Source of the DNA: Gammaproteobacteria bacterium
GTDB taxonomy: Bacteria; Pseudomonadota; Gammaproteobacteria; Steroidobacterales; Steroidobacteraceae
Length of the DNA stretch: 64,000 bases
Direction: 5' to 3'
Assembly: GCA_028293765.1 (NCBI GenBank)
Contig: JAQGOG010000089.1
Location: 62,001-126,000 of the forward strand
The notes under the pieces are model-generated. The model did no database searches, was not told the origin of the DNA, and worked only from the letters and a program-made list of their open reading frames with translations. This document shows, one piece after another, positions 1 to 64,000 of this stretch (its first letter is position 1; the number at the start of each line of letters is the position of its first letter). The position numbers were made by a program, and so were the translations under genes.

Positions 1-2
1 TA

Positions 3-542
3 GTCGGTTACAGTGTTGCTGAAGAAGCGCTTCGCCTGGAAGTCGCGAAACAATATCCGGAAGTGCACGTCGGTCCCGCACTCACGTGGGATCACGGCGT
101 GCACAGGCTGCAGTTCAACCTCTCCCTGGCGCTGCCGATTCTGAATCAGAATGCTGGTGCAATAGGCGAGGCCGAAGCCCGGCGGGAGCAGGCCGGCGCC
201 AAGCTCGAAGGGACGGTCGACACGGCATACCAGGAGATCGACGAGGCTATCCGCCAGTGGCGGCTCGCTCTTGAGCGGCTTGCCGACGCGCGTGGTCCAG
301 TCTATGACGCTGCTCAACATATCTACGCGGAAGTCGAGCGGGGATTTGAGGCGGGGAGCAACGACCGCACGGAGCTCGTCGCCGCGCGAGTAGCTCAGTC
401 ACTTGCCGAGTTGCAAGTGTTGGATGCGGTGCGTACGGCGCAGGAGGCGCTCGCGATGCTCGAGGATGCCATGCGTCGTCCGCTCGAAGGGCCCGAGGTA
501 AATATCGCGGCATCGACTGCGATGCTGCCGGAGTTGAAGTAG
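3..542 (+). CDS. TolC-family outer-membrane efflux protein, C-terminal part (cut by window start)
   Basis: The frame is open from the first bases of the window, so only the last 179 or so residues are present; the GTG at 63 is an internal codon. The fragment has a beta-strand-like stretch (GPALTWDHG), then NLSLALPILNQNAGAIGEAE, followed by a long Ala/Glu/Arg-rich helix, which is the pattern of the second half of TolC/CzcC-type channel proteins. Such proteins form the outer-membrane duct of tripartite RND pumps. The adaptor and permease that follow on the same strand support this. The substrate cannot be told from this fragment. Confidence 0.85.
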   Translation, partial: VGYSVAEEALRLEVAKQYPEVHVGPALTWDHGVHRLQFNLSLALPILNQNAGAIGEAEARREQAGAKLEGTVDTAYQEIDEAIRQWRLALERLADARGPVYDAAQHIYAEVERGFEAGSNDRTELVAARVAQSLAELQVLDAVRTAQEALAMLEDAMRRPLEGPEVNIAASTAMLPELK

Positions 543-734
543 GGGCCAGGCCAGAATGAGAAGAACTGAGTCAGTAGAACTGCATGACGAGGCCAGCACC
601 ATGAGACACGAATGTTGAAGACAGAGCGTGGATGCGCGCCGGCTGAGGAGGTGCGTGGCAGTGCGTACGTCGCGCCTCTGGCAGGCGTGGTGTTTGGCAC
701 ATCGCCTATTACGGATGCCCGGCCTCAGGCAGCA

Positions 735-1742
735 ATGTCTCATGGCCGCGGTGCGGGCGCCCGGACGCGCGCACTTTGGCTTGCCATTGCATTCGCCTTG
801 ATTCGGACGTTCGCTCTCGCTTCGGCGGTTGCCGTGGCAGGCACAGCGGATGAGGCCGGAGGCGCGACCGAGAAGCAAGCCCCAAAGGCCATCACAGTGG
901 ATGCGGCCGCGCAGACGCGCTTCGGTATCGCGATCACTACGTTGAAGTCGGTAAATGCACCGACGGGAAGTGCGACGACTGCTCGCGTGCTGGATCCGGG
1001 GTCATTACTCCAGTTGGACAGTGAGCTTTCGGCGGCTGCCGCGAGTCTTGTCGCGTCCCGCGCTGAAGCCGAGCGTACGCGGACGTTGTTTGCCCAGGAT
1101 CGAACGGCTTCTGCTCGTGCAGTAGAGGCAGCCAATGCGCAGGAGCAAGCGGATCTGCAACGCGTAACCGGCGCGCAACGGCGGCTCGCTCTCGAGTGGG
1201 GCGGAGCCCTTGCTGAATTGCCGACTAATAGGAGGGCTGTGCTGTTGAACGACCTGGCGCACGCCCGTGCGGAACTCATCCGAGTCGAGCTGCCGGCCAA
1301 CACGCCGGTCCCGAAGCCCGGTTCTACTATCGACGTGCGTGGCGCAAGCGACTCAGCCCTGACGGCAACAGTGCTTGGGACATTGCCGCTCGCGGACTCT
1401 CGGCTACAGACGCGCGGTGTACTTGCTGAATTGAAAGGCGCAGCGGCCAACCTGCCGATTGGACAGATGTTGACAGCAGAGATCCCAGCCGTGGTCGCGT
1501 CCGCCGCCGCGGGCGTCGTATTGCCGCGTTCGGCACTGTTGCGCCGGGACTCCCACGTGTGGGCGTATGTACAAACTGCGCCGACCACATTCGTGCGCCG
1601 GGAAGTCAGGAATTACCAGCCAGTCCTTGCGGGGTGGTTCGTTGCCGATGGTTTTGCGGGCGGCGACCGGATCGTCGCCTCCGGGGCGGCGGCATTGCTG
1701 GGCGTCGAGAGTCCGGCGTCTGCGGACGCGAGTGACGAGTGA
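735..1742 (+). CDS. RND efflux periplasmic adaptor subunit (HlyD/CusB-like)
   Basis: About 335 residues if translation starts at the ATG at 735, which gives an Arg-containing n-region and a hydrophobic signal segment (ALWLAIAFALI). The ORF is open from 612, but those extra residues do not look like an export signal. The Ala/Glu/Arg-rich middle (about residues 110-170) is a coiled-coil hairpin. The later part, with PLADSRLQTRGVLAEL and VVLPRSALLRRDSHVWAYV, matches the beta-barrel and membrane-proximal domains of RND adaptors. It should bridge the upstream TolC-like protein and the permease that starts 3 bp downstream. It is somewhat shorter than CzcB/CusB and shows no obvious metal-binding N-terminus. 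Confidence 0.85.
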   Translation: MSHGRGAGARTRALWLAIAFALIRTFALASAVAVAGTADEAGGATEKQAPKAITVDAAAQTRFGIAITTLKSVNAPTGSATTARVLDPGSLLQLDSELSAAAASLVASRAEAERTRTLFAQDRTASARAVEAANAQEQADLQRVTGAQRRLALEWGGALAELPTNRRAVLLNDLAHARAELIRVELPANTPVPKPGSTIDVRGASDSALTATVLGTLPLADSRLQTRGVLAELKGAAANLPIGQMLTAEIPAVVASAAAGVVLPRSALLRRDSHVWAYVQTAPTTFVRREVRNYQPVLAGWFVADGFAGGDRIVASGAAALLGVESPASADASDE

Positions 1743-1745
1743 CCG

Positions 1746-4700
1746 ATGCTTGCCGCGATCATCCGCTGGTCCCTGCGCTTTCCGGCCGTGGTCTGCGCGC
1801 TGGCAGCGATTCTCACGGTGTACGGGGCCATCGTGCTGGCGCGCTCCAAGTACGATGTCTTTCCGGAATTCGTGCCGCCGCAGGCGAGTGTGCAGACGGA
1901 AGCTCCGGGACTCGTCGCGGAGCAGGTCGAGCTCCTCGTCACTTTGCCCATCGAACAGGCGATTAGCGGCGCGAGTGGCGTGGAGGCTGTGCGCTCCGAG
2001 ACGATCTCGGGTCTGTCCGTCGTTACGATCGTCTTCCACGAGAACATGGATCCGTACCGCTCACGGCAGATCGTCGCAGAGGCGTTGGGAGAGGTCGCTG
2101 CGCGGCTTCCGATAGGGGTCAAGCCTCCCAAACTGACGCCCCTGGTCTCGTCGACAATGGACCTTCTGAAACTGGGTTTCGTCAGCGACAAGCTTTCGCC
2201 GATGGAACTACGCGATCTCGTGCAATGGACTCTTCGGCCCCGGTTGCTTGCGGTGCCCGGAGTGGCGCGCGCGACTTTGTACGGAGGTGACGAGCGGCAG
2301 CTGCAGGTCGAGGTGGAACCTGGCGAGCTCAATGCCCGCGATCTCGCTTTCAGCGATGTGGTGTCGGCGGTGCGGTCCGCGACAGGCGTTCGCGGCGGTG
2401 GTTTCATCGAGACCCCGAATCAGCGTGTGCTCATAGAGAGCCGCGGGCAGACTCTAACACCCGAGGCTCTGGGCGACGCGGTGATTCCTGCGCAGAGTGG
2501 AGCTCCGCTGCGGCTTCGCGACTTCGCCTCCGTGACTGGCGGCGCGGCTCCGAAGTTCGGCGACACGCTCATCATGGGAAAAGCGGGCGTCATGCTGGGG
2601 CTATCGAGCCAATATGGTGCGAACACGCTCGAGGTGACTCGGGCGCTCGAGGCGGAGATTGCCTCATTCAAGCCCGCACTCGCGGCGCGCGGGGTGACGC
2701 TGTATGCGGGGCTGCACAGGCCGGCAAACTTCATCGAGAATGCTCTGAACGGCGTCCGCAAGGATGTTCTGATCGGCGCGGTGCTGATCACGTTAGTGTT
2801 GTTTGTATTTCTGCGCGACTTGCGCAGCGTTGTGGTGGCGTTCGTCTCCATTCCCCTGGCGCTCCTGTCAGCGGTCATCGTGGTGAACGCGCTCGGTTGG
2901 ACGATCAACACGATGACCTTGGGCGGCTTGGCAGTGGCGCTGGGCGTCGTCGTGGACGATGCCATCATCGGCGTTGAAAATATTGTGCGCCGGCTTCGCG
3001 GCGCCCGTGGTCAAGGCGCGGAGACGGCTGAGGGGCGCGGCGCGCGTGAGGCAGGCGACCCGCTTCGGGCGGGCGACGCGCATGGTGTCGGCGATGATAA
3101 ACGAACAAGTGATCTTCGTGAAATCATCCAAGTGGCTTCGCTGGAAGTGCGGGCGCCCGTCGTGTACGCGACCTTCGTCGTCGTCCTGGTGCTCGCCCCA
3201 ATGCTCATGTTGTCCGGCCTGCAGGGCAGCTTCTTTGCGCCGCTTGCGGCGTCGTTCATCATCGCGACGTTGGCATCGCTGGTTGTAGCGCTGACCGTCA
3301 CTCCCGCCGCAGCCTTTCTGCTGCTCACGCGTTCCGACCCGCACGCCGAGCCGAAATGGTTGCTGCGGCTCAAGCGGGTCCACGAGCGGATTCTGCGGCG
3401 TTGGACGGGGTTTCCTCGACGGGTGCTCATTGGCTCGCTCGTCGTGATGCTGCTTGCGGCGGCGGTGCTGCCGTTCTTTGGCGGTCAACTGATGCCACCA
3501 TTTCGAGAGGGTCACTTCGTGGTGCAGGCGGTCGCAACGCCGGGTACCTCGCTCGAAGCCATGAAGGCGCTCGGCACCCGGGTCTCGCGGGACCTGCTCG
3601 CGATACCCGGCATTCTCTCGGTGGAGCAGACAATCGGACGCGCGGAGTCCGGCGAGGACACGTGGGAGCCGAATCGCAGTGAATTTCATATCGAGCTGCG
3701 ACGAATGTCGGGGCGCGCCGAAGCCCGAACGCACGATGCGATCCGCCAGACCATCGAGCGTTATCCAAATCTACAGTCCGAGGTGATGACCTTCCTCGGC
3801 GATCGTTTGAGCGAATCCCTGTCCGGCGAGACGGCACAGGTTGCCATCAACATCTTCGGTCCCGACCTCGATGAATTGGATCGCGTCGCGGATCAGGTGG
3901 CCGCTGCCGTACGCACGGTGCCCGGGGCAGAGGAAGTGCGGGTCAAAGCACCCTCCGGCGCACCTTTTCTGCGGGTGGAAGTGCGGCCTGCGCGTCTCCA
4001 ACAGTACGGTTTCACGACCGAGGACGTATTGGACACCGTGCAAACGGCCTACGAAGGCGCGACCGCGGCCCAGGTTTATGACGCGAACAGGGTGATCGAT
4101 CTGGTGGTGAGATTGCCTGCGGCGGAGCGCATCGATCCGGAGGCAATCGGTGCGCTCCTGGTCCGCGCCCCGTCAGGCGTGACAGTGCCGCTGCGCGAGC
4201 TGACGACGATAACACTGACGGAGGGACGCACTAGCATCATGCATGAAGGCGCCCGGAGGCGTCAGGTGGTTACGGCGAACCCGGCTACCTCGGACGTTGC
4301 GAGCTTCGTGGCGGCGACACGTGGCGCAATCAATCAGCGTGTAAAGCTGCCTGGCACGGTATACCTGGAGTTTTCCGGAGCCGCCGAAAGCGCAGCGCAG
4401 GCGCGCCGGGAGCTTTTATTTCATACGGCGTTCGCCGCTGTTGGGATCATTCTGCTGCTGTCGATTGCGTTTCGGGATGCTCGTACGGTCACGCTGATTC
4501 TCGCGATGGCACCCTTTGCGCTGGTAGGCGGCGTGCTCGCTGTCGCGTTGACGGGCGCGACGCTTTCCATCGGCTCGCTGGTGGGATTCGTAACGCTGTT
4601 CGGGATCGTCGCGCGCAACGCGATTCTGATGATCGCGCACGTGGAGCAGCTCATCACAGTGGAGGCAGCGCCGTGGACGCTGGCGACGGTGCTGCGGGGC

Positions 4701-4943
4701 GCGCGCGAGCGACTCGTGCCGATCTTGATGACTGCGCTCGTAACGGCGTTGGGATTGCTGCCGCTTGCGGCGGGCAGCGGCGAGACTGGACGCGAAGTGC
4801 AGGGGCCAATGGCCCTGGTGATTCTTGGCGGCCTGGCGACTTCGACGCTCATGACCCTCCTGGTGTTGCCTGTTTTGATCTGGCGATTCGGGCCGTTGGG
4901 TGCGGCCGCCACGAGCCCGGAACGCCGCCGCGAAGGCGCCTGA
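1746..4943 (+). CDS. RND efflux permease (CzcA/AcrB superfamily)
   Basis: 1,065 residues, the usual RND length, with two halves each made of a transmembrane helix, a large periplasmic loop and five or six further helices. The fourth helix carries GVVVDDAIIGVENI, the acidic proton-relay motif of RND pumps. It would be the proton-driven inner-membrane engine of the pump encoded with the two genes upstream. Similarity is nearest to CusA/CzcA-type or closely related permeases, but I do not see a clear methionine or metal ligand set, so metal versus organic substrate stays open. After helix four (about residues 418-450) there is an unusually long Gly/Ala/Arg/Asp-rich hydrophilic linker. Confidence 0.9.
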   Translation: MLAAIIRWSLRFPAVVCALAAILTVYGAIVLARSKYDVFPEFVPPQASVQTEAPGLVAEQVELLVTLPIEQAISGASGVEAVRSETISGLSVVTIVFHENMDPYRSRQIVAEALGEVAARLPIGVKPPKLTPLVSSTMDLLKLGFVSDKLSPMELRDLVQWTLRPRLLAVPGVARATLYGGDERQLQVEVEPGELNARDLAFSDVVSAVRSATGVRGGGFIETPNQRVLIESRGQTLTPEALGDAVIPAQSGAPLRLRDFASVTGGAAPKFGDTLIMGKAGVMLGLSSQYGANTLEVTRALEAEIASFKPALAARGVTLYAGLHRPANFIENALNGVRKDVLIGAVLITLVLFVFLRDLRSVVVAFVSIPLALLSAVIVVNALGWTINTMTLGGLAVALGVVVDDAIIGVENIVRRLRGARGQGAETAEGRGAREAGDPLRAGDAHGVGDDKRTSDLREIIQVASLEVRAPVVYATFVVVLVLAPMLMLSGLQGSFFAPLAASFIIATLASLVVALTVTPAAAFLLLTRSDPHAEPKWLLRLKRVHERILRRWTGFPRRVLIGSLVVMLLAAAVLPFFGGQLMPPFREGHFVVQAVATPGTSLEAMKALGTRVSRDLLAIPGILSVEQTIGRAESGEDTWEPNRSEFHIELRRMSGRAEARTHDAIRQTIERYPNLQSEVMTFLGDRLSESLSGETAQVAINIFGPDLDELDRVADQVAAAVRTVPGAEEVRVKAPSGAPFLRVEVRPARLQQYGFTTEDVLDTVQTAYEGATAAQVYDANRVIDLVVRLPAAERIDPEAIGALLVRAPSGVTVPLRELTTITLTEGRTSIMHEGARRRQVVTANPATSDVASFVAATRGAINQRVKLPGTVYLEFSGAAESAAQARRELLFHTAFAAVGIILLLSIAFRDARTVTLILAMAPFALVGGVLAVALTGATLSIGSLVGFVTLFGIVARNAILMIAHVEQLITVEAAPWTLATVLRGARERLVPILMTALVTALGLLPLAAGSGETGREVQGPMALVILGGLATSTLMTLLVLPVLIWRFGPLGAAATSPERRREGA

Positions 4944-5051
4944 CGTTCAGGGGTACGACGAGTCCGGGCGCAGGGGGGCGGACGGCGCTACCCTCAGGGC
5001 GCGCACAGGGTAAAATGGCGCCGCCGCCGCAGCGGTCCCGGGAGTCTCCCC

Positions 5052-5666
5052 ATGTCGCTTTACGGTTTGTCGGTCTTCAGCCTGATTTATGTATTGGCGG
5101 TTGCCGCGCCGGGACCGGGTATTGCGGCGGTCGTCGCCCGGGCACTGGGTCGCGGCATGCGCGGAGCGCCCGCGTTCATTGCCGGCTTCGTGGTCGGCGA
5201 TCTCGTGTGGCTCACTCTGGCGGCCACGGGCCTGGCCATGCTCGCGCAGGCCGCCCATACCGTGTTCGTTGTCGTCAAGTTTGCGGGCGCGGCATATCTG
5301 CTGTATCTGGCCTACCGCTTGTGGACGGCGCCTGCAGGGCCGTTGAGCGGCGCCGCGACGGAGCGCCGGGAGCGGCCGTTCCAACTCTTGATGGGCTCGC
5401 TGGCGCTGACGCTGGGGAATCCCAAGACCATGGTGTTCTTTCTTGCGGTTCTGCCGACCGTGGTCGAGCTGAAACGGCTGTCGGTGGGAGGCTTTCTGGA
5501 AATCGCGTTGGTGATCTGTTGCATCCTTCCGGCGGTTCTCGGGGCCTACACCTTGTTTGCGTCCCGCGCCCGAAAGCATCTCTCCCGGCCGCAAACTGTG
5601 CGTTGGGTGCAGCGTGGGACCGGAGCGGTCATGGCTGGAGCCGCTGTTGCAGTCGCCACCCGGTGA
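5052..5666 (+). CDS. LysE/RhtB-family amino-acid exporter
   Basis: 204 residues with about six hydrophobic segments. The start has the family signature APGPGIAAVVARALGRGMR, followed by a conserved AGFVVGDLVW helix, and GNPKTMVFF sits in the middle. All are hallmarks of LysE/RhtB translocators, which export amino acids or related small metabolites through the inner membrane. It stands alone on the plus strand, 108 bp after the efflux permease, so the substrate cannot be inferred from neighbours. A GC-rich palindrome lies about 50 bp past its stop. Confidence 0.85.
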   Translation: MSLYGLSVFSLIYVLAVAAPGPGIAAVVARALGRGMRGAPAFIAGFVVGDLVWLTLAATGLAMLAQAAHTVFVVVKFAGAAYLLYLAYRLWTAPAGPLSGAATERRERPFQLLMGSLALTLGNPKTMVFFLAVLPTVVELKRLSVGGFLEIALVICCILPAVLGAYTLFASRARKHLSRPQTVRWVQRGTGAVMAGAAVAVATR

Positions 5667-5718
5667 GGCTTCGTTAACACCCCTCCGGCCGGCTTCAGTC
5701 CCAACCGGTCGCGCATCC

Positions 5719-5739
5719 GCGGGGCCGGCCCGGCCCCGC
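5719..5739 (+). terminator. GC-rich palindrome after lysE-type gene
   Basis: GCGGGGCCGG and CCGGCCCCGC are perfect reverse complements separated by one base, so an 8-9 bp hairpin can form. There is no T-tract, so it may be a weak terminator or simply a stable RNA fold between the exporter and the sigma-factor gene. Confidence 0.3.
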
Positions 5740-5789
5740 CGCGGCCCGAATCCACAATATCCGCGACCCTGGACCGTCTACCTAAGTAG

Positions 5790-6377
5790 ATGGACGCCGC
5801 GCTCAGTGATGCTTTGACCAGTTCCGCTCAAGATCGGGAGATCTCCGCCACTGTGCGGCGCGAGCGCGGGCGGCTGCTGGCCTTCATCCGCCGGCGGGTG
5901 TTGGACGCGGCCGAAGCCGAGGACGTTCTGCAGGAGGCGCTCTACGAGCTGGTCGCAGCTCACCGCCTGCTGCAGCCGGTCGAGCAGGCGGGCGCCTGGC
6001 TGATGCGTGTGGCACGCAACCGGATCATCGATCGCTTCCGGAAGAAGAAGCCCGAGTTGTTGGCGGATCAGGCTGTCGAGTTCCAGGAAGACGACGACGT
6101 CGGCGGGTTGGAGGACCTGTTGCCGTCCCCGGATGACGGGCCGGATGCGGTCGCGATCCGCGACATGATGCTCGAAAGGATCGAGGCGGCGCTGAATGAG
6201 TTGCCGCGCGATCAGCGCGATGTGTTCATAGCGCAGGAGCTCGAGGGTGCGAGCTTCAAGGAGCTCGCCGCGAGGTGGAATGTGACCGTGAGTGCGTTGC
6301 TGTCACGCAAACGATACGCGGTTCTGTATTTGAGAGAGCGGCTGCAGGCCGCTTACGACGAGTGGCTCGAGGATTGA
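5790..6377 (+). CDS. ECF-type RNA polymerase sigma factor
   Basis: 195 residues. Region 2 is visible as AEAEDVLQEALYELVAAH followed by GAWLMRVARNRIIDRFRKKK, and region 4 as ALNELPRDQRDVFIAQELEG with a helix-turn-helix (SFKELAARWNVTVSALLSRKR). A Glu/Asp-rich linker joins them. It should direct RNA polymerase to a small regulon. No classical anti-sigma factor is next to it, but a small membrane protein follows 64 bp downstream, and such partners are often found with this subfamily. The signal it responds to is unknown. Confidence 0.9.
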   Translation: MDAALSDALTSSAQDREISATVRRERGRLLAFIRRRVLDAAEAEDVLQEALYELVAAHRLLQPVEQAGAWLMRVARNRIIDRFRKKKPELLADQAVEFQEDDDVGGLEDLLPSPDDGPDAVAIRDMMLERIEAALNELPRDQRDVFIAQELEGASFKELAARWNVTVSALLSRKRYAVLYLRERLQAAYDEWLED

Positions 6378-6441
6378 AGGCCTGCGCAGCTGCGGCAGCG
6401 ACCTCGAAATTCGCAACGTATTCGCATATGAGGAGAGAGTC

Positions 6442-6807
6442 GTGAGAGGTCGTGGTCGTTGGGTGTTTAAAGGAGCCGCGTTCCTCGGGTTCGCGCTCGT
6501 AGCGGTCGCTTTGTTGAGCTTCGTGGTGATGAGCCTGTGGAACCAGCTCGTTCCGAGCTTGTTCAGCGGCCCGAGCGTGAGCTTCTGGCAGGCGGCGGGG
6601 CTTCTGGTGATGACCCGTATCCTGGTCGGGGGCTTCCGCGGCCACGGCGGCCCTCCCTGGGGTGGACGTCACCGTCATTGGAGGAATCACACGCGCGAGC
6701 GTTGGGAGAGCATGACTCCCGAAGAACGCGAACGGCTGCGCGAGAAGTTCAAACACGGTTGCGGCTGGGGTCCACCGGACGACGTGGCGGAGCCCCCAAA
6801 GCCGTAG
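6442..6807 (+). CDS. Small two-helix membrane protein downstream of ECF sigma factor
   Basis: 121 residues from a GTG start preceded by GAGGAGAGAG. Two hydrophobic helices (about residues 10-33 and 45-65, including GFALVAVALLSFVVMSLWN and FWQAAGLLVMTRILVGGF) are followed by a Gly/His/Arg-rich stretch (GGRHRHWRNHTRERWESM) and an acidic, Pro-rich tail. Similar short proteins occur next to ECF sigma genes in other gammaproteobacteria. The His-rich cytosolic or periplasmic tail might bind metal. Function is not known; a role in controlling the sigma factor is an inference from position only. Confidence 0.65.
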   Translation: MRGRGRWVFKGAAFLGFALVAVALLSFVVMSLWNQLVPSLFSGPSVSFWQAAGLLVMTRILVGGFRGHGGPPWGGRHRHWRNHTRERWESMTPEERERLREKFKHGCGWGPPDDVAEPPKP

Positions 6808-6840
6808 ACCGTGGATGGTCATTCTGGCGAGGAGCGCGAG

Positions 6841-7062
6841 ATGAAAACAGCACCACAGCCGCCGGGCTACGCCGGCCGGGCCGAGGCCGGCGCGGCCGAG
6901 TGGACCGGAAGCATGGTTCGAGGCCTGGCTGCGCTGGAGTTCCTGGAGCGCAGCAGCGACATGGCTGCGGAGGCCGTTGTGGCAATGCCTGTTCGCGCCG
7001 CCGTCACCGATGTCAGCGCCGCGGAGCAGGAGCCGGGTCCGGGGCCGAACGCATCGCTGTGA
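6841..7062 (+). CDS. Possible small Ala-rich protein, unknown
   Basis: A 73-residue reading frame starts at ATG 6841, with GAGGAGCGCGAG directly upstream, 33 bp after the small membrane protein. The product is rich in Ala, Glu and Pro, has no recognised motif and no clear membrane segment. It could be the third gene of a sigma-factor operon or a chance ORF in GC-rich DNA. I list it because of its ribosome site and tight spacing. The next 280 bp hold nothing I recognise. Confidence 0.3.
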   Translation: MKTAPQPPGYAGRAEAGAAEWTGSMVRGLAALEFLERSSDMAAEAVVAMPVRAAVTDVSAAEQEPGPGPNASL

Positions 7063-7347
7063 CCAGCCCAGTCGCGAGTAGCGCAGCCTATAGCGCAGAG
7101 CAGCTGCACCTGGATACGAGACCCGGGCATCACGCGCGAGGCCGGGATACCCGGAGCCCGACGAAAAACACGGCCCGATAGACTCTCCCGCCGCTCAAGG
7201 AAGCCACAGCTCCCGGGCCAGTATGTCCTGCTAAGGGCGTCACGGCGCACAACGCGATTCACGACGCTCGCGGAGAGACTTTTTCGCTCGTGGCCGCGCT
7301 TACATTAGCCATTGACGAAGCGCGACTCGAAACTTCAACATCGAGTG

Positions 7348-8073
7348 GTGAAAACTTCCCTGATTCTCGTGCCGGGCCTGCTGTGCGATGAGGTCGTCTG
7401 GGCACACCAGTCAGATGCTCTGGCGGGTGTTGCTGACGTGCGTGTCGCCACGAACGGCGCTCGCGATACCTTGGGCGCAATGGCGGAGTCGATAATCGCC
7501 CAGGCGCCCGCGCGTTTCGCCCTTGCCGGTCATTCGATGGGGGGCCGAGTAGCACTCGAGGTAGTGCGACGCGTGCCGGAGCGCATCGTGGCCTTGGCGC
7601 TTCTCGACACGGGCCATTTGCCTGTCGCGGCGGGTGACGCTGGCGAGCGCGAAGTCGCTGGACGACTTGCGCTGGTCGACAAGGCGCGGCGTGAAGGCAT
7701 GCGTGCGATGGGGCGTGAGTGGATGCAGGGCATGGTCCATCCGACGCGGCTTGCCGATGCCGACCTGGTGAGCACCATTCTCGACATGATCGAACGCAGG
7801 ACGCCGGAGCTTTATGCAGCGCAAACGCAGGCGCTGATCGCACGTCCGGACGCGACACCGGTCCTGACCAGCATTCGCTGCCCCACGCTCGTGCTCTGCG
7901 GACGCGACGATGCGTGGTCTCCACCGCGACGGCATGAAGACATCCGCGATCTGGTTGCGGGGAGCGTGCTGGCGATTGTTCCGGAATGCGGACATATGTC
8001 CACTCTCGAGCAACCCGCGGCGGTTACCACCGCGCTGCGCGAATGGCTCGAGCCAGCCCTTGACGGAGGGTGA
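7348..8073 (+). CDS. Alpha/beta-fold hydrolase
   Basis: About 241 residues from the GTG at 7348 (alternatives: GTG 7345, TTG 7312). An early LILVPGLLCD oxyanion-region strand, the nucleophile elbow GHSMGG, an acidic residue in LVLCGRDDAWSP and a histidine in ECGHMSTLEQP form the standard Ser-Asp-His triad order. It probably hydrolyses an ester, thioester or C-C bond of a small substrate. Its stop lies 4 bp before the next gene, and four genes run together (hydrolase, dehydrogenase, amidohydrolase, quinone oxidoreductase), which suggests a catabolic operon. Confidence 0.85.
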   Translation: MKTSLILVPGLLCDEVVWAHQSDALAGVADVRVATNGARDTLGAMAESIIAQAPARFALAGHSMGGRVALEVVRRVPERIVALALLDTGHLPVAAGDAGEREVAGRLALVDKARREGMRAMGREWMQGMVHPTRLADADLVSTILDMIERRTPELYAAQTQALIARPDATPVLTSIRCPTLVLCGRDDAWSPPRRHEDIRDLVAGSVLAIVPECGHMSTLEQPAAVTTALREWLEPALDGG

Positions 8074-8077
8074 GACT

Positions 8078-9010
8078 ATGACGACGGATATGGGGTTCCG
8101 CAGGATAGCGGTGGTCGGATTCGGCGAGGCCGGCTCCATCCTGAGTGAGGACCTCGCGGCCACCGGTCGCGAAGTCGTCACGTACGACATTCTTTTCGAC
8201 GCCCCGGCAACTCGCGGGCCCATTCTGGAGAAAGCGCATCGCCTGCGCATTCAAACCGCCGACACCCTGAAGGACGCCGTGGCGAACGCCGATCTCGTGA
8301 TTTCGGCGGTCACGGCAGCCTCATCCGCGGCTGTCGCTCGTGGCGCGGCACGTGTACTGCGCGCCGGCCAGATATTTCTCGACATCAATTCCGTGTCACC
8401 CGCGACCCAGCGCTCGAATGCGGACGGGATACACAAGGCGGGCGCAGACTATGTCGAAGCGGCCGTAATGGCGCCCGTTCCCCCACAACGACTGAAGGTC
8501 CCAATGCTGTTGGGAGGGCGTCGTGCGGCGGAGCTGGCCATCGCTCTGAAGGCGATCGGCATGAACGCCACGGCCATCGCCGACGACATCGGCGTGGTCT
8601 CTGCGGTGAAAATGTGCCGCAGCATCGTGATCAAGGGCCTCGAAGCCCTGGCGCTCGAAAGCATGTTGGCGGCACGCCGTCTGGGCGCGGAAAAAGAAGT
8701 GCTTGCGTCTCTCCAGGGCACTTTTCCCGGCATGGGGTGGCAGGACCAGCTGCCCGATTATCTCGTGAGCCGGATCGCCGAGCATGGCCGCCGGCGCGCG
8801 GCCGAGATGCGCGAAGTGGCGCGTACCCTCGAGGAAGTGGGGATCGAGCCGATCATGGCGCTCGCCACGGCAACACGTCAGGATGGCCTCATCGAGGCGA
8901 TGGCCGCGCAGGGCGTGACCTACCCGCGCGGCGCGCCTTTTTCATGGCAGTCATTCGTCGACGCCCTCGGCGCAGGCGGGACGACTCCACAGCAGAATCA
9001 GCAGAACTAA
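8078..9010 (+). CDS. NAD(P)-binding 6-phosphogluconate-dehydrogenase-like oxidoreductase with DUF1932-type C-terminus
   Basis: 310 residues from ATG 8078, chosen because it follows the hydrolase stop by 4 bp; the longer ORF from 7910 only overlaps that gene. The N-terminus is a Rossmann fold (IAVVGFGEAGSILSEDL), then a beta-hydroxyacid-dehydrogenase-like core (FLDINSVSPATQ, VEAAVMAPVPP) and an all-helical C-terminal domain starting near KMCRSIVIKGLEAL. Family members reduce or oxidise hydroxy acids, but the exact substrate is unknown. Neighbours suggest breakdown of an aromatic or phenylpropanoid-like compound. Confidence 0.8.
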   Translation: MTTDMGFRRIAVVGFGEAGSILSEDLAATGREVVTYDILFDAPATRGPILEKAHRLRIQTADTLKDAVANADLVISAVTAASSAAVARGAARVLRAGQIFLDINSVSPATQRSNADGIHKAGADYVEAAVMAPVPPQRLKVPMLLGGRRAAELAIALKAIGMNATAIADDIGVVSAVKMCRSIVIKGLEALALESMLAARRLGAEKEVLASLQGTFPGMGWQDQLPDYLVSRIAEHGRRRAAEMREVARTLEEVGIEPIMALATATRQDGLIEAMAAQGVTYPRGAPFSWQSFVDALGAGGTTPQQNQQN

Positions 9011-9027
9011 CCCGCGGAAAATCGTAA

Positions 9028-9915
9028 ATGGCAAAGTACCAGGCAAGATTGAATCTCGAGCAGCTAGTCGCGATCGACGTTCACACCCACGCCAACATCT
9101 CGCAACGCGCTCCCCGCGATCCCTGCTCAGTCATTTTCGACGAAGCCATGGCGAAGTACTTCAAGTCCGCGGTGCCGCCGACGATCCCGGAGGTCGCGCA
9201 GTATTACCGCGAGCGCAAGATGGCGGCAGTCATCTTCCCGGTCGACTGCGAAGCCGAGATGGGGCACACGCGCATCGCCAATGAGGAAGTGGCGGAGATG
9301 TCCGCGGAGCACGCCGACGCGCTGATCCCGTTCGCGAGCATCGATCCGGCGAAAGGCAAAATGGGCGCGCGCGAAGCGCGCCGTCTCATCGAGGACTACG
9401 GGGTTCGAGGCTTCAAGTTCCATCCTTCGCAGCAGGGCTTCTATCCCAACGACCGCAAGGCCTATGTCCTGTACGAGGCGATCGCGGAAGCCGGGCTGCC
9501 GGCACTGTTCCACACGGGACAGACCGGCGCCGGTGCCGGCGCACCCGGCGGCATGGGCATCCGGCTGAAATTCTCCAATCCCATGTTCCTGGACGATGTC
9601 GCGGCCGATTTTCCCGACATGCCGATCATCCTGGCCCATCCGTCGTTCCCGTGGCAGGACGAGGCGCTCGCGGTGGCGACTCACAAGCCGAATGTCTACA
9701 TCGACCTGTCCGGCTGGTCGCCGAAGTATTTCCCGCCTAATCTCGTGCAATACACCAACACGCTGCTGAAGGATCGGATCCTGTTCGGCTCGGACTACCC
9801 GGTGCTCACGCCGGATCGCTGGATAGCCGATTTCGACAAGCTGGCGATCAAACCCGACGTGCGGCCGCGAGTCATGAAGGATAATGCAATCAGGTTGCTG
9901 AAACTCGCCGGCTAA
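9028..9915 (+). CDS. Amidohydrolase-family protein (COG2159-like)
   Basis: 295 residues. An early DVHTHANIS motif supplies two metal-ligand histidines, FKFHPSQQGF and LFHTGQTG give further ones, ILAHPSFPWQDE follows, and FGSDYPVL carries the late catalytic Asp. This is the layout of the TIM-barrel amidohydrolases related to ACMS/resorcylate decarboxylases and to beta-ketoacyl-CoA hydrolases of phenylpropanoid catabolism. It may cleave C-C or thioester bonds in an aromatic pathway together with the adjacent hydrolase and dehydrogenase. The 17 bp gap to the preceding gene supports co-transcription. Confidence 0.85.
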   Translation: MAKYQARLNLEQLVAIDVHTHANISQRAPRDPCSVIFDEAMAKYFKSAVPPTIPEVAQYYRERKMAAVIFPVDCEAEMGHTRIANEEVAEMSAEHADALIPFASIDPAKGKMGAREARRLIEDYGVRGFKFHPSQQGFYPNDRKAYVLYEAIAEAGLPALFHTGQTGAGAGAPGGMGIRLKFSNPMFLDDVAADFPDMPIILAHPSFPWQDEALAVATHKPNVYIDLSGWSPKYFPPNLVQYTNTLLKDRILFGSDYPVLTPDRWIADFDKLAIKPDVRPRVMKDNAIRLLKLAG

Positions 9916-9937
9916 AGCGCACGGCAAGGAGTCGTCC

Positions 9938-10948
9938 ATGGCCGCTACATCCTCCGCCGTACCGGTGACCATGACCGCGATCGAGATCCGCGAGCCGGGT
10001 CCGCCGGAGGTCCTGCAACCGACGCAGCGGCCCGTACCCGAGATCGGGCCGCGCGAAGTGTTGGTTCGCGTCGTGGCTGCCGGCGTGAATCGCCCCGACA
10101 TTTTGCAGCGTAAGGGCTTATATCCGCCGCCGCCCGGTACGACGGATATCCCCGGGCTCGAGGTGTCCGGGGAAGTGGTCCGCGTCGGTGGCGACGTAAA
10201 GGAGTTCGCACCAGGCGCGCAGGTTTGCGCCCTGGTTGCGGGTGGTGGCTATGCGCAGTACGCCGCCGTGCCGGCTGTGCAGTGCCTGCCAGTGCCGGCT
10301 ACGGTGAGTCTCGAGGAAGCGGCAGCGCTGCCGGAGACGTTCTTTACGGTTTACTTCAACGCGTTTCAACGGGCGGGACTTCGGCCTGGCGAAACTTTCC
10401 TCGTCCACGGTGGCTCGGGCGGCATCGGCACGACAGCCATTCTGCTGGGCAAGGCATTCGACGCGCGCGTGATCGTTACTGCCGGAAACGCGCAGAAGTG
10501 CGAAGCGTGCCTGGAGATCGGTGCCGACTACGCCATCAACTACAACGAAGAGGATTTCGTCGCCACAACACTTCGGATAACGGCAGGGAAGGGCGCGGAC
10601 GTGATTCTTGACATGGTCGGCGGTAGCTATGTGGCACGGAACGCCGCCGCCGCGGCCGTTAGCGGCCGAATCGCTGTGATTGCGACGCAGGGTGGAACGA
10701 CAGCGGAAATCGACCTGCGGGCGTTCATGATGAAACGTCTTACACTCACTGCGTCGACTCTCCGGGCACAACCCGTGGAGAACAAGGGCCGAGTGGCTGC
10801 CGCGCTGCGCGAAAACGTGTGGCCGCTGTTCACTTCCAAACAGCTGCGGCCCAGGATCCACGCCCGGTTTCCGCTGGCGCAGGCCGCCGCCGCGCACGCG
10901 CTGATGGAGTCGGGCGCGCACATAGGCAAGATCATCCTGCTGACCTGA
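9938..10948 (+). CDS. NAD(P)H-quinone oxidoreductase, zinc-free MDR family
   Basis: 336 residues; an internal ATG at 9971 (MTAIEIREPGPPEVL) is closer to the usual family start. The catalytic-domain motif GVNRPDILQRKGLYPPPPG and the cofactor loop VHGGSGGIGTTAI mark the quinone oxidoreductase (QorA/PIG3-like) branch of medium-chain dehydrogenases. The zinc ligands of alcohol dehydrogenases are absent. It would transfer electrons from NADPH to quinones or enones. It is the last gene of the 7.3-10.9 kb operon, 22 bp after the amidohydrolase. Confidence 0.88.
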   Translation: MAATSSAVPVTMTAIEIREPGPPEVLQPTQRPVPEIGPREVLVRVVAAGVNRPDILQRKGLYPPPPGTTDIPGLEVSGEVVRVGGDVKEFAPGAQVCALVAGGGYAQYAAVPAVQCLPVPATVSLEEAAALPETFFTVYFNAFQRAGLRPGETFLVHGGSGGIGTTAILLGKAFDARVIVTAGNAQKCEACLEIGADYAINYNEEDFVATTLRITAGKGADVILDMVGGSYVARNAAAAAVSGRIAVIATQGGTTAEIDLRAFMMKRLTLTASTLRAQPVENKGRVAAALRENVWPLFTSKQLRPRIHARFPLAQAAAAHALMESGAHIGKIILLT

Positions 10949-11035
10949 TCGACAGAAACTCACGTCAGCTCCGGGGAATTGACGTAATCTGCAGCGCGCC
11001 AGCACTGTAACCAAAGATTGCGGAAGAATGACCGG

Positions 11036-12226
11036 ATGAGCGCTCTCTTTCCCTACGGTCTCGTCGAATTGCCCTGGTGGGGCTACGTCGCGGTGACCTT
11101 TGCCACGATCCAGATCATGTTCCTCGGCGTCACGCTGTACCTGCATCGTGATCAATCGCACGGTGGCCTGATCCTCCACCCCGTTCTAAGGCACCTGTTC
11201 CGATTCTGGCTCTGGTACAGCTCCGGTGCGGTCACGAAAGAATGGGTAGCCGTCCACCGGCGCCATCACGCCTACGCCGACCGGCCTGGCGATCCGCACA
11301 GCCCGGTCATCTTCGGCGTGCAGCGCGTCCTCTTCGAAGGCTACGAGCTCTACAATGTCGCCGCGAAGGACCCGGCCATTCTGAAGAATTATGGCAAGGG
11401 CACGCCGAACGACTGGATCGAGCGCAACCTCTACAGCCGCTTCCCGAATCTCGGGGTCGTGCTGTTCTCGGCCACCGCGCTGGTTCTGTTTGGAATTCCC
11501 GCGATCATCATGGTTGCCGTGCACTTGAGCGCGCAGCCGTTCTTTGCCGGCGGCGTAGTGAACGGTCTTGGACACGCAGTGGGCTATCGGAGCTTCGAGA
11601 TGCCTTCGACGGCAACGAATCTCGTGCCCTGGGGATTGCTCCTGGGCGGCGAGGAGTTGCACAACAACCACCACGCATTCCCGCGTTCCGCGCGCTTCGC
11701 CGTGCAACGGTGGGAATTCGACATCGGTTGGATGTGGGTCTGCATCTTCCGCGCACTCGGTCTTGCCAGGATTCGCTACGTCGCGCCCCGTCCACACCTG
11801 GAGCACCAGCGTAGTGAGCTCGATGCCGACACGGTCCACGCTCTGTTTACGAACCGGATGCACGTGCTGCGAGACTATGCGCTCAGGGTAGTGCTGCCCG
11901 TCTGCCGCGAGCTGGCTCGCCGCGAGCCCCAGGGCTCGATTCCCGCGATCACACCGAAGCTGTTGATCCGCCACCCGACGTTGTTGGCCGCGGAAGGAAA
12001 TCGGGTCCTTCGCGAGTTGCTCGAGCGCTATGAAGTGCTGCGTAGGGTCGTCGAATACCGCGAGAGTCTTCAGCATCTATGGAATGACGCCTCCGCGAAC
12101 CAGGCGCGGGCCGTCGGACAGCTGCGCGAATGGTGCACGCAGGCGGAAGCCAGCGGCATTCGCGCTCTGCGCGAGTTCTCTCAAGGCCTTCCGGCCTACG
12201 CACCCGCGTACGCCCGACCGAGGTAG
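11036..12226 (+). CDS. Fatty-acid (acyl-CoA) desaturase
   Basis: 396 residues from ATG 11036. Three histidine boxes that hold the di-iron centre are visible: HRDQSH, HRRHH and HNNHH, together with NGLGHAVGYRSFE. Hydrophobic helices surround them, so this is a membrane-bound delta-9-type desaturase that introduces a double bond into acyl chains. The C-terminal third (after about residue 260) is soluble and helical, longer than in the smallest members but known in proteobacterial ones. It is a single-gene unit facing the Lrp regulator gene. Confidence 0.9.
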   Translation: MSALFPYGLVELPWWGYVAVTFATIQIMFLGVTLYLHRDQSHGGLILHPVLRHLFRFWLWYSSGAVTKEWVAVHRRHHAYADRPGDPHSPVIFGVQRVLFEGYELYNVAAKDPAILKNYGKGTPNDWIERNLYSRFPNLGVVLFSATALVLFGIPAIIMVAVHLSAQPFFAGGVVNGLGHAVGYRSFEMPSTATNLVPWGLLLGGEELHNNHHAFPRSARFAVQRWEFDIGWMWVCIFRALGLARIRYVAPRPHLEHQRSELDADTVHALFTNRMHVLRDYALRVVLPVCRELARREPQGSIPAITPKLLIRHPTLLAAEGNRVLRELLERYEVLRRVVEYRESLQHLWNDASANQARAVGQLREWCTQAEASGIRALREFSQGLPAYAPAYARPR

Positions 12227-12230
12227 GACC

Positions 12231-12692
12231 TCACCGCACCGGCAGAATCGTCGAGCGGGTAACGGTCCGCATCGCGAAGCTTGATTGCACCCGCGCCACG
12301 CTCGGCAGCCGCGTAAGGTGCTGATTGTGGATGCGCTCGAAATCCGCCATGTCGGCCACCACCAGCCGCAGCAGATAATCGTGCTCACCCGTCATGAGAT
12401 AGCACTCCATGACCTCGGGAATCTTGCGAACGGCATTCTCGAATGTCTCCAGGCCGGATTGGCTCTGCCGGTCGAGGGTAATGTTCACGAACACATTGAC
12501 CGGATAGCCGGCCTTCTGCTGATCGATGAGCGCCGTATAGCCCTGCACAAGCCCCGATTCCTCCAGGGCGCGCACGCGCCGCAGGCAGGCCGATTCGGAC
12601 AGGCTGACCTTCTCTGCCAGCAGGGTATTGGTAACGCGGGCGTCCTGCTGCAGCAGCCGCAGGATGGCGCGATCGTAGCGGTCTAGCTCCAT
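12231..12692 (-). CDS. Lrp/AsnC-family transcriptional regulator (next to ald)
   Basis: 153 residues, typical for the family. The N-terminal winged helix-turn-helix reads LDRYDRAILRLLQQDARVTNTLLAEKVSLSESACLRRV in pieces, and the C-terminal RAM domain contains VMECYLMTGEHDYLLRLVV. It is divergent from alanine dehydrogenase across 138 bp that hold a 13-bp palindrome, so it most likely controls ald in response to alanine or another amino acid. Its 3' end lies 4 bp from the convergent desaturase stop. Confidence 0.9.
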   Translation of the reverse strand: MELDRYDRAILRLLQQDARVTNTLLAEKVSLSESACLRRVRALEESGLVQGYTALIDQQKAGYPVNVFVNITLDRQSQSGLETFENAVRKIPEVMECYLMTGEHDYLLRLVVADMADFERIHNQHLTRLPSVARVQSSFAMRTVTRSTILPVR

Positions 12693-12727
12693 TGGCGCTG
12701 GAATCCTTCTCTATAAGCTTGAGTCTC

Positions 12728-12740
12728 GGCAGATTCTGCC
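12728..12740. promoter_or_regulatory. Palindrome in ald/lrp intergenic region, possible Lrp operator
   Basis: GGCAGATTCTGCC is a perfect inverted repeat (GGCAG-ATT-CTGCC). The core CAGATTCTG resembles the known Lrp consensus, with a central ATT flanked by AG and CT. It lies about 90 bp upstream of ald and about 36 bp upstream of the regulator start, so it could serve both divergent genes. Confidence 0.45.
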
Positions 12741-12830
12741 ACATATGGCCCCTGAGGCGCCGCCATTACGCAAGGTCCCGTCGCCGGATGCCGCTTACGC
12801 TCACGGCTGACTTCAATCGAGGACGGTTTC

Positions 12831-13949
12831 ATGCGTATAGGTGTCCCGCGGGAGATCAAGGTTCATGAGTATCGGGTGGGCCTCGTGCCTGGCGGCGTCC
12901 GCGAGCTCGTCGGAGCGGGCCACGAGGTGATCGTCGAGACAGGTGCCGGGAACGGCATCGGTGTGGACGATGCCCAATATCGTGCCGCCGGAGCTTCCAT
13001 CGCCGCCACGGCTGCGGACGTATTTTCTCGCGCCGAGCTCGTCGTAAAGGTCAAGGAGCCCCAGCTCGCCGAGTGCGAGATGCTGCGCCCTGGGCAGGTC
13101 CTCTTCACTTATCTTCATCTCGCGGCCGACCCCGCTCAGGCCAAGGCGCTGATGAAGTCGGGTACCACCGCCATCGCCTACGAGACCGTAACGGCTCCCA
13201 ACGGCTCCCTGCCGCTGCTGACCCCCATGAGCGAGGTCGCGGGCCGCATGTCCATCCAAGTCGGCGCCGCCAGCCTGCAGAAGGCCAACGGGGGGTACGG
13301 AGTGCTGCTGGGTGGCGTGCCGGGTGTTCCTCCCGCCAAAGTCGTGATCCTCGGCGGCGGTGTTGCCGGCACCCACGCAGCGGAGATTGCCGTGGGTATG
13401 CGCGCCGACGTCACCATCGTCGACCGCTCGGTCAATCGGCTGCGTGAGCTGTCAGCGCAGTTCGGATCGGCGTTGCAGACTGCCTATTCGACCACCGAAA
13501 CGATTGAACGCCTGGTTCGCGACGCCGACCTCGTGATCGGCGCCGTGCTGGTGGCCGGTGCGGCAGCCCCTAAGCTCGTAACCCGTGCGATGCTGGGAAC
13601 GATGAAGCCCGGCACCGTGCTGGTCGACATCTCCATCGACCAGGGCGGCTGCTTCGAGACCAGTAAGCCCACTACTCATTCGGATCCGACGTTTGTCGTG
13701 GATGGCATCATCCATTACTGCGTGGCCAACATGCCCGGCGCGGTGCCGCGAACCTCCACGTTCGCGCTGACCAATGCAACGTTGCCCTACGTTCGGGCGC
13801 TGGCCGATCTCGGGTGGCAGGCTGCCCTGAAGCGCGACCCAGGTCTGGCTGGGGGACTCAACGTGCACGGCGGCGAGATCACGCACGACGTCGTCGCCAG
13901 GGCGTTGGGGTTCCAGGCTCGTCCCGCCTCACTCGCGGCGGTTCGGTAA
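12831..13949 (+). CDS. ald: Alanine dehydrogenase
   Basis: 372 residues, the normal length. MRIGVPREIKVHEYRVGLVP is the classical N-terminus with the pyruvate-binding Arg, and VVILGGGVAGTHAAEIA is the NAD-binding loop. KVKEPQ, FTYLHLAA with the catalytic His, and DISIDQGGCFETSKPTTH are all conserved. The enzyme interconverts L-alanine and pyruvate plus ammonia with NAD. Placement opposite an Lrp/AsnC gene is a common arrangement and suggests amino-acid-responsive control. Confidence 0.96.
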   Translation: MRIGVPREIKVHEYRVGLVPGGVRELVGAGHEVIVETGAGNGIGVDDAQYRAAGASIAATAADVFSRAELVVKVKEPQLAECEMLRPGQVLFTYLHLAADPAQAKALMKSGTTAIAYETVTAPNGSLPLLTPMSEVAGRMSIQVGAASLQKANGGYGVLLGGVPGVPPAKVVILGGGVAGTHAAEIAVGMRADVTIVDRSVNRLRELSAQFGSALQTAYSTTETIERLVRDADLVIGAVLVAGAAAPKLVTRAMLGTMKPGTVLVDISIDQGGCFETSKPTTHSDPTFVVDGIIHYCVANMPGAVPRTSTFALTNATLPYVRALADLGWQAALKRDPGLAGGLNVHGGEITHDVVARALGFQARPASLAAVR

Positions 13950-14103
13950 TCGCGCACCTTGACGGATTCCCCGGCTCCCCGTCAAAGGCACATTTAACTG
14001 CTCTATCTAACGGGGGGGTGGCCACCATTGGCCCCCTACCGTTACGCTACTGTTTCGCATCGTGGGACGGTGCGGTCAAAACAACCCTTTGGAGGATTCC
14101 AGA

Positions 14104-14679
14104 ATGAAGATCGCCCTGCCGGCCGCCGTGCTCGCCTTCGCCGCGGGTTCCGCGCTTGCCGCACCCGTCACGTACGACATCGATCCCGGTCACACCTACC
14201 CGAGCTTCGAGGCCGACCACATGGGCGGCCTGTCAGTCTGGCGCGGCAAGCTGGATAAGAGCTCCGGCAAGGTCGTGCTCGACAAAGACAAGAGCACCGG
14301 CACCGTCGACATCACCATCGACACGAGCTCGGTCGATTTTGGCCAGGAAAAACTCAACGAGCACGCGAAGAGCCCGGACCTGTTCGACGTGGCCAAGTAC
14401 CCGACCGCCACCTACAAGGGCACGCTTGCGAAGTTCAAGAACGGCGCCCCTACGGAAATCGACGGCGAGTTCACGCTGCACGGCGTTACGAAGCCGCTGA
14501 CGCTCACGATCAACCAGTTCCTCTGCAAGCCGAATCCGATGACGAAGAAAGAGGTCTGCGGTGCCGACGCCTCGGCAACTTTCAACCGCAAGGACTTCGG
14601 CATGGGGTTCGGCGAGGCCTACGGTTTCAAGATGGACGTGAAACTGGCGATCCAGGTGGAAGCGATTCGCGCCAGCTGA
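14104..14679 (+). CDS. YceI-family periplasmic lipid-binding protein
   Basis: 191 residues from ATG 14104 with TTTGGAGG upstream. The first 19 residues are a clear signal peptide ending ALA before APVTYDIDPGHTYPSFEADH. The rest is a lipocalin-like beta-barrel with KSPDLFDVAKYPTATYK and GEFTLHGVTKPLTLTI, both YceI signatures. Members bind isoprenoid-like lipids in the periplasm, and physiological roles are poorly defined. One cysteine pair (FLCKPNP and EVCGAD) is present as in many homologues. A hairpin follows the stop. Confidence 0.93.
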   Translation: MKIALPAAVLAFAAGSALAAPVTYDIDPGHTYPSFEADHMGGLSVWRGKLDKSSGKVVLDKDKSTGTVDITIDTSSVDFGQEKLNEHAKSPDLFDVAKYPTATYKGTLAKFKNGAPTEIDGEFTLHGVTKPLTLTINQFLCKPNPMTKKEVCGADASATFNRKDFGMGFGEAYGFKMDVKLAIQVEAIRAS

Positions 14680-14702
14680 TTTTCCTCGTCCAGCGCTCAC
14701 CA

Positions 14703-14729
14703 CGAGGTTCGCCTCACGGGCGAACCTCG
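14703..14729 (+). terminator. Hairpin after yceI-type gene
   Basis: CGAGGTTCGCC and GGCGAACCTCG form a perfect 11-bp stem around a 5-base loop, 24 bp after the stop. There is no strong T-run, so it is a probable but imperfect intrinsic terminator. Confidence 0.5.
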
Positions 14730-14832
14730 CTCCCCGTCATAAGCACATTCCAAGGAAGTCTTGCGCCACGGTCTCGGCCGCGGTGTCTGCGATGTCCCAT
14801 TGTGTAGACTCCCGGCCAAAGGGGGTCCACAC

Positions 14833-15675
14833 GTGTCCGACCGTCCAACCGCTGAATTAGCGCTGCTCGAAGCCATGATCGGCGCCGCCGTAGAGGCAGG
14901 CCGCGCCGCGCATGAGATCTACCGCGGCGACTTCGATGTGCAGCACAAGGCCGACCACTCGCCCGTGACGGCCGCGGATCACGCCGCGGAGGCGATCATT
15001 CTCGAGCGGCTCGCGCACGCCGCACCCGCGGTACCCATCGTTGCGGAAGAGGAAGTGGCGGCCGGCCGGCTGCCCGCCATCGGGGACGAGTTCTTTCTCG
15101 TCGATCCGCTCGACGGCACCAAGGAATTCGTTCAGAAGCGCGGCGAGTTCACCGTCAACATCGCTCTCATCAGGGGCGGCAGCCCGGTGCTCGGCGTCGT
15201 CTACGCGCCGGTCAACTCGATGCTCTACGTCGGAGATGTCGCGGCTGGCAGCGCTTTTCGGAGCAACCAACGTACCGACTCGAACGAAACGGCGCCGCGC
15301 GAGCCGATTCGCGTCCGCGCGGTACCCTCGAGCGGGGTGACGGTGGTCATTTCCCGCTCGCACGCGACTCCCGAGACGGAGAGTTATCTGGCGAATTACG
15401 CTGTTGCCGAACGCGTGTCGGTGGGCTCATCCTTGAAGTTCTGTCTGGTCGCCGCGGGAGCCGCGGATCTTTACCCGCGGCTCGGACCCACGATGGAATG
15501 GGACACCGCGGCCGGACAGGCTGTGCTCGTGGCGGCGGGTGGCAGCGTGTTGGCACCCGGCGGCGCACCCCTGAGATATGGCAAACCCGGCTTGCGCAAT
15601 TCCTTCTTCATTGCGAGTGGGTTGCTCAACCCGGTACCGCTCGCCGCTCGGCCCGCACCGCTACGCACGTCCTGA
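14833..15675 (+). CDS. cysQ: 3'(2'),5'-bisphosphate nucleotidase CysQ
   Basis: 280 residues from GTG 14833; the frame stays open further upstream without a family-like sequence. The inositol-monophosphatase-fold motifs are present: VAEEEV, DPLDGTKEF for the metal ions, and GPTMEWDTAAGQAVLVAAGG near the end. It removes the 3'-phosphate of PAP (and PAPS), the by-product of sulfur assimilation and sulfotransfer. The gene ends 6 bp before cysD, so it is the first gene of a sulfate-activation operon. Confidence 0.92.
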   Translation: MSDRPTAELALLEAMIGAAVEAGRAAHEIYRGDFDVQHKADHSPVTAADHAAEAIILERLAHAAPAVPIVAEEEVAAGRLPAIGDEFFLVDPLDGTKEFVQKRGEFTVNIALIRGGSPVLGVVYAPVNSMLYVGDVAAGSAFRSNQRTDSNETAPREPIRVRAVPSSGVTVVISRSHATPETESYLANYAVAERVSVGSSLKFCLVAAGAADLYPRLGPTMEWDTAAGQAVLVAAGGSVLAPGGAPLRYGKPGLRNSFFIASGLLNPVPLAARPAPLRTS

Positions 15676-15681
15676 CCCCCG

Positions 15682-16605
15682 ATGAGCACCACAATCGCAT
15701 CCCGATCTGTCTCCCTGCACCTGAAGCGGCTCGAATCCGAGTCGATCGGCATCATCCGTGAAGTCGCCGCGGAGTTCCGCAACCCGGTGATGTTGTATTC
15801 CATCGGCAAGGACTCCGGTGTGATGCTGCATCTGGCGATGAAGGCTTTCTATCCGTCAAAGCCGCCATTTCCGCTGTTGCATGTCGACACGCGTTGGAAG
15901 TTCCGCGACATGATCCGGCACCGCGACCGGATCGTGGAGCGTTACGGTGTGAAGCTGCTCGTGTACACGAACGCCGAAGGCGTGGCGCGTGGAATCAATC
16001 CCATCGCCTCCGGCTCGCAGTTGCATACGCAGGTGATGAAAACCGAGGCCCTGAAGCAGGCGCTCGACCAATGGGATTTCGATGCCGCCTTCGGCGGCGC
16101 GCGCCGTGACGAGGAGAAGAGCCGCGCGAAGGAACGCGTGTTTTCCTTTCGCTCGGCAGGCCACGTGTGGGATCCACGCAATCAGCGGCCCGAGCTGTGG
16201 AATCTCTATAACACGCGCATAGCGAAGGGAGAGACGATCCGAGTCTTCCCGCTGTCGAATTGGACTGAGCTCGACATCTGGCAGTACACGCGCGCGCAGG
16301 ATATTCCGGTGGTGCCACTGTACTTTGCCGCGCCTCGGCCGGTGGTGACGCGAGACGGCCTGCTCATCATGCGTGACGATGACCGCATGCCGCTGCTTCC
16401 GGGTGAGAAGGAGGAAACACGGACCGTGCGCTTCCGCTCGCTCGGCGACTATCCGCTCTCCGCGGCTATTGAGAGCAGGGCGACCACCCTTGACGGCATC
16501 ATCGATGAGATGCTCGCCTCGCGGACGTCCGAGCGCTCCGGGCGCCTCATCGACAATGATGAAGCGGCTTCGATGGAGAAGAAAAAGCGTGAGGGCTATT
16601 TCTGA
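15682..16605 (+). CDS. cysD: Sulfate adenylyltransferase subunit 2 (CysD)
   Basis: 307 residues. [12 protein letters not shown] is the PP-loop that binds ATP, and [17 protein letters not shown] is the conserved motif of the CysD branch. It forms ATP sulfurylase with CysN and makes APS from sulfate and ATP. The stop overlaps the start of the next gene (TGATG), which indicates translational coupling with cysNC. Confidence 0.97.
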
Positions 16606-18503
16606 TGATCACCTACGCGCCGAAACACGTCACCGTGAGTTCAGGAGGTGCGGACGGCCCGGCGAAGGGGCTGCTGCGGTTTCTGACCTGCGGTTCGGTA
16701 GATGACGGCAAGTCGACGCTCATCGGCCGGCTTCTCTACGATACGAAGCTGATCCTCGAAGACCAGTTGCTCGCCCTCGAACGCGACAGCCGCAAGCACG
16801 GCACGACCGGTGACGATATCGATTTCGCGCTGCTGGTCGACGGTCTCGAGGCGGAGCGCGAGCAGGGCATCACCATCGATGTCGCGTACCGCTTCTTTTC
16901 GACCCCGCGCCGTTCATTCATCGTAGCCGACACTCCGGGCCACGAACAATACACGCGCAATATGGCGACCGGGGCATCCAACTCGGACGCCGCGGTGATC
17001 CTGATCGATGCGCGCAAGGGCGTGCTGACGCAGACGCGCCGGCACAGTTATATCTGCTCGCTGCTCGGAATCCGGCACATCCTCGTTGCCGTGAACAAGA
17101 TCGACCTCGTGGACTTCTCCGGCGAACGGTTCCATCACATCGTCGGCGACTACCTCGGCTTCGCGCAGTCGCTGGACTTTGCATCGATCACGACTATTCC
17201 GGTGTCGGCACGCTTTGGCGACAACATCACGCAGCACTCCGACCGGATGTGCTGGTATGACGGTCCGAGCCTGCTCGAGCATCTCGAGACACTCGACGTC
17301 GAGCGCGCTCTCGAGGAAAAGCCATTTCGCTTTCCCGTGCAATGGGTGAACCGTCCGAACCTCGACTTCCGGGGTTTCTCGGGCACCGTCGCCTCGGGAG
17401 TGATCAAGGAGGGCGACCGGGTCGTCGTTGCCGGGTCGGGTAAAGAGTCCACCGTCGCACGAATCGTGACAGCGGATGGTGACCTGTCCGACGCGCGTGC
17501 CGGGGATGCGGTCACGCTCACGCTCGCCGACGAGGTGGATGTGGCGCGCGGCGATGTGATCGCGCGCGCCGACAGCCGCCCGGAAGTCGTCGATCAATTC
17601 GCTGCGCACGTCCTGTGGATGGCGGAGGAAGCGATGCTTCCGGGCCGCTCCTATCTCATGCGTATCGGCACGAAGTACATCCCCGCCCGTATCACGAGCC
17701 TCAAGCACAAGGTTGACGTCAACACGCTGGAGCACATCGCCGCGAAGACTCTGGGGCTGAATGAGATCGGGTTGTGCAACGTCGCGACGGCCGCGCCGGT
17801 GGCCTTCGATCCTTACACGGAGAACCGTGAGACCGGTGCATTCATCCTGATCGACCGCTTCACGAATGCAACGGCGGGCGCCGGAATGATTACGTTCGGC
17901 CTGCGCCGCGCGACCAACATTCATCGCCAGAGTCTGCTGGTGGACAAGGCCTCGCGGGTGGAATTGAACGGCCACCGGCCGGCCATTCTATGGTTTACGG
18001 GCCTTTCCGGTTCCGGCAAGAGCACCATTGCCAATATCGTGGAGCGGGAGTTGCACGTGCACGGCGCGCACACCTACATGCTGGACGGCGACAACGTGCG
18101 CCATGGCCTCAACCGCGACCTCGGTTTCACCGACGCAGATCGTGTCGAGAACATCCGGCGTGTTGGCGAGGTGGCAAAGCTCTTCGTCGACGCGGGCACT
18201 GTGGTGCTGTGCTCGTTCATCTCGCCATTCCGTGCCGAACGGCGCATGGTGCGTGAGTTGGTCGGTGCCGAGGAATTCTTCGAGATCTACGTCGACACCC
18301 CGATCGAAGAGTGCATGCGCCGCGATCCCAAGGGTCTGTACGCGCGCGCCAAGGAAGGGAAGATCAAGAACTTCACCGGCATCGATTCTCCGTACGAAGT
18401 CCCGGAGAATCCGGAGATCGTCGTGAACACGAGCGGCGCGACGGCGGAAGAGGTGGCGCGACGGATTATCGAGGCGTTGCGGGAGCGGCGGATCATCGGC
18501 TAG
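16605..18503 (+). CDS. cysNC: Bifunctional sulfate adenylyltransferase subunit 1 / adenylylsulfate kinase
   Basis: 632 residues. The first 440 are CysN, a translation-factor-like GTPase with [29 protein letters not shown] and the NKID guanine motif. The last 180 or so are an APS kinase with [12 protein letters not shown] and [15 protein letters not shown]. The GTPase drives APS formation with CysD, and the kinase converts APS to PAPS. The gene is coupled to cysD by overlap, and its stop overlaps the convergent FAD oxidoreductase by 11 bp. Confidence 0.97.
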
Positions 18504-19596
18504 TGCAAGCGGCTTCGAGGACGCGGTCGGCGATCGCCAGGGAGGCGGTTAGTCCCGGCGATTCGATTCCAAAGAGATTCACGACCGCGGCGACTCCATG
18601 GACATCCGATCCGTCGATGCGGAAGTCGGCGGCCGGCTCCGCAGGCGCTGAAATCTTCGGACGGATGCCGGCGTAGGCGGGCTGTAGAGCGTTGTCGGGA
18701 AGATCCGGCCAATAGGCGCGGATGGCGGCATAGAAACGCTCGGCTCGGCGTGGCTCCACGCCGTATTCGCACTGTTCGACCCATTGCACGTCCGGCCCGA
18801 ATCGCGCGCGGCCCGCGAGGTCGAGCGTGAGGTGCACGCCTAAGCCGCCGGGCTCGGGTACCGGGTACACGAGTCGCTTGAACGGTGAGCGGCCGGCCAG
18901 AGTGAAGTAGTTGCCCTTCGCGAAGTAGGGTATCGGGATGTGCTCGGCCGGGAAGCCTTCGATCAGGCGCCCTACGTGCGCAGCGTAGAGACCGGCGCTG
19001 TTGACGACGGTTCGGGCCCGAAGGGATGGCTCGTCTCCGTTTACTCCGATGACAACACCATCGGACTCGAGCCGCATGCGCGTCACGCGGCTGTCGGTTA
19101 CGAGGGTGGCGCCGCGATTCTCAGCTTGGCCCAACAGGGCCAGCATGTAAGCGTGCGAGTCGATGATGCCGGTCGTCGGAGAGTGCAGAGCGCCTTCACA
19201 GGCGAGCTGAGGCTCGAGCGTGAGCGCTTGGGCGCGAGTAAAGAATTCGAGCTCCACGCCGTTCGCGCGCGCCGCCTTCTGGATCTTCTCGAGCTCCGGC
19301 AGCTGCGCTTCCGAAGTGGCGACGATGAGCTTCCCGCAGCGCCGATAGGGAATGCCGTATTGCTCGCAGAACTCGTACAGAAGGCTGCGGCCGGCCACGC
19401 ACATCCGCGCCTTGAGAGAGCCCTGGGGGTAATAAATCCCTGCGTGGATGACCTCGCTGTTGCGCGAGCTGGTCTGCGTTCCGAAGCTGTCGGCTGCTTC
19501 GAGAATCAAGACTTCACGTCCGTGTAAAGCAAGGGCGCGTGCCACCGCAAGTCCGACGACTCCCGCACCGATGACGACCGCATCGACGTTGTCCAT
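18493..19596 (-). CDS. FAD-dependent oxidoreductase (L-2-hydroxyglutarate oxidase-like)
   Basis: 367 residues from the ATG at 19596, which directly precedes the dinucleotide-binding motif [38 protein letters not shown] is highly characteristic of the LhgO/DAO branch, and GIRPKISAP and [17 protein letters not shown] near the end are also conserved. Members oxidise L-2-hydroxyglutarate or related 2-hydroxy acids and pass electrons to the respiratory chain. It stands alone on the minus strand, tail-to-tail with cysNC. Confidence 0.85.
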
Positions 19597-19819
19597 GGGC
19601 AAAGTGTAGTCGGTCGACGCGCCGGGCGGTGGCGATGGTCCGCACAAAATTCGTCTCCCGCGCCGGATGCAATTGCAGGGAGCGGCTCGCGCCCGCCGAT
19701 CGTCCCGCTTATCATCCCGGCGAGCCTTGCCACCGGATGATGCGCGGCTCGCCGGCGATCATGCCGAGCGCTGCGCCATTGATCGACGCAGGCGAAAACC
19801 GAATCTGCTGGAGAATCAT

Positions 19820-21907
19820 GTGCCTGTTGTGAATTACCGCTCCGAAGCGGACGTCGTCGTTCTCGAGATCGATCATCCGCCGGTGAATGCGCTCAGCCTG
19901 GCGGTCCGCGAAGGGTTGCTGGCGGGACTCAAGCAGGCGGGCGCGGATGCGGCCGTGAAGGCCATTGTCATCGCTGGCGCGAACGGCACTTTCCCGGCGG
20001 GCGCGGACATCAACGAATTCGCGTCCGGGCTGGTGCTCAAGTCGCCGATCACCCGGGAGGTGCAGGCGCAGATGGAAGCAACTTCCAAGCCGGTGGTCGC
20101 GGCGATTGCGGGCACCGCGCTGGGCGGTGGCTTCGAGCTCGCGCTCGCGTGCCATTGGCGAATCGCCGCGAATAGCGCGAAAGTTGGGTTGCCGGAGGTG
20201 AAGCTCGGCTTGATTCCGGGCGCGGGTGGAACGCAGCGCTTTACGCGTCTCGCAGGTCCGGAGGCGGCGCTCGATGCAATTACGTCCGGCACGCATATCC
20301 TTGCATCGCGCGCGCTCGAACTCGGCCTCGTGGACGCACTGGCGGACGATGTCGTTGCGGAGGCAATCGCATTTGCGCGGCGGGCTGCGCAGGAGAACCG
20401 GCCGCTACGTATCGTGAGCGACCTGGCCGACAAGATCACCGGCGTGAAGGCCAATCTGTTTGCAGAGTTTCGCGGAAAAATCCAGGCCAAGGCGCGCGGC
20501 CAGCTCGCGCCCTTCAGAATCATCGACAGCATCCAGGCGGCCTGCACTCAACCGAAAGACGAGGCGTTCCGCATCGAGCGCGAGTTCTTTCTCGAGTGCC
20601 GTAACAGCCCGCAGCGCAAGGCGTTGGTTCACGTGTTCTTCGCCGAACGCGAGGCTCGGAAGATTCCCGATGTTCCCGCTGACGTAAAGCCCCTCCCGAT
20701 TCGCAAGGCCGTGGTCATTGGCGCCGGCACGATGGGCGGCGGGATCGCAATGAATTTCGCGAACGCGGGGATTCCAGTCGATTTGCTGGAGCTGTCACGC
20801 GAAGCGCTCGATCGCGGCCTGGGATTGATCCAGAAGAACTATGCGGGCTCGGTGACGCGCGGCAGCTTGACACAGGGGCGCGTCGACCAGGCGCTGTCGC
20901 TCATCAAGGGCATTACCGACTATGAAGCGGTCGCGGGGGCGGACATTGTCGTCGAAGCGGTGTTCGAGGACATGAAAGTGAAGCAGGAAGTATTCGGAAA
21001 GCTCGACCGGGTAGCTGCGCCGCACGCCATTCTCGCCACGAACACTTCCACTCTGGATATCGATGCGATTGCCGCGGCTACCGCGCGGCCGGAAAAGGTC
21101 GTCGGGACCCACTTCTTCAGCCCGGCGAATGTCATGAAGCTGCTCGAGAACGTGCGGGGCAAGCGCACTGCGCCGCAGACGATCGCGACAGTGATGGCGT
21201 TGGGCAAGACGCTCAGCAAGGTCGTCGTGCTCGCCGGCAACTGCGACGGGTTCATCGGCAATCGCATGTTGCAGTTCTACACGGGTGAAGCGGAATTCCT
21301 CCTCGAGGAGGGCGCGACGCCGGAGCAGATCGATCGGGTCAGCGAGGGCTTCGGCTTCGCGATGGGGCCGCTCGCCGTGCGCGATCTCGCGGGCAACGAT
21401 GTTGGTTTCATGATCCGCAAAGGCCGCAGGATTCCGGCGGACGAGCGCTGGTCGCCCATTCTGCAGCGGCTGGTGGAGCAGGGGAGGCTCGGGCAAAAGA
21501 CGGGCAAAGGCTTTTACCGGTATGAGGGCCGCACGCGCATTCCCGACCCGGAAGTGTTATCTCTCATCGAGGGCGTCTCACGCGAGCTCGGGATAAAGCG
21601 GCGCGAGATTGCGGACCAGGAGATCCTGGAGAGGCTGCTACACCCGTTGGTGAACGAGGGCGCGAAGATCGTGGACGAAGGCATAGCAATTCGGGCGAGC
21701 GACATCGATGTGGTCTATGTCAACGGCTATGGCTTCCCCGCCTACAAAGGCGGCCCGATGTATTGGGGCGAGGAGATCGGCCTGGCGAAGGTCGTCGAGA
21801 CCATGCGGCGGCTCGCGCCCAGCCATGGTACGCGCTGGCGCCCGGCTCCTTTGCTGGAGCGTCTCGCCGCATCAGGCGAGGGCTGGAGCAGTGTGAGGTC
21901 AGGCTGA
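19820..21907 (+). CDS. Bifunctional enoyl-CoA hydratase / 3-hydroxyacyl-CoA dehydrogenase (FadB/FadJ-like)
   Basis: About 695 residues from GTG 19820, selected because CTGGAG lies 7-10 bases upstream and the family sequence begins there. The ORF runs back to 19667 without homologous sequence. The N-terminal crotonase domain has AGANGTFPAGADI, TALGGGFELALACHWRIA and LGLIPGAGGTQR. The dehydrogenase half starts at VVIGAGTMGGGIAMNFANAG and has THFFSPANVMKLLE. It hydrates enoyl-CoA and oxidises the product with NAD in beta-oxidation. It is a candidate for the PaaF/PaaH-type steps missing from the paa cluster. Confidence 0.92.
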   Translation: MPVVNYRSEADVVVLEIDHPPVNALSLAVREGLLAGLKQAGADAAVKAIVIAGANGTFPAGADINEFASGLVLKSPITREVQAQMEATSKPVVAAIAGTALGGGFELALACHWRIAANSAKVGLPEVKLGLIPGAGGTQRFTRLAGPEAALDAITSGTHILASRALELGLVDALADDVVAEAIAFARRAAQENRPLRIVSDLADKITGVKANLFAEFRGKIQAKARGQLAPFRIIDSIQAACTQPKDEAFRIEREFFLECRNSPQRKALVHVFFAEREARKIPDVPADVKPLPIRKAVVIGAGTMGGGIAMNFANAGIPVDLLELSREALDRGLGLIQKNYAGSVTRGSLTQGRVDQALSLIKGITDYEAVAGADIVVEAVFEDMKVKQEVFGKLDRVAAPHAILATNTSTLDIDAIAAATARPEKVVGTHFFSPANVMKLLENVRGKRTAPQTIATVMALGKTLSKVVVLAGNCDGFIGNRMLQFYTGEAEFLLEEGATPEQIDRVSEGFGFAMGPLAVRDLAGNDVGFMIRKGRRIPADERWSPILQRLVEQGRLGQKTGKGFYRYEGRTRIPDPEVLSLIEGVSRELGIKRREIADQEILERLLHPLVNEGAKIVDEGIAIRASDIDVVYVNGYGFPAYKGGPMYWGEEIGLAKVVETMRRLAPSHGTRWRPAPLLERLAASGEGWSSVRSG

Positions 21908-22031
21908 CAGCAGCAGGCAGACGCATGAGGGGCTCTCGTTCGGCATAACCCTTGCTGCCAACCCGGTGCTGTCGCTTGAGCGGCGGATGCATGTTCCAGT
22001 AAAACGATCAACCGAAGAGGATCTCATTGCC

Positions 22032-22895
22032 ATGAAATCAACTCCAGATGCCGCCGCCGCCGGCCAGATCAAGCTAGGGGCCGATCTGACCGTGAACCGA
22101 CTCGGCTACGGAGCGATGCGCATTACTGGCCCGGGCATCTGGGGCGAGCCCGCCGACATTCCGACAGCGATTCGCGTCCTCCAGCGTGCCGTGCAGCTCG
22201 GCGTGACCTTCATCGATACCGCCGACGCGTACGGCCCCGAGGTCAGCGAAAATCTCATCGCGCGGGCGCTGTATCCATATCCCGCCGACCTCGTGATTGC
22301 GACAAAAGGCGGCCTCGTCCGGCCGGGACCCGATATCTGGAATCGCAACGCTCACCCGCAGCACTTGCGCGAGGCTTGCGAGGGAAGTTTGCGCCGTCTG
22401 CGACGTGACCGTATCGACGTCTATCAGCTGCACTCGCCCGATCCCGCCGTGCCGCTCGCCGAGTCCATCGGCGAGCTCGTGAAACTACAGAGCGAAGGCA
22501 AGATCCGGTACATCGGCATTTCCAATGTAAGCCTCGAGGAGCTCAAGCAGGCGGAGCGCCTCACCCCGATGGTGTCGGTACAGAATCGCTACAACCTCGA
22601 GGACCGGCGGTCCGATGACGTCATTACTCATTGTGAGGACAAGGCGATGGCCTTCATTCCGTGGGCGCCGCTTGGCTCCGGCCGCCACGCGACCGACTCG
22701 GGCTCGATGCGCGCGCTCGCACGGGTTGCCGATCGCCATAAGGTCACCATCGGGCAAGCCGCAATCGCCTGGCTTCTGCACCGTTCCAAGGTCATGTTGC
22801 CCATTCCAGGCACCGCATCGATTCAACACCTCGAGGAAAACATCGCGGCAGCAGCCATTCGCCTCACGCCCGAGGACATGCGTGAGCTGAATTGA
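22032..22895 (+). CDS. Aldo/keto reductase
   Basis: 287 residues from ATG 22032, preceded by GAAGAGGA. The catalytic tetrad is readable: Asp and Tyr in FIDTADAYG, Lys in VIATKGG and His in VYQLHSPDP. Late motifs IPWAPLGSG and MLPIPGTASIQHLEENIAA bind NADPH. It reduces an aldehyde or ketone in the cytosol; the real substrate is unknown. It is a lone gene between the beta-oxidation enzyme and the convergent BkdR-like regulator. Confidence 0.9.
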   Translation: MKSTPDAAAAGQIKLGADLTVNRLGYGAMRITGPGIWGEPADIPTAIRVLQRAVQLGVTFIDTADAYGPEVSENLIARALYPYPADLVIATKGGLVRPGPDIWNRNAHPQHLREACEGSLRRLRRDRIDVYQLHSPDPAVPLAESIGELVKLQSEGKIRYIGISNVSLEELKQAERLTPMVSVQNRYNLEDRRSDDVITHCEDKAMAFIPWAPLGSGRHATDSGSMRALARVADRHKVTIGQAAIAWLLHRSKVMLPIPGTASIQHLEENIAAAAIRLTPEDMRELN

Positions 22896-23013
22896 AAGTC
22901 AACACCCCGCTCGACCCTGTTGCCAACTGACCGTTGGGACGAACAGCGGCTCGAACAGCGCTGCTGCCGCGGAGTCTGCTACCGGTGGCAAGGGCCGTCG
23001 GCGAACCGCCGCA

Positions 23014-23481
23014 TTACGCAACCGGCAGGCGGGTCGTGAATTTCTTCGTGCGCAGAACGAAGCTGGTGTTGACCGACCGGACCGCGGGAAGCTGCAAAAC
23101 CTGCGTGGACAGGAAGTGTTCGTACGCCTCCATGCTGGCCGCGACGATACGCAGCAGATAGTCGTTGGCGCCGCTCATGGAGTGACATTCCAGGACCTCC
23201 GGGCGCTCGCGGATGAGCTGGTCGAACTGCCGGACTGTCTCGGGATGATGGTTTTCCAGCGAGACGAGCGCATAGGCCGAGATCGGCAGGCCGATGGCCG
23301 ACCCGTTCAGCAACGTGGCGTAGCCCGCGATGAACCCTTCCTCCTCGAGGCGCCGCAGCCGCCGCCAGCACGGGGCAGGGGACAGGCCGATCCGCTTCGC
23401 GAGCTCCTGGTTCGAGATGCGGGCGTCCGCCTGCAGGGTATCCAGGATGCGCCGATCGACCCGGTCCAGCATCTTAGGCAT
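23014..23481 (-). CDS. Lrp/AsnC-family regulator, BkdR-like
   Basis: 155 residues from ATG 23481; the frame continues far upstream (to 24243) but that part is antisense to the E1 gene. MLDRVDRRILDTLQADAR opens the winged helix-turn-helix (ISNQELAKRIGLSPAPCWRRL), followed by the RAM domain with VLECHSMSGANDYLLRIVA. It is divergent from the 2-oxoacid dehydrogenase operon, the arrangement of BkdR in pseudomonads. Two inverted repeats with the shared word GGCAAT lie between the genes and are likely operators. Confidence 0.88.
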   Translation of the reverse strand: MPKMLDRVDRRILDTLQADARISNQELAKRIGLSPAPCWRRLRRLEEEGFIAGYATLLNGSAIGLPISAYALVSLENHHPETVRQFDQLIRERPEVLECHSMSGANDYLLRIVAASMEAYEHFLSTQVLQLPAVRSVNTSFVLRTKKFTTRLPVA

Positions 23482-23498
23482 GCATCGCACTCCAAGAA

Positions 23499-23553
23499 GG
23501 CAATAACCTTGCCAAGATGACCACGAAACAGGCAATGAGAGCAAGCTCATTGC
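23499..23553. promoter_or_regulatory. Paired inverted repeats between BkdR-like regulator and E1 gene
   Basis: GGCAA-N5-TTGCC (23499-23513) and GCAATGAG-N6-CTCATTGC (23532-23553) both contain GGCAAT on the plus strand. Their starts are about 33 bp apart, close to three helical turns. They fit a pair of binding sites for the adjacent Lrp-type protein, which binds as multimers. Confidence 0.5.
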
Positions 23554-23589
23554 AGCCGCCCCAGCATAAGCTGTGCGCAAAGCCCCCTT

Positions 23590-25719
23590 ATGGAGATGTG
23601 CGCCATGGCTGCCCCCGCTGCCTCGATTTCCCGGGTCCCGGGCCATGCTCCCCGCTCGGGCCACCAGCCGGACTGGAAGCGCGTGGCCTATCTTCTGCAC
23701 GCCTCCCGCGCGCTCGACGATATCGAGGAGTCGAAGCTGCTGCCCGAGCGGAAGGTGCTCTATCAGTTCTCCGCGCGCGGCCATGATTTTGCCCAGATTC
23801 TGCTCGGCCTGAACCTGACCGACTCGCACGATGGAGTCACCGTCTATTACCGCTCCCGCCCGCTCATGCTCGCGCTCGGTGTCGGTCTCGAAGATGCCGC
23901 CGGGGGTCCCCTTGCGCGAGCTGGCTCGTTCAGCGGAGGGCGCGATATCGGGGTTGTCTTCAATATGCCCGGCAATAACGGTCCCACGGTGTTGCCGGCG
24001 TGCGGTGGGGTCGGGGCCCAATACACTCCTGCTGCCGGGTGGGCGCAGGCGATCCGTTACCGACGCGAGCAACTCGGCGACGCCGCCTACTCGCGCAGCA
24101 TCGCGGTCGTGCTGGGCGGAGATGCATCGGTCGCAACCAACGGTTTCTGGGCTGCACTGACCATGGCCACGACGCTGCAGCTGCCAATGTTGTTTTACGT
24201 CGAAGACAATGGCTTCGGCATCTCCGTAGCGTCGAAACTGCAAACGCCCGGCGGCAACATCGCCGCCAATCTGCGTTCCTTTGCCGGGCTTACGATACTC
24301 GAAGGCGACGGTACGGATCCTGGCGAAGCGGCTGAACTAACGGAGCGAGCGGTGGGGCTCGTGCGCGAGGGGCGGGTGCCGGTGCTGCTGCGTTTGACGG
24401 TTCCGCGCCTGAGCGGCCACTCCGGGCAGGACACGCAAGCGTACAAGCCGCCTGAAGTTGTCGCTCTCGAGCGGGCGCGTGATCCGTTGGGAAAATTGCA
24501 CCGCTATCTCGTGCCGGGCGTGCTCACCGAGGCCGAATGGACGCGGCTCGCTCAACAGGCGCGGGACGATGTCGAGGCCGCGATCGAACGGGCACTTGCC
24601 CGGCCGCAGCCCGACGCGCGGCAGCTGAGCCGCTATGTGTTCTCCGAAGTCGCGAGCGATGGAACTCCGGAGCCGCAGCAGCAGGGCGGCCTCATTCCGG
24701 AGGGTCATGTGTTCCCGCCTTCGAGCAGCGTGCCTCGTCCTGAGGCGACACGGATCAACATGCTCACTGCCATCCGGCGCACCCTTGATGTCGAGCTGGC
24801 CTCGAACCCCCGCATGGTCGTCTTCGGCGAAGACGTCGGCCCGAAAGGTGGCGTTCACGGCGCGACGCTGGGGTTGCAGGAGAAATACGGGCAGGAGCGA
24901 GTGTTCGATACCAGCCTTTCCGAGGAAGGCATCATCGGGCGCGCTGTTGGGATGGCGGTCGCGGGACTGCTGCCCGTCGCCGAGATTCAGTTTCGAAAGT
25001 ACGCCGATCCCGCGGCCGAGCAGCTCAACGATTGCGGGACGATGCGCTGGCGCACCCACAACCGCTTCGCCGCACCGATGGTGGTCCGAATGCCCGGCGG
25101 GTTCTTCAAATGCGGCGATCCCTGGCACAGCCAGACAAATGAAGTGGCGTGGGTTCATGGGATCGGCTGGCACGTGGCCGTTCCCGCTAATGCCGAGGAT
25201 GCAGTAGGACTGCTGCGCTCGGCGCTGCGCGGGAATGATCCGACAATATTCTTCGAGCATAGGGCGATGCTGGACGGCGCGTGGGCGCGACGTCCTTATC
25301 CTGGCGACGAATACGTCATTCCCTTTGGTCAGGCTCGGACAGTACGAGTCGGCGCCGAGCTGACAGTGGTTACGTGGGGGGCGATGGTCGAGCGCTGTGA
25401 GCAGGCCGCGGCGTCATCGGGCGTCGACGTGGAGATTCTGGACCTGCGCACCCTGTCGCCGTGGGACAAACCGGCTGTTCTCGCGTCCGTGGAAAAGACT
25501 CGCCGCTGCGTAATCGTGCACGAAGACAATCTCACCGCGGGATTTGGCGCCGAGATTGCCGCAGTGCTGGCAAAGGACGCATTCTTCAATCTCGATGCCC
25601 CGATCGAGCGACTCACCATGCCGGACATTCCCAGTCCCCACAGTCCGGTGCTGCTCGAGGCAGCCGTGCCGAGCGTAGAGCGCATCATGCGCACCATTCA
25701 ACAGACCGCGAGTGTTTGA
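23590..25719 (+). CDS. 2-oxoacid dehydrogenase E1, fused alpha and beta subunits (branched-chain type)
   Basis: 709 residues. The first half is E1-alpha: thiamine-diphosphate site GGDASVATNGFWAALTMAT ending in EDN (about residues 177-206). The second half, from about residue 387 (INMLTAIRRTLD), is E1-beta with VVFGEDVGPKGGVHGAT, DTSLSEEGIIGRAVGMAV and LRTLSPWD. In most proteobacteria these are two polypeptides; a single-chain version occurs in some. It decarboxylates a 2-oxo acid and passes the acyl group to the E2 encoded 6 bp downstream. The substrate is presumably branched-chain, though the position before paaK allows an aromatic one. ATGs at 23596 and 23605 are alternative starts. Confidence 0.92.
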   Translation: MEMCAMAAPAASISRVPGHAPRSGHQPDWKRVAYLLHASRALDDIEESKLLPERKVLYQFSARGHDFAQILLGLNLTDSHDGVTVYYRSRPLMLALGVGLEDAAGGPLARAGSFSGGRDIGVVFNMPGNNGPTVLPACGGVGAQYTPAAGWAQAIRYRREQLGDAAYSRSIAVVLGGDASVATNGFWAALTMATTLQLPMLFYVEDNGFGISVASKLQTPGGNIAANLRSFAGLTILEGDGTDPGEAAELTERAVGLVREGRVPVLLRLTVPRLSGHSGQDTQAYKPPEVVALERARDPLGKLHRYLVPGVLTEAEWTRLAQQARDDVEAAIERALARPQPDARQLSRYVFSEVASDGTPEPQQQGGLIPEGHVFPPSSSVPRPEATRINMLTAIRRTLDVELASNPRMVVFGEDVGPKGGVHGATLGLQEKYGQERVFDTSLSEEGIIGRAVGMAVAGLLPVAEIQFRKYADPAAEQLNDCGTMRWRTHNRFAAPMVVRMPGGFFKCGDPWHSQTNEVAWVHGIGWHVAVPANAEDAVGLLRSALRGNDPTIFFEHRAMLDGAWARRPYPGDEYVIPFGQARTVRVGAELTVVTWGAMVERCEQAAASSGVDVEILDLRTLSPWDKPAVLASVEKTRRCVIVHEDNLTAGFGAEIAAVLAKDAFFNLDAPIERLTMPDIPSPHSPVLLEAAVPSVERIMRTIQQTASV

Positions 25720-25725
25720 AGAACA

Positions 25726-27276
25726 ATGACGACCGCAGTGGAAATTCGCGCCCCCGCCGAGCAGACGGAGGGCACCCGATCGCAGCTTCTGCGGTGGCTC
25801 AAGAATGTCGGCGAGAGCGTCGCTGAGAACGAACCGCTGCTCGAGATCGAGACCGACAAGGTTACCGTTGAAGTCGCATCCCCGGGTTCGGGAATCCTGC
25901 GGGAGATTGTGAAGGGGGAACAGGAGGAGATCATTCCGGGCGAGTTGCTCGGGCGCATCGAGTCGAGCCGCGCGGCCGCGAGCGATGATCTCCAGGCGAA
26001 GGCCCTCCGGGGGAACGGCGCACCAGGAGGTGACGCCAGCGGTCCGCAGTCCGCGTACGCAGCGGGGCCAGCTTCCGATGCAACCGGGTTAGGCGGGTCC
26101 GGAGCCGCAGCTTCCGACATGACCGCCCCCGGTAAGTCCGGCGCCGCAGCGCCTTCCGGCATGACCGGCTCCGCTAAGTCCAGCGCCGCGGCGGCTTCCA
26201 ACATGACCGGTCGCGGCAATCCCAGCGCGGTAAGCGCCCGTTCGGCGCGCCCCGACGCGGCCTCCCAACGCGCGCCAAACCTCGATCCCGCAAGCTCGCC
26301 GGATGACACCGGCGCTGCCACTCGCCTGAGTCCTGCGGTACGCCGTCTCCTCTCCGAGAACGCCCTCGACCCAGCCGCTGTCCGCGGAACGGGCCAGGGC
26401 GGTCGGCTCACCGTCGAAGACGTCATGAGCGCGATCTCCGCAAAAGGGTCCGGCCACTCTGGAGGGGTGGCGGTCGTCACACCGGCTGCACAGACTCGGC
26501 CGGCTGCGGCAGGGTTGTCTCCCGGCAATCCCGCTCCCGCAACGTTCGCCGTTGTGTCTAATTCCGAGGTTGCCGGCAACAGTCGCCGCATCCCGCATTC
26601 CGCAGTACGCAAGCGCATCGCCGAGCACATGGTGCAGAGCCTTCTCCACGCGGCCCCGCACGTCACTACGGTTTTCGAAGCCGACATGACGGCGGTGCTT
26701 GCGCATCGCTTACAATACCGCCATGACTTCGCACGTCGCGGAGTACCGCTCACGCTCACAGCGTACTTTCTCCAGGCCGCGGTCGATGCTCTCCGCGCAG
26801 TACCGGAGGCAAACAGCCGTTGGACCGATACGGCTCTCGAAGTGTTTGAATCCATGCACATCGGCGTGGCAACGGCGTTGGAGGAGGGCGGACTGGTCGT
26901 TCCAGTACTCCGTGACGTTCAGTCGCGGGATCTCTTCGCTACCGCGCACGGCCTGAATGACCTCGTCGTCCGCGCCCGCGAGGGTCGCCTCGCCCCACCG
27001 GACGTTCGCGGGGGTACCTTCACGATCTCGAACCATGGCGTCAGCGGCAGCCTTATCGCTACCCCGATCATCATCAATCAGCCGCAGTCTGCCATTCTGG
27101 GGATCGGCAAGCTCGAAAAGCGGCCCGTCGTGGTCGCCGAGGGTGGCGAGGACCGGATCGTGATCCGGCCCCGATGCTATGTCACATTGACGATTGACCA
27201 TCGGGTGATGGACGGTCACCAGGCCAATCGGTTCCTGCAGACCTTCGTGGAACGGCTTACCCGCTGGCCCGGGTAA
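25726..27276 (+). CDS. 2-oxoacid dehydrogenase E2, dihydrolipoyl acyltransferase
   Basis: 516 residues. One lipoyl domain (1-80) with lipoyl-lysine K45 in EIETDKVTVEVASPG; an E3/E1-binding domain near residues 200-235 (SPAVRRLLSENALDPAAV); and a catalytic acyltransferase domain from about 280 ending with the active-site motif DHRVMDG. It transfers the acyl group from lipoamide to CoA in the complex with the fused E1. The linker after the lipoyl domain holds three 39-42 bp DNA repeats rich in Ala, Ser, Gly and Met. No E3 gene is in the window. The next gene, paaK, starts 17 bp downstream. Confidence 0.93.
   Translation: MTTAVEIRAPAEQTEGTRSQLLRWLKNVGESVAENEPLLEIETDKVTVEVASPGSGILREIVKGEQEEIIPGELLGRIESSRAAASDDLQAKALRGNGAPGGDASGPQSAYAAGPASDATGLGGSGAAASDMTAPGKSGAAAPSGMTGSAKSSAAAASNMTGRGNPSAVSARSARPDAASQRAPNLDPASSPDDTGAATRLSPAVRRLLSENALDPAAVRGTGQGGRLTVEDVMSAISAKGSGHSGGVAVVTPAAQTRPAAAGLSPGNPAPATFAVVSNSEVAGNSRRIPHSAVRKRIAEHMVQSLLHAAPHVTTVFEADMTAVLAHRLQYRHDFARRGVPLTLTAYFLQAAVDALRAVPEANSRWTDTALEVFESMHIGVATALEEGGLVVPVLRDVQSRDLFATAHGLNDLVVRAREGRLAPPDVRGGTFTISNHGVSGSLIATPIIINQPQSAILGIGKLEKRPVVVAEGGEDRIVIRPRCYVTLTIDHRVMDGHQANRFLQTFVERLTRWPG
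26098..26220 (+). repeat. Three imperfect 39-42 bp tandem repeats in the E2 linker
   Basis: Units 26098-26136, 26137-26178 and 26179-26220 each begin TCC-G/A-G-C/A-GCCGC and contain a CATGACCG word. They encode variants of S-G-A-A-A-(x)-S-x-M-T-x-x-x-K. The repeats stay in frame and lengthen the flexible lipoyl arm. Confidence 0.7.
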
Positions 27277-27293
27277 TGCGATGATTCGGTGCC

Positions 27294-28610
27294 ATGTCCA
27301 AAGAACATCGCACCGCTCCGCCGGAACTGGACGACATAGAGCGCGCCAGCGAGGACGAGCTGCGCGCCTTGCAGCTCACCCGGCTCAAGTGGTCGTTACG
27401 CCATACGTACAAGAATGTGGGCGCCTACCGGCGCAAGTGCGAGGTTGCCGGGATTCATCCTGATGACCTGAAGTCGCTGGCGGACCTGCAGTATTTTCCG
27501 TTCACGACGAAGGCCGATCTGCGCGAGAGCTATCCGTTCGGCTTGTTCGCCGTGCCGAAGGAGAGCGTCGTGCGCATCCACGCCTCGAGCGGCACGACCG
27601 GAAAGCCGACAGTCGTCGGATATACCGCGCACGACATTCAGACATGGGCGCATCTCGTGGCCCGCTCCATTCGAGCCGCGGGCGGCCGGCCCGGCGACGT
27701 CATACACATTGCATACGGATACGGACTTTTTACTGGCGGCCTCGGAGCCCACTACGGCGCGGAACATCTCGGCTGCATGGTGATACCGATGTCCGGCGGG
27801 CAAACTCAGAAGCAGGTGCAACTCATCTGCGACTTCGAGCCCGACATCATCATGGTCACGCCCTCATACATGCTTGCGATCGCGGAGGAGTTCGTGCGCC
27901 AGGGGCTCGACCCGGCCGTGAGTTCACTGCGGCTGGGGATTTTCGGCGCCGAACCGTGGACGGAGGCAATGCGGACCGAGATCCAGACCCGCATGGGAAT
28001 CGACGCAGTCGACATCTACGGCTTGTCCGAAGTCATGGGGCCGGGGGTCGCGAGCGAGTGCGTCGAGACGAAGGACGGTCCCGTCATCTGGGAAGATCAT
28101 TTCTATCCCGAGATCGTCGATCCGCGGACCGGCCAGGTGTTGGCGGAGGGCTCACATGGCGAGCTCGTGTTCACCTCTCTTACAAAAGAGGCGCTCCCGG
28201 TCATCCGGTACCGCACGCGTGACCTGACACGCCTGCTGCCGCCTACCGCGCGCTCGATGCGACGCATGGCAAAGATCACCGGCCGTTCGGATGACATGTT
28301 GATCATCCGCGGCGTGAACGTGTTTCCGAGCCAGATCGAGGAGTTGTTGTTGAAGCAGCAAGGGCTTGCGCCTCACTATCTCCTGGAGGTCACGCGCGAT
28401 GCGCATCTCGACGCGCTCAGTGTGCAGGTTGAGTGCACCGAAGGAATAGCGGGCGACAGTGACCTGCGCAACCGGCTCACGATCGAGCTTCAGCGCGACA
28501 TCAAGGATACGATCGGTATCTCCGCCACGGTGATCGTCGGCGCCCCGGGAGCGATCGAGCGGTCTGCCGGGAAGGCGAAGCGCGTAGTCGATAAGCGAAA
28601 TTCGCCATAG
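27294..28610 (+). CDS. paaK: Phenylacetate-CoA ligase
   Basis: 438 residues, the usual PaaK length. The AMP-forming P-loop is HASSGTTGKPTVVGYT, followed by GYGLFTGGLGAHYGAE, IFGAEPWTEAMR and the hinge region ITGRSDDMLIIRGVNVFPSQIE, all diagnostic. It activates phenylacetate with ATP and CoA to phenylacetyl-CoA, the first step of the pathway encoded at 29.9-37.5 kb. It sits 17 bp after the E2 gene, so it is probably expressed with the 2-oxoacid dehydrogenase rather than with paaA. Confidence 0.96.
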   Translation: MSKEHRTAPPELDDIERASEDELRALQLTRLKWSLRHTYKNVGAYRRKCEVAGIHPDDLKSLADLQYFPFTTKADLRESYPFGLFAVPKESVVRIHASSGTTGKPTVVGYTAHDIQTWAHLVARSIRAAGGRPGDVIHIAYGYGLFTGGLGAHYGAEHLGCMVIPMSGGQTQKQVQLICDFEPDIIMVTPSYMLAIAEEFVRQGLDPAVSSLRLGIFGAEPWTEAMRTEIQTRMGIDAVDIYGLSEVMGPGVASECVETKDGPVIWEDHFYPEIVDPRTGQVLAEGSHGELVFTSLTKEALPVIRYRTRDLTRLLPPTARSMRRMAKITGRSDDMLIIRGVNVFPSQIEELLLKQQGLAPHYLLEVTRDAHLDALSVQVECTEGIAGDSDLRNRLTIELQRDIKDTIGISATVIVGAPGAIERSAGKAKRVVDKRNSP

Positions 28611-28794
28611 CCCAAGGGCAGCCAGGGCCGAAAAGAGAAGGGCATCGCTGGAAGATGCCGTGAGCCGGCGACTCAGCAGCCTGCGATTGAGAGCTGGGCC
28701 TCATGGAGCCTGCGCCTCAGCGGCCCGCGCGATGTTTGCGGCTGGAGGAACCTTCGCCTGTATGGGGCCGGCTCCTCACGAGCCCGCGGCTCCT

Positions 28795-29769
28795 CTAGCC
28801 GAAGTTTGCCAACCCTCCGAAACGGGCGTGCGCCGACGCGTTCGCCCCCGGCAGCGGCTCGGTGGTGGTGCTGGCGGTGTTGGACAAATAGCGCTCGGCT
28901 GCCGGGAACACCGCTGAATAGAGCCGCCGGCTCAGGTCATAAGCCGCCGCTCCCACCCAATCCGGAGGTAACAGCGCGGGCGGAAGAAGAGGATCCTGCA
29001 GGTGGATCTTGCGGTAGTCATGAATCAGTAAAGTACGGATCACAAAGGCCGCCTCGCCGTCGATCGCGGCGACGGAGGCGATCCCGGAACCCGTGCCGGT
29101 ACAGCAAGCAGCGACGGCGGCTTCAACCGGCGTGAAGGTATTCACGAATCGCCGATACCGGCGTGTCAGATCGCCAAGATCCCAACCCGAGGCGACGAGC
29201 CGGCGGTCGATGTCGAGTCCCTCGCTCGAGCTTTTCAACAGAAGACCCTCGGCCGCGCCTTTCAGGCCGCTCAACCAAGTGCGCGCCCGCTCGAGGCTCC
29301 AGTTCGGGTGCGCGAACACGCCGGGGCTCAGTTGTCCGAAACCCAGCCAGCGCAATTCATCGCGAATCCCCTGGCGTCGGCGACCAATCGCGGGCGGCAG
29401 GATGACCAGCGTCCATTCCCCATCCCACGACTGCGGAATTTCGCCGTAGATGCGGCGTGTGGCTTCAGCGAAGCGATCTTCGCCCGTGGGGCTGAGGCGG
29501 TACTCGCTGCGCCGACCGTCGCGCCTTGCGACGAGCCAGCCGTCCCGGGCCAGCCGTGCCACCGAGGTGCGCACCAGGCGCTCAGTGAGCCCGAACGGCT
29601 GCGCCAGGGCGATGAGACTGCCGAGGGTGACGGCACCACCGCGCGGCGCGATAGCGTCCCCGAAAATTGTGATGAGAATGGACCCACCCCGCAGGGGTCG
29701 CTGGCTGCGGAACTGTCTCAACAGGCCCTTGAGGGCCGTAGAGAGGGGTTCACGGGAATCGGGCTTCAT
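28795..29769 (-). CDS. paaX: PaaX-family transcriptional repressor of phenylacetate catabolism
   Basis: 324 residues. The N-terminal winged helix-turn-helix includes LITIFGDAIAPRGG and VRTSVARLARDGWLVARRDGR; the middle domain has WTLVILPP and LRWLGFGQLSPGVFAHP; and LLIHDYRKIHLQDPLLPPALLPPDWVG lies in the C-terminal domain. These are PaaX hallmarks, and the length matches. PaaX proteins repress paa genes until phenylacetyl-CoA binds. The gene is divergent from paaA with a strong inverted repeat between them. About 180 bp between its stop and paaK show nothing recognisable. Confidence 0.94.
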   Translation of the reverse strand: MKPDSREPLSTALKGLLRQFRSQRPLRGGSILITIFGDAIAPRGGAVTLGSLIALAQPFGLTERLVRTSVARLARDGWLVARRDGRRSEYRLSPTGEDRFAEATRRIYGEIPQSWDGEWTLVILPPAIGRRRQGIRDELRWLGFGQLSPGVFAHPNWSLERARTWLSGLKGAAEGLLLKSSSEGLDIDRRLVASGWDLGDLTRRYRRFVNTFTPVEAAVAACCTGTGSGIASVAAIDGEAAFVIRTLLIHDYRKIHLQDPLLPPALLPPDWVGAAAYDLSRRLYSAVFPAAERYLSNTASTTTEPLPGANASAHARFGGLANFG

Positions 29770-29858
29770 CCGGGGGGTGCGGTCCGCTCAAGAGGCTCAG
29801 ATCGAGCCTGGGCTGTATCGGGTCAGGTCTGAGGTCGGTCCCAGGGGCTGCTTAAATT

Positions 29859-29899
29859 GTGACACAGAAATGCGCATCGGCGTGCTATTATTGTGTCAC
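29859..29899. promoter_or_regulatory. Inverted repeat upstream of paaA, probable PaaX operator
   Basis: GTGACACA at 29859-29866 and TGTGTCAC at 29892-29899 are perfect 8-bp inverted arms separated by 25 bp, with centres 33 bp apart, about three helical turns. The site is 42-82 bp upstream of paaA in the gap shared with divergent paaX, a fitting position for the repressor. Confidence 0.6.
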
Positions 29900-29940
29900 G
29901 TTGATCCGGTCCGGTTGCGGTCCTTTCTGGCGGAGCTCTC

Positions 29941-30939
29941 ATGTACACACAGGCCCTCGATTCACTTGGGAAGGATTGCCTGCCCGGCGGCTCGGCGGAT
30001 AGCGCCGCGCTGGAGGCTCGTTTTCAGGCGCGTGTCGATGCGGACGAGAAGATCGAGCCCAAGGACTGGATGCCGGATGCATATCGCCAGACACTGATCC
30101 GGCAGATTTCCCAGCACGCCCACTCTGAGATCGTCGGCATGTTGCCGGAGGGAAACTGGATCACGCGCGCGCCCACGTTGCGTCGCAAGGCCGTGCTCAT
30201 CGCCAAGGTCCAGGACGAAGGCGGCCACGGCATGTACCTCTACAGCGCCGCGGAAACTCTCGGCATCTCGCGTGAACAGATGATCGAGCAGCTTCTCGCC
30301 GGCACCGCCAAATACTCGAGCATCTTCAATTACCCGACGTTGACCTGGGCCGATATAGGCGCAGTCGGCTGGCTGGTCGACGGCGCGGCGATCATGAACC
30401 AGATCCCCATCTGCCGCTGCTCCTATGGTCCCTACGCGCGGGCGATGGTGCGCATCTGCAAGGAAGAGAGCTTTCATCAGCGGCAGGGCTTCGAGATCAT
30501 GCTCGCGCTCGCACGCGGCACCCCGGAGCAGCACCAGATGGCGCAGGACGCGCTCAACCGCTGGTGGTGGCCGTCGATCATGATGTTTGGACCGAGCGAC
30601 ACCGAGTCCAAACACACTGCGCAGTCGATGCGCTGGAAAATCAAGCGCTTCACGAACGATGAGCTGCGCCAGAAGTTCATCGACATCACGGCACCGCAGG
30701 CGGAGTTCCTCGGGCTCAGGATTCCGGATGCGCAGTTGCGTAAGGAAGAGGGCAGCGAGCACTACCACTTCGGCACGATCGACTGGAGCGAGTTTCAGGC
30801 CGTTCTCAAGGGCAACGGTCCCTGCAACCGCGAGCGGTTGGAAGCCCGGCGGAGCGCGCACGATGACGGACGCTGGGTGCGTGAAGCCGCGGCCGCCCAC
30901 GCGGAAAAGCAACGTGCCCGCACAGCGAAGGCTGCGTGA
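29941..30939 (+). CDS. paaA: 1,2-phenylacetyl-CoA epoxidase, catalytic subunit PaaA
   Basis: 332 residues. A ferritin-like helical bundle with di-iron ligands is visible in [31 protein letters not shown] and [32 protein letters not shown] is highly conserved in PaaA. It inserts one oxygen atom into the ring of phenylacetyl-CoA, working with PaaC as structural partner and PaaE as reductase. It is the first gene of the paa operon and lies directly behind the inverted repeat. Unlike the usual tight packing, 154 bp separate it from paaB. Confidence 0.97.
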
Positions 30940-30949
30940 GAGGAAGGGT

Positions 30950-30989
30950 GCGACGCATGCGTCGCGCGGGTGGGCCAAGTGGCCCACCC
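30950..30989 (+). other. Two hairpins between paaA and paaB
   Basis: GCGACGCATGCGTCGC (30950-30965) is a perfect 16-base palindrome, directly followed by GGGTGGGCC-AAGT-GGCCCACCC (30968-30989), a 9-bp stem with a 4-base loop. They could stabilise the paaA 3' end or attenuate read-through to paaB. Confidence 0.5.
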
Positions 30990-31093
30990 TGAGCCGGCTG
31001 TGAGCGCGTACCGCGCGCGCAGCAGTCGGTCCCCGGCGCGCCAATCCCGGCTCGTCGGTGAGCGAGCGAGTGCCTGCGCAACAGGAGATTTCG

Positions 31094-31378
31094 ATGAGTA
31101 ACGATTGGCCTTTGTTCGAAGTTTTCATCCGCTCACGCGCGGGACTCGAGCACAAGCATGTCGGCAGTGTGCACGCCACTGACGCCCGAATGGCGATCGA
31201 GCATGCCCGCGATGTCTACACTCGACGGCAGGAGGGCGTGAGCATCTGGGTCGTGCGCTCGAGCGACATCATGGCTTCCGATCCTGCCGAAGCCGACTCG
31301 TTGTTCGAGCCGGCACGCGACAAGGTCTATCGCCATCCGACCTTCTATGCGATTCCGGACGAGGTCAAGAACCTGTGA
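31094..31378 (+). CDS. paaB: 1,2-phenylacetyl-CoA epoxidase subunit PaaB
   Basis: 94 residues from ATG 31094 (AGGAGATTTCG upstream); the ORF track start at 31058 is too far upstream. WPLFEVFIRSRAGLEHKHVGSVHA and ALRNARDVYTRR-like text (MAIEHARDVYTRRQEG) followed by SIWVVRSSDI are PaaB signatures. It is a small subunit needed for the active epoxidase, proposed to bridge the catalytic heterodimers. The stop TGA overlaps the GTG start of paaC by 4 bp. Confidence 0.95.
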   Translation: MSNDWPLFEVFIRSRAGLEHKHVGSVHATDARMAIEHARDVYTRRQEGVSIWVVRSSDIMASDPAEADSLFEPARDKVYRHPTFYAIPDEVKNL

Positions 31379-32163
31379 GCGGCGCGGACGCACAGACGAA
31401 CACAGAAGCGTCGAATGACGCGCGCCTGCGTTATTTGCTGAGACTCGGCGACACCAGTCTGGTGCTCGGCCAGCGGCTCGGCGAATGGGTCGGGCATTCG
31501 CCCGCGCTGGAAGAGGACCTCGGGCTCGCCAATCTGGCACTGGATCTGGTCGGCCAGGCGCGCCTGCTCCTTACCTACGCTGCGGAAATCGAAGGCAAGG
31601 GCCGGGACGAGGACGCGCTGGCTTTCTTTCGCGACGCCCCGCAGTTCACGAACCTGACACTCGCTGAGCAGCCGAACGGCGATTTCGCCCAGACCATGGT
31701 GCGCCAGTTTCTCATCGACGCGTGGCAGCTCGAGATCTATGAGGGTCTCGCAAGCTCTACGGACACGCGCCTCGCGGCCATTGCGACCAAGGCCTTGAAG
31801 GAAACCCGCTACCACTTTCGATTCAGCTCCAGCTGGCTCGTTCGTCTCGGCGACGGGACGGAAGAGAGCCACCGCCGTGCGCAGAATGCTATCGATGGCG
31901 TTTGGCGCTTCACCGACGAGCTATTTGCGGCCGACGAAGTCGATGAGCAGATGGCGGCTGCTGGCGTCGCGCCGCGTCTCACAGATTTACAACCGCGGTG
32001 GTCGGCGCGTATCGATGAGGTACTGCGTGAGGCCACTCTTCGGCGCCCGGCGAACGTGTCGTACCAATGGCACGGCAAGCGCGGCGTACATACCGAACAT
32101 CTCGGGCACATGCTGACTGAAATGCAGCATCTGCAGCGCACGTATCCCGGCGCGCAGTGGTAA
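31375..32163 (+). CDS. paaC: 1,2-phenylacetyl-CoA epoxidase subunit PaaC
   Basis: 262 residues from the GTG at 31375. It is the structural ferritin-like partner of PaaA: RLGDTSLVLGQRLGEWVGH, LANLALDLVGQARLLLTYAAE and ETRYHFRFSSSWLVRLGDGTEES are family motifs. It keeps a helical bundle and supports PaaA. The start overlaps paaB (GTGA), so the two are translationally coupled; paaD follows after 19 bp. Confidence 0.96.
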   Translation: MSGADAQTNTEASNDARLRYLLRLGDTSLVLGQRLGEWVGHSPALEEDLGLANLALDLVGQARLLLTYAAEIEGKGRDEDALAFFRDAPQFTNLTLAEQPNGDFAQTMVRQFLIDAWQLEIYEGLASSTDTRLAAIATKALKETRYHFRFSSSWLVRLGDGTEESHRRAQNAIDGVWRFTDELFAADEVDEQMAAAGVAPRLTDLQPRWSARIDEVLREATLRRPANVSYQWHGKRGVHTEHLGHMLTEMQHLQRTYPGAQW

Positions 32164-32182
32164 CACCAGGATAGATTCTAAG

Positions 32183-32752
32183 ATGTCTGTCGCCATCCAA
32201 CGCGAGACGAAGATCGTCGACGAACGTGAGACAAAGCTCGCCGATGAGCGTGAGACGGGGTTTGCCGGTGAGCGCGAGCGCGCCGTATGGAACGTGCTTG
32301 AAGGCGTGATGGATCCGGAAATTCCGGTGCTGAGCATCGTCGATCTGGGCATCGTGCGGTACGCACACTGGGCGAGCGATCGGCGTCTGCACGTTGGCCT
32401 GACACCAACCTATTCGGGCTGTCCCGCGACGGATGTCATTCGCCGCACGGTTCGCGAAGCTCTCGATGAGGCCGGCTATGACGCCGCGGCTCTAGAGGAA
32501 GTGCTCTCGCCGCCTTGGACGAGCGAGTGGCTTACCGAGGAGGGCCGTCGCAGGCTGGAGGCCTTTGGTATCGCTCCACCTGACAAAGCCGTGTCCAATC
32601 CGCGCCATCTGTTCCACGCTCCCGTCGTTCGCTGCCCACGCTGTCGCAGCGACAACACCGAGCGGGTCAGCGAGTTCGGCTCCACTCCGTGCAAGGCGCA
32701 TTATCGATGCACCTCCTGCCTGGAGCCCTTCGATTACTTCAAGTGCATCTGA
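32183..32752 (+). CDS. paaD: Phenylacetate-CoA oxygenase-associated protein PaaD (Fe-S assembly-type)
   Basis: 189 residues. The core starts near residue 35 with the MIP18/SufT-like domain (VMDPEIPVLSIVDLGIVR, PTYSGCPATDVI), and the C-terminus holds a zinc-ribbon-like set of cysteines (VRCPRCRSDN and YRCTSCLEPF). PaaD is thought to mature the metal centres of the epoxidase system. The N-terminal extension has three 8-residue repeats (RETKIVDE, RETKLADE, RETGFAGE) encoded by 24-bp tandem DNA repeats and absent from usual PaaD. Confidence 0.94.
   Translation: MSVAIQRETKIVDERETKLADERETGFAGERERAVWNVLEGVMDPEIPVLSIVDLGIVRYAHWASDRRLHVGLTPTYSGCPATDVIRRTVREALDEAGYDAAALEEVLSPPWTSEWLTEEGRRRLEAFGIAPPDKAVSNPRHLFHAPVVRCPRCRSDNTERVSEFGSTPCKAHYRCTSCLEPFDYFKCI
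32201..32281 (+). repeat. 24-bp tandem repeat at the paaD 5' end
   Basis: Units 32201-32224, 32225-32248 and 32249-32272, plus a partial fourth, all begin CGY-GAG-AC and encode RET-xxx-x-E octapeptides. They are in frame, so copy-number change would alter the N-terminus of PaaD without breaking it. Confidence 0.75.
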
Positions 32753-32756
32753 CAAC

Positions 32757-34076
32757 ATGCTGAGATTTCATTCGCTGCGAGTTGCGGAAATCCATCCGGA
32801 CGCGGAGGATGCAGTGGGCATCTCCCTCGAAGTGCCGACGGAGTTGCGTGACACATACCGTGGTCTCGCGGGCCAGCATGTTGTACTACGCACGGAAATC
32901 AACGACGAGGAGACTCGCCGTACTTACTCTCTGGTGAATGCTCCTGGAGAGTGGCCACTGCGCATCGTGGCGCGTGTCCATCCGGCGGGGTACATGTCGC
33001 GCTATCTGGCGGAGCAGCTGAACGCCGGGGACCATGTTGACATCCTGCCACCGAACGGCAGTTTCACACCCCGCCGTGCTGGGAAGGATGCTGGCACCTA
33101 TGTCGCATTTGCTTCGGGCTGCGGCATCACTCCGGTCCTCTCGGTCGCACAGTCACTTCTGAAAGGCAACGTGGGCAACCGCGTCATCCTCTTTTACGGA
33201 AATGCCGTAACCGCGCGCGCCATGTGCCTCGAAGAGCTTCTGGCGCTGAAGGATCGCTATCTCGATCGCCTGTCGCTGCACTTCGTGATGAGCCGCGAGC
33301 CGCAGGAAGTCGAGTTGTACAACGGGAGAATCGATCCCGCCCGGGTACGGCAGTTCGCGAAGTCGCTCTTCGTGCCGGCCGACGTGGCGGAATATTTCGT
33401 GTGCGGACCCGGCAACATGATCGATGAGGTGTCGGCCACGCTGCGGGAGCTCGGAGTCGAGCCCGATCGCGTTCACGGCGAGCACTTCACCGTGGCCACG
33501 ACTGCTGCTGTTGCCGGAGTGCCCGCGGCAGATGCTGCGGTTGCCTCGCCGGCCGTTATCGAGGTGGAGTTTGCAAGTTCACCGTCCGACGGTGCGGCTC
33601 AGACTCTTCCTCGAAGCGCTGACCGCTCGCCTCCAGGAGCCGCCGGCACTCCGAGAGCTCAATCTGCTGACGACGCACTTAGGCCAGGTGGCGCTGCTGA
33701 CGAGGCAGCAGTGCCGAGCACCGCTCAGCCGGCAGCGCGGCACACCGAGCAGCAGGCGCCGCGCGCTGTGGACAAACCGCCGGTGCCCGCCGACTCCGCC
33801 GAAGTAGCGATTCTCATGGACGGCAGGCGGCGTTCTTTCGTCATGCGCATGAACGACGAGAGCGTGCTCGACGCAGCCGCGCGTGCCGGGCTCGAACTAC
33901 CGTTCTCGTGTCGCGCCGGCGTGTGTTCCACCTGCAGGACGAAAGTCGTTCGGGGTGAGGTAGAAATGGCGCAGAACTATGCGCTCGAGGAATGGGAAGT
34001 CGAGCAAGGCTACGTGCTTGCTTGTCAATCGCGAGTCACGACGCCGGTCCTTGAGCTCGACTACGACGAGAAGTAA
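32757..34076 (+). CDS. paaE: 1,2-phenylacetyl-CoA epoxidase reductase PaaE, with long linker
   Basis: 439 residues from ATG 32757, 4 bp after paaD; family members are near 350-360. The first 240 residues are a ferredoxin-NADP reductase module (RRTYSLVNAPGE for FAD, FASGCGITPVLSVAQ and FVCGPGNMIDEV for NADPH). The last 92 are a plant-type ferredoxin with CRAGVCSTC and a distal Cys in YVLACQS, which hold a 2Fe-2S cluster. Between them, residues 246-347 are an Ala/Pro/Ser-rich linker, about 80 residues longer than usual. It feeds electrons from NADPH to PaaA. Confidence 0.95.
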   Translation: MLRFHSLRVAEIHPDAEDAVGISLEVPTELRDTYRGLAGQHVVLRTEINDEETRRTYSLVNAPGEWPLRIVARVHPAGYMSRYLAEQLNAGDHVDILPPNGSFTPRRAGKDAGTYVAFASGCGITPVLSVAQSLLKGNVGNRVILFYGNAVTARAMCLEELLALKDRYLDRLSLHFVMSREPQEVELYNGRIDPARVRQFAKSLFVPADVAEYFVCGPGNMIDEVSATLRELGVEPDRVHGEHFTVATTAAVAGVPAADAAVASPAVIEVEFASSPSDGAAQTLPRSADRSPPGAAGTPRAQSADDALRPGGAADEAAVPSTAQPAARHTEQQAPRAVDKPPVPADSAEVAILMDGRRRSFVMRMNDESVLDAAARAGLELPFSCRAGVCSTCRTKVVRGEVEMAQNYALEEWEVEQGYVLACQSRVTTPVLELDYDEK

Positions 34077-34156
34077 GGTCCTGCAGCGGTTCGGCGTCGC
34101 GCCGGGCCGCTGCCGGGCACTTCAGCTGAGCCCAAATTCCGGCGCGGAGCAATAAA

Positions 34157-34948
34157 ATGAGCTACCAGCATATTCTTTTCGAAGTCGCGGACGGCATCGC
34201 GCGTCTCACGCTCAATCGGCCGGAGCGCCTCAACAGTCTCAACACCGTCATGCACTCGGAAGTCCAGGACGCGCTAGCGGGTATCGAAGACGGCTCCAAG
34301 GCGCGAGTTCTCGTCATCACGGGCGCGGGCCGCGGCTTCTGCGCCGGGCAGGATCTCGGCGACCGGGCCGTTGCGCCCGGCGGCACGGCGGTCGATCTTG
34401 GCGACTCCATCGCAAAATATTACAAGCCGCTGATCATGACCCTGCGAAATCTGCCGCTGCCGGTCATTGCAGCGGTGAATGGAGTGGCCGCAGGGGCGGG
34501 CGCCAATATCGCGCTGGCGTGCGATCTCGTCATTGCCGCGCGCTCGGCAAGCTTCGTGCAGGCATTTTCTAAGCTGGGTCTAGTGCCCGATTCCGGTGGA
34601 ACGTGGTTTCTGCCGCGACTCGTCGGCACCGCGCGCGCCATGGGACTCGCCTTCCTGGGCGAGAAGCTGAGCGCGGAACAGGCGGCCCAATGGGGGCTGA
34701 TCTGGCGCTGTGTCGAGGACGCAGAGCTGGCAGGCGTCGTTGATGGGCTGGCGCGGCAGTTAGCGATGGCGCCCACGCGCGGCATAGCCCGCACCAAGCA
34801 GGCGCTCTATGAAAGCTGGGGTCGGACGCTCGAACAGCAGATCGATGTCGAACGCGACTACCAGCGAGAGTTGGGCCGGACAGCGGACTACAAGGAGGGC
34901 GTAGCGGCCTTCACGGAAAAGCGCACACCGCAATTCAACGGCCGGTAA
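34157..34948 (+). CDS. paaG: 1,2-epoxyphenylacetyl-CoA isomerase PaaG
   Basis: 263 residues, crotonase family. LTLNRPERLNSLN, ITGAGRGFCAGQDLGDR and the catalytic LGLVPDSGGTWFLPRLVG (with the PDSGG acid) are typical of PaaG. It converts the ring epoxide to the oxepin-CoA and can also shift double bonds later in the route. It starts 80 bp after paaE and 15 bp before paaI. Confidence 0.95.
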   Translation: MSYQHILFEVADGIARLTLNRPERLNSLNTVMHSEVQDALAGIEDGSKARVLVITGAGRGFCAGQDLGDRAVAPGGTAVDLGDSIAKYYKPLIMTLRNLPLPVIAAVNGVAAGAGANIALACDLVIAARSASFVQAFSKLGLVPDSGGTWFLPRLVGTARAMGLAFLGEKLSAEQAAQWGLIWRCVEDAELAGVVDGLARQLAMAPTRGIARTKQALYESWGRTLEQQIDVERDYQRELGRTADYKEGVAAFTEKRTPQFNGR

Positions 34949-34963
34949 AGGGTTCAGGTAGCC

Positions 34964-35416
34964 ATGAGCGACGGGACAAAGGCTTCCACGGACGCGCAGC
35001 GGCTGGCGGAGCGCGCCGCGCAGGCCCTGGCGGAAAACGACAAGACAGCACTGCACCTTGGCATCCGGCTGGTCGAAATTCGTCCCGGCTACGCGCGTAT
35101 GGCCATGCGCGTGCGTTCGGACATGGTTAACGGACATCACATCTGCCACGGCGGTATGGTGTTCACGCTTGCGGACACCGCGTTCGCGTACTCCTGCAAC
35201 TCATACAACGAGAATACCGTCGCAGCCGCCGCTTCGATCGACTTCCTGGCGCCTGCGCATGAGGGCGATGAGCTGACGGCTGTTGCGGTCGAGGTCTGGC
35301 GCACACGGCGCAACGGCATTTACGAAATTACAGTTACCAACCAGCGAGACGAGCGGATCGCATTATTTCGCGGCCGTTCCTACCGTATCGACGGCCAGCT
35401 GGTGAGCACGGGCTAA
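34964..35416 (+). CDS. paaI: Hydroxyphenylacetyl-CoA thioesterase PaaI
   Basis: 150 residues of the hotdog fold. The active-site segment is ICHGGMVFTLADTAFAYSCNS, with the catalytic Asp in LADTAFA; ASIDFLAPAHEGDELTAVA follows. It cleaves CoA from dead-end hydroxylated phenylacetyl-CoA derivatives and so rescues CoA. It is located between paaG and paaZ with 15 and 10 bp gaps, which supports one transcript. Confidence 0.94.
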   Translation: MSDGTKASTDAQRLAERAAQALAENDKTALHLGIRLVEIRPGYARMAMRVRSDMVNGHHICHGGMVFTLADTAFAYSCNSYNENTVAAAASIDFLAPAHEGDELTAVAVEVWRTRRNGIYEITVTNQRDERIALFRGRSYRIDGQLVSTG

Positions 35417-35426
35417 GGAAAAAGTC

Positions 35427-37472
35427 ATGCAGCAGCTTCAGAGCTTCGCGTCGGGAAAATGGCAGGCGGGAACGCGCAATTTCGTCACGCTGAGGGATGC
35501 GACTACGAATGAGCCCGTCGCCAGCGCCTCCGCCGAGGGTGTCGATTATCGCTCCATGTTGTGGAATGCCCGCAATGTCGGCGGACCTAACCTGCGTGAG
35601 CTGACGTTCCACGAGCGTGCGGCGCTACTCAAGTCGGTCGCCAAGAAGCTGATGGAGTACAAGGACGAGTTCTACGGGTTGTCCTATGCGACGGGCGCCA
35701 CAAAGAACGACTCATGGGTGGATATCGACGGCGGAATCAGCACGCTGTTCGTATACGCCAGCAAGGGCACGCGCGAGCTGCCTAACAGCCGCGTTTACAT
35801 TGATGGCGCTGTCGAAGCCCTTTCGAAAGGCGGCACCTTCGTCGGCCAGCATATATGCCTGCCCCTGGAAGGCGCCGCCGTTCACATCAATGCATTCAAC
35901 TTCCCCGTCTGGGGCATGCTGGAGAAGCTGGCACCAACGCTGTTGGCGGGTGTACCAGCCATCGTGAAGCCCGCGACGTCCACGTCCTATCTCACCGAGC
36001 AGGTCTTCCGCCGCATCGTCGAGTCCGGGATTCTGCCGGATGGCGCGATACAGCTGATCTGCGGCGGTGTCGGCGACCTGTTCGATCACCTGAACTGCCA
36101 GGACGCCGTGTCGTTCACGGGCTCGGCCTCGACGGCGCAGAAACTGCGGCTACACCCGGCCGTCGTAGCCAATGCCGTGCGCTTCACGTCGGAAACGGAC
36201 TCTCTCAACTCATCGATACTGGGTCCCGACGCCGGGCCCGGTACGCCGGAGCTCGACTTGTTCGTCCGCGAAGTGGTGCGCGAGATGACCTCGAAGGCCG
36301 GGCAGAAGTGCACGGCCATCCGCAAGGCGATCGTCCCCGCCGAGCGCGCTTCGGATGTCATAGAAGCATTGCAGGCGGCTCTCGGCAAGATTGCTGTCGG
36401 CGACCCGCGTCTCGAAAGCGTTCGAATGGGTCCTGTCGCCTCTGTGGGCCAGCGCCGCGAGGTGCTGGAGCAACTCGCGAAACTCCAACGCGAGGCGGAG
36501 CTCGTCTACGGCGATCCGAAGAAGCTCGCTCTCGTGGGAGCGGACCCTGACAAGGGGGCTTTCGTGCCGCCCACGTTGCTCTACTGTCGCGACACCAATG
36601 CCGCCGACGCGATTCATTCGGTCGAGGCATTCGGGCCCGTCTGCACTATCGTCCCATACGAAGATCTCGACGGTGCGATCGAACTCGCCCGGCGCGGGGG
36701 GGGAAGTCTTGCGGGGTCGGTGTTTACCGCTGACGACAATGTTGCCGCTCGCCTCGTACTCGGTCTTGCCCCGTTTCACGGACGCATTGTCGTGGTCAAT
36801 CGACAGTGCGCGAAGGAGTCCACCGGACACGGGTCACCGCTGCCGCATCTCGTGCATGGCGGCCCCGGGCGAGCAGGGGGCGGCGAGGAAATGGGTGGAA
36901 TTCGCGGGGTGATGCATTACATGCAGCGCACTGCCGTGCAGGGAACGCCCGACGTGATCGCCGCAGTGACCGGCCGTTGGGTGAAAGGCGCCCGGCAACT
37001 GGATCCCGGCGTGCATCCCTTTCGCAAGCCTTTCGGGGAGCTCGCCATCGGCGACACGTTCACCTCTGGTGAGCGCGAGGTCACTATCGAAGACATCGAG
37101 CGATTCGCCGAGCTTTCCGGCGATAAGTTCTACGCGCACATGGACGAAGCCTCGGCACGCCGCAATCCGCTGTTTGGCGGCCGTGTCGCCCACGGATATT
37201 TTCTCGTGTCCGCTGCAGCGGGCCTCTTCGTAGATCCTCCCTACGGCCCGGTGCTCGCGAACTACGGTCTCGATAGCCTCCGGTTCACCAAGCCGGTCAA
37301 ACCGGGCGACCGTATCAAGGTGCGTATCACTTGTAAGGAAAAGTCCTTCCGTCCGAGCGCTGGCCACGGTGAGGTTCGCTGGGACACCGAAATAACCAAC
37401 CAGGCTGGTGAGACGGTCGCCAGCTACGACGTGTTGACGATAGTCAGCGACAAGGCGATTCCGGACGCTTGA
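35427..37472 (+). CDS. paaZ: Oxepin-CoA hydrolase / 3-oxo-5,6-dehydrosuberyl-CoA semialdehyde dehydrogenase PaaZ
   Basis: 681 residues. The first 520 are an aldehyde dehydrogenase ([38 protein letters not shown] with the nucleophile Cys). The last 150 are a MaoC-like hydratase ([38 protein letters not shown]). It opens the oxepin ring and oxidises the resulting aldehyde. It ends the paa operon here. No paaF, paaH or paaJ follow; the next gene is on the other strand. Confidence 0.96.
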
Positions 37473-37515
37473 GGCCGAGTATGAACCTCACGCGGCAAGT
37501 CGCATGGCCCGGGAA

Positions 37516-38601
37516 CTACATCCGAAAGGCATGACCGCGCGTCGAGACCGCTTTGACCAGCACCCAGACAGCGGTGCCGACGCGGAGGCGCAGTGCCTCG
37601 AGTGCGTTCTGTGTGATGCGCGCGAGCACGATCGCGCCGCCGATGTCGACCTTCACCAGGACGGCCTCGTGCTCGTCATCTGAGACCTCCGCGACAACGC
37701 CCTGAAGTGTGTTCTGCACACTCAGTCCGCGAGGTGATTCCGTGGCGAGAATGATGTCGCGCGCGAGTAGCTGAACGCGGACTCGCGAGCCGACTGCGAC
37801 ATCTCTGAGGCTCACGTACAGGGTGCCATGTCCCACCTGAAGGTCGGCCATCCCGCGCGCCGGGTCGGTCTTCGTGATCACGCCATCGAGTACGGCTCCA
37901 ACGGAGTCGGGTCCGACGATGGCCCGCAGCTCCGGGCGCAGGCTCACTTCGCCCAAGGTCCCCTGGGCGACCACCTTTCCGGACTCCATCAGAACCACAT
38001 GGGTGGCGAGCCGCAGCACTTCATCGAACTGGTGACTCACGTAGACCATCGGAATCGACAGTCGGTCGCGCAGCGCTTCGAGGTAGGGGAGGACCTCTTC
38101 CCGCCGGGCTACATCGAGAGAGGCCAGGGGCTCGTCCAGCAGCAGCAGTCCAGGTTGCGACAGAAGGGCGCGGCCGAGCGACACGCGCTGGCGTTCGCCG
38201 CCCGAGAGTTGATGGGGCCGACGGTCCAGCAACCCCGTGAGGCCGAGCAGGGAGACGACTTCGTCAAAGCTTATCGAGTGGCGTGCCAGCGTGCGCCTCT
38301 GGCCATAGCGAAGGTTGCCCAGGACGCTGAAATGGGGAAACAGCCGCGGATCCTGGAACACGTAGCCAATGCGGCGCTTCTCCACTGGGATGGCGGTTCC
38401 CGAGCGTGTGTCCGTCAGCACGGAATCGTTGAGTCGGACACTGCCCTCGTCCGGTGTCAGCAGGCCCGAGATGAGGTTGACCAGCGTCGTCTTGCCGCAG
38501 CCCGAGCGGCCGAACAGGGCCACGATGCCCGGTGTGGGAGCGTCGAACTCGGCCCGTAAGGTGAAGCCATCCCGCCGCTTGAGAACCGAGACGCGCAGCA
38601 T
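37516..38601 (-). CDS. modC: Molybdate ABC transporter ATP-binding protein
   Basis: 361 residues. Walker A is FGRSGCGKTTLVNL, the signature is LSGGERQRVSLGRAL, and Walker B is LLLLDEPLASLD. The C-terminal 100 or so residues form a TOBE/Mop domain (SVQNTLQGVVAEV, VGTAVWVLVKAVS) that senses molybdate. It powers uptake of molybdate together with the permease ModB encoded 1 bp upstream. No modA binding-protein gene is in the window. Confidence 0.95.
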   Translation of the reverse strand: MLRVSVLKRRDGFTLRAEFDAPTPGIVALFGRSGCGKTTLVNLISGLLTPDEGSVRLNDSVLTDTRSGTAIPVEKRRIGYVFQDPRLFPHFSVLGNLRYGQRRTLARHSISFDEVVSLLGLTGLLDRRPHQLSGGERQRVSLGRALLSQPGLLLLDEPLASLDVARREEVLPYLEALRDRLSIPMVYVSHQFDEVLRLATHVVLMESGKVVAQGTLGEVSLRPELRAIVGPDSVGAVLDGVITKTDPARGMADLQVGHGTLYVSLRDVAVGSRVRVQLLARDIILATESPRGLSVQNTLQGVVAEVSDDEHEAVLVKVDIGGAIVLARITQNALEALRLRVGTAVWVLVKAVSTRGHAFRM

Positions 38602-38602
38602 T

Positions 38603-39298
38603 CTAACGACCCAGGAAGCGCCGCATGCGGCGTGCCAGCAGCTCGGCTGCCAACAGACCGCTCAGCCCCAACACCAACGACAGAATCGCAAGCCTCAGGG
38701 CGACAGCCTCACCGCCGGGCGATTGAATTGCCGTATACAGAGCAAGCGGCAGCGTGCGGGTGACTCCCGGAATGTTGGATGTGAAGGTAATCACCGCTCC
38801 GAATTCGCCGAGTCCCGCGGCGAACGCGGTGACCGCGCCGGCCAGAATCCCGGGCAGCATGAGGGGCAGCGTGATTGTGAAAAATCGATCCCAGGGTCCA
38901 GCCCCCAGCGTGCGTGCCGCCGCCTCCAGCCCGACATCGACGTTTTCCAAGGCAATCCGGATAGCTCGCACCATCAGCGGAAACGTCATCACAGCGGTCG
39001 CTAGTGCGGCTCCAGCGGTCGTAAACGCGAGCTGGATACCGAGACGGTCACGCAACCAGCCTCCTACCGCTCCGTTAATGCCGAACACGATGAGCAGCAC
39101 ATATCCCACCGCTACGGGCGGCAGCACTAGCGGCAGGTGAACGAAAGCGTCCAGAACGGAGCGACCCGGGAACCGGGCCCGCGTCAGAAGCCACGCCGCC
39201 AGCACGGCCAGCGGGAGGCTGAACCCCACGCTCCGTGCGGCCACCTCGAGACTCAGGCGCAATGCATCGACCTCCGCGGGGGTGGGAAAGTCGTTCAT
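38603..39298 (-). CDS. modB: Molybdate ABC transporter permease
   Basis: 231 residues with five or six hydrophobic helices. The EAA-loop motif is ENVDVGLEAAARTLGAGPWDRFFTITLPLMLPGILAG in parts, and FGAVITFTSNIPGVTRTLPLALY is typical of ModB. It is followed by modC with a one-base gap. The expected upstream modA is absent; the region before it runs into the divergent hsp20 promoter. Its substrate is inferred from ModC and ModB family features. Confidence 0.93.
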   Translation of the reverse strand: MNDFPTPAEVDALRLSLEVAARSVGFSLPLAVLAAWLLTRARFPGRSVLDAFVHLPLVLPPVAVGYVLLIVFGINGAVGGWLRDRLGIQLAFTTAGAALATAVMTFPLMVRAIRIALENVDVGLEAAARTLGAGPWDRFFTITLPLMLPGILAGAVTAFAAGLGEFGAVITFTSNIPGVTRTLPLALYTAIQSPGGEAVALRLAILSLVLGLSGLLAAELLARRMRRFLGR

Positions 39299-39446
39299 GA
39301 GTGCGGGGTGGGGAACGGCAGAGCCTTCTTATTTATGCAGCGGGCGGACTTTCGCACGCCGGCCGCCCGGCCGGCCAGAGCCATTGTCGCGAAACGGCCC
39401 GGAGCCAACTAGGGGATGGTCAATCGCGCTCCTGGGCTTGACTTCC

Positions 39447-39474
39447 CTTGACTCCCGTCGGTTCGCCCGCATGT
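39447..39474 (+). promoter_or_regulatory. Sigma-32-type heat-shock promoter before hsp20-lon
   Basis: CTTGACT, a 12-base spacer and CCCGCATGT match the heat-shock consensus (CTTGAAA, N11-16, CCCCATNT) well. The site ends about 57 bp before the hsp20 start. A second CTTGACT lies 13 bp upstream. hsp20 and lon are both typical heat-shock genes. Confidence 0.6.
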
Positions 39475-39531
39475 CGGAGGCACGCCCCTTGCGATGACCG
39501 CGGGGGTAAGGCGACAAACGCCGGAGAATGA

Positions 39532-39957
39532 ATGAGTACCGAGCGACATTACGGCTGGATGTGGATCCAGGCGTGCGAGGTTCTGGACCACGCGGAGCGG
39601 CTGCAGCGGCAATTCCTGCGCTACACGGGCCCGGGCGTGGACGCGGCTGTGTGGGAGCCACCGGTCGACATACACGAGACGAGCGACGGGCTGTCGCTGC
39701 TCTTCGCCTTGCCGGGCGTTGCGCTGGAAGATATCGAGCTCACGCTCGAACCGAATGCCCTGACCGTAAGTGCGATGCGTCCCCTGATGCTTACCAACCG
39801 TGACTCTGTCATCAGGCGCCTCGAAATACCTCATGGGCGTTTCTTGCGGCGAATCGCCCTCAAGGGCGCGCGCATGCAAGTTGCAGATACCCGTTACGTG
39901 AATGGCTGTCTGGAAGTGCGGCTGACATGGGCCGCTGCGCAGCGAGCACGCGAGTAA
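39532..39957 (+). CDS. Hsp20/alpha-crystallin small heat-shock protein
   Basis: 141 residues. The central crystallin domain starts at PPVDIHETSDGLSLLFALPG (about residues 42-61) and ends with the A-x-x-x-n-G-x-L-like strand YVNGCLEVRLTW. The N-terminal arm is Trp- and Leu-rich. It acts as a holdase on unfolding proteins. It is followed after 4 bp by lon and preceded by a sigma-32-like promoter, so holdase and protease are co-produced under stress. Confidence 0.9.
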   Translation: MSTERHYGWMWIQACEVLDHAERLQRQFLRYTGPGVDAAVWEPPVDIHETSDGLSLLFALPGVALEDIELTLEPNALTVSAMRPLMLTNRDSVIRRLEIPHGRFLRRIALKGARMQVADTRYVNGCLEVRLTWAAAQRARE

Positions 39958-39961
39958 GACT

Positions 39962-42394
39962 ATGGACGAAACTGACAAAATGCCTTCGACGCCCCACATT
40001 GAACTACCCGCAGACGCGGTTCCGATAGTTGCGATGCGCAACCTGGTGCTGTTCCCGGGCATCGTGTTGCCCGTGACGCTGGGACGCGAGGAAAGCATCG
40101 CGGCTGCGCAGGAAGCGGTGCGCAGTGGCCGCAAGATAGGCCTGCTCCTTCAGAAAGATCCGAGTGTGGAAAAGCCGTCAGCAACGGATCTTTACGAAAT
40201 CGGCGTGCTCGCCTCGGTCGTCCGTTACGTGACGGGGCCCGATGGCACTCATCACCTGGTGTGTCAGGGTGAGAGCCGCTTTCGCCTGCTGCAAGTAGTG
40301 CGGGAAACACCTTTCCTGGCCGCGCGTATCGAGCCCATCGCGGACGCCGACAGCACGGGCTCTGAGGTTGAGGCTCGTCTGGACGTCCTCAAACAGCGCG
40401 CCATCGAAGCACTGTCACTGTTACCGCAGGTTCCCACCGACCTGGCGCGCACCGTGCAGGCGATCGAGTCCCCAGGACAGCTTGCCGATCTCATCGTGAG
40501 CTTCATGGACGTGAAGCCCAGCGAGAAGCAGGAGATGCTCGAGACGATCGACCTGAAGGAACGCCTCGACAAGGTTCTGAGGCTGCTGGCGCATCGGGTG
40601 GAGGTGTTGAAGATCACCCGCGACATCAGCCAGCAGACGCAGACCGCCCTGGGCGAGCGTCAGCGGGAAGCGGTGCTGCGTGAGCAGCTGCATCAGCTGC
40701 AGAAGCAGTTGGGCGAATCGGATAGCTCCGAGAGCGATACGGCGGAGCTCGAGAAGGCCATCGTCGCGGCCGGGATGCCTGCGGAAGTGGAGGAGCACGC
40801 CCGTAAAGAGCTCAAGCGGCTACAGCGCATGAACGAGGCGAGCCCTGAGTACGGCATGACGCGCACGTATCTAGACTGGCTCGTCGCGCTCCCGTGGAGC
40901 AAAGTCGACGTCGAGGACATCGACATCGAACGCGCGCGGCGTGTCCTGGATGAGGATCACTACGGTGTTGACAAGGTCAAGCGCCGGATCCTCGAGTTCC
41001 TCGCCGTGCGCAAGCTGAATCCGGAAGGACGCAGCCCGATTCTGTGCTTCGTGGGCCCACCCGGCGTGGGCAAGACCTCGCTGGGGCAGAGTATCGCGCG
41101 GGCGCTTGGGTTGAAGTTCGTGCGAGCCAGCCTGGGTGGCGTGCATGACGAGGCGGAAATTCGTGGCCATCGACGCACCTACATCGGTGCGCTGCCCGGC
41201 AACATCATCCAGAGCCTGCGCAAGGCCGGTACACGCAACCCCGTGTTCATGCTGGACGAGATCGACAAGCTGAGCGCCAGCCACCAGGGCGACCCGTCGT
41301 CGGCGCTGCTGGAGGTGCTCGACCCGGAACAGAACGGCACGTTCCGCGACAACTACATCGCGCAGCCGTTCGATCTGAGCCGGGTGCTGTTCGTCGCGAC
41401 GGCGAACCAGCTCGATACGATTCCCGGGCCGCTGCGTGACCGTATGGAGATCATTCAGCTCACAGGCTACACGCAGGAGGAAAAACTGCAGATCGCAAAG
41501 CGCTACCTCGTGCAGCGCCAGCTCAAGGCCAACGGCCTCACCGCCGAGCAGGTCACGATTACGGACGAGGCCTTGAGCCGCGTCATCAGTGACTACACCC
41601 GTGAGTCGGGCGTCCGCAATCTCGAGCGCGAGATCGGTGGTCTGCTCAGATACGCAGCCATGCGCATCGCTGAAGGAAAGGAAACAACCGTTCGCTTCGA
41701 CGCGGATGACGTGCCCACGGTTCTCGGGCCGACGCGATTTGAGAACGAGGTGGCACAGCGTACGGCGGTGCCTGGCGTGGCAACCGGTCTCGCGTGGACA
41801 CCGGTGGGCGGCGATATCCTGTTCATCGAATCGGCACGGACCCCGGGTTCCGGAAAGGTGATTCTTACGGGGCAACTGGGCGATGTGATGAAGGAGAGTG
41901 CGCAGACCGCGCTCAGTCTCGTGAAGTCGCAGACGACGGAGCTCGGCATCGATCCGAAACTCTTCGACAACAGCGATATTCACGTGCACGTCCCCGCGGG
42001 AGCGATTCCTAAGGACGGACCTAGCGCAGGCGTTGCGATGTTCATCTCGCTTGCCTCTCTGCTCAAGGGTAAGTCAGTCCGTCCGGACGTGGCCATGACG
42101 GGCGAGATCAGCCTGCGCGGACTCGTGCTGCCGGTCGGTGGCATCAAGGAAAAGACGATCGCCGCGGCCCGCGCGGGGATCCGGAAAGTCATTCTGCCCG
42201 CGCGCAACCGGCGCGACCTGGAAGACATTCCTCAGAGTACGCGCTCGCTACTCGAGTTCGTATGGGTCGACCGTGTGTCGGAGGCGCTGGAGGTGGCGCT
42301 AGGAGAGCCCGCGGCCCAGGGCGCGTCTGACACTGAAAAGTCGCTGCGGCCGAAGACCAGCAAAAGCGATCAGGCGGCGAAATCTGCCGCCTGA
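39962..42394 (+). CDS. lon: ATP-dependent endopeptidase La (Lon)
   Basis: 810 residues. N-terminal substrate-binding LonN domain (VPIVAMRNLVLFPGIVLPV), coiled-coil region, AAA+ module with GPPGVGKTSLGQ and VFMLDEIDKLSAS, and the protease domain with catalytic Ser in PKDGPSAGVAM and Lys in GGIKEKTIAAARAG. It degrades misfolded and regulatory proteins. Genome copies of Lon often sit after clpX; this one follows hsp20, so it may be a second, heat-shock-linked Lon. The C-terminal tail is Lys/Ser-rich. Confidence 0.96.
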   Translation: MDETDKMPSTPHIELPADAVPIVAMRNLVLFPGIVLPVTLGREESIAAAQEAVRSGRKIGLLLQKDPSVEKPSATDLYEIGVLASVVRYVTGPDGTHHLVCQGESRFRLLQVVRETPFLAARIEPIADADSTGSEVEARLDVLKQRAIEALSLLPQVPTDLARTVQAIESPGQLADLIVSFMDVKPSEKQEMLETIDLKERLDKVLRLLAHRVEVLKITRDISQQTQTALGERQREAVLREQLHQLQKQLGESDSSESDTAELEKAIVAAGMPAEVEEHARKELKRLQRMNEASPEYGMTRTYLDWLVALPWSKVDVEDIDIERARRVLDEDHYGVDKVKRRILEFLAVRKLNPEGRSPILCFVGPPGVGKTSLGQSIARALGLKFVRASLGGVHDEAEIRGHRRTYIGALPGNIIQSLRKAGTRNPVFMLDEIDKLSASHQGDPSSALLEVLDPEQNGTFRDNYIAQPFDLSRVLFVATANQLDTIPGPLRDRMEIIQLTGYTQEEKLQIAKRYLVQRQLKANGLTAEQVTITDEALSRVISDYTRESGVRNLEREIGGLLRYAAMRIAEGKETTVRFDADDVPTVLGPTRFENEVAQRTAVPGVATGLAWTPVGGDILFIESARTPGSGKVILTGQLGDVMKESAQTALSLVKSQTTELGIDPKLFDNSDIHVHVPAGAIPKDGPSAGVAMFISLASLLKGKSVRPDVAMTGEISLRGLVLPVGGIKEKTIAAARAGIRKVILPARNRRDLEDIPQSTRSLLEFVWVDRVSEALEVALGEPAAQGASDTEKSLRPKTSKSDQAAKSAA

Positions 42395-42414
42395 CCACCG
42401 CGGCGCCTGCGGCG

Positions 42415-42439
42415 CCCTGAAGGCAAACGGCCTTCAGGG
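42415..42439. terminator. Hairpin between convergent lon and cysK
   Basis: CCCTGAAGGC and GCCTTCAGGG pair over 10 bp around AAACG. It lies about 20 bp after the lon stop and about 20 bp after the cysK stop, so it could serve both directions, though a T-run is absent. Confidence 0.5.
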
Positions 42440-42458
42440 GCGTGTCTCTCCCCTGCCA

Positions 42459-43493
42459 TCACGCCGCGACTATGACCTTCTCGAGCGTGATCGGCGGTCG
42501 CGAAGGCAGGGAGCTCGCATGGGCCGCAAGCCCCTTTTGCTCCAGCCATTCTCGATTGAACAGGCGCGACTGATACTTCGCTCCGCCGTCGCACAGAACG
42601 GTGACGATCGTGTGGCCTCGGCCCAGTTCGAGCGCGACACGTACGGCAGCGGCGACGTTGATGCCGCTGGTGCTGCCGAGAAATAGACCTTCCTCACGCA
42701 ACAGCCGGTAGACGAAGCGCACCGTGTCGGAATCCTCGACATGCAGAGCATCGTCGATAGGCGCGTCCTTGAGATTTGCGGTCACGCGGCCGATGCCGAT
42801 GCCCTCCGTGATCGAGCCCGAGCCGGTCGCTTTGAGCGCTCCGCCGCGAACGTACTCGTAGAGGCTGCTGCCGGGCGGGTCGGCGAGCACACAACGGATC
42901 GCACGCCGACGCGACTTCAGATATTCCGCCACGCCCGCGAACGTACCGCCGGTGCCGCTCGCGGCGACGAACGCATCGATGCGGCCATTCGTCTGTGTCC
43001 AGATCTCAGGGCCGGTGGTCTGCAGGTGCGCCAGCCGATTCTCCACGTTATCGAACTGATTCGACCAGATGGCGTTAGGCAGAGATGCCGCCAGTCGTTG
43101 TGCGACTTTCTGATATTGATTCGGGTTGCTGTACGGAACGGTGGGTACCTTGTGCACCTCCGCGCCGAGCGTTTCCAGCAGACGATATTTCTCCGGCGCC
43201 TGGTTGTCCGGCATCACGATCACGCACCGATAGCCGCGTGCGTTACAGACATGTGCAAGTCCGATTCCAGTGTTACCCGCCGTGCCTTCGACGACCGTCC
43301 CACGCGGCGTCAGCTGCCCGCGACGTTCGGCGGCGGCAACGATGGCGCGCGCCGCACGGTCTTTTACCGAGCCGCCGGGATTCATGAACTCGGCTTTGCC
43401 GAGGATCTCGCAGCCCGTCTCCTCGCTGACACCCCGGAGCCTTATGAGGGGCGTATTGCCGACCGAGCCGGCGAATCCGTCAGAGATACTCAT
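42459..43493 (-). CDS. cysK: Cysteine synthase, PLP-dependent
   Basis: 344 residues. The PLP lysine is in NPGGSVKDRAAR, the substrate loop is EGTAGNTGIGLA, and ASGTGGTFAG binds the phosphate of PLP. This EGTAGNTG variant marks a subgroup of CysK-like enzymes somewhat longer than E. coli CysK. It makes cysteine from O-acetylserine and sulfide; use of another activated serine is possible. Its ATG overlaps the stop of cysG (ATGA), so it is the last gene of a cysH-cysG-cysK operon. Confidence 0.92.
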   Translation of the reverse strand: MSISDGFAGSVGNTPLIRLRGVSEETGCEILGKAEFMNPGGSVKDRAARAIVAAAERRGQLTPRGTVVEGTAGNTGIGLAHVCNARGYRCVIVMPDNQAPEKYRLLETLGAEVHKVPTVPYSNPNQYQKVAQRLAASLPNAIWSNQFDNVENRLAHLQTTGPEIWTQTNGRIDAFVAASGTGGTFAGVAEYLKSRRRAIRCVLADPPGSSLYEYVRGGALKATGSGSITEGIGIGRVTANLKDAPIDDALHVEDSDTVRFVYRLLREEGLFLGSTSGINVAAAVRVALELGRGHTIVTVLCDGGAKYQSRLFNREWLEQKGLAAHASSLPSRPPITLEKVIVAA

Positions 43494-44926
43494 ACGAAGG
43501 CACCGTGTGACATTGATCCGTCCTTGCGAGCGTCGGTGGTAAAGAGTGCATCGGTAGAGGCGAATGCCGTTACTTCCCCAACTATCAACAAAGCAGGGGC
43601 GGTTACGTTCGCCTTACGGGCGATCTCGGCGATCGTTTCGAGCGTTCCGCGCAAAGTCCGCTGCTCCGGGTGAGTGGCGCGCTCGACGATCGCAGCTGGA
43701 TGAGCGGCTGGTGCTCCGGCCTCACGAAGCTTCGCGACGATGCGGTCAAGGTGCGACACGCCCATGTAGAAAACAACCGTCTGCCGTGGTCCCGCTAGTG
43801 CGCGCCAGTCGAGCGAGTCACCCTCGAGCACGTGGCCGGCCACGAACGTCACGCTTTGCGCGAGTCGCCGGTGTGTGAGCGGTATTCCTGCATACGACGC
43901 AGCACCAAGCGCCGCCGTAATGCCCGGGACGCTGATGTAGGGAATACCGTGCCTCGTCAACACTTCGATCTCTTCGCCGCCGCGGCCGAAGACGAACGGA
44001 TCTCCGCCTTTGAGGCGGGCCACGCGCAGACCCTTGCGAGCGTAGTACACGAGCAACTCGTGAATGCGATCCTGGACCGTGTGATTGCCGGCCTCTTTAC
44101 CAACAAAAACACGCTCAGCATCGCGACGCGACCGGTCCAGAACTGCATCGGGGACGAGCCGGTCGTACAGAACCACATCAGCCTGCTGCAGCAGCTGGAG
44201 CGCGCGCAGCGTAAGCAAATCCGGATCACCAGGACCCGCACCGATCAGATAGACCTCGCCAAGCCCATTTCCGCCCGTGGCGGGCGAGGTGGTCAGGTGC
44301 GACGTTCGCAACTCGCTCTCGAATGCCTTCTCAGCGCCAGCCGCGTCGCCCGCCAATACGCGCGTGCCGACGATGCCACCGACGATGCGCTCCCAAAACG
44401 GACGGCGCGCGGCGATGCCCAGCGCGCGCTGTACAGCCTTACGTCGTTCGCCCATGAAGCGGGCGAGGGCGCCGAGCTTTTCAGGAAGGATGGCCTCGAT
44501 TTGCTCCCGCACGCGACGGGCGAGCACAGGCGACTCTCCGCCAGAGCTCACCGCGACGATGATCGGCGAACGATCGACTATCGCGGGAAAGATGAATGTC
44601 GACAGAGCAGGGTCGTCGACGACGTTGACAGGGATTCGCCGCGCCCGAGAAGCGGCGGATACGGCGGCGTTTACGTCGTGATCATTCGTTGCGGCGATGA
44701 CAATGACGGCGTCGTCTAAATGCGCCGGCTCGAATTTCGCGGGAATGTGCCGCAGCTCGCCCCTCTCTGCGAGCTCATGCAGCTCTTCGCGCAGCTCTGG
44801 CGCAATGACGGTGACGTGCGACCCGCTTCTCAACAGCAGGTTCACTTTGCGAACCGCCACCCGCCCGCCGCCCACGATGACGGCAGGCTGCGAGCGCACT
44901 TGCAAAAATAGCGGCAGATAATCCAT
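43490..44926 (-). CDS. cysG: Siroheme synthase (multifunctional)
   Basis: 478 residues from ATG 44926 (MDYLPLFLQVRSQPAVIVGG). The N-terminal half is the NAD-dependent dehydrogenase/ferrochelatase (VGGGRVAVRKVNLLL), and the C-terminal half is uroporphyrinogen-III methyltransferase (LIGAGPGDPDLLTLRAL, RLKGGDPFVFGRGGEE). It makes siroheme, the cofactor of the sulfite reductase encoded at 47.4-49 kb. Its stop overlaps cysK and its start is 17 bp after the end of cysH. Confidence 0.96.
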   Translation of the reverse strand: MDYLPLFLQVRSQPAVIVGGGRVAVRKVNLLLRSGSHVTVIAPELREELHELAERGELRHIPAKFEPAHLDDAVIVIAATNDHDVNAAVSAASRARRIPVNVVDDPALSTFIFPAIVDRSPIIVAVSSGGESPVLARRVREQIEAILPEKLGALARFMGERRKAVQRALGIAARRPFWERIVGGIVGTRVLAGDAAGAEKAFESELRTSHLTTSPATGGNGLGEVYLIGAGPGDPDLLTLRALQLLQQADVVLYDRLVPDAVLDRSRRDAERVFVGKEAGNHTVQDRIHELLVYYARKGLRVARLKGGDPFVFGRGGEEIEVLTRHGIPYISVPGITAALGAASYAGIPLTHRRLAQSVTFVAGHVLEGDSLDWRALAGPRQTVVFYMGVSHLDRIVAKLREAGAPAAHPAAIVERATHPEQRTLRGTLETIAEIARKANVTAPALLIVGEVTAFASTDALFTTDARKDGSMSHGAFV

Positions 44927-44943
44927 GCGCGCCCATCCGTATT

Positions 44944-45663
44944 TCAGGCTTGCGCGGCTGCATGGCGAACTCGGGGATGCAGGCCGCATTCACGGGACTC
45001 TGGTTGTTCCCACCACCAGCGGCCCGCCCGACGGCTCTCGCCCGGCTGAATCGCGCGCGTGCAAGGAGAGCAGCCGATGCTGGGGTACTGGCGATCGTGC
45101 AGTGAATTGTACGGCAGCTTGCGGGTCCGGATGTACTGCCAGACCTGCTCTTCCGTCCAGTCGAGTATCGGGCTGATCTTGTGCAGGCCGTTTTCGGCAT
45201 CCCATTCCACCGGCTCCGCCATGGCGCGGGTAGCCGATTGTTCGTGACGCACGCCCGTCACCCAGGCCCCATAGCCGGCGATGGCCCGCTTGAACGGCTC
45301 CACCTTGCGGATACGGCAGCACGCCTGACGCGCCTCGAGGCTGTGGTAGAAGCCGTTGACACCCTGCGCCGCGACCAGGCCTTCCAGCGCCTCGGCGTCC
45401 GGGTACACCACGCGCAGGTTGCGCTTGTAGCGTCTTTGCAGCTTTTCCAGAAGCTCGTAGGTCTCCTCGGGGAGACGGCCCGTGTCGATGCTGAATACGT
45501 CTATTTCAGGCACGCTCGACCAGATGATGTCGGTCAGTACCATCGCCTCGGCGCCGAGGCTGTTCGAATAGACGACGCGGCCATACTCGCCGACGGCGGC
45601 GGCCAATCGCTCGCGGACCGCGGCGGTCTTCTGTTCGAGCTCGAGGTTCAAAAGTTCTCCCAT
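44944..45663 (-). CDS. cysH: Adenylylsulfate (APS) reductase, assimilatory
   Basis: 239 residues. It has the PAPS/APS-reductase fold (VYSNSLGAEAMVLTDII) and, unlike E. coli CysH, the four cysteines of a 4Fe-4S cluster: CC in EARQACCRIRKVEPF and C-x2-C in SIGCSPCTRAI. ECGLH near the C-terminus holds the catalytic Cys. Such enzymes reduce APS (sometimes also PAPS) to sulfite with thioredoxin. It is the first gene of cysHGK, opposite cysB. Confidence 0.95.
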   Translation of the reverse strand: MGELLNLELEQKTAAVRERLAAAVGEYGRVVYSNSLGAEAMVLTDIIWSSVPEIDVFSIDTGRLPEETYELLEKLQRRYKRNLRVVYPDAEALEGLVAAQGVNGFYHSLEARQACCRIRKVEPFKRAIAGYGAWVTGVRHEQSATRAMAEPVEWDAENGLHKISPILDWTEEQVWQYIRTRKLPYNSLHDRQYPSIGCSPCTRAIQPGESRRAGRWWWEQPESRECGLHPRVRHAAAQA

Positions 45664-45864
45664 AGTGGGCGGAACTATAGGCGTGGGTGCCCCATGCGCA
45701 GAACGAATGATTGCTTCTGAGAGACTGCGCGCCGGTTATAGACCGGTTACACGCCGATGACGAAAGGGGTTGCGAAAGCGCTCAGGCGGCTCGCCGCCGC
45801 GCGCACGGTTGCGCTAGTCTTGCGCACCCCATAATGGCCCCCGGCCCCGCGAAGGCTCTAACGG

Positions 45865-46836
45865 ATGAAGTTGCACCAGTTGCGCTACCTGGCCGCCGTG
45901 GCACAAAGCGGTCTCAACATCACGGCCGCCGCCCAGAAGCTGCACACTTCGCAGCCCGGCGTGAGCAAGCAGATCAAGCTGCTCGAGGACGAGCTGGGCT
46001 TTCAGATCTTCGTGCGCGAAGGGCGCAATCTCACCCGGATCACTCCCGCAGGACAGCAGGTCATTGACCGTGCGCTGCGGATCCTGCAGGAAGCCCAAAG
46101 CATCCGCGACCTGTCGACCGAGCTTCGCGACGAGGGCAGGGGGAGCCTGTCGATCGGCACCACTCACACGCAGGCACGTTACGTATTGCCGGATGTGATC
46201 CGGCAGTTCCGCGACCGCTATCCGAACGTACGACTCAATCTGCACCAGGGGACCTCGGAGCAGATCGCCGAAATGGTGGCCCACGATCGCATCGACTGCG
46301 CCATCGCCACCGGCTCCGACAACCTCTACTCGGATCTGACCCTGATGCCGTGCTACCGCTGGCACCGGACCGTCATCGTTCCCAGGGACCATCCCCTGGC
46401 CAACGGCGGCCGCCTCAGTTTCCGCGCCTTGGCGGCCTACCCCCTGATCACTTACACATTCAGCTTCACAGGCCCGAGCTCATTGCATGACGCCTTCGCC
46501 AAAGCCGGTCTGACGCCCAACATAGCCATCACCGCTCGCGACGCAGACGTCATCCAGACCTACGTCCGTCTCGGCCTGGGCGTCGGCATAGTCGCCCACA
46601 TGGCCGTCGACGAGCACGACCCCGACCTGGTCGCGGTCGACGCGCGCCATCTGTTCGCGGCTCACACCACCTGGATCGGCTTCCGCCGCGGCACGCTGCT
46701 GCGCAAATACATGTACGACTTCGCGCAACTGCTCGCCCCGCACCTGGAACGCCGCCTGGTAGACCGCGCCCACCGCGCGACGAACGCGGAAGAAACCGAA
46801 AAGTTGTTCGCGGAGATCAAATTACCGGAACGATAA
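45865..46836 (+). CDS. cysB: LysR-family regulator CysB
   Basis: 323 residues. The N-terminal helix-turn-helix (MKLHQLRYLAAVAQSGLNITAAAQKLHTSQPGVS read in parts) and GRNLTRITPAG precede a type-2 periplasmic-binding fold with the ligand segment IGTTHTQARYVLP, the CysB/Cbl hallmark for sulfate or thiosulfate and O/N-acetylserine sensing. It should activate the cys genes on both sides. It is divergent from cysH across about 200 bp. Confidence 0.95.
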   Translation: MKLHQLRYLAAVAQSGLNITAAAQKLHTSQPGVSKQIKLLEDELGFQIFVREGRNLTRITPAGQQVIDRALRILQEAQSIRDLSTELRDEGRGSLSIGTTHTQARYVLPDVIRQFRDRYPNVRLNLHQGTSEQIAEMVAHDRIDCAIATGSDNLYSDLTLMPCYRWHRTVIVPRDHPLANGGRLSFRALAAYPLITYTFSFTGPSSLHDAFAKAGLTPNIAITARDADVIQTYVRLGLGVGIVAHMAVDEHDPDLVAVDARHLFAAHTTWIGFRRGTLLRKYMYDFAQLLAPHLERRLVDRAHRATNAEETEKLFAEIKLPER

Positions 46837-46926
46837 TTGGCAGCCGGCGAGCCGGAGACAACCAGTAGTTGGGCGCGCCGAAAGCGCCGCCAGGCTACGC
46901 GCCCCGGGCGACTTTCGGCCAATCAA

Positions 46927-47415
46927 CTAGGCGAAAAAACGCTGACGACGAATGCCCTCGATGGGCTCGGCAGGCTGATACACGACGTCATACCGGCGCA
47001 ACGCTTTGAGCGCCTCGTCGGCATTCTCTTCCGGCGGCAGCTCGAACGATTCAAACCCACACCGCGCCAACAGGAAGATCTTGTCCTGCTTGACGCCTTG
47101 TCCGACCGCCCGCAACTCACCCTTGAACTGCAGGCGATCGCGCAGCAACCGCCCGTAGGAGAACCCCCGTCCGTCGCCGACGTTCGGAAATTCCACCGCA
47201 ACGAGAGCCACATGCGGCAACAGATCCGCAAGACTCTCGACACTCTCGGCAGGCGCTATTCGCAAGCCAAGGCGTCCACTGCGCGCCTGCCATACGGCCG
47301 GCTCCTTGCGCAGATCAGCAAGAGGGACAATAAGCGCGTCAGCGTCCGTAGCGTCTTCACCCAAGTGACGCCACTCGTCCGCCACTACCTCATGCCGCTT
47401 CAGAATGCGACGCAT
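46927..47415 (-). CDS. DUF934-family protein linked to sulfite reductase
   Basis: 162 residues from ATG 47415, which overlaps the 3' end of cysI by 26 bp; the longer ORF to 47583 is inside cysI. Readable pieces are LIVPLADLRK, GLRIAPAESVESLA and VAVEFPNVGDGRGFSYGRLLRDRL, which match the small DUF934 proteins found directly after this kind of sulfite reductase. It is suspected to assist or supply electrons to the reductase, but the role is not proven. Confidence 0.88.
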   Translation of the reverse strand: MRRILKRHEVVADEWRHLGEDATDADALIVPLADLRKEPAVWQARSGRLGLRIAPAESVESLADLLPHVALVAVEFPNVGDGRGFSYGRLLRDRLQFKGELRAVGQGVKQDKIFLLARCGFESFELPPEENADEALKALRRYDVVYQPAEPIEGIRRQRFFA

Positions 47416-49045
47416 ACGCGCGCTCCTTGAACGGCTTGATGCCAACACGATGGACCATTTCGACGAAGCGCTCGCCGTCTTCGCGCTGGGTACGATAGAC
47501 CTCGACGATGCGCTCGATAGTTGCGGCAACGTCTTTCTGCGGCACGGAAGGTCCGATGACTTCACCCAGTGCGCTAAAGCCATTCACCGAGCCGCCGAGC
47601 GTGATCTGGTACCACTCTTCGCCGTGCTTATCGACCCCCAGGATGCCTATGTGCCCGACGTGGTGATGCCCGCAGGCATTCATGCACCCGGACATCTTGA
47701 TCTCGATGTCGCCGAGATCGTAGAGATAGTCGAGATCGTCGAAGCGCGCCTGAATCTGCTTCGCGACGTTGATGGTGCCCGCGTTCGCGAGGCTGCAGAA
47801 GTCGAGCCCCGGACACACGATCATGTCCGTCAGCGTGCCGATGTTCGGTGTCGCGAGGTGCAGCTGCTTCAGCTCCTGCCAGGCAGCGTACAGATCGATC
47901 TGACGCACGTCGGCGAGCAACAGGTTCTGACTGTGCGTGACGCGGATCATGCCGAAGCTCACCCGATCGGCGAGGTCGGCGACCGCCTCCATCTGGTCGG
48001 ATGTCATGTCGCCAGGGGCCTCGCCGTGCGCCTTCAGTGAGACGAACACCGCGCGATATCCGGAAACCTTGTGCTCCCGGGTGTTGTATCGATACCAGGC
48101 CTGAAACTCGGGCTCACGACCGGCCGCGGCATCGAAGTTCTGCAACTCTTCGTAAGCCGGCGGCACGAAGTGCGAGCGCACGCGATCGACTTCCGCGGCT
48201 TCGAGCCGGGGCGCGGTCGCGCGCGAGGCCTGCCACTCCGTGTCGACCTGCTCCCGGAAGCGGTCGATACCCAGCGACTTGACGAGCACCTTGATGCGCG
48301 CCTTGTGAATATTGTCGCGGCGGCCATAGCGGTTATACACGCGCAGGATGGCTTCGCAATACGACAGCAGGTCCGGTACGGGCAGGAACTCGCGAATGAC
48401 CTGTCCGATGATGGGCTGACGGCCCAGGCCGCCGCCCACGAGAACCTGGAAGCCAAGATTGCCCTGCTCGTCGCGTTTCAGATGCAGACCGATGTCGTGG
48501 ACTTCGGAGGCGGCCCGGTCTTCCGGTGACCCCGTGACGGCGAATTTGAACTTGCGCGGCAGGTAGGTGAACTCAGGGTGGTGCGTGGACCACTGGCGGA
48601 TGATCTCGCAATAGGGGCGGGGATCGTCGACCTCGTCTTTGGCGACGCCCGCCATGTGATCCGCTGTCACATTGCGTATGCAGTTGCCGCTCGTCTGGAT
48701 CGCGTGCATCTGCACGGTTGCCAGCTGCTCGAGAATGTCGGGCACGTCGGCCAGGTTCGGCCAGTTGAGCTGCAGATTCGTGCGCGTAGTGAAATGACCG
48801 AAGCTGCGATCGTAGCGGCGTGCCACTTCGCCTAGCTTGCGCAGCTGGCGCGAGCTGAGGAGCCCGTAGGGGATCGCAATGCGCAGCATTGGCGCGTGCC
48901 GCTGGATGTACAGTCCATTGCGCAGGCGCACGGCCTTAAACTCATCCTCGGACAGCTGCCCCGCGAGAAAGCGCCGCGTCTGGTCGCGGAATTCCGCGAC
49001 ACGCTCGTCCACGAACGCCTGGTCTAGGTCATCATATCTGTACAT
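47390..49045 (-). CDS. cysI: Sulfite (nitrite/sulfite) reductase hemoprotein
   Basis: 551 residues from ATG 49045 (GTG at 49051 is possible). Two ferredoxin-like/siroheme repeats; TSGNCIRN is conserved, and the siroheme/4Fe-4S ligands lie in CPGLDFC and MSGCMNACGHHHVGHIG. This is the single-subunit sulfite-reductase branch seen in Pseudomonas with a DUF934 partner instead of CysJ. It reduces sulfite to sulfide. It forms an operon with the overlapping DUF934 gene. Confidence 0.93.
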   Translation of the reverse strand: MYRYDDLDQAFVDERVAEFRDQTRRFLAGQLSEDEFKAVRLRNGLYIQRHAPMLRIAIPYGLLSSRQLRKLGEVARRYDRSFGHFTTRTNLQLNWPNLADVPDILEQLATVQMHAIQTSGNCIRNVTADHMAGVAKDEVDDPRPYCEIIRQWSTHHPEFTYLPRKFKFAVTGSPEDRAASEVHDIGLHLKRDEQGNLGFQVLVGGGLGRQPIIGQVIREFLPVPDLLSYCEAILRVYNRYGRRDNIHKARIKVLVKSLGIDRFREQVDTEWQASRATAPRLEAAEVDRVRSHFVPPAYEELQNFDAAAGREPEFQAWYRYNTREHKVSGYRAVFVSLKAHGEAPGDMTSDQMEAVADLADRVSFGMIRVTHSQNLLLADVRQIDLYAAWQELKQLHLATPNIGTLTDMIVCPGLDFCSLANAGTINVAKQIQARFDDLDYLYDLGDIEIKMSGCMNACGHHHVGHIGILGVDKHGEEWYQITLGGSVNGFSALGEVIGPSVPQKDVAATIERIVEVYRTQREDGERFVEMVHRVGIKPFKERAYASHSEAA

Positions 49046-49170
49046 GACCACGGAGTATGAGCGGCCGGCAGCAGGCCTCTAAATACCGTCTGGTTGGGGT
49101 GGCTTGCCTCTATGGTTATGAGACGGTTACGGTCCGCTTCGCGGTACTATCTGCACTCAAAGGGGGCAAG

Positions 49171-49626
49171 GTGGCAGGACTTTATTTCGAGGACTTCGAG
49201 GTCGGGCAGCGTTTCGAGCACCTGGTGCGGCGAACGGTGACCGAGACCGACAATCTCCTGTTCAGCGCACTCACCATGAACCCGGCTGCGCTGCATCTCG
49301 ATGCCGAGTATTCGAAGGGCACACCCTATGGTGAGCGGGTCGTGAATAGCGTGTTCACGCTCGGGCTGCTCGTGGGGCTTTCGGTGTATGACACGACCTA
49401 TGGCACGACCTTAGGCAATCTCGGCTGGGAAGAGGTGAAGTTTCCGCGTCCGGTGCTGATCGGGGACACGTTGCGCGCCGCGACCACGGTGCTCTCCAAG
49501 CGGGAAAGCCAGTCGCGCCCCGATTCCGGGATCGTGGTCTTCGACCAGCGCGCTTACAACCAGCGCGATGAGGAAGTGGCGACTTGCCGCCGGGCGGCTC
49601 TCATGATGAAAAGGCCAAAGGCGTGA
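49171..49626 (+). CDS. MaoC-family (R)-hydratase
   Basis: 151 residues from GTG 49171 with AGGGGGCAAG upstream; the frame starting at 49057 lacks family sequence. YFEDFEVGQRFEH is the typical start, followed by NPAALHLDAEYSKGTPYGERVVNSVFTLGLLVGLS, which holds the Asp/His region of MaoC hotdog enzymes. With the next gene, a CoA-ester lyase, it resembles mesaconyl/itaconyl-CoA hydratase and malyl/citramalyl-CoA lyase pairs. The true substrate is open. Confidence 0.85.
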   Translation: MAGLYFEDFEVGQRFEHLVRRTVTETDNLLFSALTMNPAALHLDAEYSKGTPYGERVVNSVFTLGLLVGLSVYDTTYGTTLGNLGWEEVKFPRPVLIGDTLRAATTVLSKRESQSRPDSGIVVFDQRAYNQRDEEVATCRRAALMMKRPKA

Positions 49627-49681
49627 ACCAGTCATCCGCGATGGCGCTTGCGACCTTGGCGCCCCGTAAGGAAGCGCTTCC

Positions 49682-50644
49682 ATGAGCTCACGTCTGAGAT
49701 CGTTTCTCTTCGTGCCTGGCGACAGCGAGCGCAAACAGACGAAGGCGCTGGCAACTACTGCAGACGCGCTGATCCTCGACTTGGAGGATTCCGTCGACGT
49801 CACTCAACTGCCAGCCGCCCGAACGCGCGTGCGGGAATTGCTCCGATCGCGGCCAGACCGCTCACGGCAGCAGCTGTGGGTGCGAGTAAATGCGCTGTCG
49901 AGTGGACGGCTGCTCGACGATCTCGCGGCCGTCATGGGTGATGCGGGCCGGACCGCCGCAGGGGCACTTCGCGGCGCGGTCGATGGCGGCGTTCCAGACG
50001 GCATCGTCCTGCCGAAAGTATCGGCGCCGCGCGAGGTGGAGGAGGTTGCGCATTATCTGGCCGCACTGGAGGCGAGCGGCGGCAGGGCGGTGGGTGCGAC
50101 CCGTCTCGTTGTCATTGCCACCGAAACACCCAGGGGGCTGTTGTCGCTGCCGCAGTACCCCGACAGCGTGATGGCCAGCCCTGCGGTCGCGCAGCGGCTG
50201 GGCGGCCTGACCTGGGGCTCCGAGGATCTCGGTGCGGCGCTGGGCGTTATGGCAAGAACTGACGCCAGCGGCGTGCCTACATCCGTATTTCAGTTGGCAC
50301 GTACCTCGTGTTTGCTGACCGCAGTTGCGTTGGGTGTACAGGCCATCGATGGTGTGCACGTTGATTTCCGTGACGGGGCCGGTCTCGCACGCGAGATCGA
50401 CAATGCCCGCAGAGACGGCTTCACCGCGAAGCTTGCGATTCACCCGGACCAGATAGACGCGATCAACGCCGCCTTCACACCAACAGCTGTCGAGATAGCG
50501 AAAGCTCGGCGCATCGTTGCGCTGTTCGCGGCGTCCCCGGGAGCAGGGGTGCTGAGCCTCGACGGACAGATGATCGACCGCCCGCATTTCATCCAGGCGC
50601 AGCGTATTCTGGAGGGCATCGATTCAAAGGAGATCCCATCGTGA
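49682..50644 (+). CDS. HpcH/HpaI-type CoA-ester lyase (CitE/malyl-CoA lyase-like)
   Basis: 320 residues of a TIM-barrel. RSFLFVPGDSERK, LILDLEDSV, TWGSEDLGAALG, KLAIHPDQI and GVLSLDGQMIDRPHF are the diagnostic motifs of malyl/citramalyl-CoA lyases. It splits a beta-hydroxyacyl-CoA into acetyl-CoA and a 2-oxo acid. It follows the MaoC gene by 55 bp and overlaps the next small gene by 4 bp. Confidence 0.9.
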   Translation: MSSRLRSFLFVPGDSERKQTKALATTADALILDLEDSVDVTQLPAARTRVRELLRSRPDRSRQQLWVRVNALSSGRLLDDLAAVMGDAGRTAAGALRGAVDGGVPDGIVLPKVSAPREVEEVAHYLAALEASGGRAVGATRLVVIATETPRGLLSLPQYPDSVMASPAVAQRLGGLTWGSEDLGAALGVMARTDASGVPTSVFQLARTSCLLTAVALGVQAIDGVHVDFRDGAGLAREIDNARRDGFTAKLAIHPDQIDAINAAFTPTAVEIAKARRIVALFAASPGAGVLSLDGQMIDRPHFIQAQRILEGIDSKEIPS

Positions 50645-51021
50645 AGCTGCGCATCAAGGGAAGCTCGCTCCGCCTGCGCCTCACCCAAGGCGAAATTCGC
50701 GAGCTGGGCGAAGGCCGCGCCGTCGAAGAGCACGTCCCCTTCGCCGCACAGGCCCTGACCTATCGACTGAAACGCGACCCGGAAATCCTAGAAATTACCG
50801 CGTTCTACACGGGAAACATCATCGAGATTCTAGTTCCCGACCGCGCCGCGGTGCAATGGTGTGGCAGCGAACAGGTAGCGCTCGCGCGCTCACAGCCTGT
50901 GCCGGGCGGCGAATTGCGCATTGCTCTGGAGAAGGACTTCGCCTGCCTCGCACCCCGCACCGATGAGGACGAGTCCGATAACTTTCCTCACCCGGCGCAG
51001 GGGACCAGTAAAGTCTGCTGA
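50641..51021 (+). CDS. Conserved small protein of unknown function (DUF7009-like)
   Basis: 126 residues from the GTG at 50641, overlapping the lyase stop (GTGA). The opening KLRIKGSSLRLRLTQGEI and the later ITAFYTGNIIEILVPD are conserved in small bacterial proteins of unknown function, which I tentatively match to DUF7009. The C-terminus (DESDNFPHPAQG) is also typical, so it looks complete even though a decayed ORF overlaps its last bases on the other strand. It is coupled to the lyase, but no function is known. Confidence 0.7.
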   Translation: MKLRIKGSSLRLRLTQGEIRELGEGRAVEEHVPFAAQALTYRLKRDPEILEITAFYTGNIIEILVPDRAAVQWCGSEQVALARSQPVPGGELRIALEKDFACLAPRTDEDESDNFPHPAQGTSKVC

Positions 51022-51294
51022 TGTGCCGCACGAGGTCTGCCGAGGTGTGACGCTTGCTGCTGCGCGGCAGCGAGGTTGGACTCGGCAACCACGATGCAGT
51101 CGTGAACGGGTAGCGACAACGCCCTGGTCGACGAATCGCAGAAGCGCATCAACTAGAATCACCGACTCAGTGAACGCGAACTGTCGGCCCTGGTCACGAT
51201 CGAACACGTCAGCAATCGGCGCGTGCGCCTGCTGCAGCGTCGCAACGACCGACTGCCACGAGAGCCCACGACGGTATTCACGAAGCTCTGACAA
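50988..51294 (-). pseudogene. Decayed ORF with a PVHDCIVVAES motif
   Basis: Reading the minus strand, ESVILVDALLRFVDQGVVA is in one frame to about 51110, and PVHDCIVVAESNLAAAQQ continues in the next frame to a stop at 50988. Joined, this resembles C-terminal pieces of proteins found on plasmids and integrative elements, as I recall them. Upstream of 51294 the same frame goes on after a TGA (LWQNLKKADRMNGAKE). The broken frame suggests a gene remnant; the family is not certain. Confidence 0.45.
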
Positions 51295-51575
51295 TCACTC
51301 CTTCGCGCCGTTCATGCGGTCGGCTTTCTTCAGGTTCTGCCATAAGCCGCCCCCAAAGGCGCCCACCGTTGCCGAAGTGAAACGCCGCTTCATGTGGCGC
51401 TCGCGCTCTTCAACCAACGGCGTGTCGCTTAGTGAGGTTGCGAAAGAGGCAGCGCCGGCGTCATGCCAGCGCCGCCCTGTCGCTCCACCTCAACCACGAG
51501 GAGAATGGGTCGTTTGCTGCCATCGGGGCGATAGCAAGACACGTAAGGGCGTGTCGTCGTCGCGTGGGTTTCAGC

Positions 51576-51797
51576 TCACCGCGCGCCCGGCTTGAACAGT
51601 CGGAGCGTAGTCAACTCCTCAAGGAGCCTCGCCCGGTATTCTCGGTTCGCCTTGGCGTGGCATGGGCGACAGCGGCTGTGCCGCTGGGGTTTACCAGGGT
51701 AGCGGGCGGGAAGTCCGAGCACGGCTTCCAGTCGTGGCAGACGCTACAGCGGCGTCGCTTGGTCGGGTCGTTCGGGATGGATCTCGTGAGACAACAA
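51576..51797 (-). pseudogene. Frame-disrupted small zinc-ribbon protein remnant
   Basis: Minus strand: CSVCHDWKPCSDFP lies in one frame and CRPCHAKANREYRARLLEEL in another, ending at a stop at 51576. Together they would give a C-x2-C...C-x2-C zinc-ribbon of the kind common in phage and plasmid proteins. At least one frameshift breaks it, and another separates a possible start (TTG, LSHEIHPERP). Confidence 0.4.
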
Positions 51798-51970
51798 AAT
51801 ACCCCGACGCCTTTCAGCCAGTGGACATAATCAGTTTAACGAATAGCTGTCGGCTGGAAACGCCGCGCTGATCCCTTGCAGCCCTCGATTTCGCTGCGTG
51901 CCATAAGGCCCCGCTCAGCGCTTGCAATTCAACCCTCATATTTTGGCGCATGTCAAGCGGGCTCAATAGC

Positions 51971-52010
51971 TACCCTCGTTGGGGGCAATCTACCCTCGTT
52001 GCGGGCAATC
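51971..52010 (+). repeat. 20-bp tandem repeat upstream of multicopper-oxidase operon
   Basis: TACCCTCGTTGGGGGCAATC is followed directly by TACCCTCGTTGCGGGCAATC, one mismatch in 20. It ends 105 bp before the first gene of the operon, so it may be a regulatory direct repeat or a chance duplication. Confidence 0.6.
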
Positions 52011-52114
52011 CAGCGAATCGTTAACCGCGCGCAATTCGCGCAGCATCCTCACGTACCAGGGACCGTGCCTATCCAAAGTGGGCACGGGTAGATCATGAGA
52101 CTGAGGAGCTCGAT

Positions 52115-53698
52115 ATGAGTTTCCGCGCGATTTTGGGATATGCCGGATTTGTGGCGCTGATGCTGGATGCCGGAACGGCTTCCGCTCAGTTACTTAAAGC
52201 ACAGTGTCCGAGGGCAACGAATCTGCATCCGTTGATTGAGACAACTGATGCACTCGGCGCGACGACCGTGCACGCCAATCCGGATATCAAGTGTCAGGAG
52301 ATATCGGGCGGCGACGGCTACGCCACGATGGGCGACGGCACCCAGACCTACCTCTTCGGATTTGGCCCGCTGTCGGGGATTGATCTGATTTCGAAGGGCC
52401 TCCCGGGTACGCAGTCGGCAGGCGACTTCCTCAACGCCTATCACACGAAATACCTGCCGGGTCTGGATGCCAACAATGGCAATCAGCTGCTGCCCGATCC
52501 TACGACGAACCCTGCCAGCGGCTATAGCGGTGTTGACAGCCCCAATGGCGGCGTGCTCGATGCGGCCGAGATGATGAATGTCGGCGTGCTCGCGGCCCAG
52601 CAACCGGCTCCGCTGATTGCAATCAACGAAGACGACGAGCTGTACCTGACTCTGTCGAACGTCGGCATGATCATGCGGCCCGATCTCTTCGAGCAGCACA
52701 CGGTCCACTTCCACGGCTATCCGAACGCATCGTCCTACTTCGACGGCGTTCCGGACGCGTCGGTGGCCATCGCCATCTCAGGCAGCATGACGTACTACTA
52801 CACGGCTCCGGATGCGGGTACGTACTTCTTCCACTGCCACATCACACCTCCGGAACACCTTCAGATGGGTATGGTGGGACAGCTGTATGTGCGGCCGCGC
52901 CAAGACAAGGTCAGTGGCAGCACCCTGTACGCGGCGCTGACTGCAAGCAACACCGCGCACGGGCTGTCCATCGAAGGCAAGCAGTGCGCGGACATACTAT
53001 GCACCGGCGCCACGCCGGCGCCGGCAGCCGGTGACAACAACATGACCCGCGACACTGCAGGAGCGATAGTCGGTTCGGCGCAGCAGCTCTCTGGTCTGAC
53101 CCACGCGGTCAACTACGCGTACAACGATGGGGATGGATCCACCGCCTACGATGTCGAATATCCGATCCAGCTGATGGGCTTCGATCCTGCCTTTCACTTC
53201 GTTGGCATGACCTTCAACCCGGAAGACTTCTCCGGCATGAAGGATAAATACTTCATGATCAGCGGCCGCAGCTACCCGGACACGATCAGCCCCACCTTGA
53301 TCCGCACGCAGGCTTCGGACGGCCTGGCGCGGCCGAGCCAGCCGATCCGCTCGAAGATCACGCTGACCTCTTGCACTTCGCCATGCGCAGCGGGCGTCAC
53401 GCATCGCGCGCTTCTGCGTGTCTCGGACCTGAACGTCACGGAATTCCACACGCTCGCCAGCAATATTCCGATGACGGTGATCGGTTATAACGCGCGGCTG
53501 CTGCGCGACATGGCCGGCAACAATCTCTACTACGACACGAACTCGATCACGGTCGGCGGCGGCGAGTCGGCAGACATTCTCATCAAGTCGGACGACGTCC
53601 CCCCCGGTACGTATTTCCTTTACACCACCAATCTCGATCACTTGGCGAACGACGCGGAAAATGTCGGCGGCATGATGACCGAGATCGAAGTTAAGTAG
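52115..53698 (+). CDS. Secreted multicopper-oxidase-like protein 1 (with HCH type-1 motif)
   Basis: 527 residues with an N-terminal signal peptide (AILGYAGFVALMLDAGTASA). One cupredoxin domain, about residues 150-270, holds HTVHFHG (195-201) and HCHITPPEHLQMGM (240-253), that is, an HxxHxH motif and an HCH...H...M type-1 motif. The spacing HCH-x5-H is longer than the usual x3. A second cupredoxin-like domain (about 400-527; VTEFHTLASNIPMTVIGYNA) has no copper ligands. So only half of the eight trinuclear-cluster histidines are present. It is the first gene of a three-gene operon, 10 bp before the next. Confidence 0.85.
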   Translation: MSFRAILGYAGFVALMLDAGTASAQLLKAQCPRATNLHPLIETTDALGATTVHANPDIKCQEISGGDGYATMGDGTQTYLFGFGPLSGIDLISKGLPGTQSAGDFLNAYHTKYLPGLDANNGNQLLPDPTTNPASGYSGVDSPNGGVLDAAEMMNVGVLAAQQPAPLIAINEDDELYLTLSNVGMIMRPDLFEQHTVHFHGYPNASSYFDGVPDASVAIAISGSMTYYYTAPDAGTYFFHCHITPPEHLQMGMVGQLYVRPRQDKVSGSTLYAALTASNTAHGLSIEGKQCADILCTGATPAPAAGDNNMTRDTAGAIVGSAQQLSGLTHAVNYAYNDGDGSTAYDVEYPIQLMGFDPAFHFVGMTFNPEDFSGMKDKYFMISGRSYPDTISPTLIRTQASDGLARPSQPIRSKITLTSCTSPCAAGVTHRALLRVSDLNVTEFHTLASNIPMTVIGYNARLLRDMAGNNLYYDTNSITVGGGESADILIKSDDVPPGTYFLYTTNLDHLANDAENVGGMMTEIEVK

Positions 53699-53708
53699 GA
53701 GAGCGGCA

Positions 53709-55259
53709 ATGACTCACGTAAAGAACCGAGTTCGCCGCGCGCCGGCACTGTTGTCACTGCTCGCCAGTGGTCTGGGCCTGCTTAATGCGGCACCCACGCT
53801 GGCTGCAGTGCCGGGCATCACAGGCACCACCTTCAACTTGGTGGCGGCCGATGCTTACACCATCCAACCGGACGGCGCGACCCTGTACTCCTGGGGCTAT
53901 GGATGCGCCACCCAGCCGGCGCGAACCGAATTCCTGCCGGCTGTCGGCAACGGACCCGCCCCTGTGTGTCCGACCATGCAGTCGCCGGGCCCGACACTGA
54001 TCGTAACGGAAAACCAGACCGTGAAGGTTGTTCTCAAGAACACCTTGCCGAAGGCGGCCGGCAACACCTCAATCGTGTTTCCGGGATTTAGCGTCTCGGC
54101 TTCAGGCGACACGCCCGGGCTGCTCGCGAACGAAGCGGCTCCCGGTGAGACGGTCACCTACACCTTCGTAGCCGAACATCCCGGGACCTACTCCTACTAC
54201 AGCGGCTCGCAGTCCGAACTGCAGATTGAGATGGGCATGTTTGGCGCGGTCATCGTACTGCCGGCGAACGATCACGTTCCGGCCAAATGTGTCAATCAGG
54301 GCACGTATTCACTCGCCAAGGCCGCCTACAACAACCCCGGCGCCTGCTATGACCGCGAGTACCTGTTCCAATTCAGCGAAGCCGATGCGCGCGTGCACCA
54401 AGCCGTGGACGACCAGGTGCATACAGCCGGCCCGACCGGTTCCGCTTCCGGTTCGCTCAATGTATCGATGGATCCGTATCAGCCGCAGTATTTCCTGGTG
54501 AACGGCCGCTCCATGCCGGATGACATGGACGCCCCGTACGCAACCAGCTACCTACACCAGCCGTACAACGGCAACCCGCACATGCATCCGGGCGAACTGG
54601 TGCTGATGCGGATCATCGGCCAGGGCCGCATCCAGCATCCGTTTCACTTCCACGGCAACCATGCGCGTGTGCTGGCCCGTGACGGCAATCTGCTGCTGAG
54701 CACCGACGGTACCTCGCTGGCCGGTCCGCTGCTGTTTACGACGCCGACAGTGCCCGGTCAGAGCCAGGATCAAATCTTCGCGTGGACGGGGCAGGGCCTG
54801 AACTGGGACGTATACGGACGTACGCAATCGCATACCTGCAACGGCGTGACGATTGCCGCAGCCATAGCAAACCTTGCTACGGCGCCTCACAGCCAGGCCA
54901 CGGATGCCGATCTGACGTTGGCTGGCAAGTTCGGAATATATACCAGCCCGTTTGACGCCACGACGAAAGAATGGTGTCCGGATCACGGCAAGGACATTCC
55001 GGTCGCGCCGCCCGATCCGCAGGCGGTGGCCAACGGTTTGTGGTACGGCGGCACGCCATACCTCGGCATGCAGTCTGCCAACCCGACGCCATTGCCCCCG
55101 GGAGCGGTGCGACAGAATTCGGATGCCGGCTATGCCTTCATGTGGCACTCACACAATGAGCGCGAAATCACGACGAACAATGTGTTTCCTGGCGGAATGA
55201 TGATGATGCTCATCATCGATTCTCCAAATTCGACGTTGTCCATCGACGAGACGAAGTGA
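53709..55259 (+). CDS. Secreted multicopper-oxidase-like protein 2 (HFHG/WHSH motifs, no type-1 Cys)
   Basis: 516 residues with a signal peptide (LLSLLASGLGLLNAAPTLAA). The N-terminal cupredoxin-like domain (SPGPTLIVTENQTVKVVLKN, EHPGTYSYYSGSQ, EMGMFGAVIVLP) has lost the usual histidines (YYSG instead of YHSG). The C-terminal domain has HPFHFHGNH (310-318) and MWHSHNEREITTNN (480 onward). HFHG and WHSH look like motifs I and II of laccases. No HCH motif exists, so there is no type-1 copper. It may need protein 1 to complete an active site. Secretion is likely through Sec. Confidence 0.82.
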   Translation: MTHVKNRVRRAPALLSLLASGLGLLNAAPTLAAVPGITGTTFNLVAADAYTIQPDGATLYSWGYGCATQPARTEFLPAVGNGPAPVCPTMQSPGPTLIVTENQTVKVVLKNTLPKAAGNTSIVFPGFSVSASGDTPGLLANEAAPGETVTYTFVAEHPGTYSYYSGSQSELQIEMGMFGAVIVLPANDHVPAKCVNQGTYSLAKAAYNNPGACYDREYLFQFSEADARVHQAVDDQVHTAGPTGSASGSLNVSMDPYQPQYFLVNGRSMPDDMDAPYATSYLHQPYNGNPHMHPGELVLMRIIGQGRIQHPFHFHGNHARVLARDGNLLLSTDGTSLAGPLLFTTPTVPGQSQDQIFAWTGQGLNWDVYGRTQSHTCNGVTIAAAIANLATAPHSQATDADLTLAGKFGIYTSPFDATTKEWCPDHGKDIPVAPPDPQAVANGLWYGGTPYLGMQSANPTPLPPGAVRQNSDAGYAFMWHSHNEREITTNNVFPGGMMMMLIIDSPNSTLSIDETK

Positions 55260-55267
55260 GGCCGCCA

Positions 55268-58200
55268 ATGGAAATGTTCGGGAGAAAGTTCATGCCTTAC
55301 GAATACATTAAGTCACTCCTTCGGACAGTGGCGATCACGGTTCCTGTGATGCTCGCCGGCGGTATCGCCTTGGCGCAGACCACCGCCAATCTGACGGCTG
55401 CAAGGATGAGTGCAACGCTTCCCGATGGCGCTGCGGTGCCAATGTGGGGCTACTGCCAAACCGCAACCTCAGGAGATGCTTGCCCATCAACGGCCTGGGC
55501 TCCGGGGCCGACCATCGTCGTGCCGACGGATTCCACCGGCTTCGGCAGCCTGACCATCAATCTATCCAATAGTCTGCCGATCAACACCTCGATCGTCATT
55601 CTTGGACAGGCCGGTGGCGGCATGGGTGCGTCCTTGCCGCGCGAGGAGAGTCCAACTGGCGGCACACACGCTAGACAGGGCGTAACATGGCCCTCTACAG
55701 GCACGCCGTGCCCAGCGAATGCTGCGACGCAGGATCCTCCCTGTACCGACCCCACGTTTGCCCCTTCGGGCCAACAGTCCCGTGCGCTAGCTTTTGGTGT
55801 TGAGGCGCCTGCAGGTGGTAACAATGCGTACAGTTGGACGCACCTGCGCCCGGGTACTTATCTCTACGAGACCGGATCGCTGCCCTCGCTGCAGGCTCCG
55901 ATGGGCCTGTACGGTGTCCTGGTTGTGACTCAGGCGCCGACCGCGACTCTTGCAGGCGATGCATATCCGAATAAGACGGTTGTCGTGAACAAGGTCACGA
56001 CGCCGGGTGCAGCGTATGACGCTGATGTCACGGTACTCTTAAGCGAAGTCGACCCGCGGCAAAACGCGGCAGTTGATGCCGCAGCGGCCGGTAAAGCTGA
56101 CCCCCTCAAGCTGTTCAATGATTCATCGTGCACGACGTCGACCCCTTGCTATCCGCCGGTGGTCAACTACGCACCGACCTATTTCCTGATCAATGGTCAC
56201 GCCTTCAATCCCACTCGCCCGGCAGACTCAGGCTTCGCCTTCTCTGGCAACGCCGCCGTAAGCGGTAACGTGCTGGTACGCTTGGTGAATGCGGGCCTGC
56301 GCATGCATGTGCCTTCGATCGTCGGCGTCAAGTCGGTGAACGTGGTTGCCGAAGACGGCAACCTGGCTCCTGGCACACCGAAGAAGCAAAGCCACATCCT
56401 CATGGCCGCCGGCAAAACCTACGATGTGACTTTTAAACCGACGCAGACGACGGCAGGACTCTTCGACAATGTTTCGTTGCCGATCTTCGATCGCGCGCTC
56501 AACCTGACTAGCGGCAATCTCGATCACCAGTCGGTCGTGGCCAACAGCGGAATGCTCGCCTTCCTGGCTATGCAGCCCGCCAAAGCAACTGTGGGCGATA
56601 CCGGCTCGGGCGGCGCCGCTGTGCCGGCCGCGCTGCAAGCTGTTGTGGTCCCCGATGTATTCGCAACCCCGGTTGGTACGCCCGTGAACGGTAACGTGCT
56701 GACCAATGATATCAACGTCGTTACTGCTGCAGTGACGAGTACGGCGACAAAGATGGGTGGCGTCGTTACGTTGGCTACGGACGGAAGCTTTATATATACA
56801 CCGCCACCACCAGATTCCAGCGGCAATGCGTTCGTGGGCCAAGATGCATTTACTTATAACGGAAACGGCAGCGCCGCGCTCTCGGCAGTAGTGACCATAA
56901 CAGTCGGCACCACTGCGCTCCCGATTGCCGTCGCCGATACGGGTGCCGCCGCTTTTACCAGCAACGTCGCCAGCCTGTACAAGTCCGGCGCGCCTGGCGT
57001 GTTGGCCAACGACACGGCCTCTGACGGCAAGACCATTGTCGGTCTCAGCGCGGTGCTCGAGGCCAATCAAGATTGCGCTAGCGTCGACTTGCAGCCGGAT
57101 GGCAGCTTCACGGCCGTACCGAGCACGGCTGGAACACCCTGCAACTTCACGTATCGCGCGAAGAATGAGATGGGCGCTGTCAGCAAGGTGGCGGCCAAGG
57201 CGACCGTCAACTTCGCAGCGGGGTCCGGTCTCGCCGTGACGGTGCAAGACACCCAAGATCCTTTACCAACAGGAGCGATTGGTGACTACAGTTGGGTAAT
57301 CGAGGAAGACACGACGTTCTTCCATGACCCGAAGACCCCGGGCGCCACGAATACGCTGGCCACCAATTTCCACAAGAGCTACATGCCGGTGTTGGCCACC
57401 GGCTGCACTGGGCCCTACAGCTGCGGTGACAAGAACACGGTCGGCGGCACAGCGATTGCGCCGCGCACGCGTTCCTTGCCCGCAGATGTGGTGCTCGACC
57501 CGAACAAGCGCTACTTCATCTCGATTCTGCCCGGCGATGCCGACCAGGGCAGTGCAGCCTATAACGCCGACGGCTCGGTCGCCGTCACCAGTTTTGGCCA
57601 CACCATGGGCGGCGTGCCGATTGCGGCCGGTCAGCAGGCGGCGACGGTACTGGTCGCGCGCAACCCGCTGCCGCCGTCGCAGCTCAGCGTCATCGTGTTC
57701 GAGGACAACAACCCGACCAACGGCGGCGTCGACGACAACGAGCAGGGGCTCGGCGGGTTCACGATCAATTTGTACGACACTCGCGGCAGCTCCGGCGATC
57801 CGGCTGGCCTGATGACCTATGACCTGTCGGCCATGCCATTCACCAATTCGTTGGCGAACCAAACGGACAGCATCACGCATATCAACCTCTGTCCGCTGAC
57901 CACGCCCTCGGGCACCATCATTACCTGTCCGGAACTCGACAGCAGCGGCCAACCCTCGCCGCTGGCCGGCATGGCTTTGATCAAGAACATCAACCCGGGC
58001 CGATATGACGTCTGGGCCACGCCGGGCGCTGATCGCGCCATCAAAGGCGAGCAGTGGGTGCAGGTCTCGACCCTCGAAGGCACGCACGCGAACGACACCT
58101 TCATCAAGCCGGGCGAGCCGCCGTACTGGCAGGAGTTCGGCCCGCCGGGCTTCCACTCATTCATCGGCTTCATCAATCCGGCTCACATCAAAGCCGTGAC

Positions 58201-61200
58201 TACGGCGCAGCACGGCACGACGACCGTCACGGGTCGCGTTCCCAGCCTGCACATGGATCGGCCGCGTCCGACCATGGCGAACCTGAACAATAGCTGCGCT
58301 ACCGCCACGAATGCCGATGGCTCGCCGATCGATCCCACGGATGCGAGCTGCCGCGCGACGCTAAATTCGAGCCCGTGCTACGTGGCCGTGAATTCCAGTT
58401 CCGGCACCGGCGCGACGGTGGCACTGAGCACTTGCGACAAGAACGGCAACTTCTCGATCGCCGGGGTTCCGGCCGGCCAGCACGAGTTGGTCATCTGGGA
58501 CCAATGGCTCGACCAGATCATCGCCTACAAGGCGCTGACGGTTCCCACCGGCGCGTCGACCGTGAGTGCCGGCGACATCCCGGTATTCAGCTGGTTCACG
58601 CGCGTCGAGCAGTCGGCGTACCAGGACCTGAACGGCAACGGCATCCGCGATTCCGGTGAGCCGGGAGTGTCGCAGATCCCGATGAACGTCCGCTTCCGCG
58701 ACGGCAGTATCTCGAATTTCCTGTCGACCGACTCCCAGGGCTCGGTGACGGCCAATGAGCTGTTCCCGCTGTTCAACTGGTACGTGTTGGAATCCGATAC
58801 CACCCGCTACACGGGCACGGGCGTAATGACCGCCTATGACGCCGGCGGCAAGCCCGACGCGAACACCACGAGCGTGGATGACCTCAACGGCGTGCACCAT
58901 AACGGGGTCGACTATCGCGGGATTCTCAATTCGAAAGAATCTTATGAGCTGCCGGCGGCACTGCAGGTCCCGAACGCTCAATACACGCCGGGTACGACCC
59001 AGCGCATCGACCCGGGCACCACGCTCACCGAGGGCACCCAGGGCTATATCAACCAGACCGCCCATGTGGACTGGGGCAAGCGCCCTTATGTGTCGGGTGA
59101 GAACGGCGGCATCACGGGCATGGTGTACTACGCCTCGACCCGCGGTTTCGATGATCCGAGCCTCGAAGTGCAGTTCTCCTGGGAACCGGGCGTTGCCGGG
59201 GTGCCTGTGAACCTCTACCAAGAGTTCAAGAACCCCGACGGCAGCGTCACGAAGATCCTGGTCGATCACACCACCACCTCGAGCTGGGACGCCTCGACTG
59301 CGCAGATGTACTGCCCGGGTGAGCCCGACTATGACGCAACCCAGGGCACCGGCGATCCGTTCGTCAATGTGACGATGGCACAGGCTCAGGTGGCGAAGGG
59401 ACAGAGTGCTGCGTCCGCCAAGACCGCCTGCTATGACGGTCAGCACAGCTTCAACCAGATCCAGCCGGCGGTGTACGACGGGCGCTACAAGTTCCCAACG
59501 TCCAATTGCGCGGCCACGGTCTGCGTGCAGAACCCGGCGATTGCGACCCTTAAACTCACGGGCAAGGCCGCTGCGGGTACGTCGCCCACCGTGCTGCCCA
59601 ATGGCAACTACATCGTCGAGCTGGTGGTGCCGCCCGGCTATGAGATCGTCAAGGAAGAGGACAAGAACATCCTCATCGGCGACACCTACATTGCGCCCTA
59701 TGCGATCACCCAGTTCATGGGCGTCGGCAACATCTTCATCGTTCCCGATCAGGCCACGCTGAATGACGCCAACGTGCCGGGCGGCAACCTGGCCAGCGCG
59801 TTTCCGTCCTGCGTCGGTACGCCGCACCTGGTGCCCGACTATCTGACACTGTTCCCGGACAACGCGCAGGACTCGCCGTATGCGGGTCAGATGCGTCCGC
59901 TGTGCGATCACAAAGAAGTCGGCGTGACCGATCAAGGCCAGGGCGGCGCGGACTTTCAGCTGTTCACGCAGACCCCCATCGCCGGGCACATCAGCGGCAT
60001 CATGCTGAATGATGCGGCCGCCGAATTTGATCCCTACAACCCGGCATTCCTGGAAAAAGCGTCGCTGCCGAATGCGCCCATCTCGGTGCGTGACTCCAAC
60101 GGCGTCGAAATTCAGCGCGTGTACAACGACCGCTACGGCACGTTCAACAACTTGGTGCCCTCGACCTGGGAAGCCAACATCCCGAACCCCAGCGGCTACG
60201 CGCCCAACATGCTCACCTATTGCATGAACGATCCGGGTCCGATCGCCGATCCGAGCGGTGCGCTCGATCCCAAGACGCACAAGGTCCGCCTGATCGCCGA
60301 CCCCATGTACAACCCGATGTTCAGCAACTTCTGCTACAACTGGCCGTCGATGCCGGGCATCACGACGTACCTCGATACGCCGGTGCTGCCGGTCTCGGCC
60401 TACGCGTCGGCCTCGAGCTATGAGCCGGTGGACTGCGCGTATCCCGCGAGCACCCCGGCGATATATCGCGTCGATGGCAGCAACGCCTTTACCGGTGCGC
60501 CGGCCAACGTCGGTCCGGTAGTCGATCTCGCCACGGGGCGCACGCTGACCATCACGGCCCTGGGCGATGTGCAGGTTCCCAACCCTGCCTATGAAGGTCC
60601 CAATGCCGTGTCGATCACCTGCCCGGAAGGCGTGACCTGCAGCCAGCCCAACCAGCCGAAGATCACGCGGCACTACGGGTTCGGCGATACGGCGGGTACC
60701 GTGCAAGTTGGCAGCTTGACGTTGAACGTGGCTGCGAGCGACTGGTCGGACAAGACGATCGTCGCGACGGTGCCTGATTCGTTTACGGGGTCCCTGGCCG
60801 GTGAATTGGTCGTAACCAACTCCACACGGGTCAAGTCGATCGACACGGTCACCGTGACGATCGGCAGGAACCTCAAGGCCGCCTACGTCGCGCCGCCGGT
60901 GCTGGGTACTTCGACCGCCACGTCTCTTGCGCACCCGATCCAGGATGCGATCGACGCGGCGAAGCCGGGTGATCTCATCATCGTCGATGCCGGCAACTAT
61001 TCTGAATTCGTGATCATGGATCGCCCGGTGCGCCTGCAGGGCGTCGGCGCGGCCGCCACGGTCATCAATGCGACCAAGTATCCGAACCAGAAAGTGGACC
61101 ACTGGCGCACGCGCATCAATAAGCTGTTTGGTCTCGACAATCAGGGAAATACTCTGACTGGCCCGGCGGGCACCGATCCGGCGGTGGATCCGCTGCCGGG

Positions 61201-63595
61201 ACAGGAGATCACGGGTGGCGTGGTGCTGCTCGAGCCCTCGGTGCTGTCGACTGAAGAAGGCGCGGGCATCACGGTCGTCGCCAAGGGCTACCGGTCCGAC
61301 GGCACGACACCGCTGGGCAGCGGCAACGTCGATTGCGGCAACATCCACAACTTCCGCTGCAGAACCGCGCGCATCGACGGCCTCGCCGTCACCGGCGGTG
61401 ACGCCGGCGGTGGCATCTACGTCAACGGCTGGGCGCATGGCCTCGAGATCTCGAACAATCGTGTGTACGGCAATGCCGGACCGTTCGCGGGCGGCGTGCG
61501 CATCGGCCAGCCGTACCTTGAGGGTCAGGTGCTCAGCAACAATTTCTCGGGCTTCAAGTACGACGAGAACATCCTGGTGCATCACAACGCGATCACCAAT
61601 AACGGCACGGTCGAGGGCAATGCGGCGGCGGGCGCCACCGCGGCTGCCGCCGGCGGCGCGGGTGGTGGTCTGTCGATCTGCGCGGGCAGCGACGGCTACA
61701 AGGTGACCGGCAACTGGATCTGCGGCAACTACTCGAGCAGCGACGGTGGCGGCATCGGCCACATCGGCCTGAGCACCAAGGGCCTGATCCAAGGCAACAA
61801 GATCCTCTTCAACGAGAGCTACAATCAGTCCGGTGCGCAATTTGGCGGCGGCCTGGTGATCGAAGGCGAGGGCGGAACCGGCACCACGCTGACGCTCGGC
61901 ACGGGCAACGTGGCCGTGGATCAGAACCTGATTCTCGGCAACTTCTCGCGCGCGGGCAGCGGCGGCGGCATTCGCTTGCAGAGCGTCAACGGCGCCGAGC
62001 TGCGCATCCGTCAACTCGACCCCTGGCGCGTCACGGTCACGAACAACATGATCGTGAACAACGTCGCGGCGTGGGCCGGAGCGGGCATCTCGCTCGCCGA
62101 TACGCTCTACAGCAACATCGTCGGCAACACGATCGCTTCCAATGACAGCACCGGAATCGCCGGCAACCTGTTCAATACGCAGATGACCACGGGCAACACA
62201 GGTCCGACCACGGCCGTGCCAAACCCGGCCGGTATCAGCTCGGAGCTGACCTCGCAACAGCTGCTGGAGGCGCTGCCGATTGATGAACGTGCCGAGAACC
62301 GGATCTCCAATCCGCGTCTGGTCAACGACATCGTCTGGCGCAACCGATCGTTCTTTTTCAACATGGACGGCGGAGCGCCGACGACTCATCTGCCGCAGCT
62401 GAGTCCGTCCAATAAGTGGACGGACGCGCTGGCCGCCAGCAAACCCGCGCTCGGTACGCCGGGCGCCGACGGCTGCACGACTGCGGACGTCTACTGGGAC
62501 CTCGGTGTAGTGGGTGATACTTCGCCCACCATGCCTGTGTCGCGCCCGGCAATCCGGCCAGGCAACACGCTGCTGTCGGGCAAGCCGAACCTGGTGAAGT
62601 CCTACTGCAACGCTTCGCGTGCGGTGCCGGGCCTGCAGTTCGAGCCGGGCACGCCGTTCCAGCCCGCCTTCAACATCAGCGTCGCCGCGACCCTGGATGA
62701 ATCGGGCAACTTCGTCGACCTGCACTTCGGACCGCTCTCGCTGCAGGACCAGGCCTCGGGCACGGTCGTCAACGGTGACTATCACATTGCCGGCCAAAGT
62801 GGTGATGCGTTCGACACCGGCGTGGCTCCGAATGTGGGTCAGTACGGGGCGCACGATTACGACGGCGATACCCGTCCGCAGTTCTCGGCCTATGACAAGG
62901 GTGCGGATGAGCTGCGCCTGCCGGCGCCGATCGTCACGCTGTCGGCTACGTCGTTGAGTTTCTCCACTGTGCAGGGCACGGCGGCGGCGACGCAGACGAT
63001 CACAGTGACGAATGTCGGGGACGCGAACCTGACCGGCATCGCGGTGAGCATCACAGGCGCGTTCTCGCAGTCGAACACCTGCACTGACCCGATCGGCTTC
63101 GCGCCTGGCAGCAACACGTGCACGATCACGGTCAGCTTCACGGGGACCCCTGTGTCGAACAACTACAACGGCACATTGGCGGTCACGGACAACGCGGTGC
63201 CCAGTCCGCAGTCGGTGACCCTCCACGGCGCAGTCGTGGCCCGGTCGGTGCGGGGCGCCTTCACGCCCTCGCCGGCGGCCTGGACGCAGGGCCAAACTGG
63301 CGCCCTGAACGACCGGGTGATCACTCTGAGGGCCAATACGGCGAACAATGCGCCGCTGGTCATTCAGAGCATTCCCACCGTGACGTCGCAGGGTGCACGT
63401 TTCTCGATCACGTCCACTACCTGTACTGCCAATCTGGCATTGCCGGCGGGTAATGCCTGCACTGTGACCGTGCGCTATGTGACTCGCGGCACCGCCGCGC
63501 AGCGTAATGCCGGCGCCTCGCTGAATGTGCAGACCAATGCAACGAATCCGGTGAATGCCACTGGTCTCATCAGCGACAACCTCAACGGTGGTTAA
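55268..63595 (+). CDS. Giant secreted multidomain protein: cupredoxin-like, Ig-like, SdrD B-like, beta-helix
   Basis: About 2,775 residues; starts at 55268 or 55292 are likely (GGGAGA before the latter), giving a signal peptide ending GGIALAQ. Numbering from the ORF-track start at 55256: a cupredoxin-like region to about 460 (GPTIVVPTD, LRPGTYLYETGS, YFLINGHAFN, MGLYGVLVV) without the copper histidines; VCBS/cadherin-like repeats about 461-655 (NGNVLTND, GVLANDT); SdrD B-like domains near 810, 1121 (DLNGNGIRDSGEPGV), 1286 and 1579; an IPT/TIG-like region about 1762-1880; a right-handed beta-helix about 1894-2370 (IQDAIDAAKPGDLIIVDAGN, GGGI/NN repeats); and a choice-of-anchor-like domain about 2559-2660. 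No LPXTG, autotransporter barrel or RTX repeats are seen. It is probably an extracellular or surface partner of the two oxidases. Confidence 0.85.
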   Translation: MEMFGRKFMPYEYIKSLLRTVAITVPVMLAGGIALAQTTANLTAARMSATLPDGAAVPMWGYCQTATSGDACPSTAWAPGPTIVVPTDSTGFGSLTINLSNSLPINTSIVILGQAGGGMGASLPREESPTGGTHARQGVTWPSTGTPCPANAATQDPPCTDPTFAPSGQQSRALAFGVEAPAGGNNAYSWTHLRPGTYLYETGSLPSLQAPMGLYGVLVVTQAPTATLAGDAYPNKTVVVNKVTTPGAAYDADVTVLLSEVDPRQNAAVDAAAAGKADPLKLFNDSSCTTSTPCYPPVVNYAPTYFLINGHAFNPTRPADSGFAFSGNAAVSGNVLVRLVNAGLRMHVPSIVGVKSVNVVAEDGNLAPGTPKKQSHILMAAGKTYDVTFKPTQTTAGLFDNVSLPIFDRALNLTSGNLDHQSVVANSGMLAFLAMQPAKATVGDTGSGGAAVPAALQAVVVPDVFATPVGTPVNGNVLTNDINVVTAAVTSTATKMGGVVTLATDGSFIYTPPPPDSSGNAFVGQDAFTYNGNGSAALSAVVTITVGTTALPIAVADTGAAAFTSNVASLYKSGAPGVLANDTASDGKTIVGLSAVLEANQDCASVDLQPDGSFTAVPSTAGTPCNFTYRAKNEMGAVSKVAAKATVNFAAGSGLAVTVQDTQDPLPTGAIGDYSWVIEEDTTFFHDPKTPGATNTLATNFHKSYMPVLATGCTGPYSCGDKNTVGGTAIAPRTRSLPADVVLDPNKRYFISILPGDADQGSAAYNADGSVAVTSFGHTMGGVPIAAGQQAATVLVARNPLPPSQLSVIVFEDNNPTNGGVDDNEQGLGGFTINLYDTRGSSGDPAGLMTYDLSAMPFTNSLANQTDSITHINLCPLTTPSGTIITCPELDSSGQPSPLAGMALIKNINPGRYDVWATPGADRAIKGEQWVQVSTLEGTHANDTFIKPGEPPYWQEFGPPGFHSFIGFINPAHIKAVTTAQHGTTTVTGRVPSLHMDRPRPTMANLNNSCATATNADGSPIDPTDASCRATLNSSPCYVAVNSSSGTGATVALSTCDKNGNFSIAGVPAGQHELVIWDQWLDQIIAYKALTVPTGASTVSAGDIPVFSWFTRVEQSAYQDLNGNGIRDSGEPGVSQIPMNVRFRDGSISNFLSTDSQGSVTANELFPLFNWYVLESDTTRYTGTGVMTAYDAGGKPDANTTSVDDLNGVHHNGVDYRGILNSKESYELPAALQVPNAQYTPGTTQRIDPGTTLTEGTQGYINQTAHVDWGKRPYVSGENGGITGMVYYASTRGFDDPSLEVQFSWEPGVAGVPVNLYQEFKNPDGSVTKILVDHTTTSSWDASTAQMYCPGEPDYDATQGTGDPFVNVTMAQAQVAKGQSAASAKTACYDGQHSFNQIQPAVYDGRYKFPTSNCAATVCVQNPAIATLKLTGKAAAGTSPTVLPNGNYIVELVVPPGYEIVKEEDKNILIGDTYIAPYAITQFMGVGNIFIVPDQATLNDANVPGGNLASAFPSCVGTPHLVPDYLTLFPDNAQDSPYAGQMRPLCDHKEVGVTDQGQGGADFQLFTQTPIAGHISGIMLNDAAAEFDPYNPAFLEKASLPNAPISVRDSNGVEIQRVYNDRYGTFNNLVPSTWEANIPNPSGYAPNMLTYCMNDPGPIADPSGALDPKTHKVRLIADPMYNPMFSNFCYNWPSMPGITTYLDTPVLPVSAYASASSYEPVDCAYPASTPAIYRVDGSNAFTGAPANVGPVVDLATGRTLTITALGDVQVPNPAYEGPNAVSITCPEGVTCSQPNQPKITRHYGFGDTAGTVQVGSLTLNVAASDWSDKTIVATVPDSFTGSLAGELVVTNSTRVKSIDTVTVTIGRNLKAAYVAPPVLGTSTATSLAHPIQDAIDAAKPGDLIIVDAGNYSEFVIMDRPVRLQGVGAAATVINATKYPNQKVDHWRTRINKLFGLDNQGNTLTGPAGTDPAVDPLPGQEITGGVVLLEPSVLSTEEGAGITVVAKGYRSDGTTPLGSGNVDCGNIHNFRCRTARIDGLAVTGGDAGGGIYVNGWAHGLEISNNRVYGNAGPFAGGVRIGQPYLEGQVLSNNFSGFKYDENILVHHNAITNNGTVEGNAAAGATAAAAGGAGGGLSICAGSDGYKVTGNWICGNYSSSDGGGIGHIGLSTKGLIQGNKILFNESYNQSGAQFGGGLVIEGEGGTGTTLTLGTGNVAVDQNLILGNFSRAGSGGGIRLQSVNGAELRIRQLDPWRVTVTNNMIVNNVAAWAGAGISLADTLYSNIVGNTIASNDSTGIAGNLFNTQMTTGNTGPTTAVPNPAGISSELTSQQLLEALPIDERAENRISNPRLVNDIVWRNRSFFFNMDGGAPTTHLPQLSPSNKWTDALAASKPALGTPGADGCTTADVYWDLGVVGDTSPTMPVSRPAIRPGNTLLSGKPNLVKSYCNASRAVPGLQFEPGTPFQPAFNISVAATLDESGNFVDLHFGPLSLQDQASGTVVNGDYHIAGQSGDAFDTGVAPNVGQYGAHDYDGDTRPQFSAYDKGADELRLPAPIVTLSATSLSFSTVQGTAAATQTITVTNVGDANLTGIAVSITGAFSQSNTCTDPIGFAPGSNTCTITVSFTGTPVSNNYNGTLAVTDNAVPSPQSVTLHGAVVARSVRGAFTPSPAAWTQGQTGALNDRVITLRANTANNAPLVIQSIPTVTSQGARFSITSTTCTANLALPAGNACTVTVRYVTRGTAAQRNAGASLNVQTNATNPVNATGLISDNLNGG

Positions 63596-63638
63596 TGCGC
63601 CGTTGATCACGGACGAGAAAGATGTAGCGCTCTCTAAA

Positions 63639-63670
63639 CTACCCGCAGGTCCGCCTGCGGGTAGCCTTTT
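63639..63670 (+). terminator. Strong intrinsic terminator after the giant gene
   Basis: CTACCCGCAGG and CCTGCGGGTAG form a perfect 11-bp stem around TCCG, followed by CCTTTTAA. It lies 43 bp after the stop and should end the three-gene oxidase transcript, separating it from the next gene. Confidence 0.85.
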
Positions 63671-63706
63671 AAGCTCATCGGCTGCGAGTTACGAAGTTAT
63701 CCAGTA

Positions 63707-64000
63707 ATGAAAGCCACAAATAAGATCACCATCACCGCTCTAGGGTGCTTGATGTTCGCAAGTACTTGCGGCATTGCAGGGACGCCGGCGCGCGAATCGA
63801 CGGCGGCGGTGAAGCCGAACGCCGAGTCGGCGACGCTCTGGCACGCCCGCAACGCCGACCGCTACAAGCGCGAATGGGGTGTGGATATTGTCGGTGTGCG
63901 ATCAGTGTCCTCGGGGTACATGCTGCGGTTTGCCTACCGGGTGATCGATCCGACCAAAGCGGCGCCTCTCTTAGATGAGCGGACCAAGCCTTATCTCTAC
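63707..64000 (+). CDS. Exported protein of unknown function (cut by window end)
   Basis: The first 98 residues are present, from ATG 63707, with the frame open to the end of the window. An N-terminal signal (ITITALGCLMFASTCGIAG) is followed by TLWHARNADRYKREWGVDIVG and MLRFAYRVIDPTKAAPLLDE. I do not recognise a named family. It follows the giant gene's terminator, so it probably has its own promoter. The Ala- and charge-rich linker after the signal fits a periplasmic or membrane-anchored protein. Confidence 0.7.
   Translation, partial: MKATNKITITALGCLMFASTCGIAGTPARESTAAVKPNAESATLWHARNADRYKREWGVDIVGVRSVSSGYMLRFAYRVIDPTKAAPLLDERTKPYLY

Follow-up and report, generated by a model that had tools for sequence, protein, structure and literature searches.

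Two adjacent genes at this locus encode oxidase-like proteins, here called P1 and P2, each of which holds only part of the copper ligands of a multicopper oxidase (MCO), raising the question of whether the two parts belong to a single active site and in what kind of assembly they would meet. We addressed this question by analyzing the window (the whole 64,000-nucleotide stretch of DNA) together with relatives sampled from beta-, gammaproteobacterial, and acidobacterial contigs, from genomes of the window's order and class, and from Cupriavidus and Paraburkholderia replicons.

P1 and P2 carry complementary halves of a copper-ligand set

P1 (52115..53698, + strand, 527 aa) and P2 (53709..55259, + strand, 516 aa) are adjacent ORFs, both preceded by an AGGAG/GGAG that resembles a ribosome-binding site by eye, and both encode predicted secreted two-domain cupredoxins whose domain families are Cu-oxidase_2/_3 (the N-terminal signal of P1 was read by eye). 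Domain 1 of P1 (about residues 60-265) holds one complete type-1 site and four trinuclear-center histidines, distributed over two motifs. The first, HTVHFHG (52697..52717, + strand, residues 195-201), provides H195 to the type-1 site and H198 and H200 to the trinuclear center, and the second, HCHITPPEHLQMGM (52832..52873, + strand, residues 240-253), provides H240 and H242 to the trinuclear center and C241, H248, and M253 to the type-1 site. Nothing comparable was found in domain 2 of P1 (about 330-527), which is devoid of ligands and reads IPMTVIG (by eye) and YTT (by mapping on the laccase structure 3g5w) at the first and second motif positions, respectively. In P2, domain 1 is the one without ligands, and domain 2 provides the remaining four trinuclear-center histidines, namely, H313 and H315 in HPFHFHG (54636..54656, + strand, residues 310-316), whose H310 is likewise invariant, and H480 and H482 in WHSHNE (55143..55160, + strand, residues 479-484); an HCH or type-1 cysteine is absent. 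These are the motifs that the sequence-only reading had reported for the two proteins, and its description of them is accurate. Jointly, P1 and P2 present eight trinuclear histidines and one type-1 site, the roles of the individual histidines being those that we take from established MCO chemistry.

Two near-identical 20-bp direct repeats (CTACCCTCGTTGCGGGCAAT) lie at positions 51970-52010, approximately 105 bp upstream of the P1 start, and are a possible candidate for a regulatory site. Within P1, an imperfect 30-bp tandem repeat (52703-52762) overlaps the region of the HTVHFHG motif.

P1, P2, and a third chain are related to type-C two-domain laccases

A third gene, P3 (55256..63595, + strand, up to 2779 aa), lies mostly outside the 52115-55259 interval spanned by P1 and P2 and encodes a cupredoxin head followed by a scaffold. 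The ATG at 55292 is the likelier start, because GGGAGAAAG precedes it and a signal-like sequence follows it (by eye). The first ~440 aa form a third two-domain cupredoxin, in this case ligand-less, and the scaffold of approximately 2,300 residues contains Ig-like (Big_9), SdrD_B, beta-helix, and choice-of-anchor-D-like regions. On the minus strand, a 1749-codon open frame (58361-63610) runs antisense to P3 and is probably a by-product of GC-rich codon bias rather than a gene.

The best PDB matches of P1 and P2, obtained with single sequences or profiles, include the type-C two-domain laccases 3g5w, from Nitrosomonas europaea, and 2zwn, a metagenomic laccase; 3g5w was the top profile match for both proteins and is also matched by domain 2 of the P3 head. 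The ligands of 3g5w domain 1 are all kept in domain 1 of P1 (26 of 26 sequences). Domain 1 of P2 and both domains of P3 present other residues at the 3g5w ligand positions, with two kinds of exception: a minority of sequences have a histidine at one trinuclear position, and domain 2 of P3 retains the first histidine of the motif. Local alignments gave identities of approximately 27% between P2 and the P3 head and 25% between P1 and P2, and each of the three groups formed its own clade in the tree. These sequence relationships make all three cupredoxin chains paralogues of the type-C two-domain laccases.

Type-C enzymes are described as homotrimers in which the trinuclear center lies at the subunit interface, where domain 1 of a given subunit meets domain 2 of its neighbor (PMC6854816). 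As in type-C enzymes, the chains of this locus have two cupredoxin domains each and sequences related to 3g5w and 2zwn, and P1 alone among them further shares with these two laccases the location of the type-1 ligands in domain 1 (H195, C241, H248, and M253) and the HCH-x5-H spacing. However, whereas type-C enzymes and the complete relatives (L073-L089) have both half-sets on every chain, the half-sets are here carried by different gene products, with four trinuclear histidines on P1, four on P2, and none on the head of P3, a third paralogue for which the type-C homotrimers have no counterpart. The HCH-x5-H spacing of P1 had been called unusual, a view that we do not share: 3g5w (HCHVNVNEH), 2zwn, and the majority of the closest complete relatives (L073-L089) display it, and it is unusual for three-domain laccases only and ordinary in type-C two-domain enzymes.

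The P2 WHSHNE motif pairs with IHDH of 3g5w and FHDH of 2zwn in a low-scoring segment of the profile alignments, and WHSH reaches the template alignment only past an insertion of approximately 100 residues. More broadly, the P2 segment WHSHNErEittndvFPGG pairs with IHDHVDTHTTNGDKPDGG and FHDHVDTHVTAGGKHPGG in the profile alignments to 3g5w and 2zwn. A cruder automatic fragment alignment put the template at DVYGR of P2, elsewhere than WHSH; the WHSH assignment is preferred on account of the invariant H480 and H482 and of the match in the flanking FPGGM strand.

The half-sets are invariant and genetically linked

In alignments of 26 sequences, residues H195, H198, H200, H240, C241, H242, H248, and M253 of P1 and residues H310, H313, H315, H480, and H482 of P2 were invariant, the aligned sequences being 37-77% identical to those of the window. 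In a wider set, complete half-sets were present in 41 of 41 P1 and 37 of 37 P2 proteins, these being the proteins found with the motif pattern. With the ligands invariant across the alignments, the division into half-sets is not due to chance. Domain 1 of P1 had the highest mean pairwise identity of all domains (76%, versus 61% for domain 2 of P1), and the P3 head was the least conserved.

At every readable locus, P1, P2, and the P3 head are encoded by neighboring, unfused ORFs. Among 246 genomes of the order, 17 have P1; P2 accompanies it in 14 of these, and 13 of the 14 also have the P3 head. Of the genomes that have P1 but lack P2, two have P1 at a contig end and one bears a deletion (L055). 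That single deletion starts within P1, removes P2 and P3, and ends in the LolA-like gene, so that the whole unit disappeared at once. A further complete P1-P2-P3 cassette is present on a different contig of the window's own genome (L019, contig C17); it is approximately 50-55% identical to P1 and P2 and has type II secretion-like genes directly upstream. Most triad chains of each kind bear a hydrophobic N-terminal signal of their own. P3 heads fused to the scaffold belong to one clade; in a second clade (L010, L011, L060, L061, L094, L098, L099, and L101-L103) the scaffold is an upstream gene of its own, and P2 is followed by a gene that encodes the head alone. The existence of the head as an independent gene in this second clade supports the idea that it is a functional subunit.

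No natural P1-P2 fusion was found. The only candidate, a frame of 2371 aa in L092, overlaps the P3C gene by chance, and the 1128-aa frame in L145 carries a P2-like chain behind a repeat region, with a separate P1-like gene still following. The repeats at L145 (702-4085) comprise approximately 800 residues, apparently Ig/carboxypeptidase-regulatory-like, and their fusion to the P2-like chain echoes the scaffold fusion of P3.

Two-gene relatives divide the ligands in the same way

Matches to the P1 profile in genomes of the class include proteins, termed duo B, of approximately 340-390 aa that display HTIHxHG and HCHx5HxEMGM without second-domain ligands. The adjoining duo A protein (approximately 310-370 aa) displays HxHG and a late HxH, so that the ligands are divided as in P1 and P2. 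Strong P2-like matches occurred in roughly 6% of 369 class genomes, and A and B were adjacent with the same ligand division at 20 of 22 duo loci, the other two being short sequences that probably stop at contig ends. Duo loci comprise L109-L114, L115-L136, L145, L146, and L148, and their B proteins are often Gly/Met-rich at the N-terminus.

The export signals of the two partners follow a distinct pattern, in that 18 of the 21 P2-like (A) chains carry a Tat-type RR motif, two of the exceptions being cut by the sequence end, and only 1 of 20 P1-like (B) partners has a clearly hydrophobic signal peptide. In Tat hitchhiking, a signal-less partner that is exported with a tagged one must first bind it. 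A Tat-tagged A chain next to a mostly signal-less B chain thus points to export as a complex, and this duo pattern constitutes the best available, and the sole direct, evidence that the half-sets meet in one complex. In the duo form, the tagged A protein would co-export the signal-less B protein, and the copper center would be completed only after checked assembly.

A tree of six groups splits the P2/P3/duo A side from the P1/duo B/complete-laccase side (99/94), with long branches, uneven composition, and an uncertain root and placement of the complete laccases. One ancient division of labor is the simplest history for such a split, with the P3 head as a P2-side paralogue whose ligands were lost; as a former A-type subunit, the head further suggests that the ancestral ring contained two A chains and a single B chain. 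We slightly favor the view that P1/duo B and P2/duo A form a widespread, obligately heteromeric class of MCOs, characterized by Tat co-export and with the P3 head as an ex-A subunit.

Proposed assembly and alternative explanations

With a probability of approximately 0.76, the locus encodes a heteromeric split MCO in which P1, P2, and the P3 head assemble as a ring with one inter-chain trinuclear center. The model that we infer covers assembly, stoichiometry, ring order, copper binding, catalysis, and substrate. The ring would most likely be a 1:1:1 P1:P2:P3 heterotrimer built like the type-C two-domain laccase trimer, in which only one of the three domain-1/domain-2' interfaces, that of P1 domain 1 against P2 domain 2, would be active. 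P1 would supply the type-1 copper (H195, C241, H248, M253) together with H198, H200, H240, and H242, P2 domain 2 would supply H313, H315, H480, and H482 to the single trinuclear center formed between the chains, and the P3 head would close the ring and tether it to the giant extracellular scaffold. With P2 domain 2 abutting P1 domain 1, exactly one complete site would result, and homotrimers of P1 or of P2 would have none; very probably, neither chain is an enzyme alone, the active form arising only once the chains unite. The reduced substrate, for which Fe(II), Mn(II), and mineral-bound metal are the likeliest candidates, would donate electrons to the type-1 copper, and O2 would be reduced at the trinuclear center.

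The sequence-only reading had proposed a split MCO assembled from P1 and P2. Its inter-chain trinuclear center is well supported by homology, by the invariant half-sets, by linkage, and by the export pattern of the duo relatives. Besides the view of the HCH-x5-H spacing, two of its elements required revision: given the third paralogous chain, the unit is likely to be a ring of P1, P2, and P3 instead of a P1/P2 pair, and the template is a type-C two-domain laccase and not a three-domain laccase cut in two. AlphaFold2 single-chain models of P1 and P2, built from 12-sequence alignments, were poor (mean pLDDT of 40 and 45.5, respectively), and no pertinent report on heterotrimeric or split two-domain oxidases was found in the open-access literature.

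Since neither chain alone has a complete trinuclear set, and since cupredoxin-fold proteins using few sites are common, P1 might instead be a one-copper electron-transfer or metal-binding protein and P2 a separate copper-binding or scaffold protein, with no shared center and with the histidines as relics. We consider this unlikely: relics would decay, yet the eight trinuclear positions are invariant at 37-77% identity, the same positions were lost in P1 domain 2, P2 domain 1, and P3, and the half-sets stay adjacent genes in the two-gene family too. Less probable still is that the locus represents a split form of the single-chain six-domain manganese oxidases MnxG/MofA/OmpB. These enzymes also have one type-1 and one trinuclear site and comprise six cupredoxin domains, as many as P1, P2, and the P3 head together, and their genes likewise have neighbors coding for a MofC-like cytochrome c, SCO1, and a type II secretion system (T2SS), as in the mof/ompB clusters; T2SS genes lie near several triads, and the export of OmpB by an atypical type II system is the subject of a title cited in PMC5566968. 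By their descriptions, however, they are set apart from the triad as one chain with the type-1 site in domain 2. Bacterial six-domain proteins have their center between domains 2 and 3 (PMC3600357), whereas here the type-1 site falls in P1 domain 1, which corresponds to an odd-numbered domain of the nearest template, and the similar Sideroxydans genes are stated not to be homologous to MofA/OmpB (PMC5566968). Moreover, the six domains are spread over three separate chains at every readable locus, the strong P1-profile family matches included no frame above 1,000 aa except the chance frame of L092, and no six-domain chain was found branching inside P1, P2, or P3. Marginally less probable again are separate homotrimers docking on each other or on P3, with the trinuclear center at a non-laccase interface: the ligands map to the domain-1 and domain-2 faces of the template, making a laccase-like interface the simplest solution.

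A search of the order with Cu-oxidase_2 for single chains resembling MofA yielded largely ordinary MCOs; the longest frame read (1278 aa), which ends in an HCH-x3-H type-1 motif, was set aside.

If the heteromeric split MCO is real, genes that are now annotated separately as multicopper oxidases would be non-functional alone, and single-gene expression or knock-out would therefore mislead. The triad would stand today midway between homotrimeric two-domain laccases, which are symmetric, and six-domain proteins that are asymmetric and have a single trinuclear center. The P3 head, if a former A-type subunit, would illustrate how two of three centers might be lost from pseudo-symmetric proteins such as ceruloplasmin. 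The two-gene form would be a candidate for Tat co-export of the split halves of one active site.

Gene neighborhood and possible role

The window ends within the next downstream gene, of which it contains the 5′ part (63708..64000, + strand) and which is complete in L020 (161 aa). Beyond the window lie genes for a LolA-like protein, two cytochrome-c-domain proteins, a 156-aa ORF, and SCO1/SenC. In L020, both cytochrome-c-domain ORFs have CxxCH motifs, with Cytochrom_C marginally below the Pfam cut-off for one (4839-6731) and without a Pfam match for the other (6716-8428), and SCO1/SenC is found at 9058-9756. The probable function of these adjoining SCO1/SenC and cytochrome-c-domain proteins is copper loading or electron transport. 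GspE, secretin, and pseudopilin-like genes are located directly upstream of the triad in C. metallidurans CH34 (L045:5703-13786), a layout shared by L019, L046, L047, L050, L054, L056, L061, and L095, and possibly constitute a dedicated type II secretion system.

A comparable cluster has been described in Sideroxydans lithotrophicus ES-1, where Slit_1812-1818 contains three tandem MCO genes (Slit_1816-1818) with a mofC-like gene and SCO1 (PMC5566968), and the three Sideroxydans cupredoxin proteins are reported to show higher expression with magnetite than with Fe(II)-citrate (PMC12016527). By description, Slit_1816-1818 resemble the triad in being adjacent extracellular cupredoxins, of which two have MCO motifs and the third lacks them and is much larger. 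The triad likewise consists of three adjacent secreted cupredoxin genes, of which the third is larger and has no MCO motifs, with SCO1/SenC and cytochrome-c genes in the cluster (L020), and the locus of a Sideroxydans metagenome-assembled genome (L004) has P1-P2-P3. The two reports call Slit_1816-1818 uncharacterized, and their available portions make no mention of complementary halves, paralogy, or assembly (PMC5566968, PMC12016527). Given this matching layout and the expression on magnetite, extracellular oxidation of a metal or mineral is the best guess for the role of the triad, at about even odds by analogy. If correct, the heteromeric split MCO would provide a structural hypothesis for the magnetite-associated cupredoxin set of Sideroxydans, as well as for numerous gene clusters of Burkholderiales and other bacteria. 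Near other relatives, response-regulator and sensor-like genes were found.
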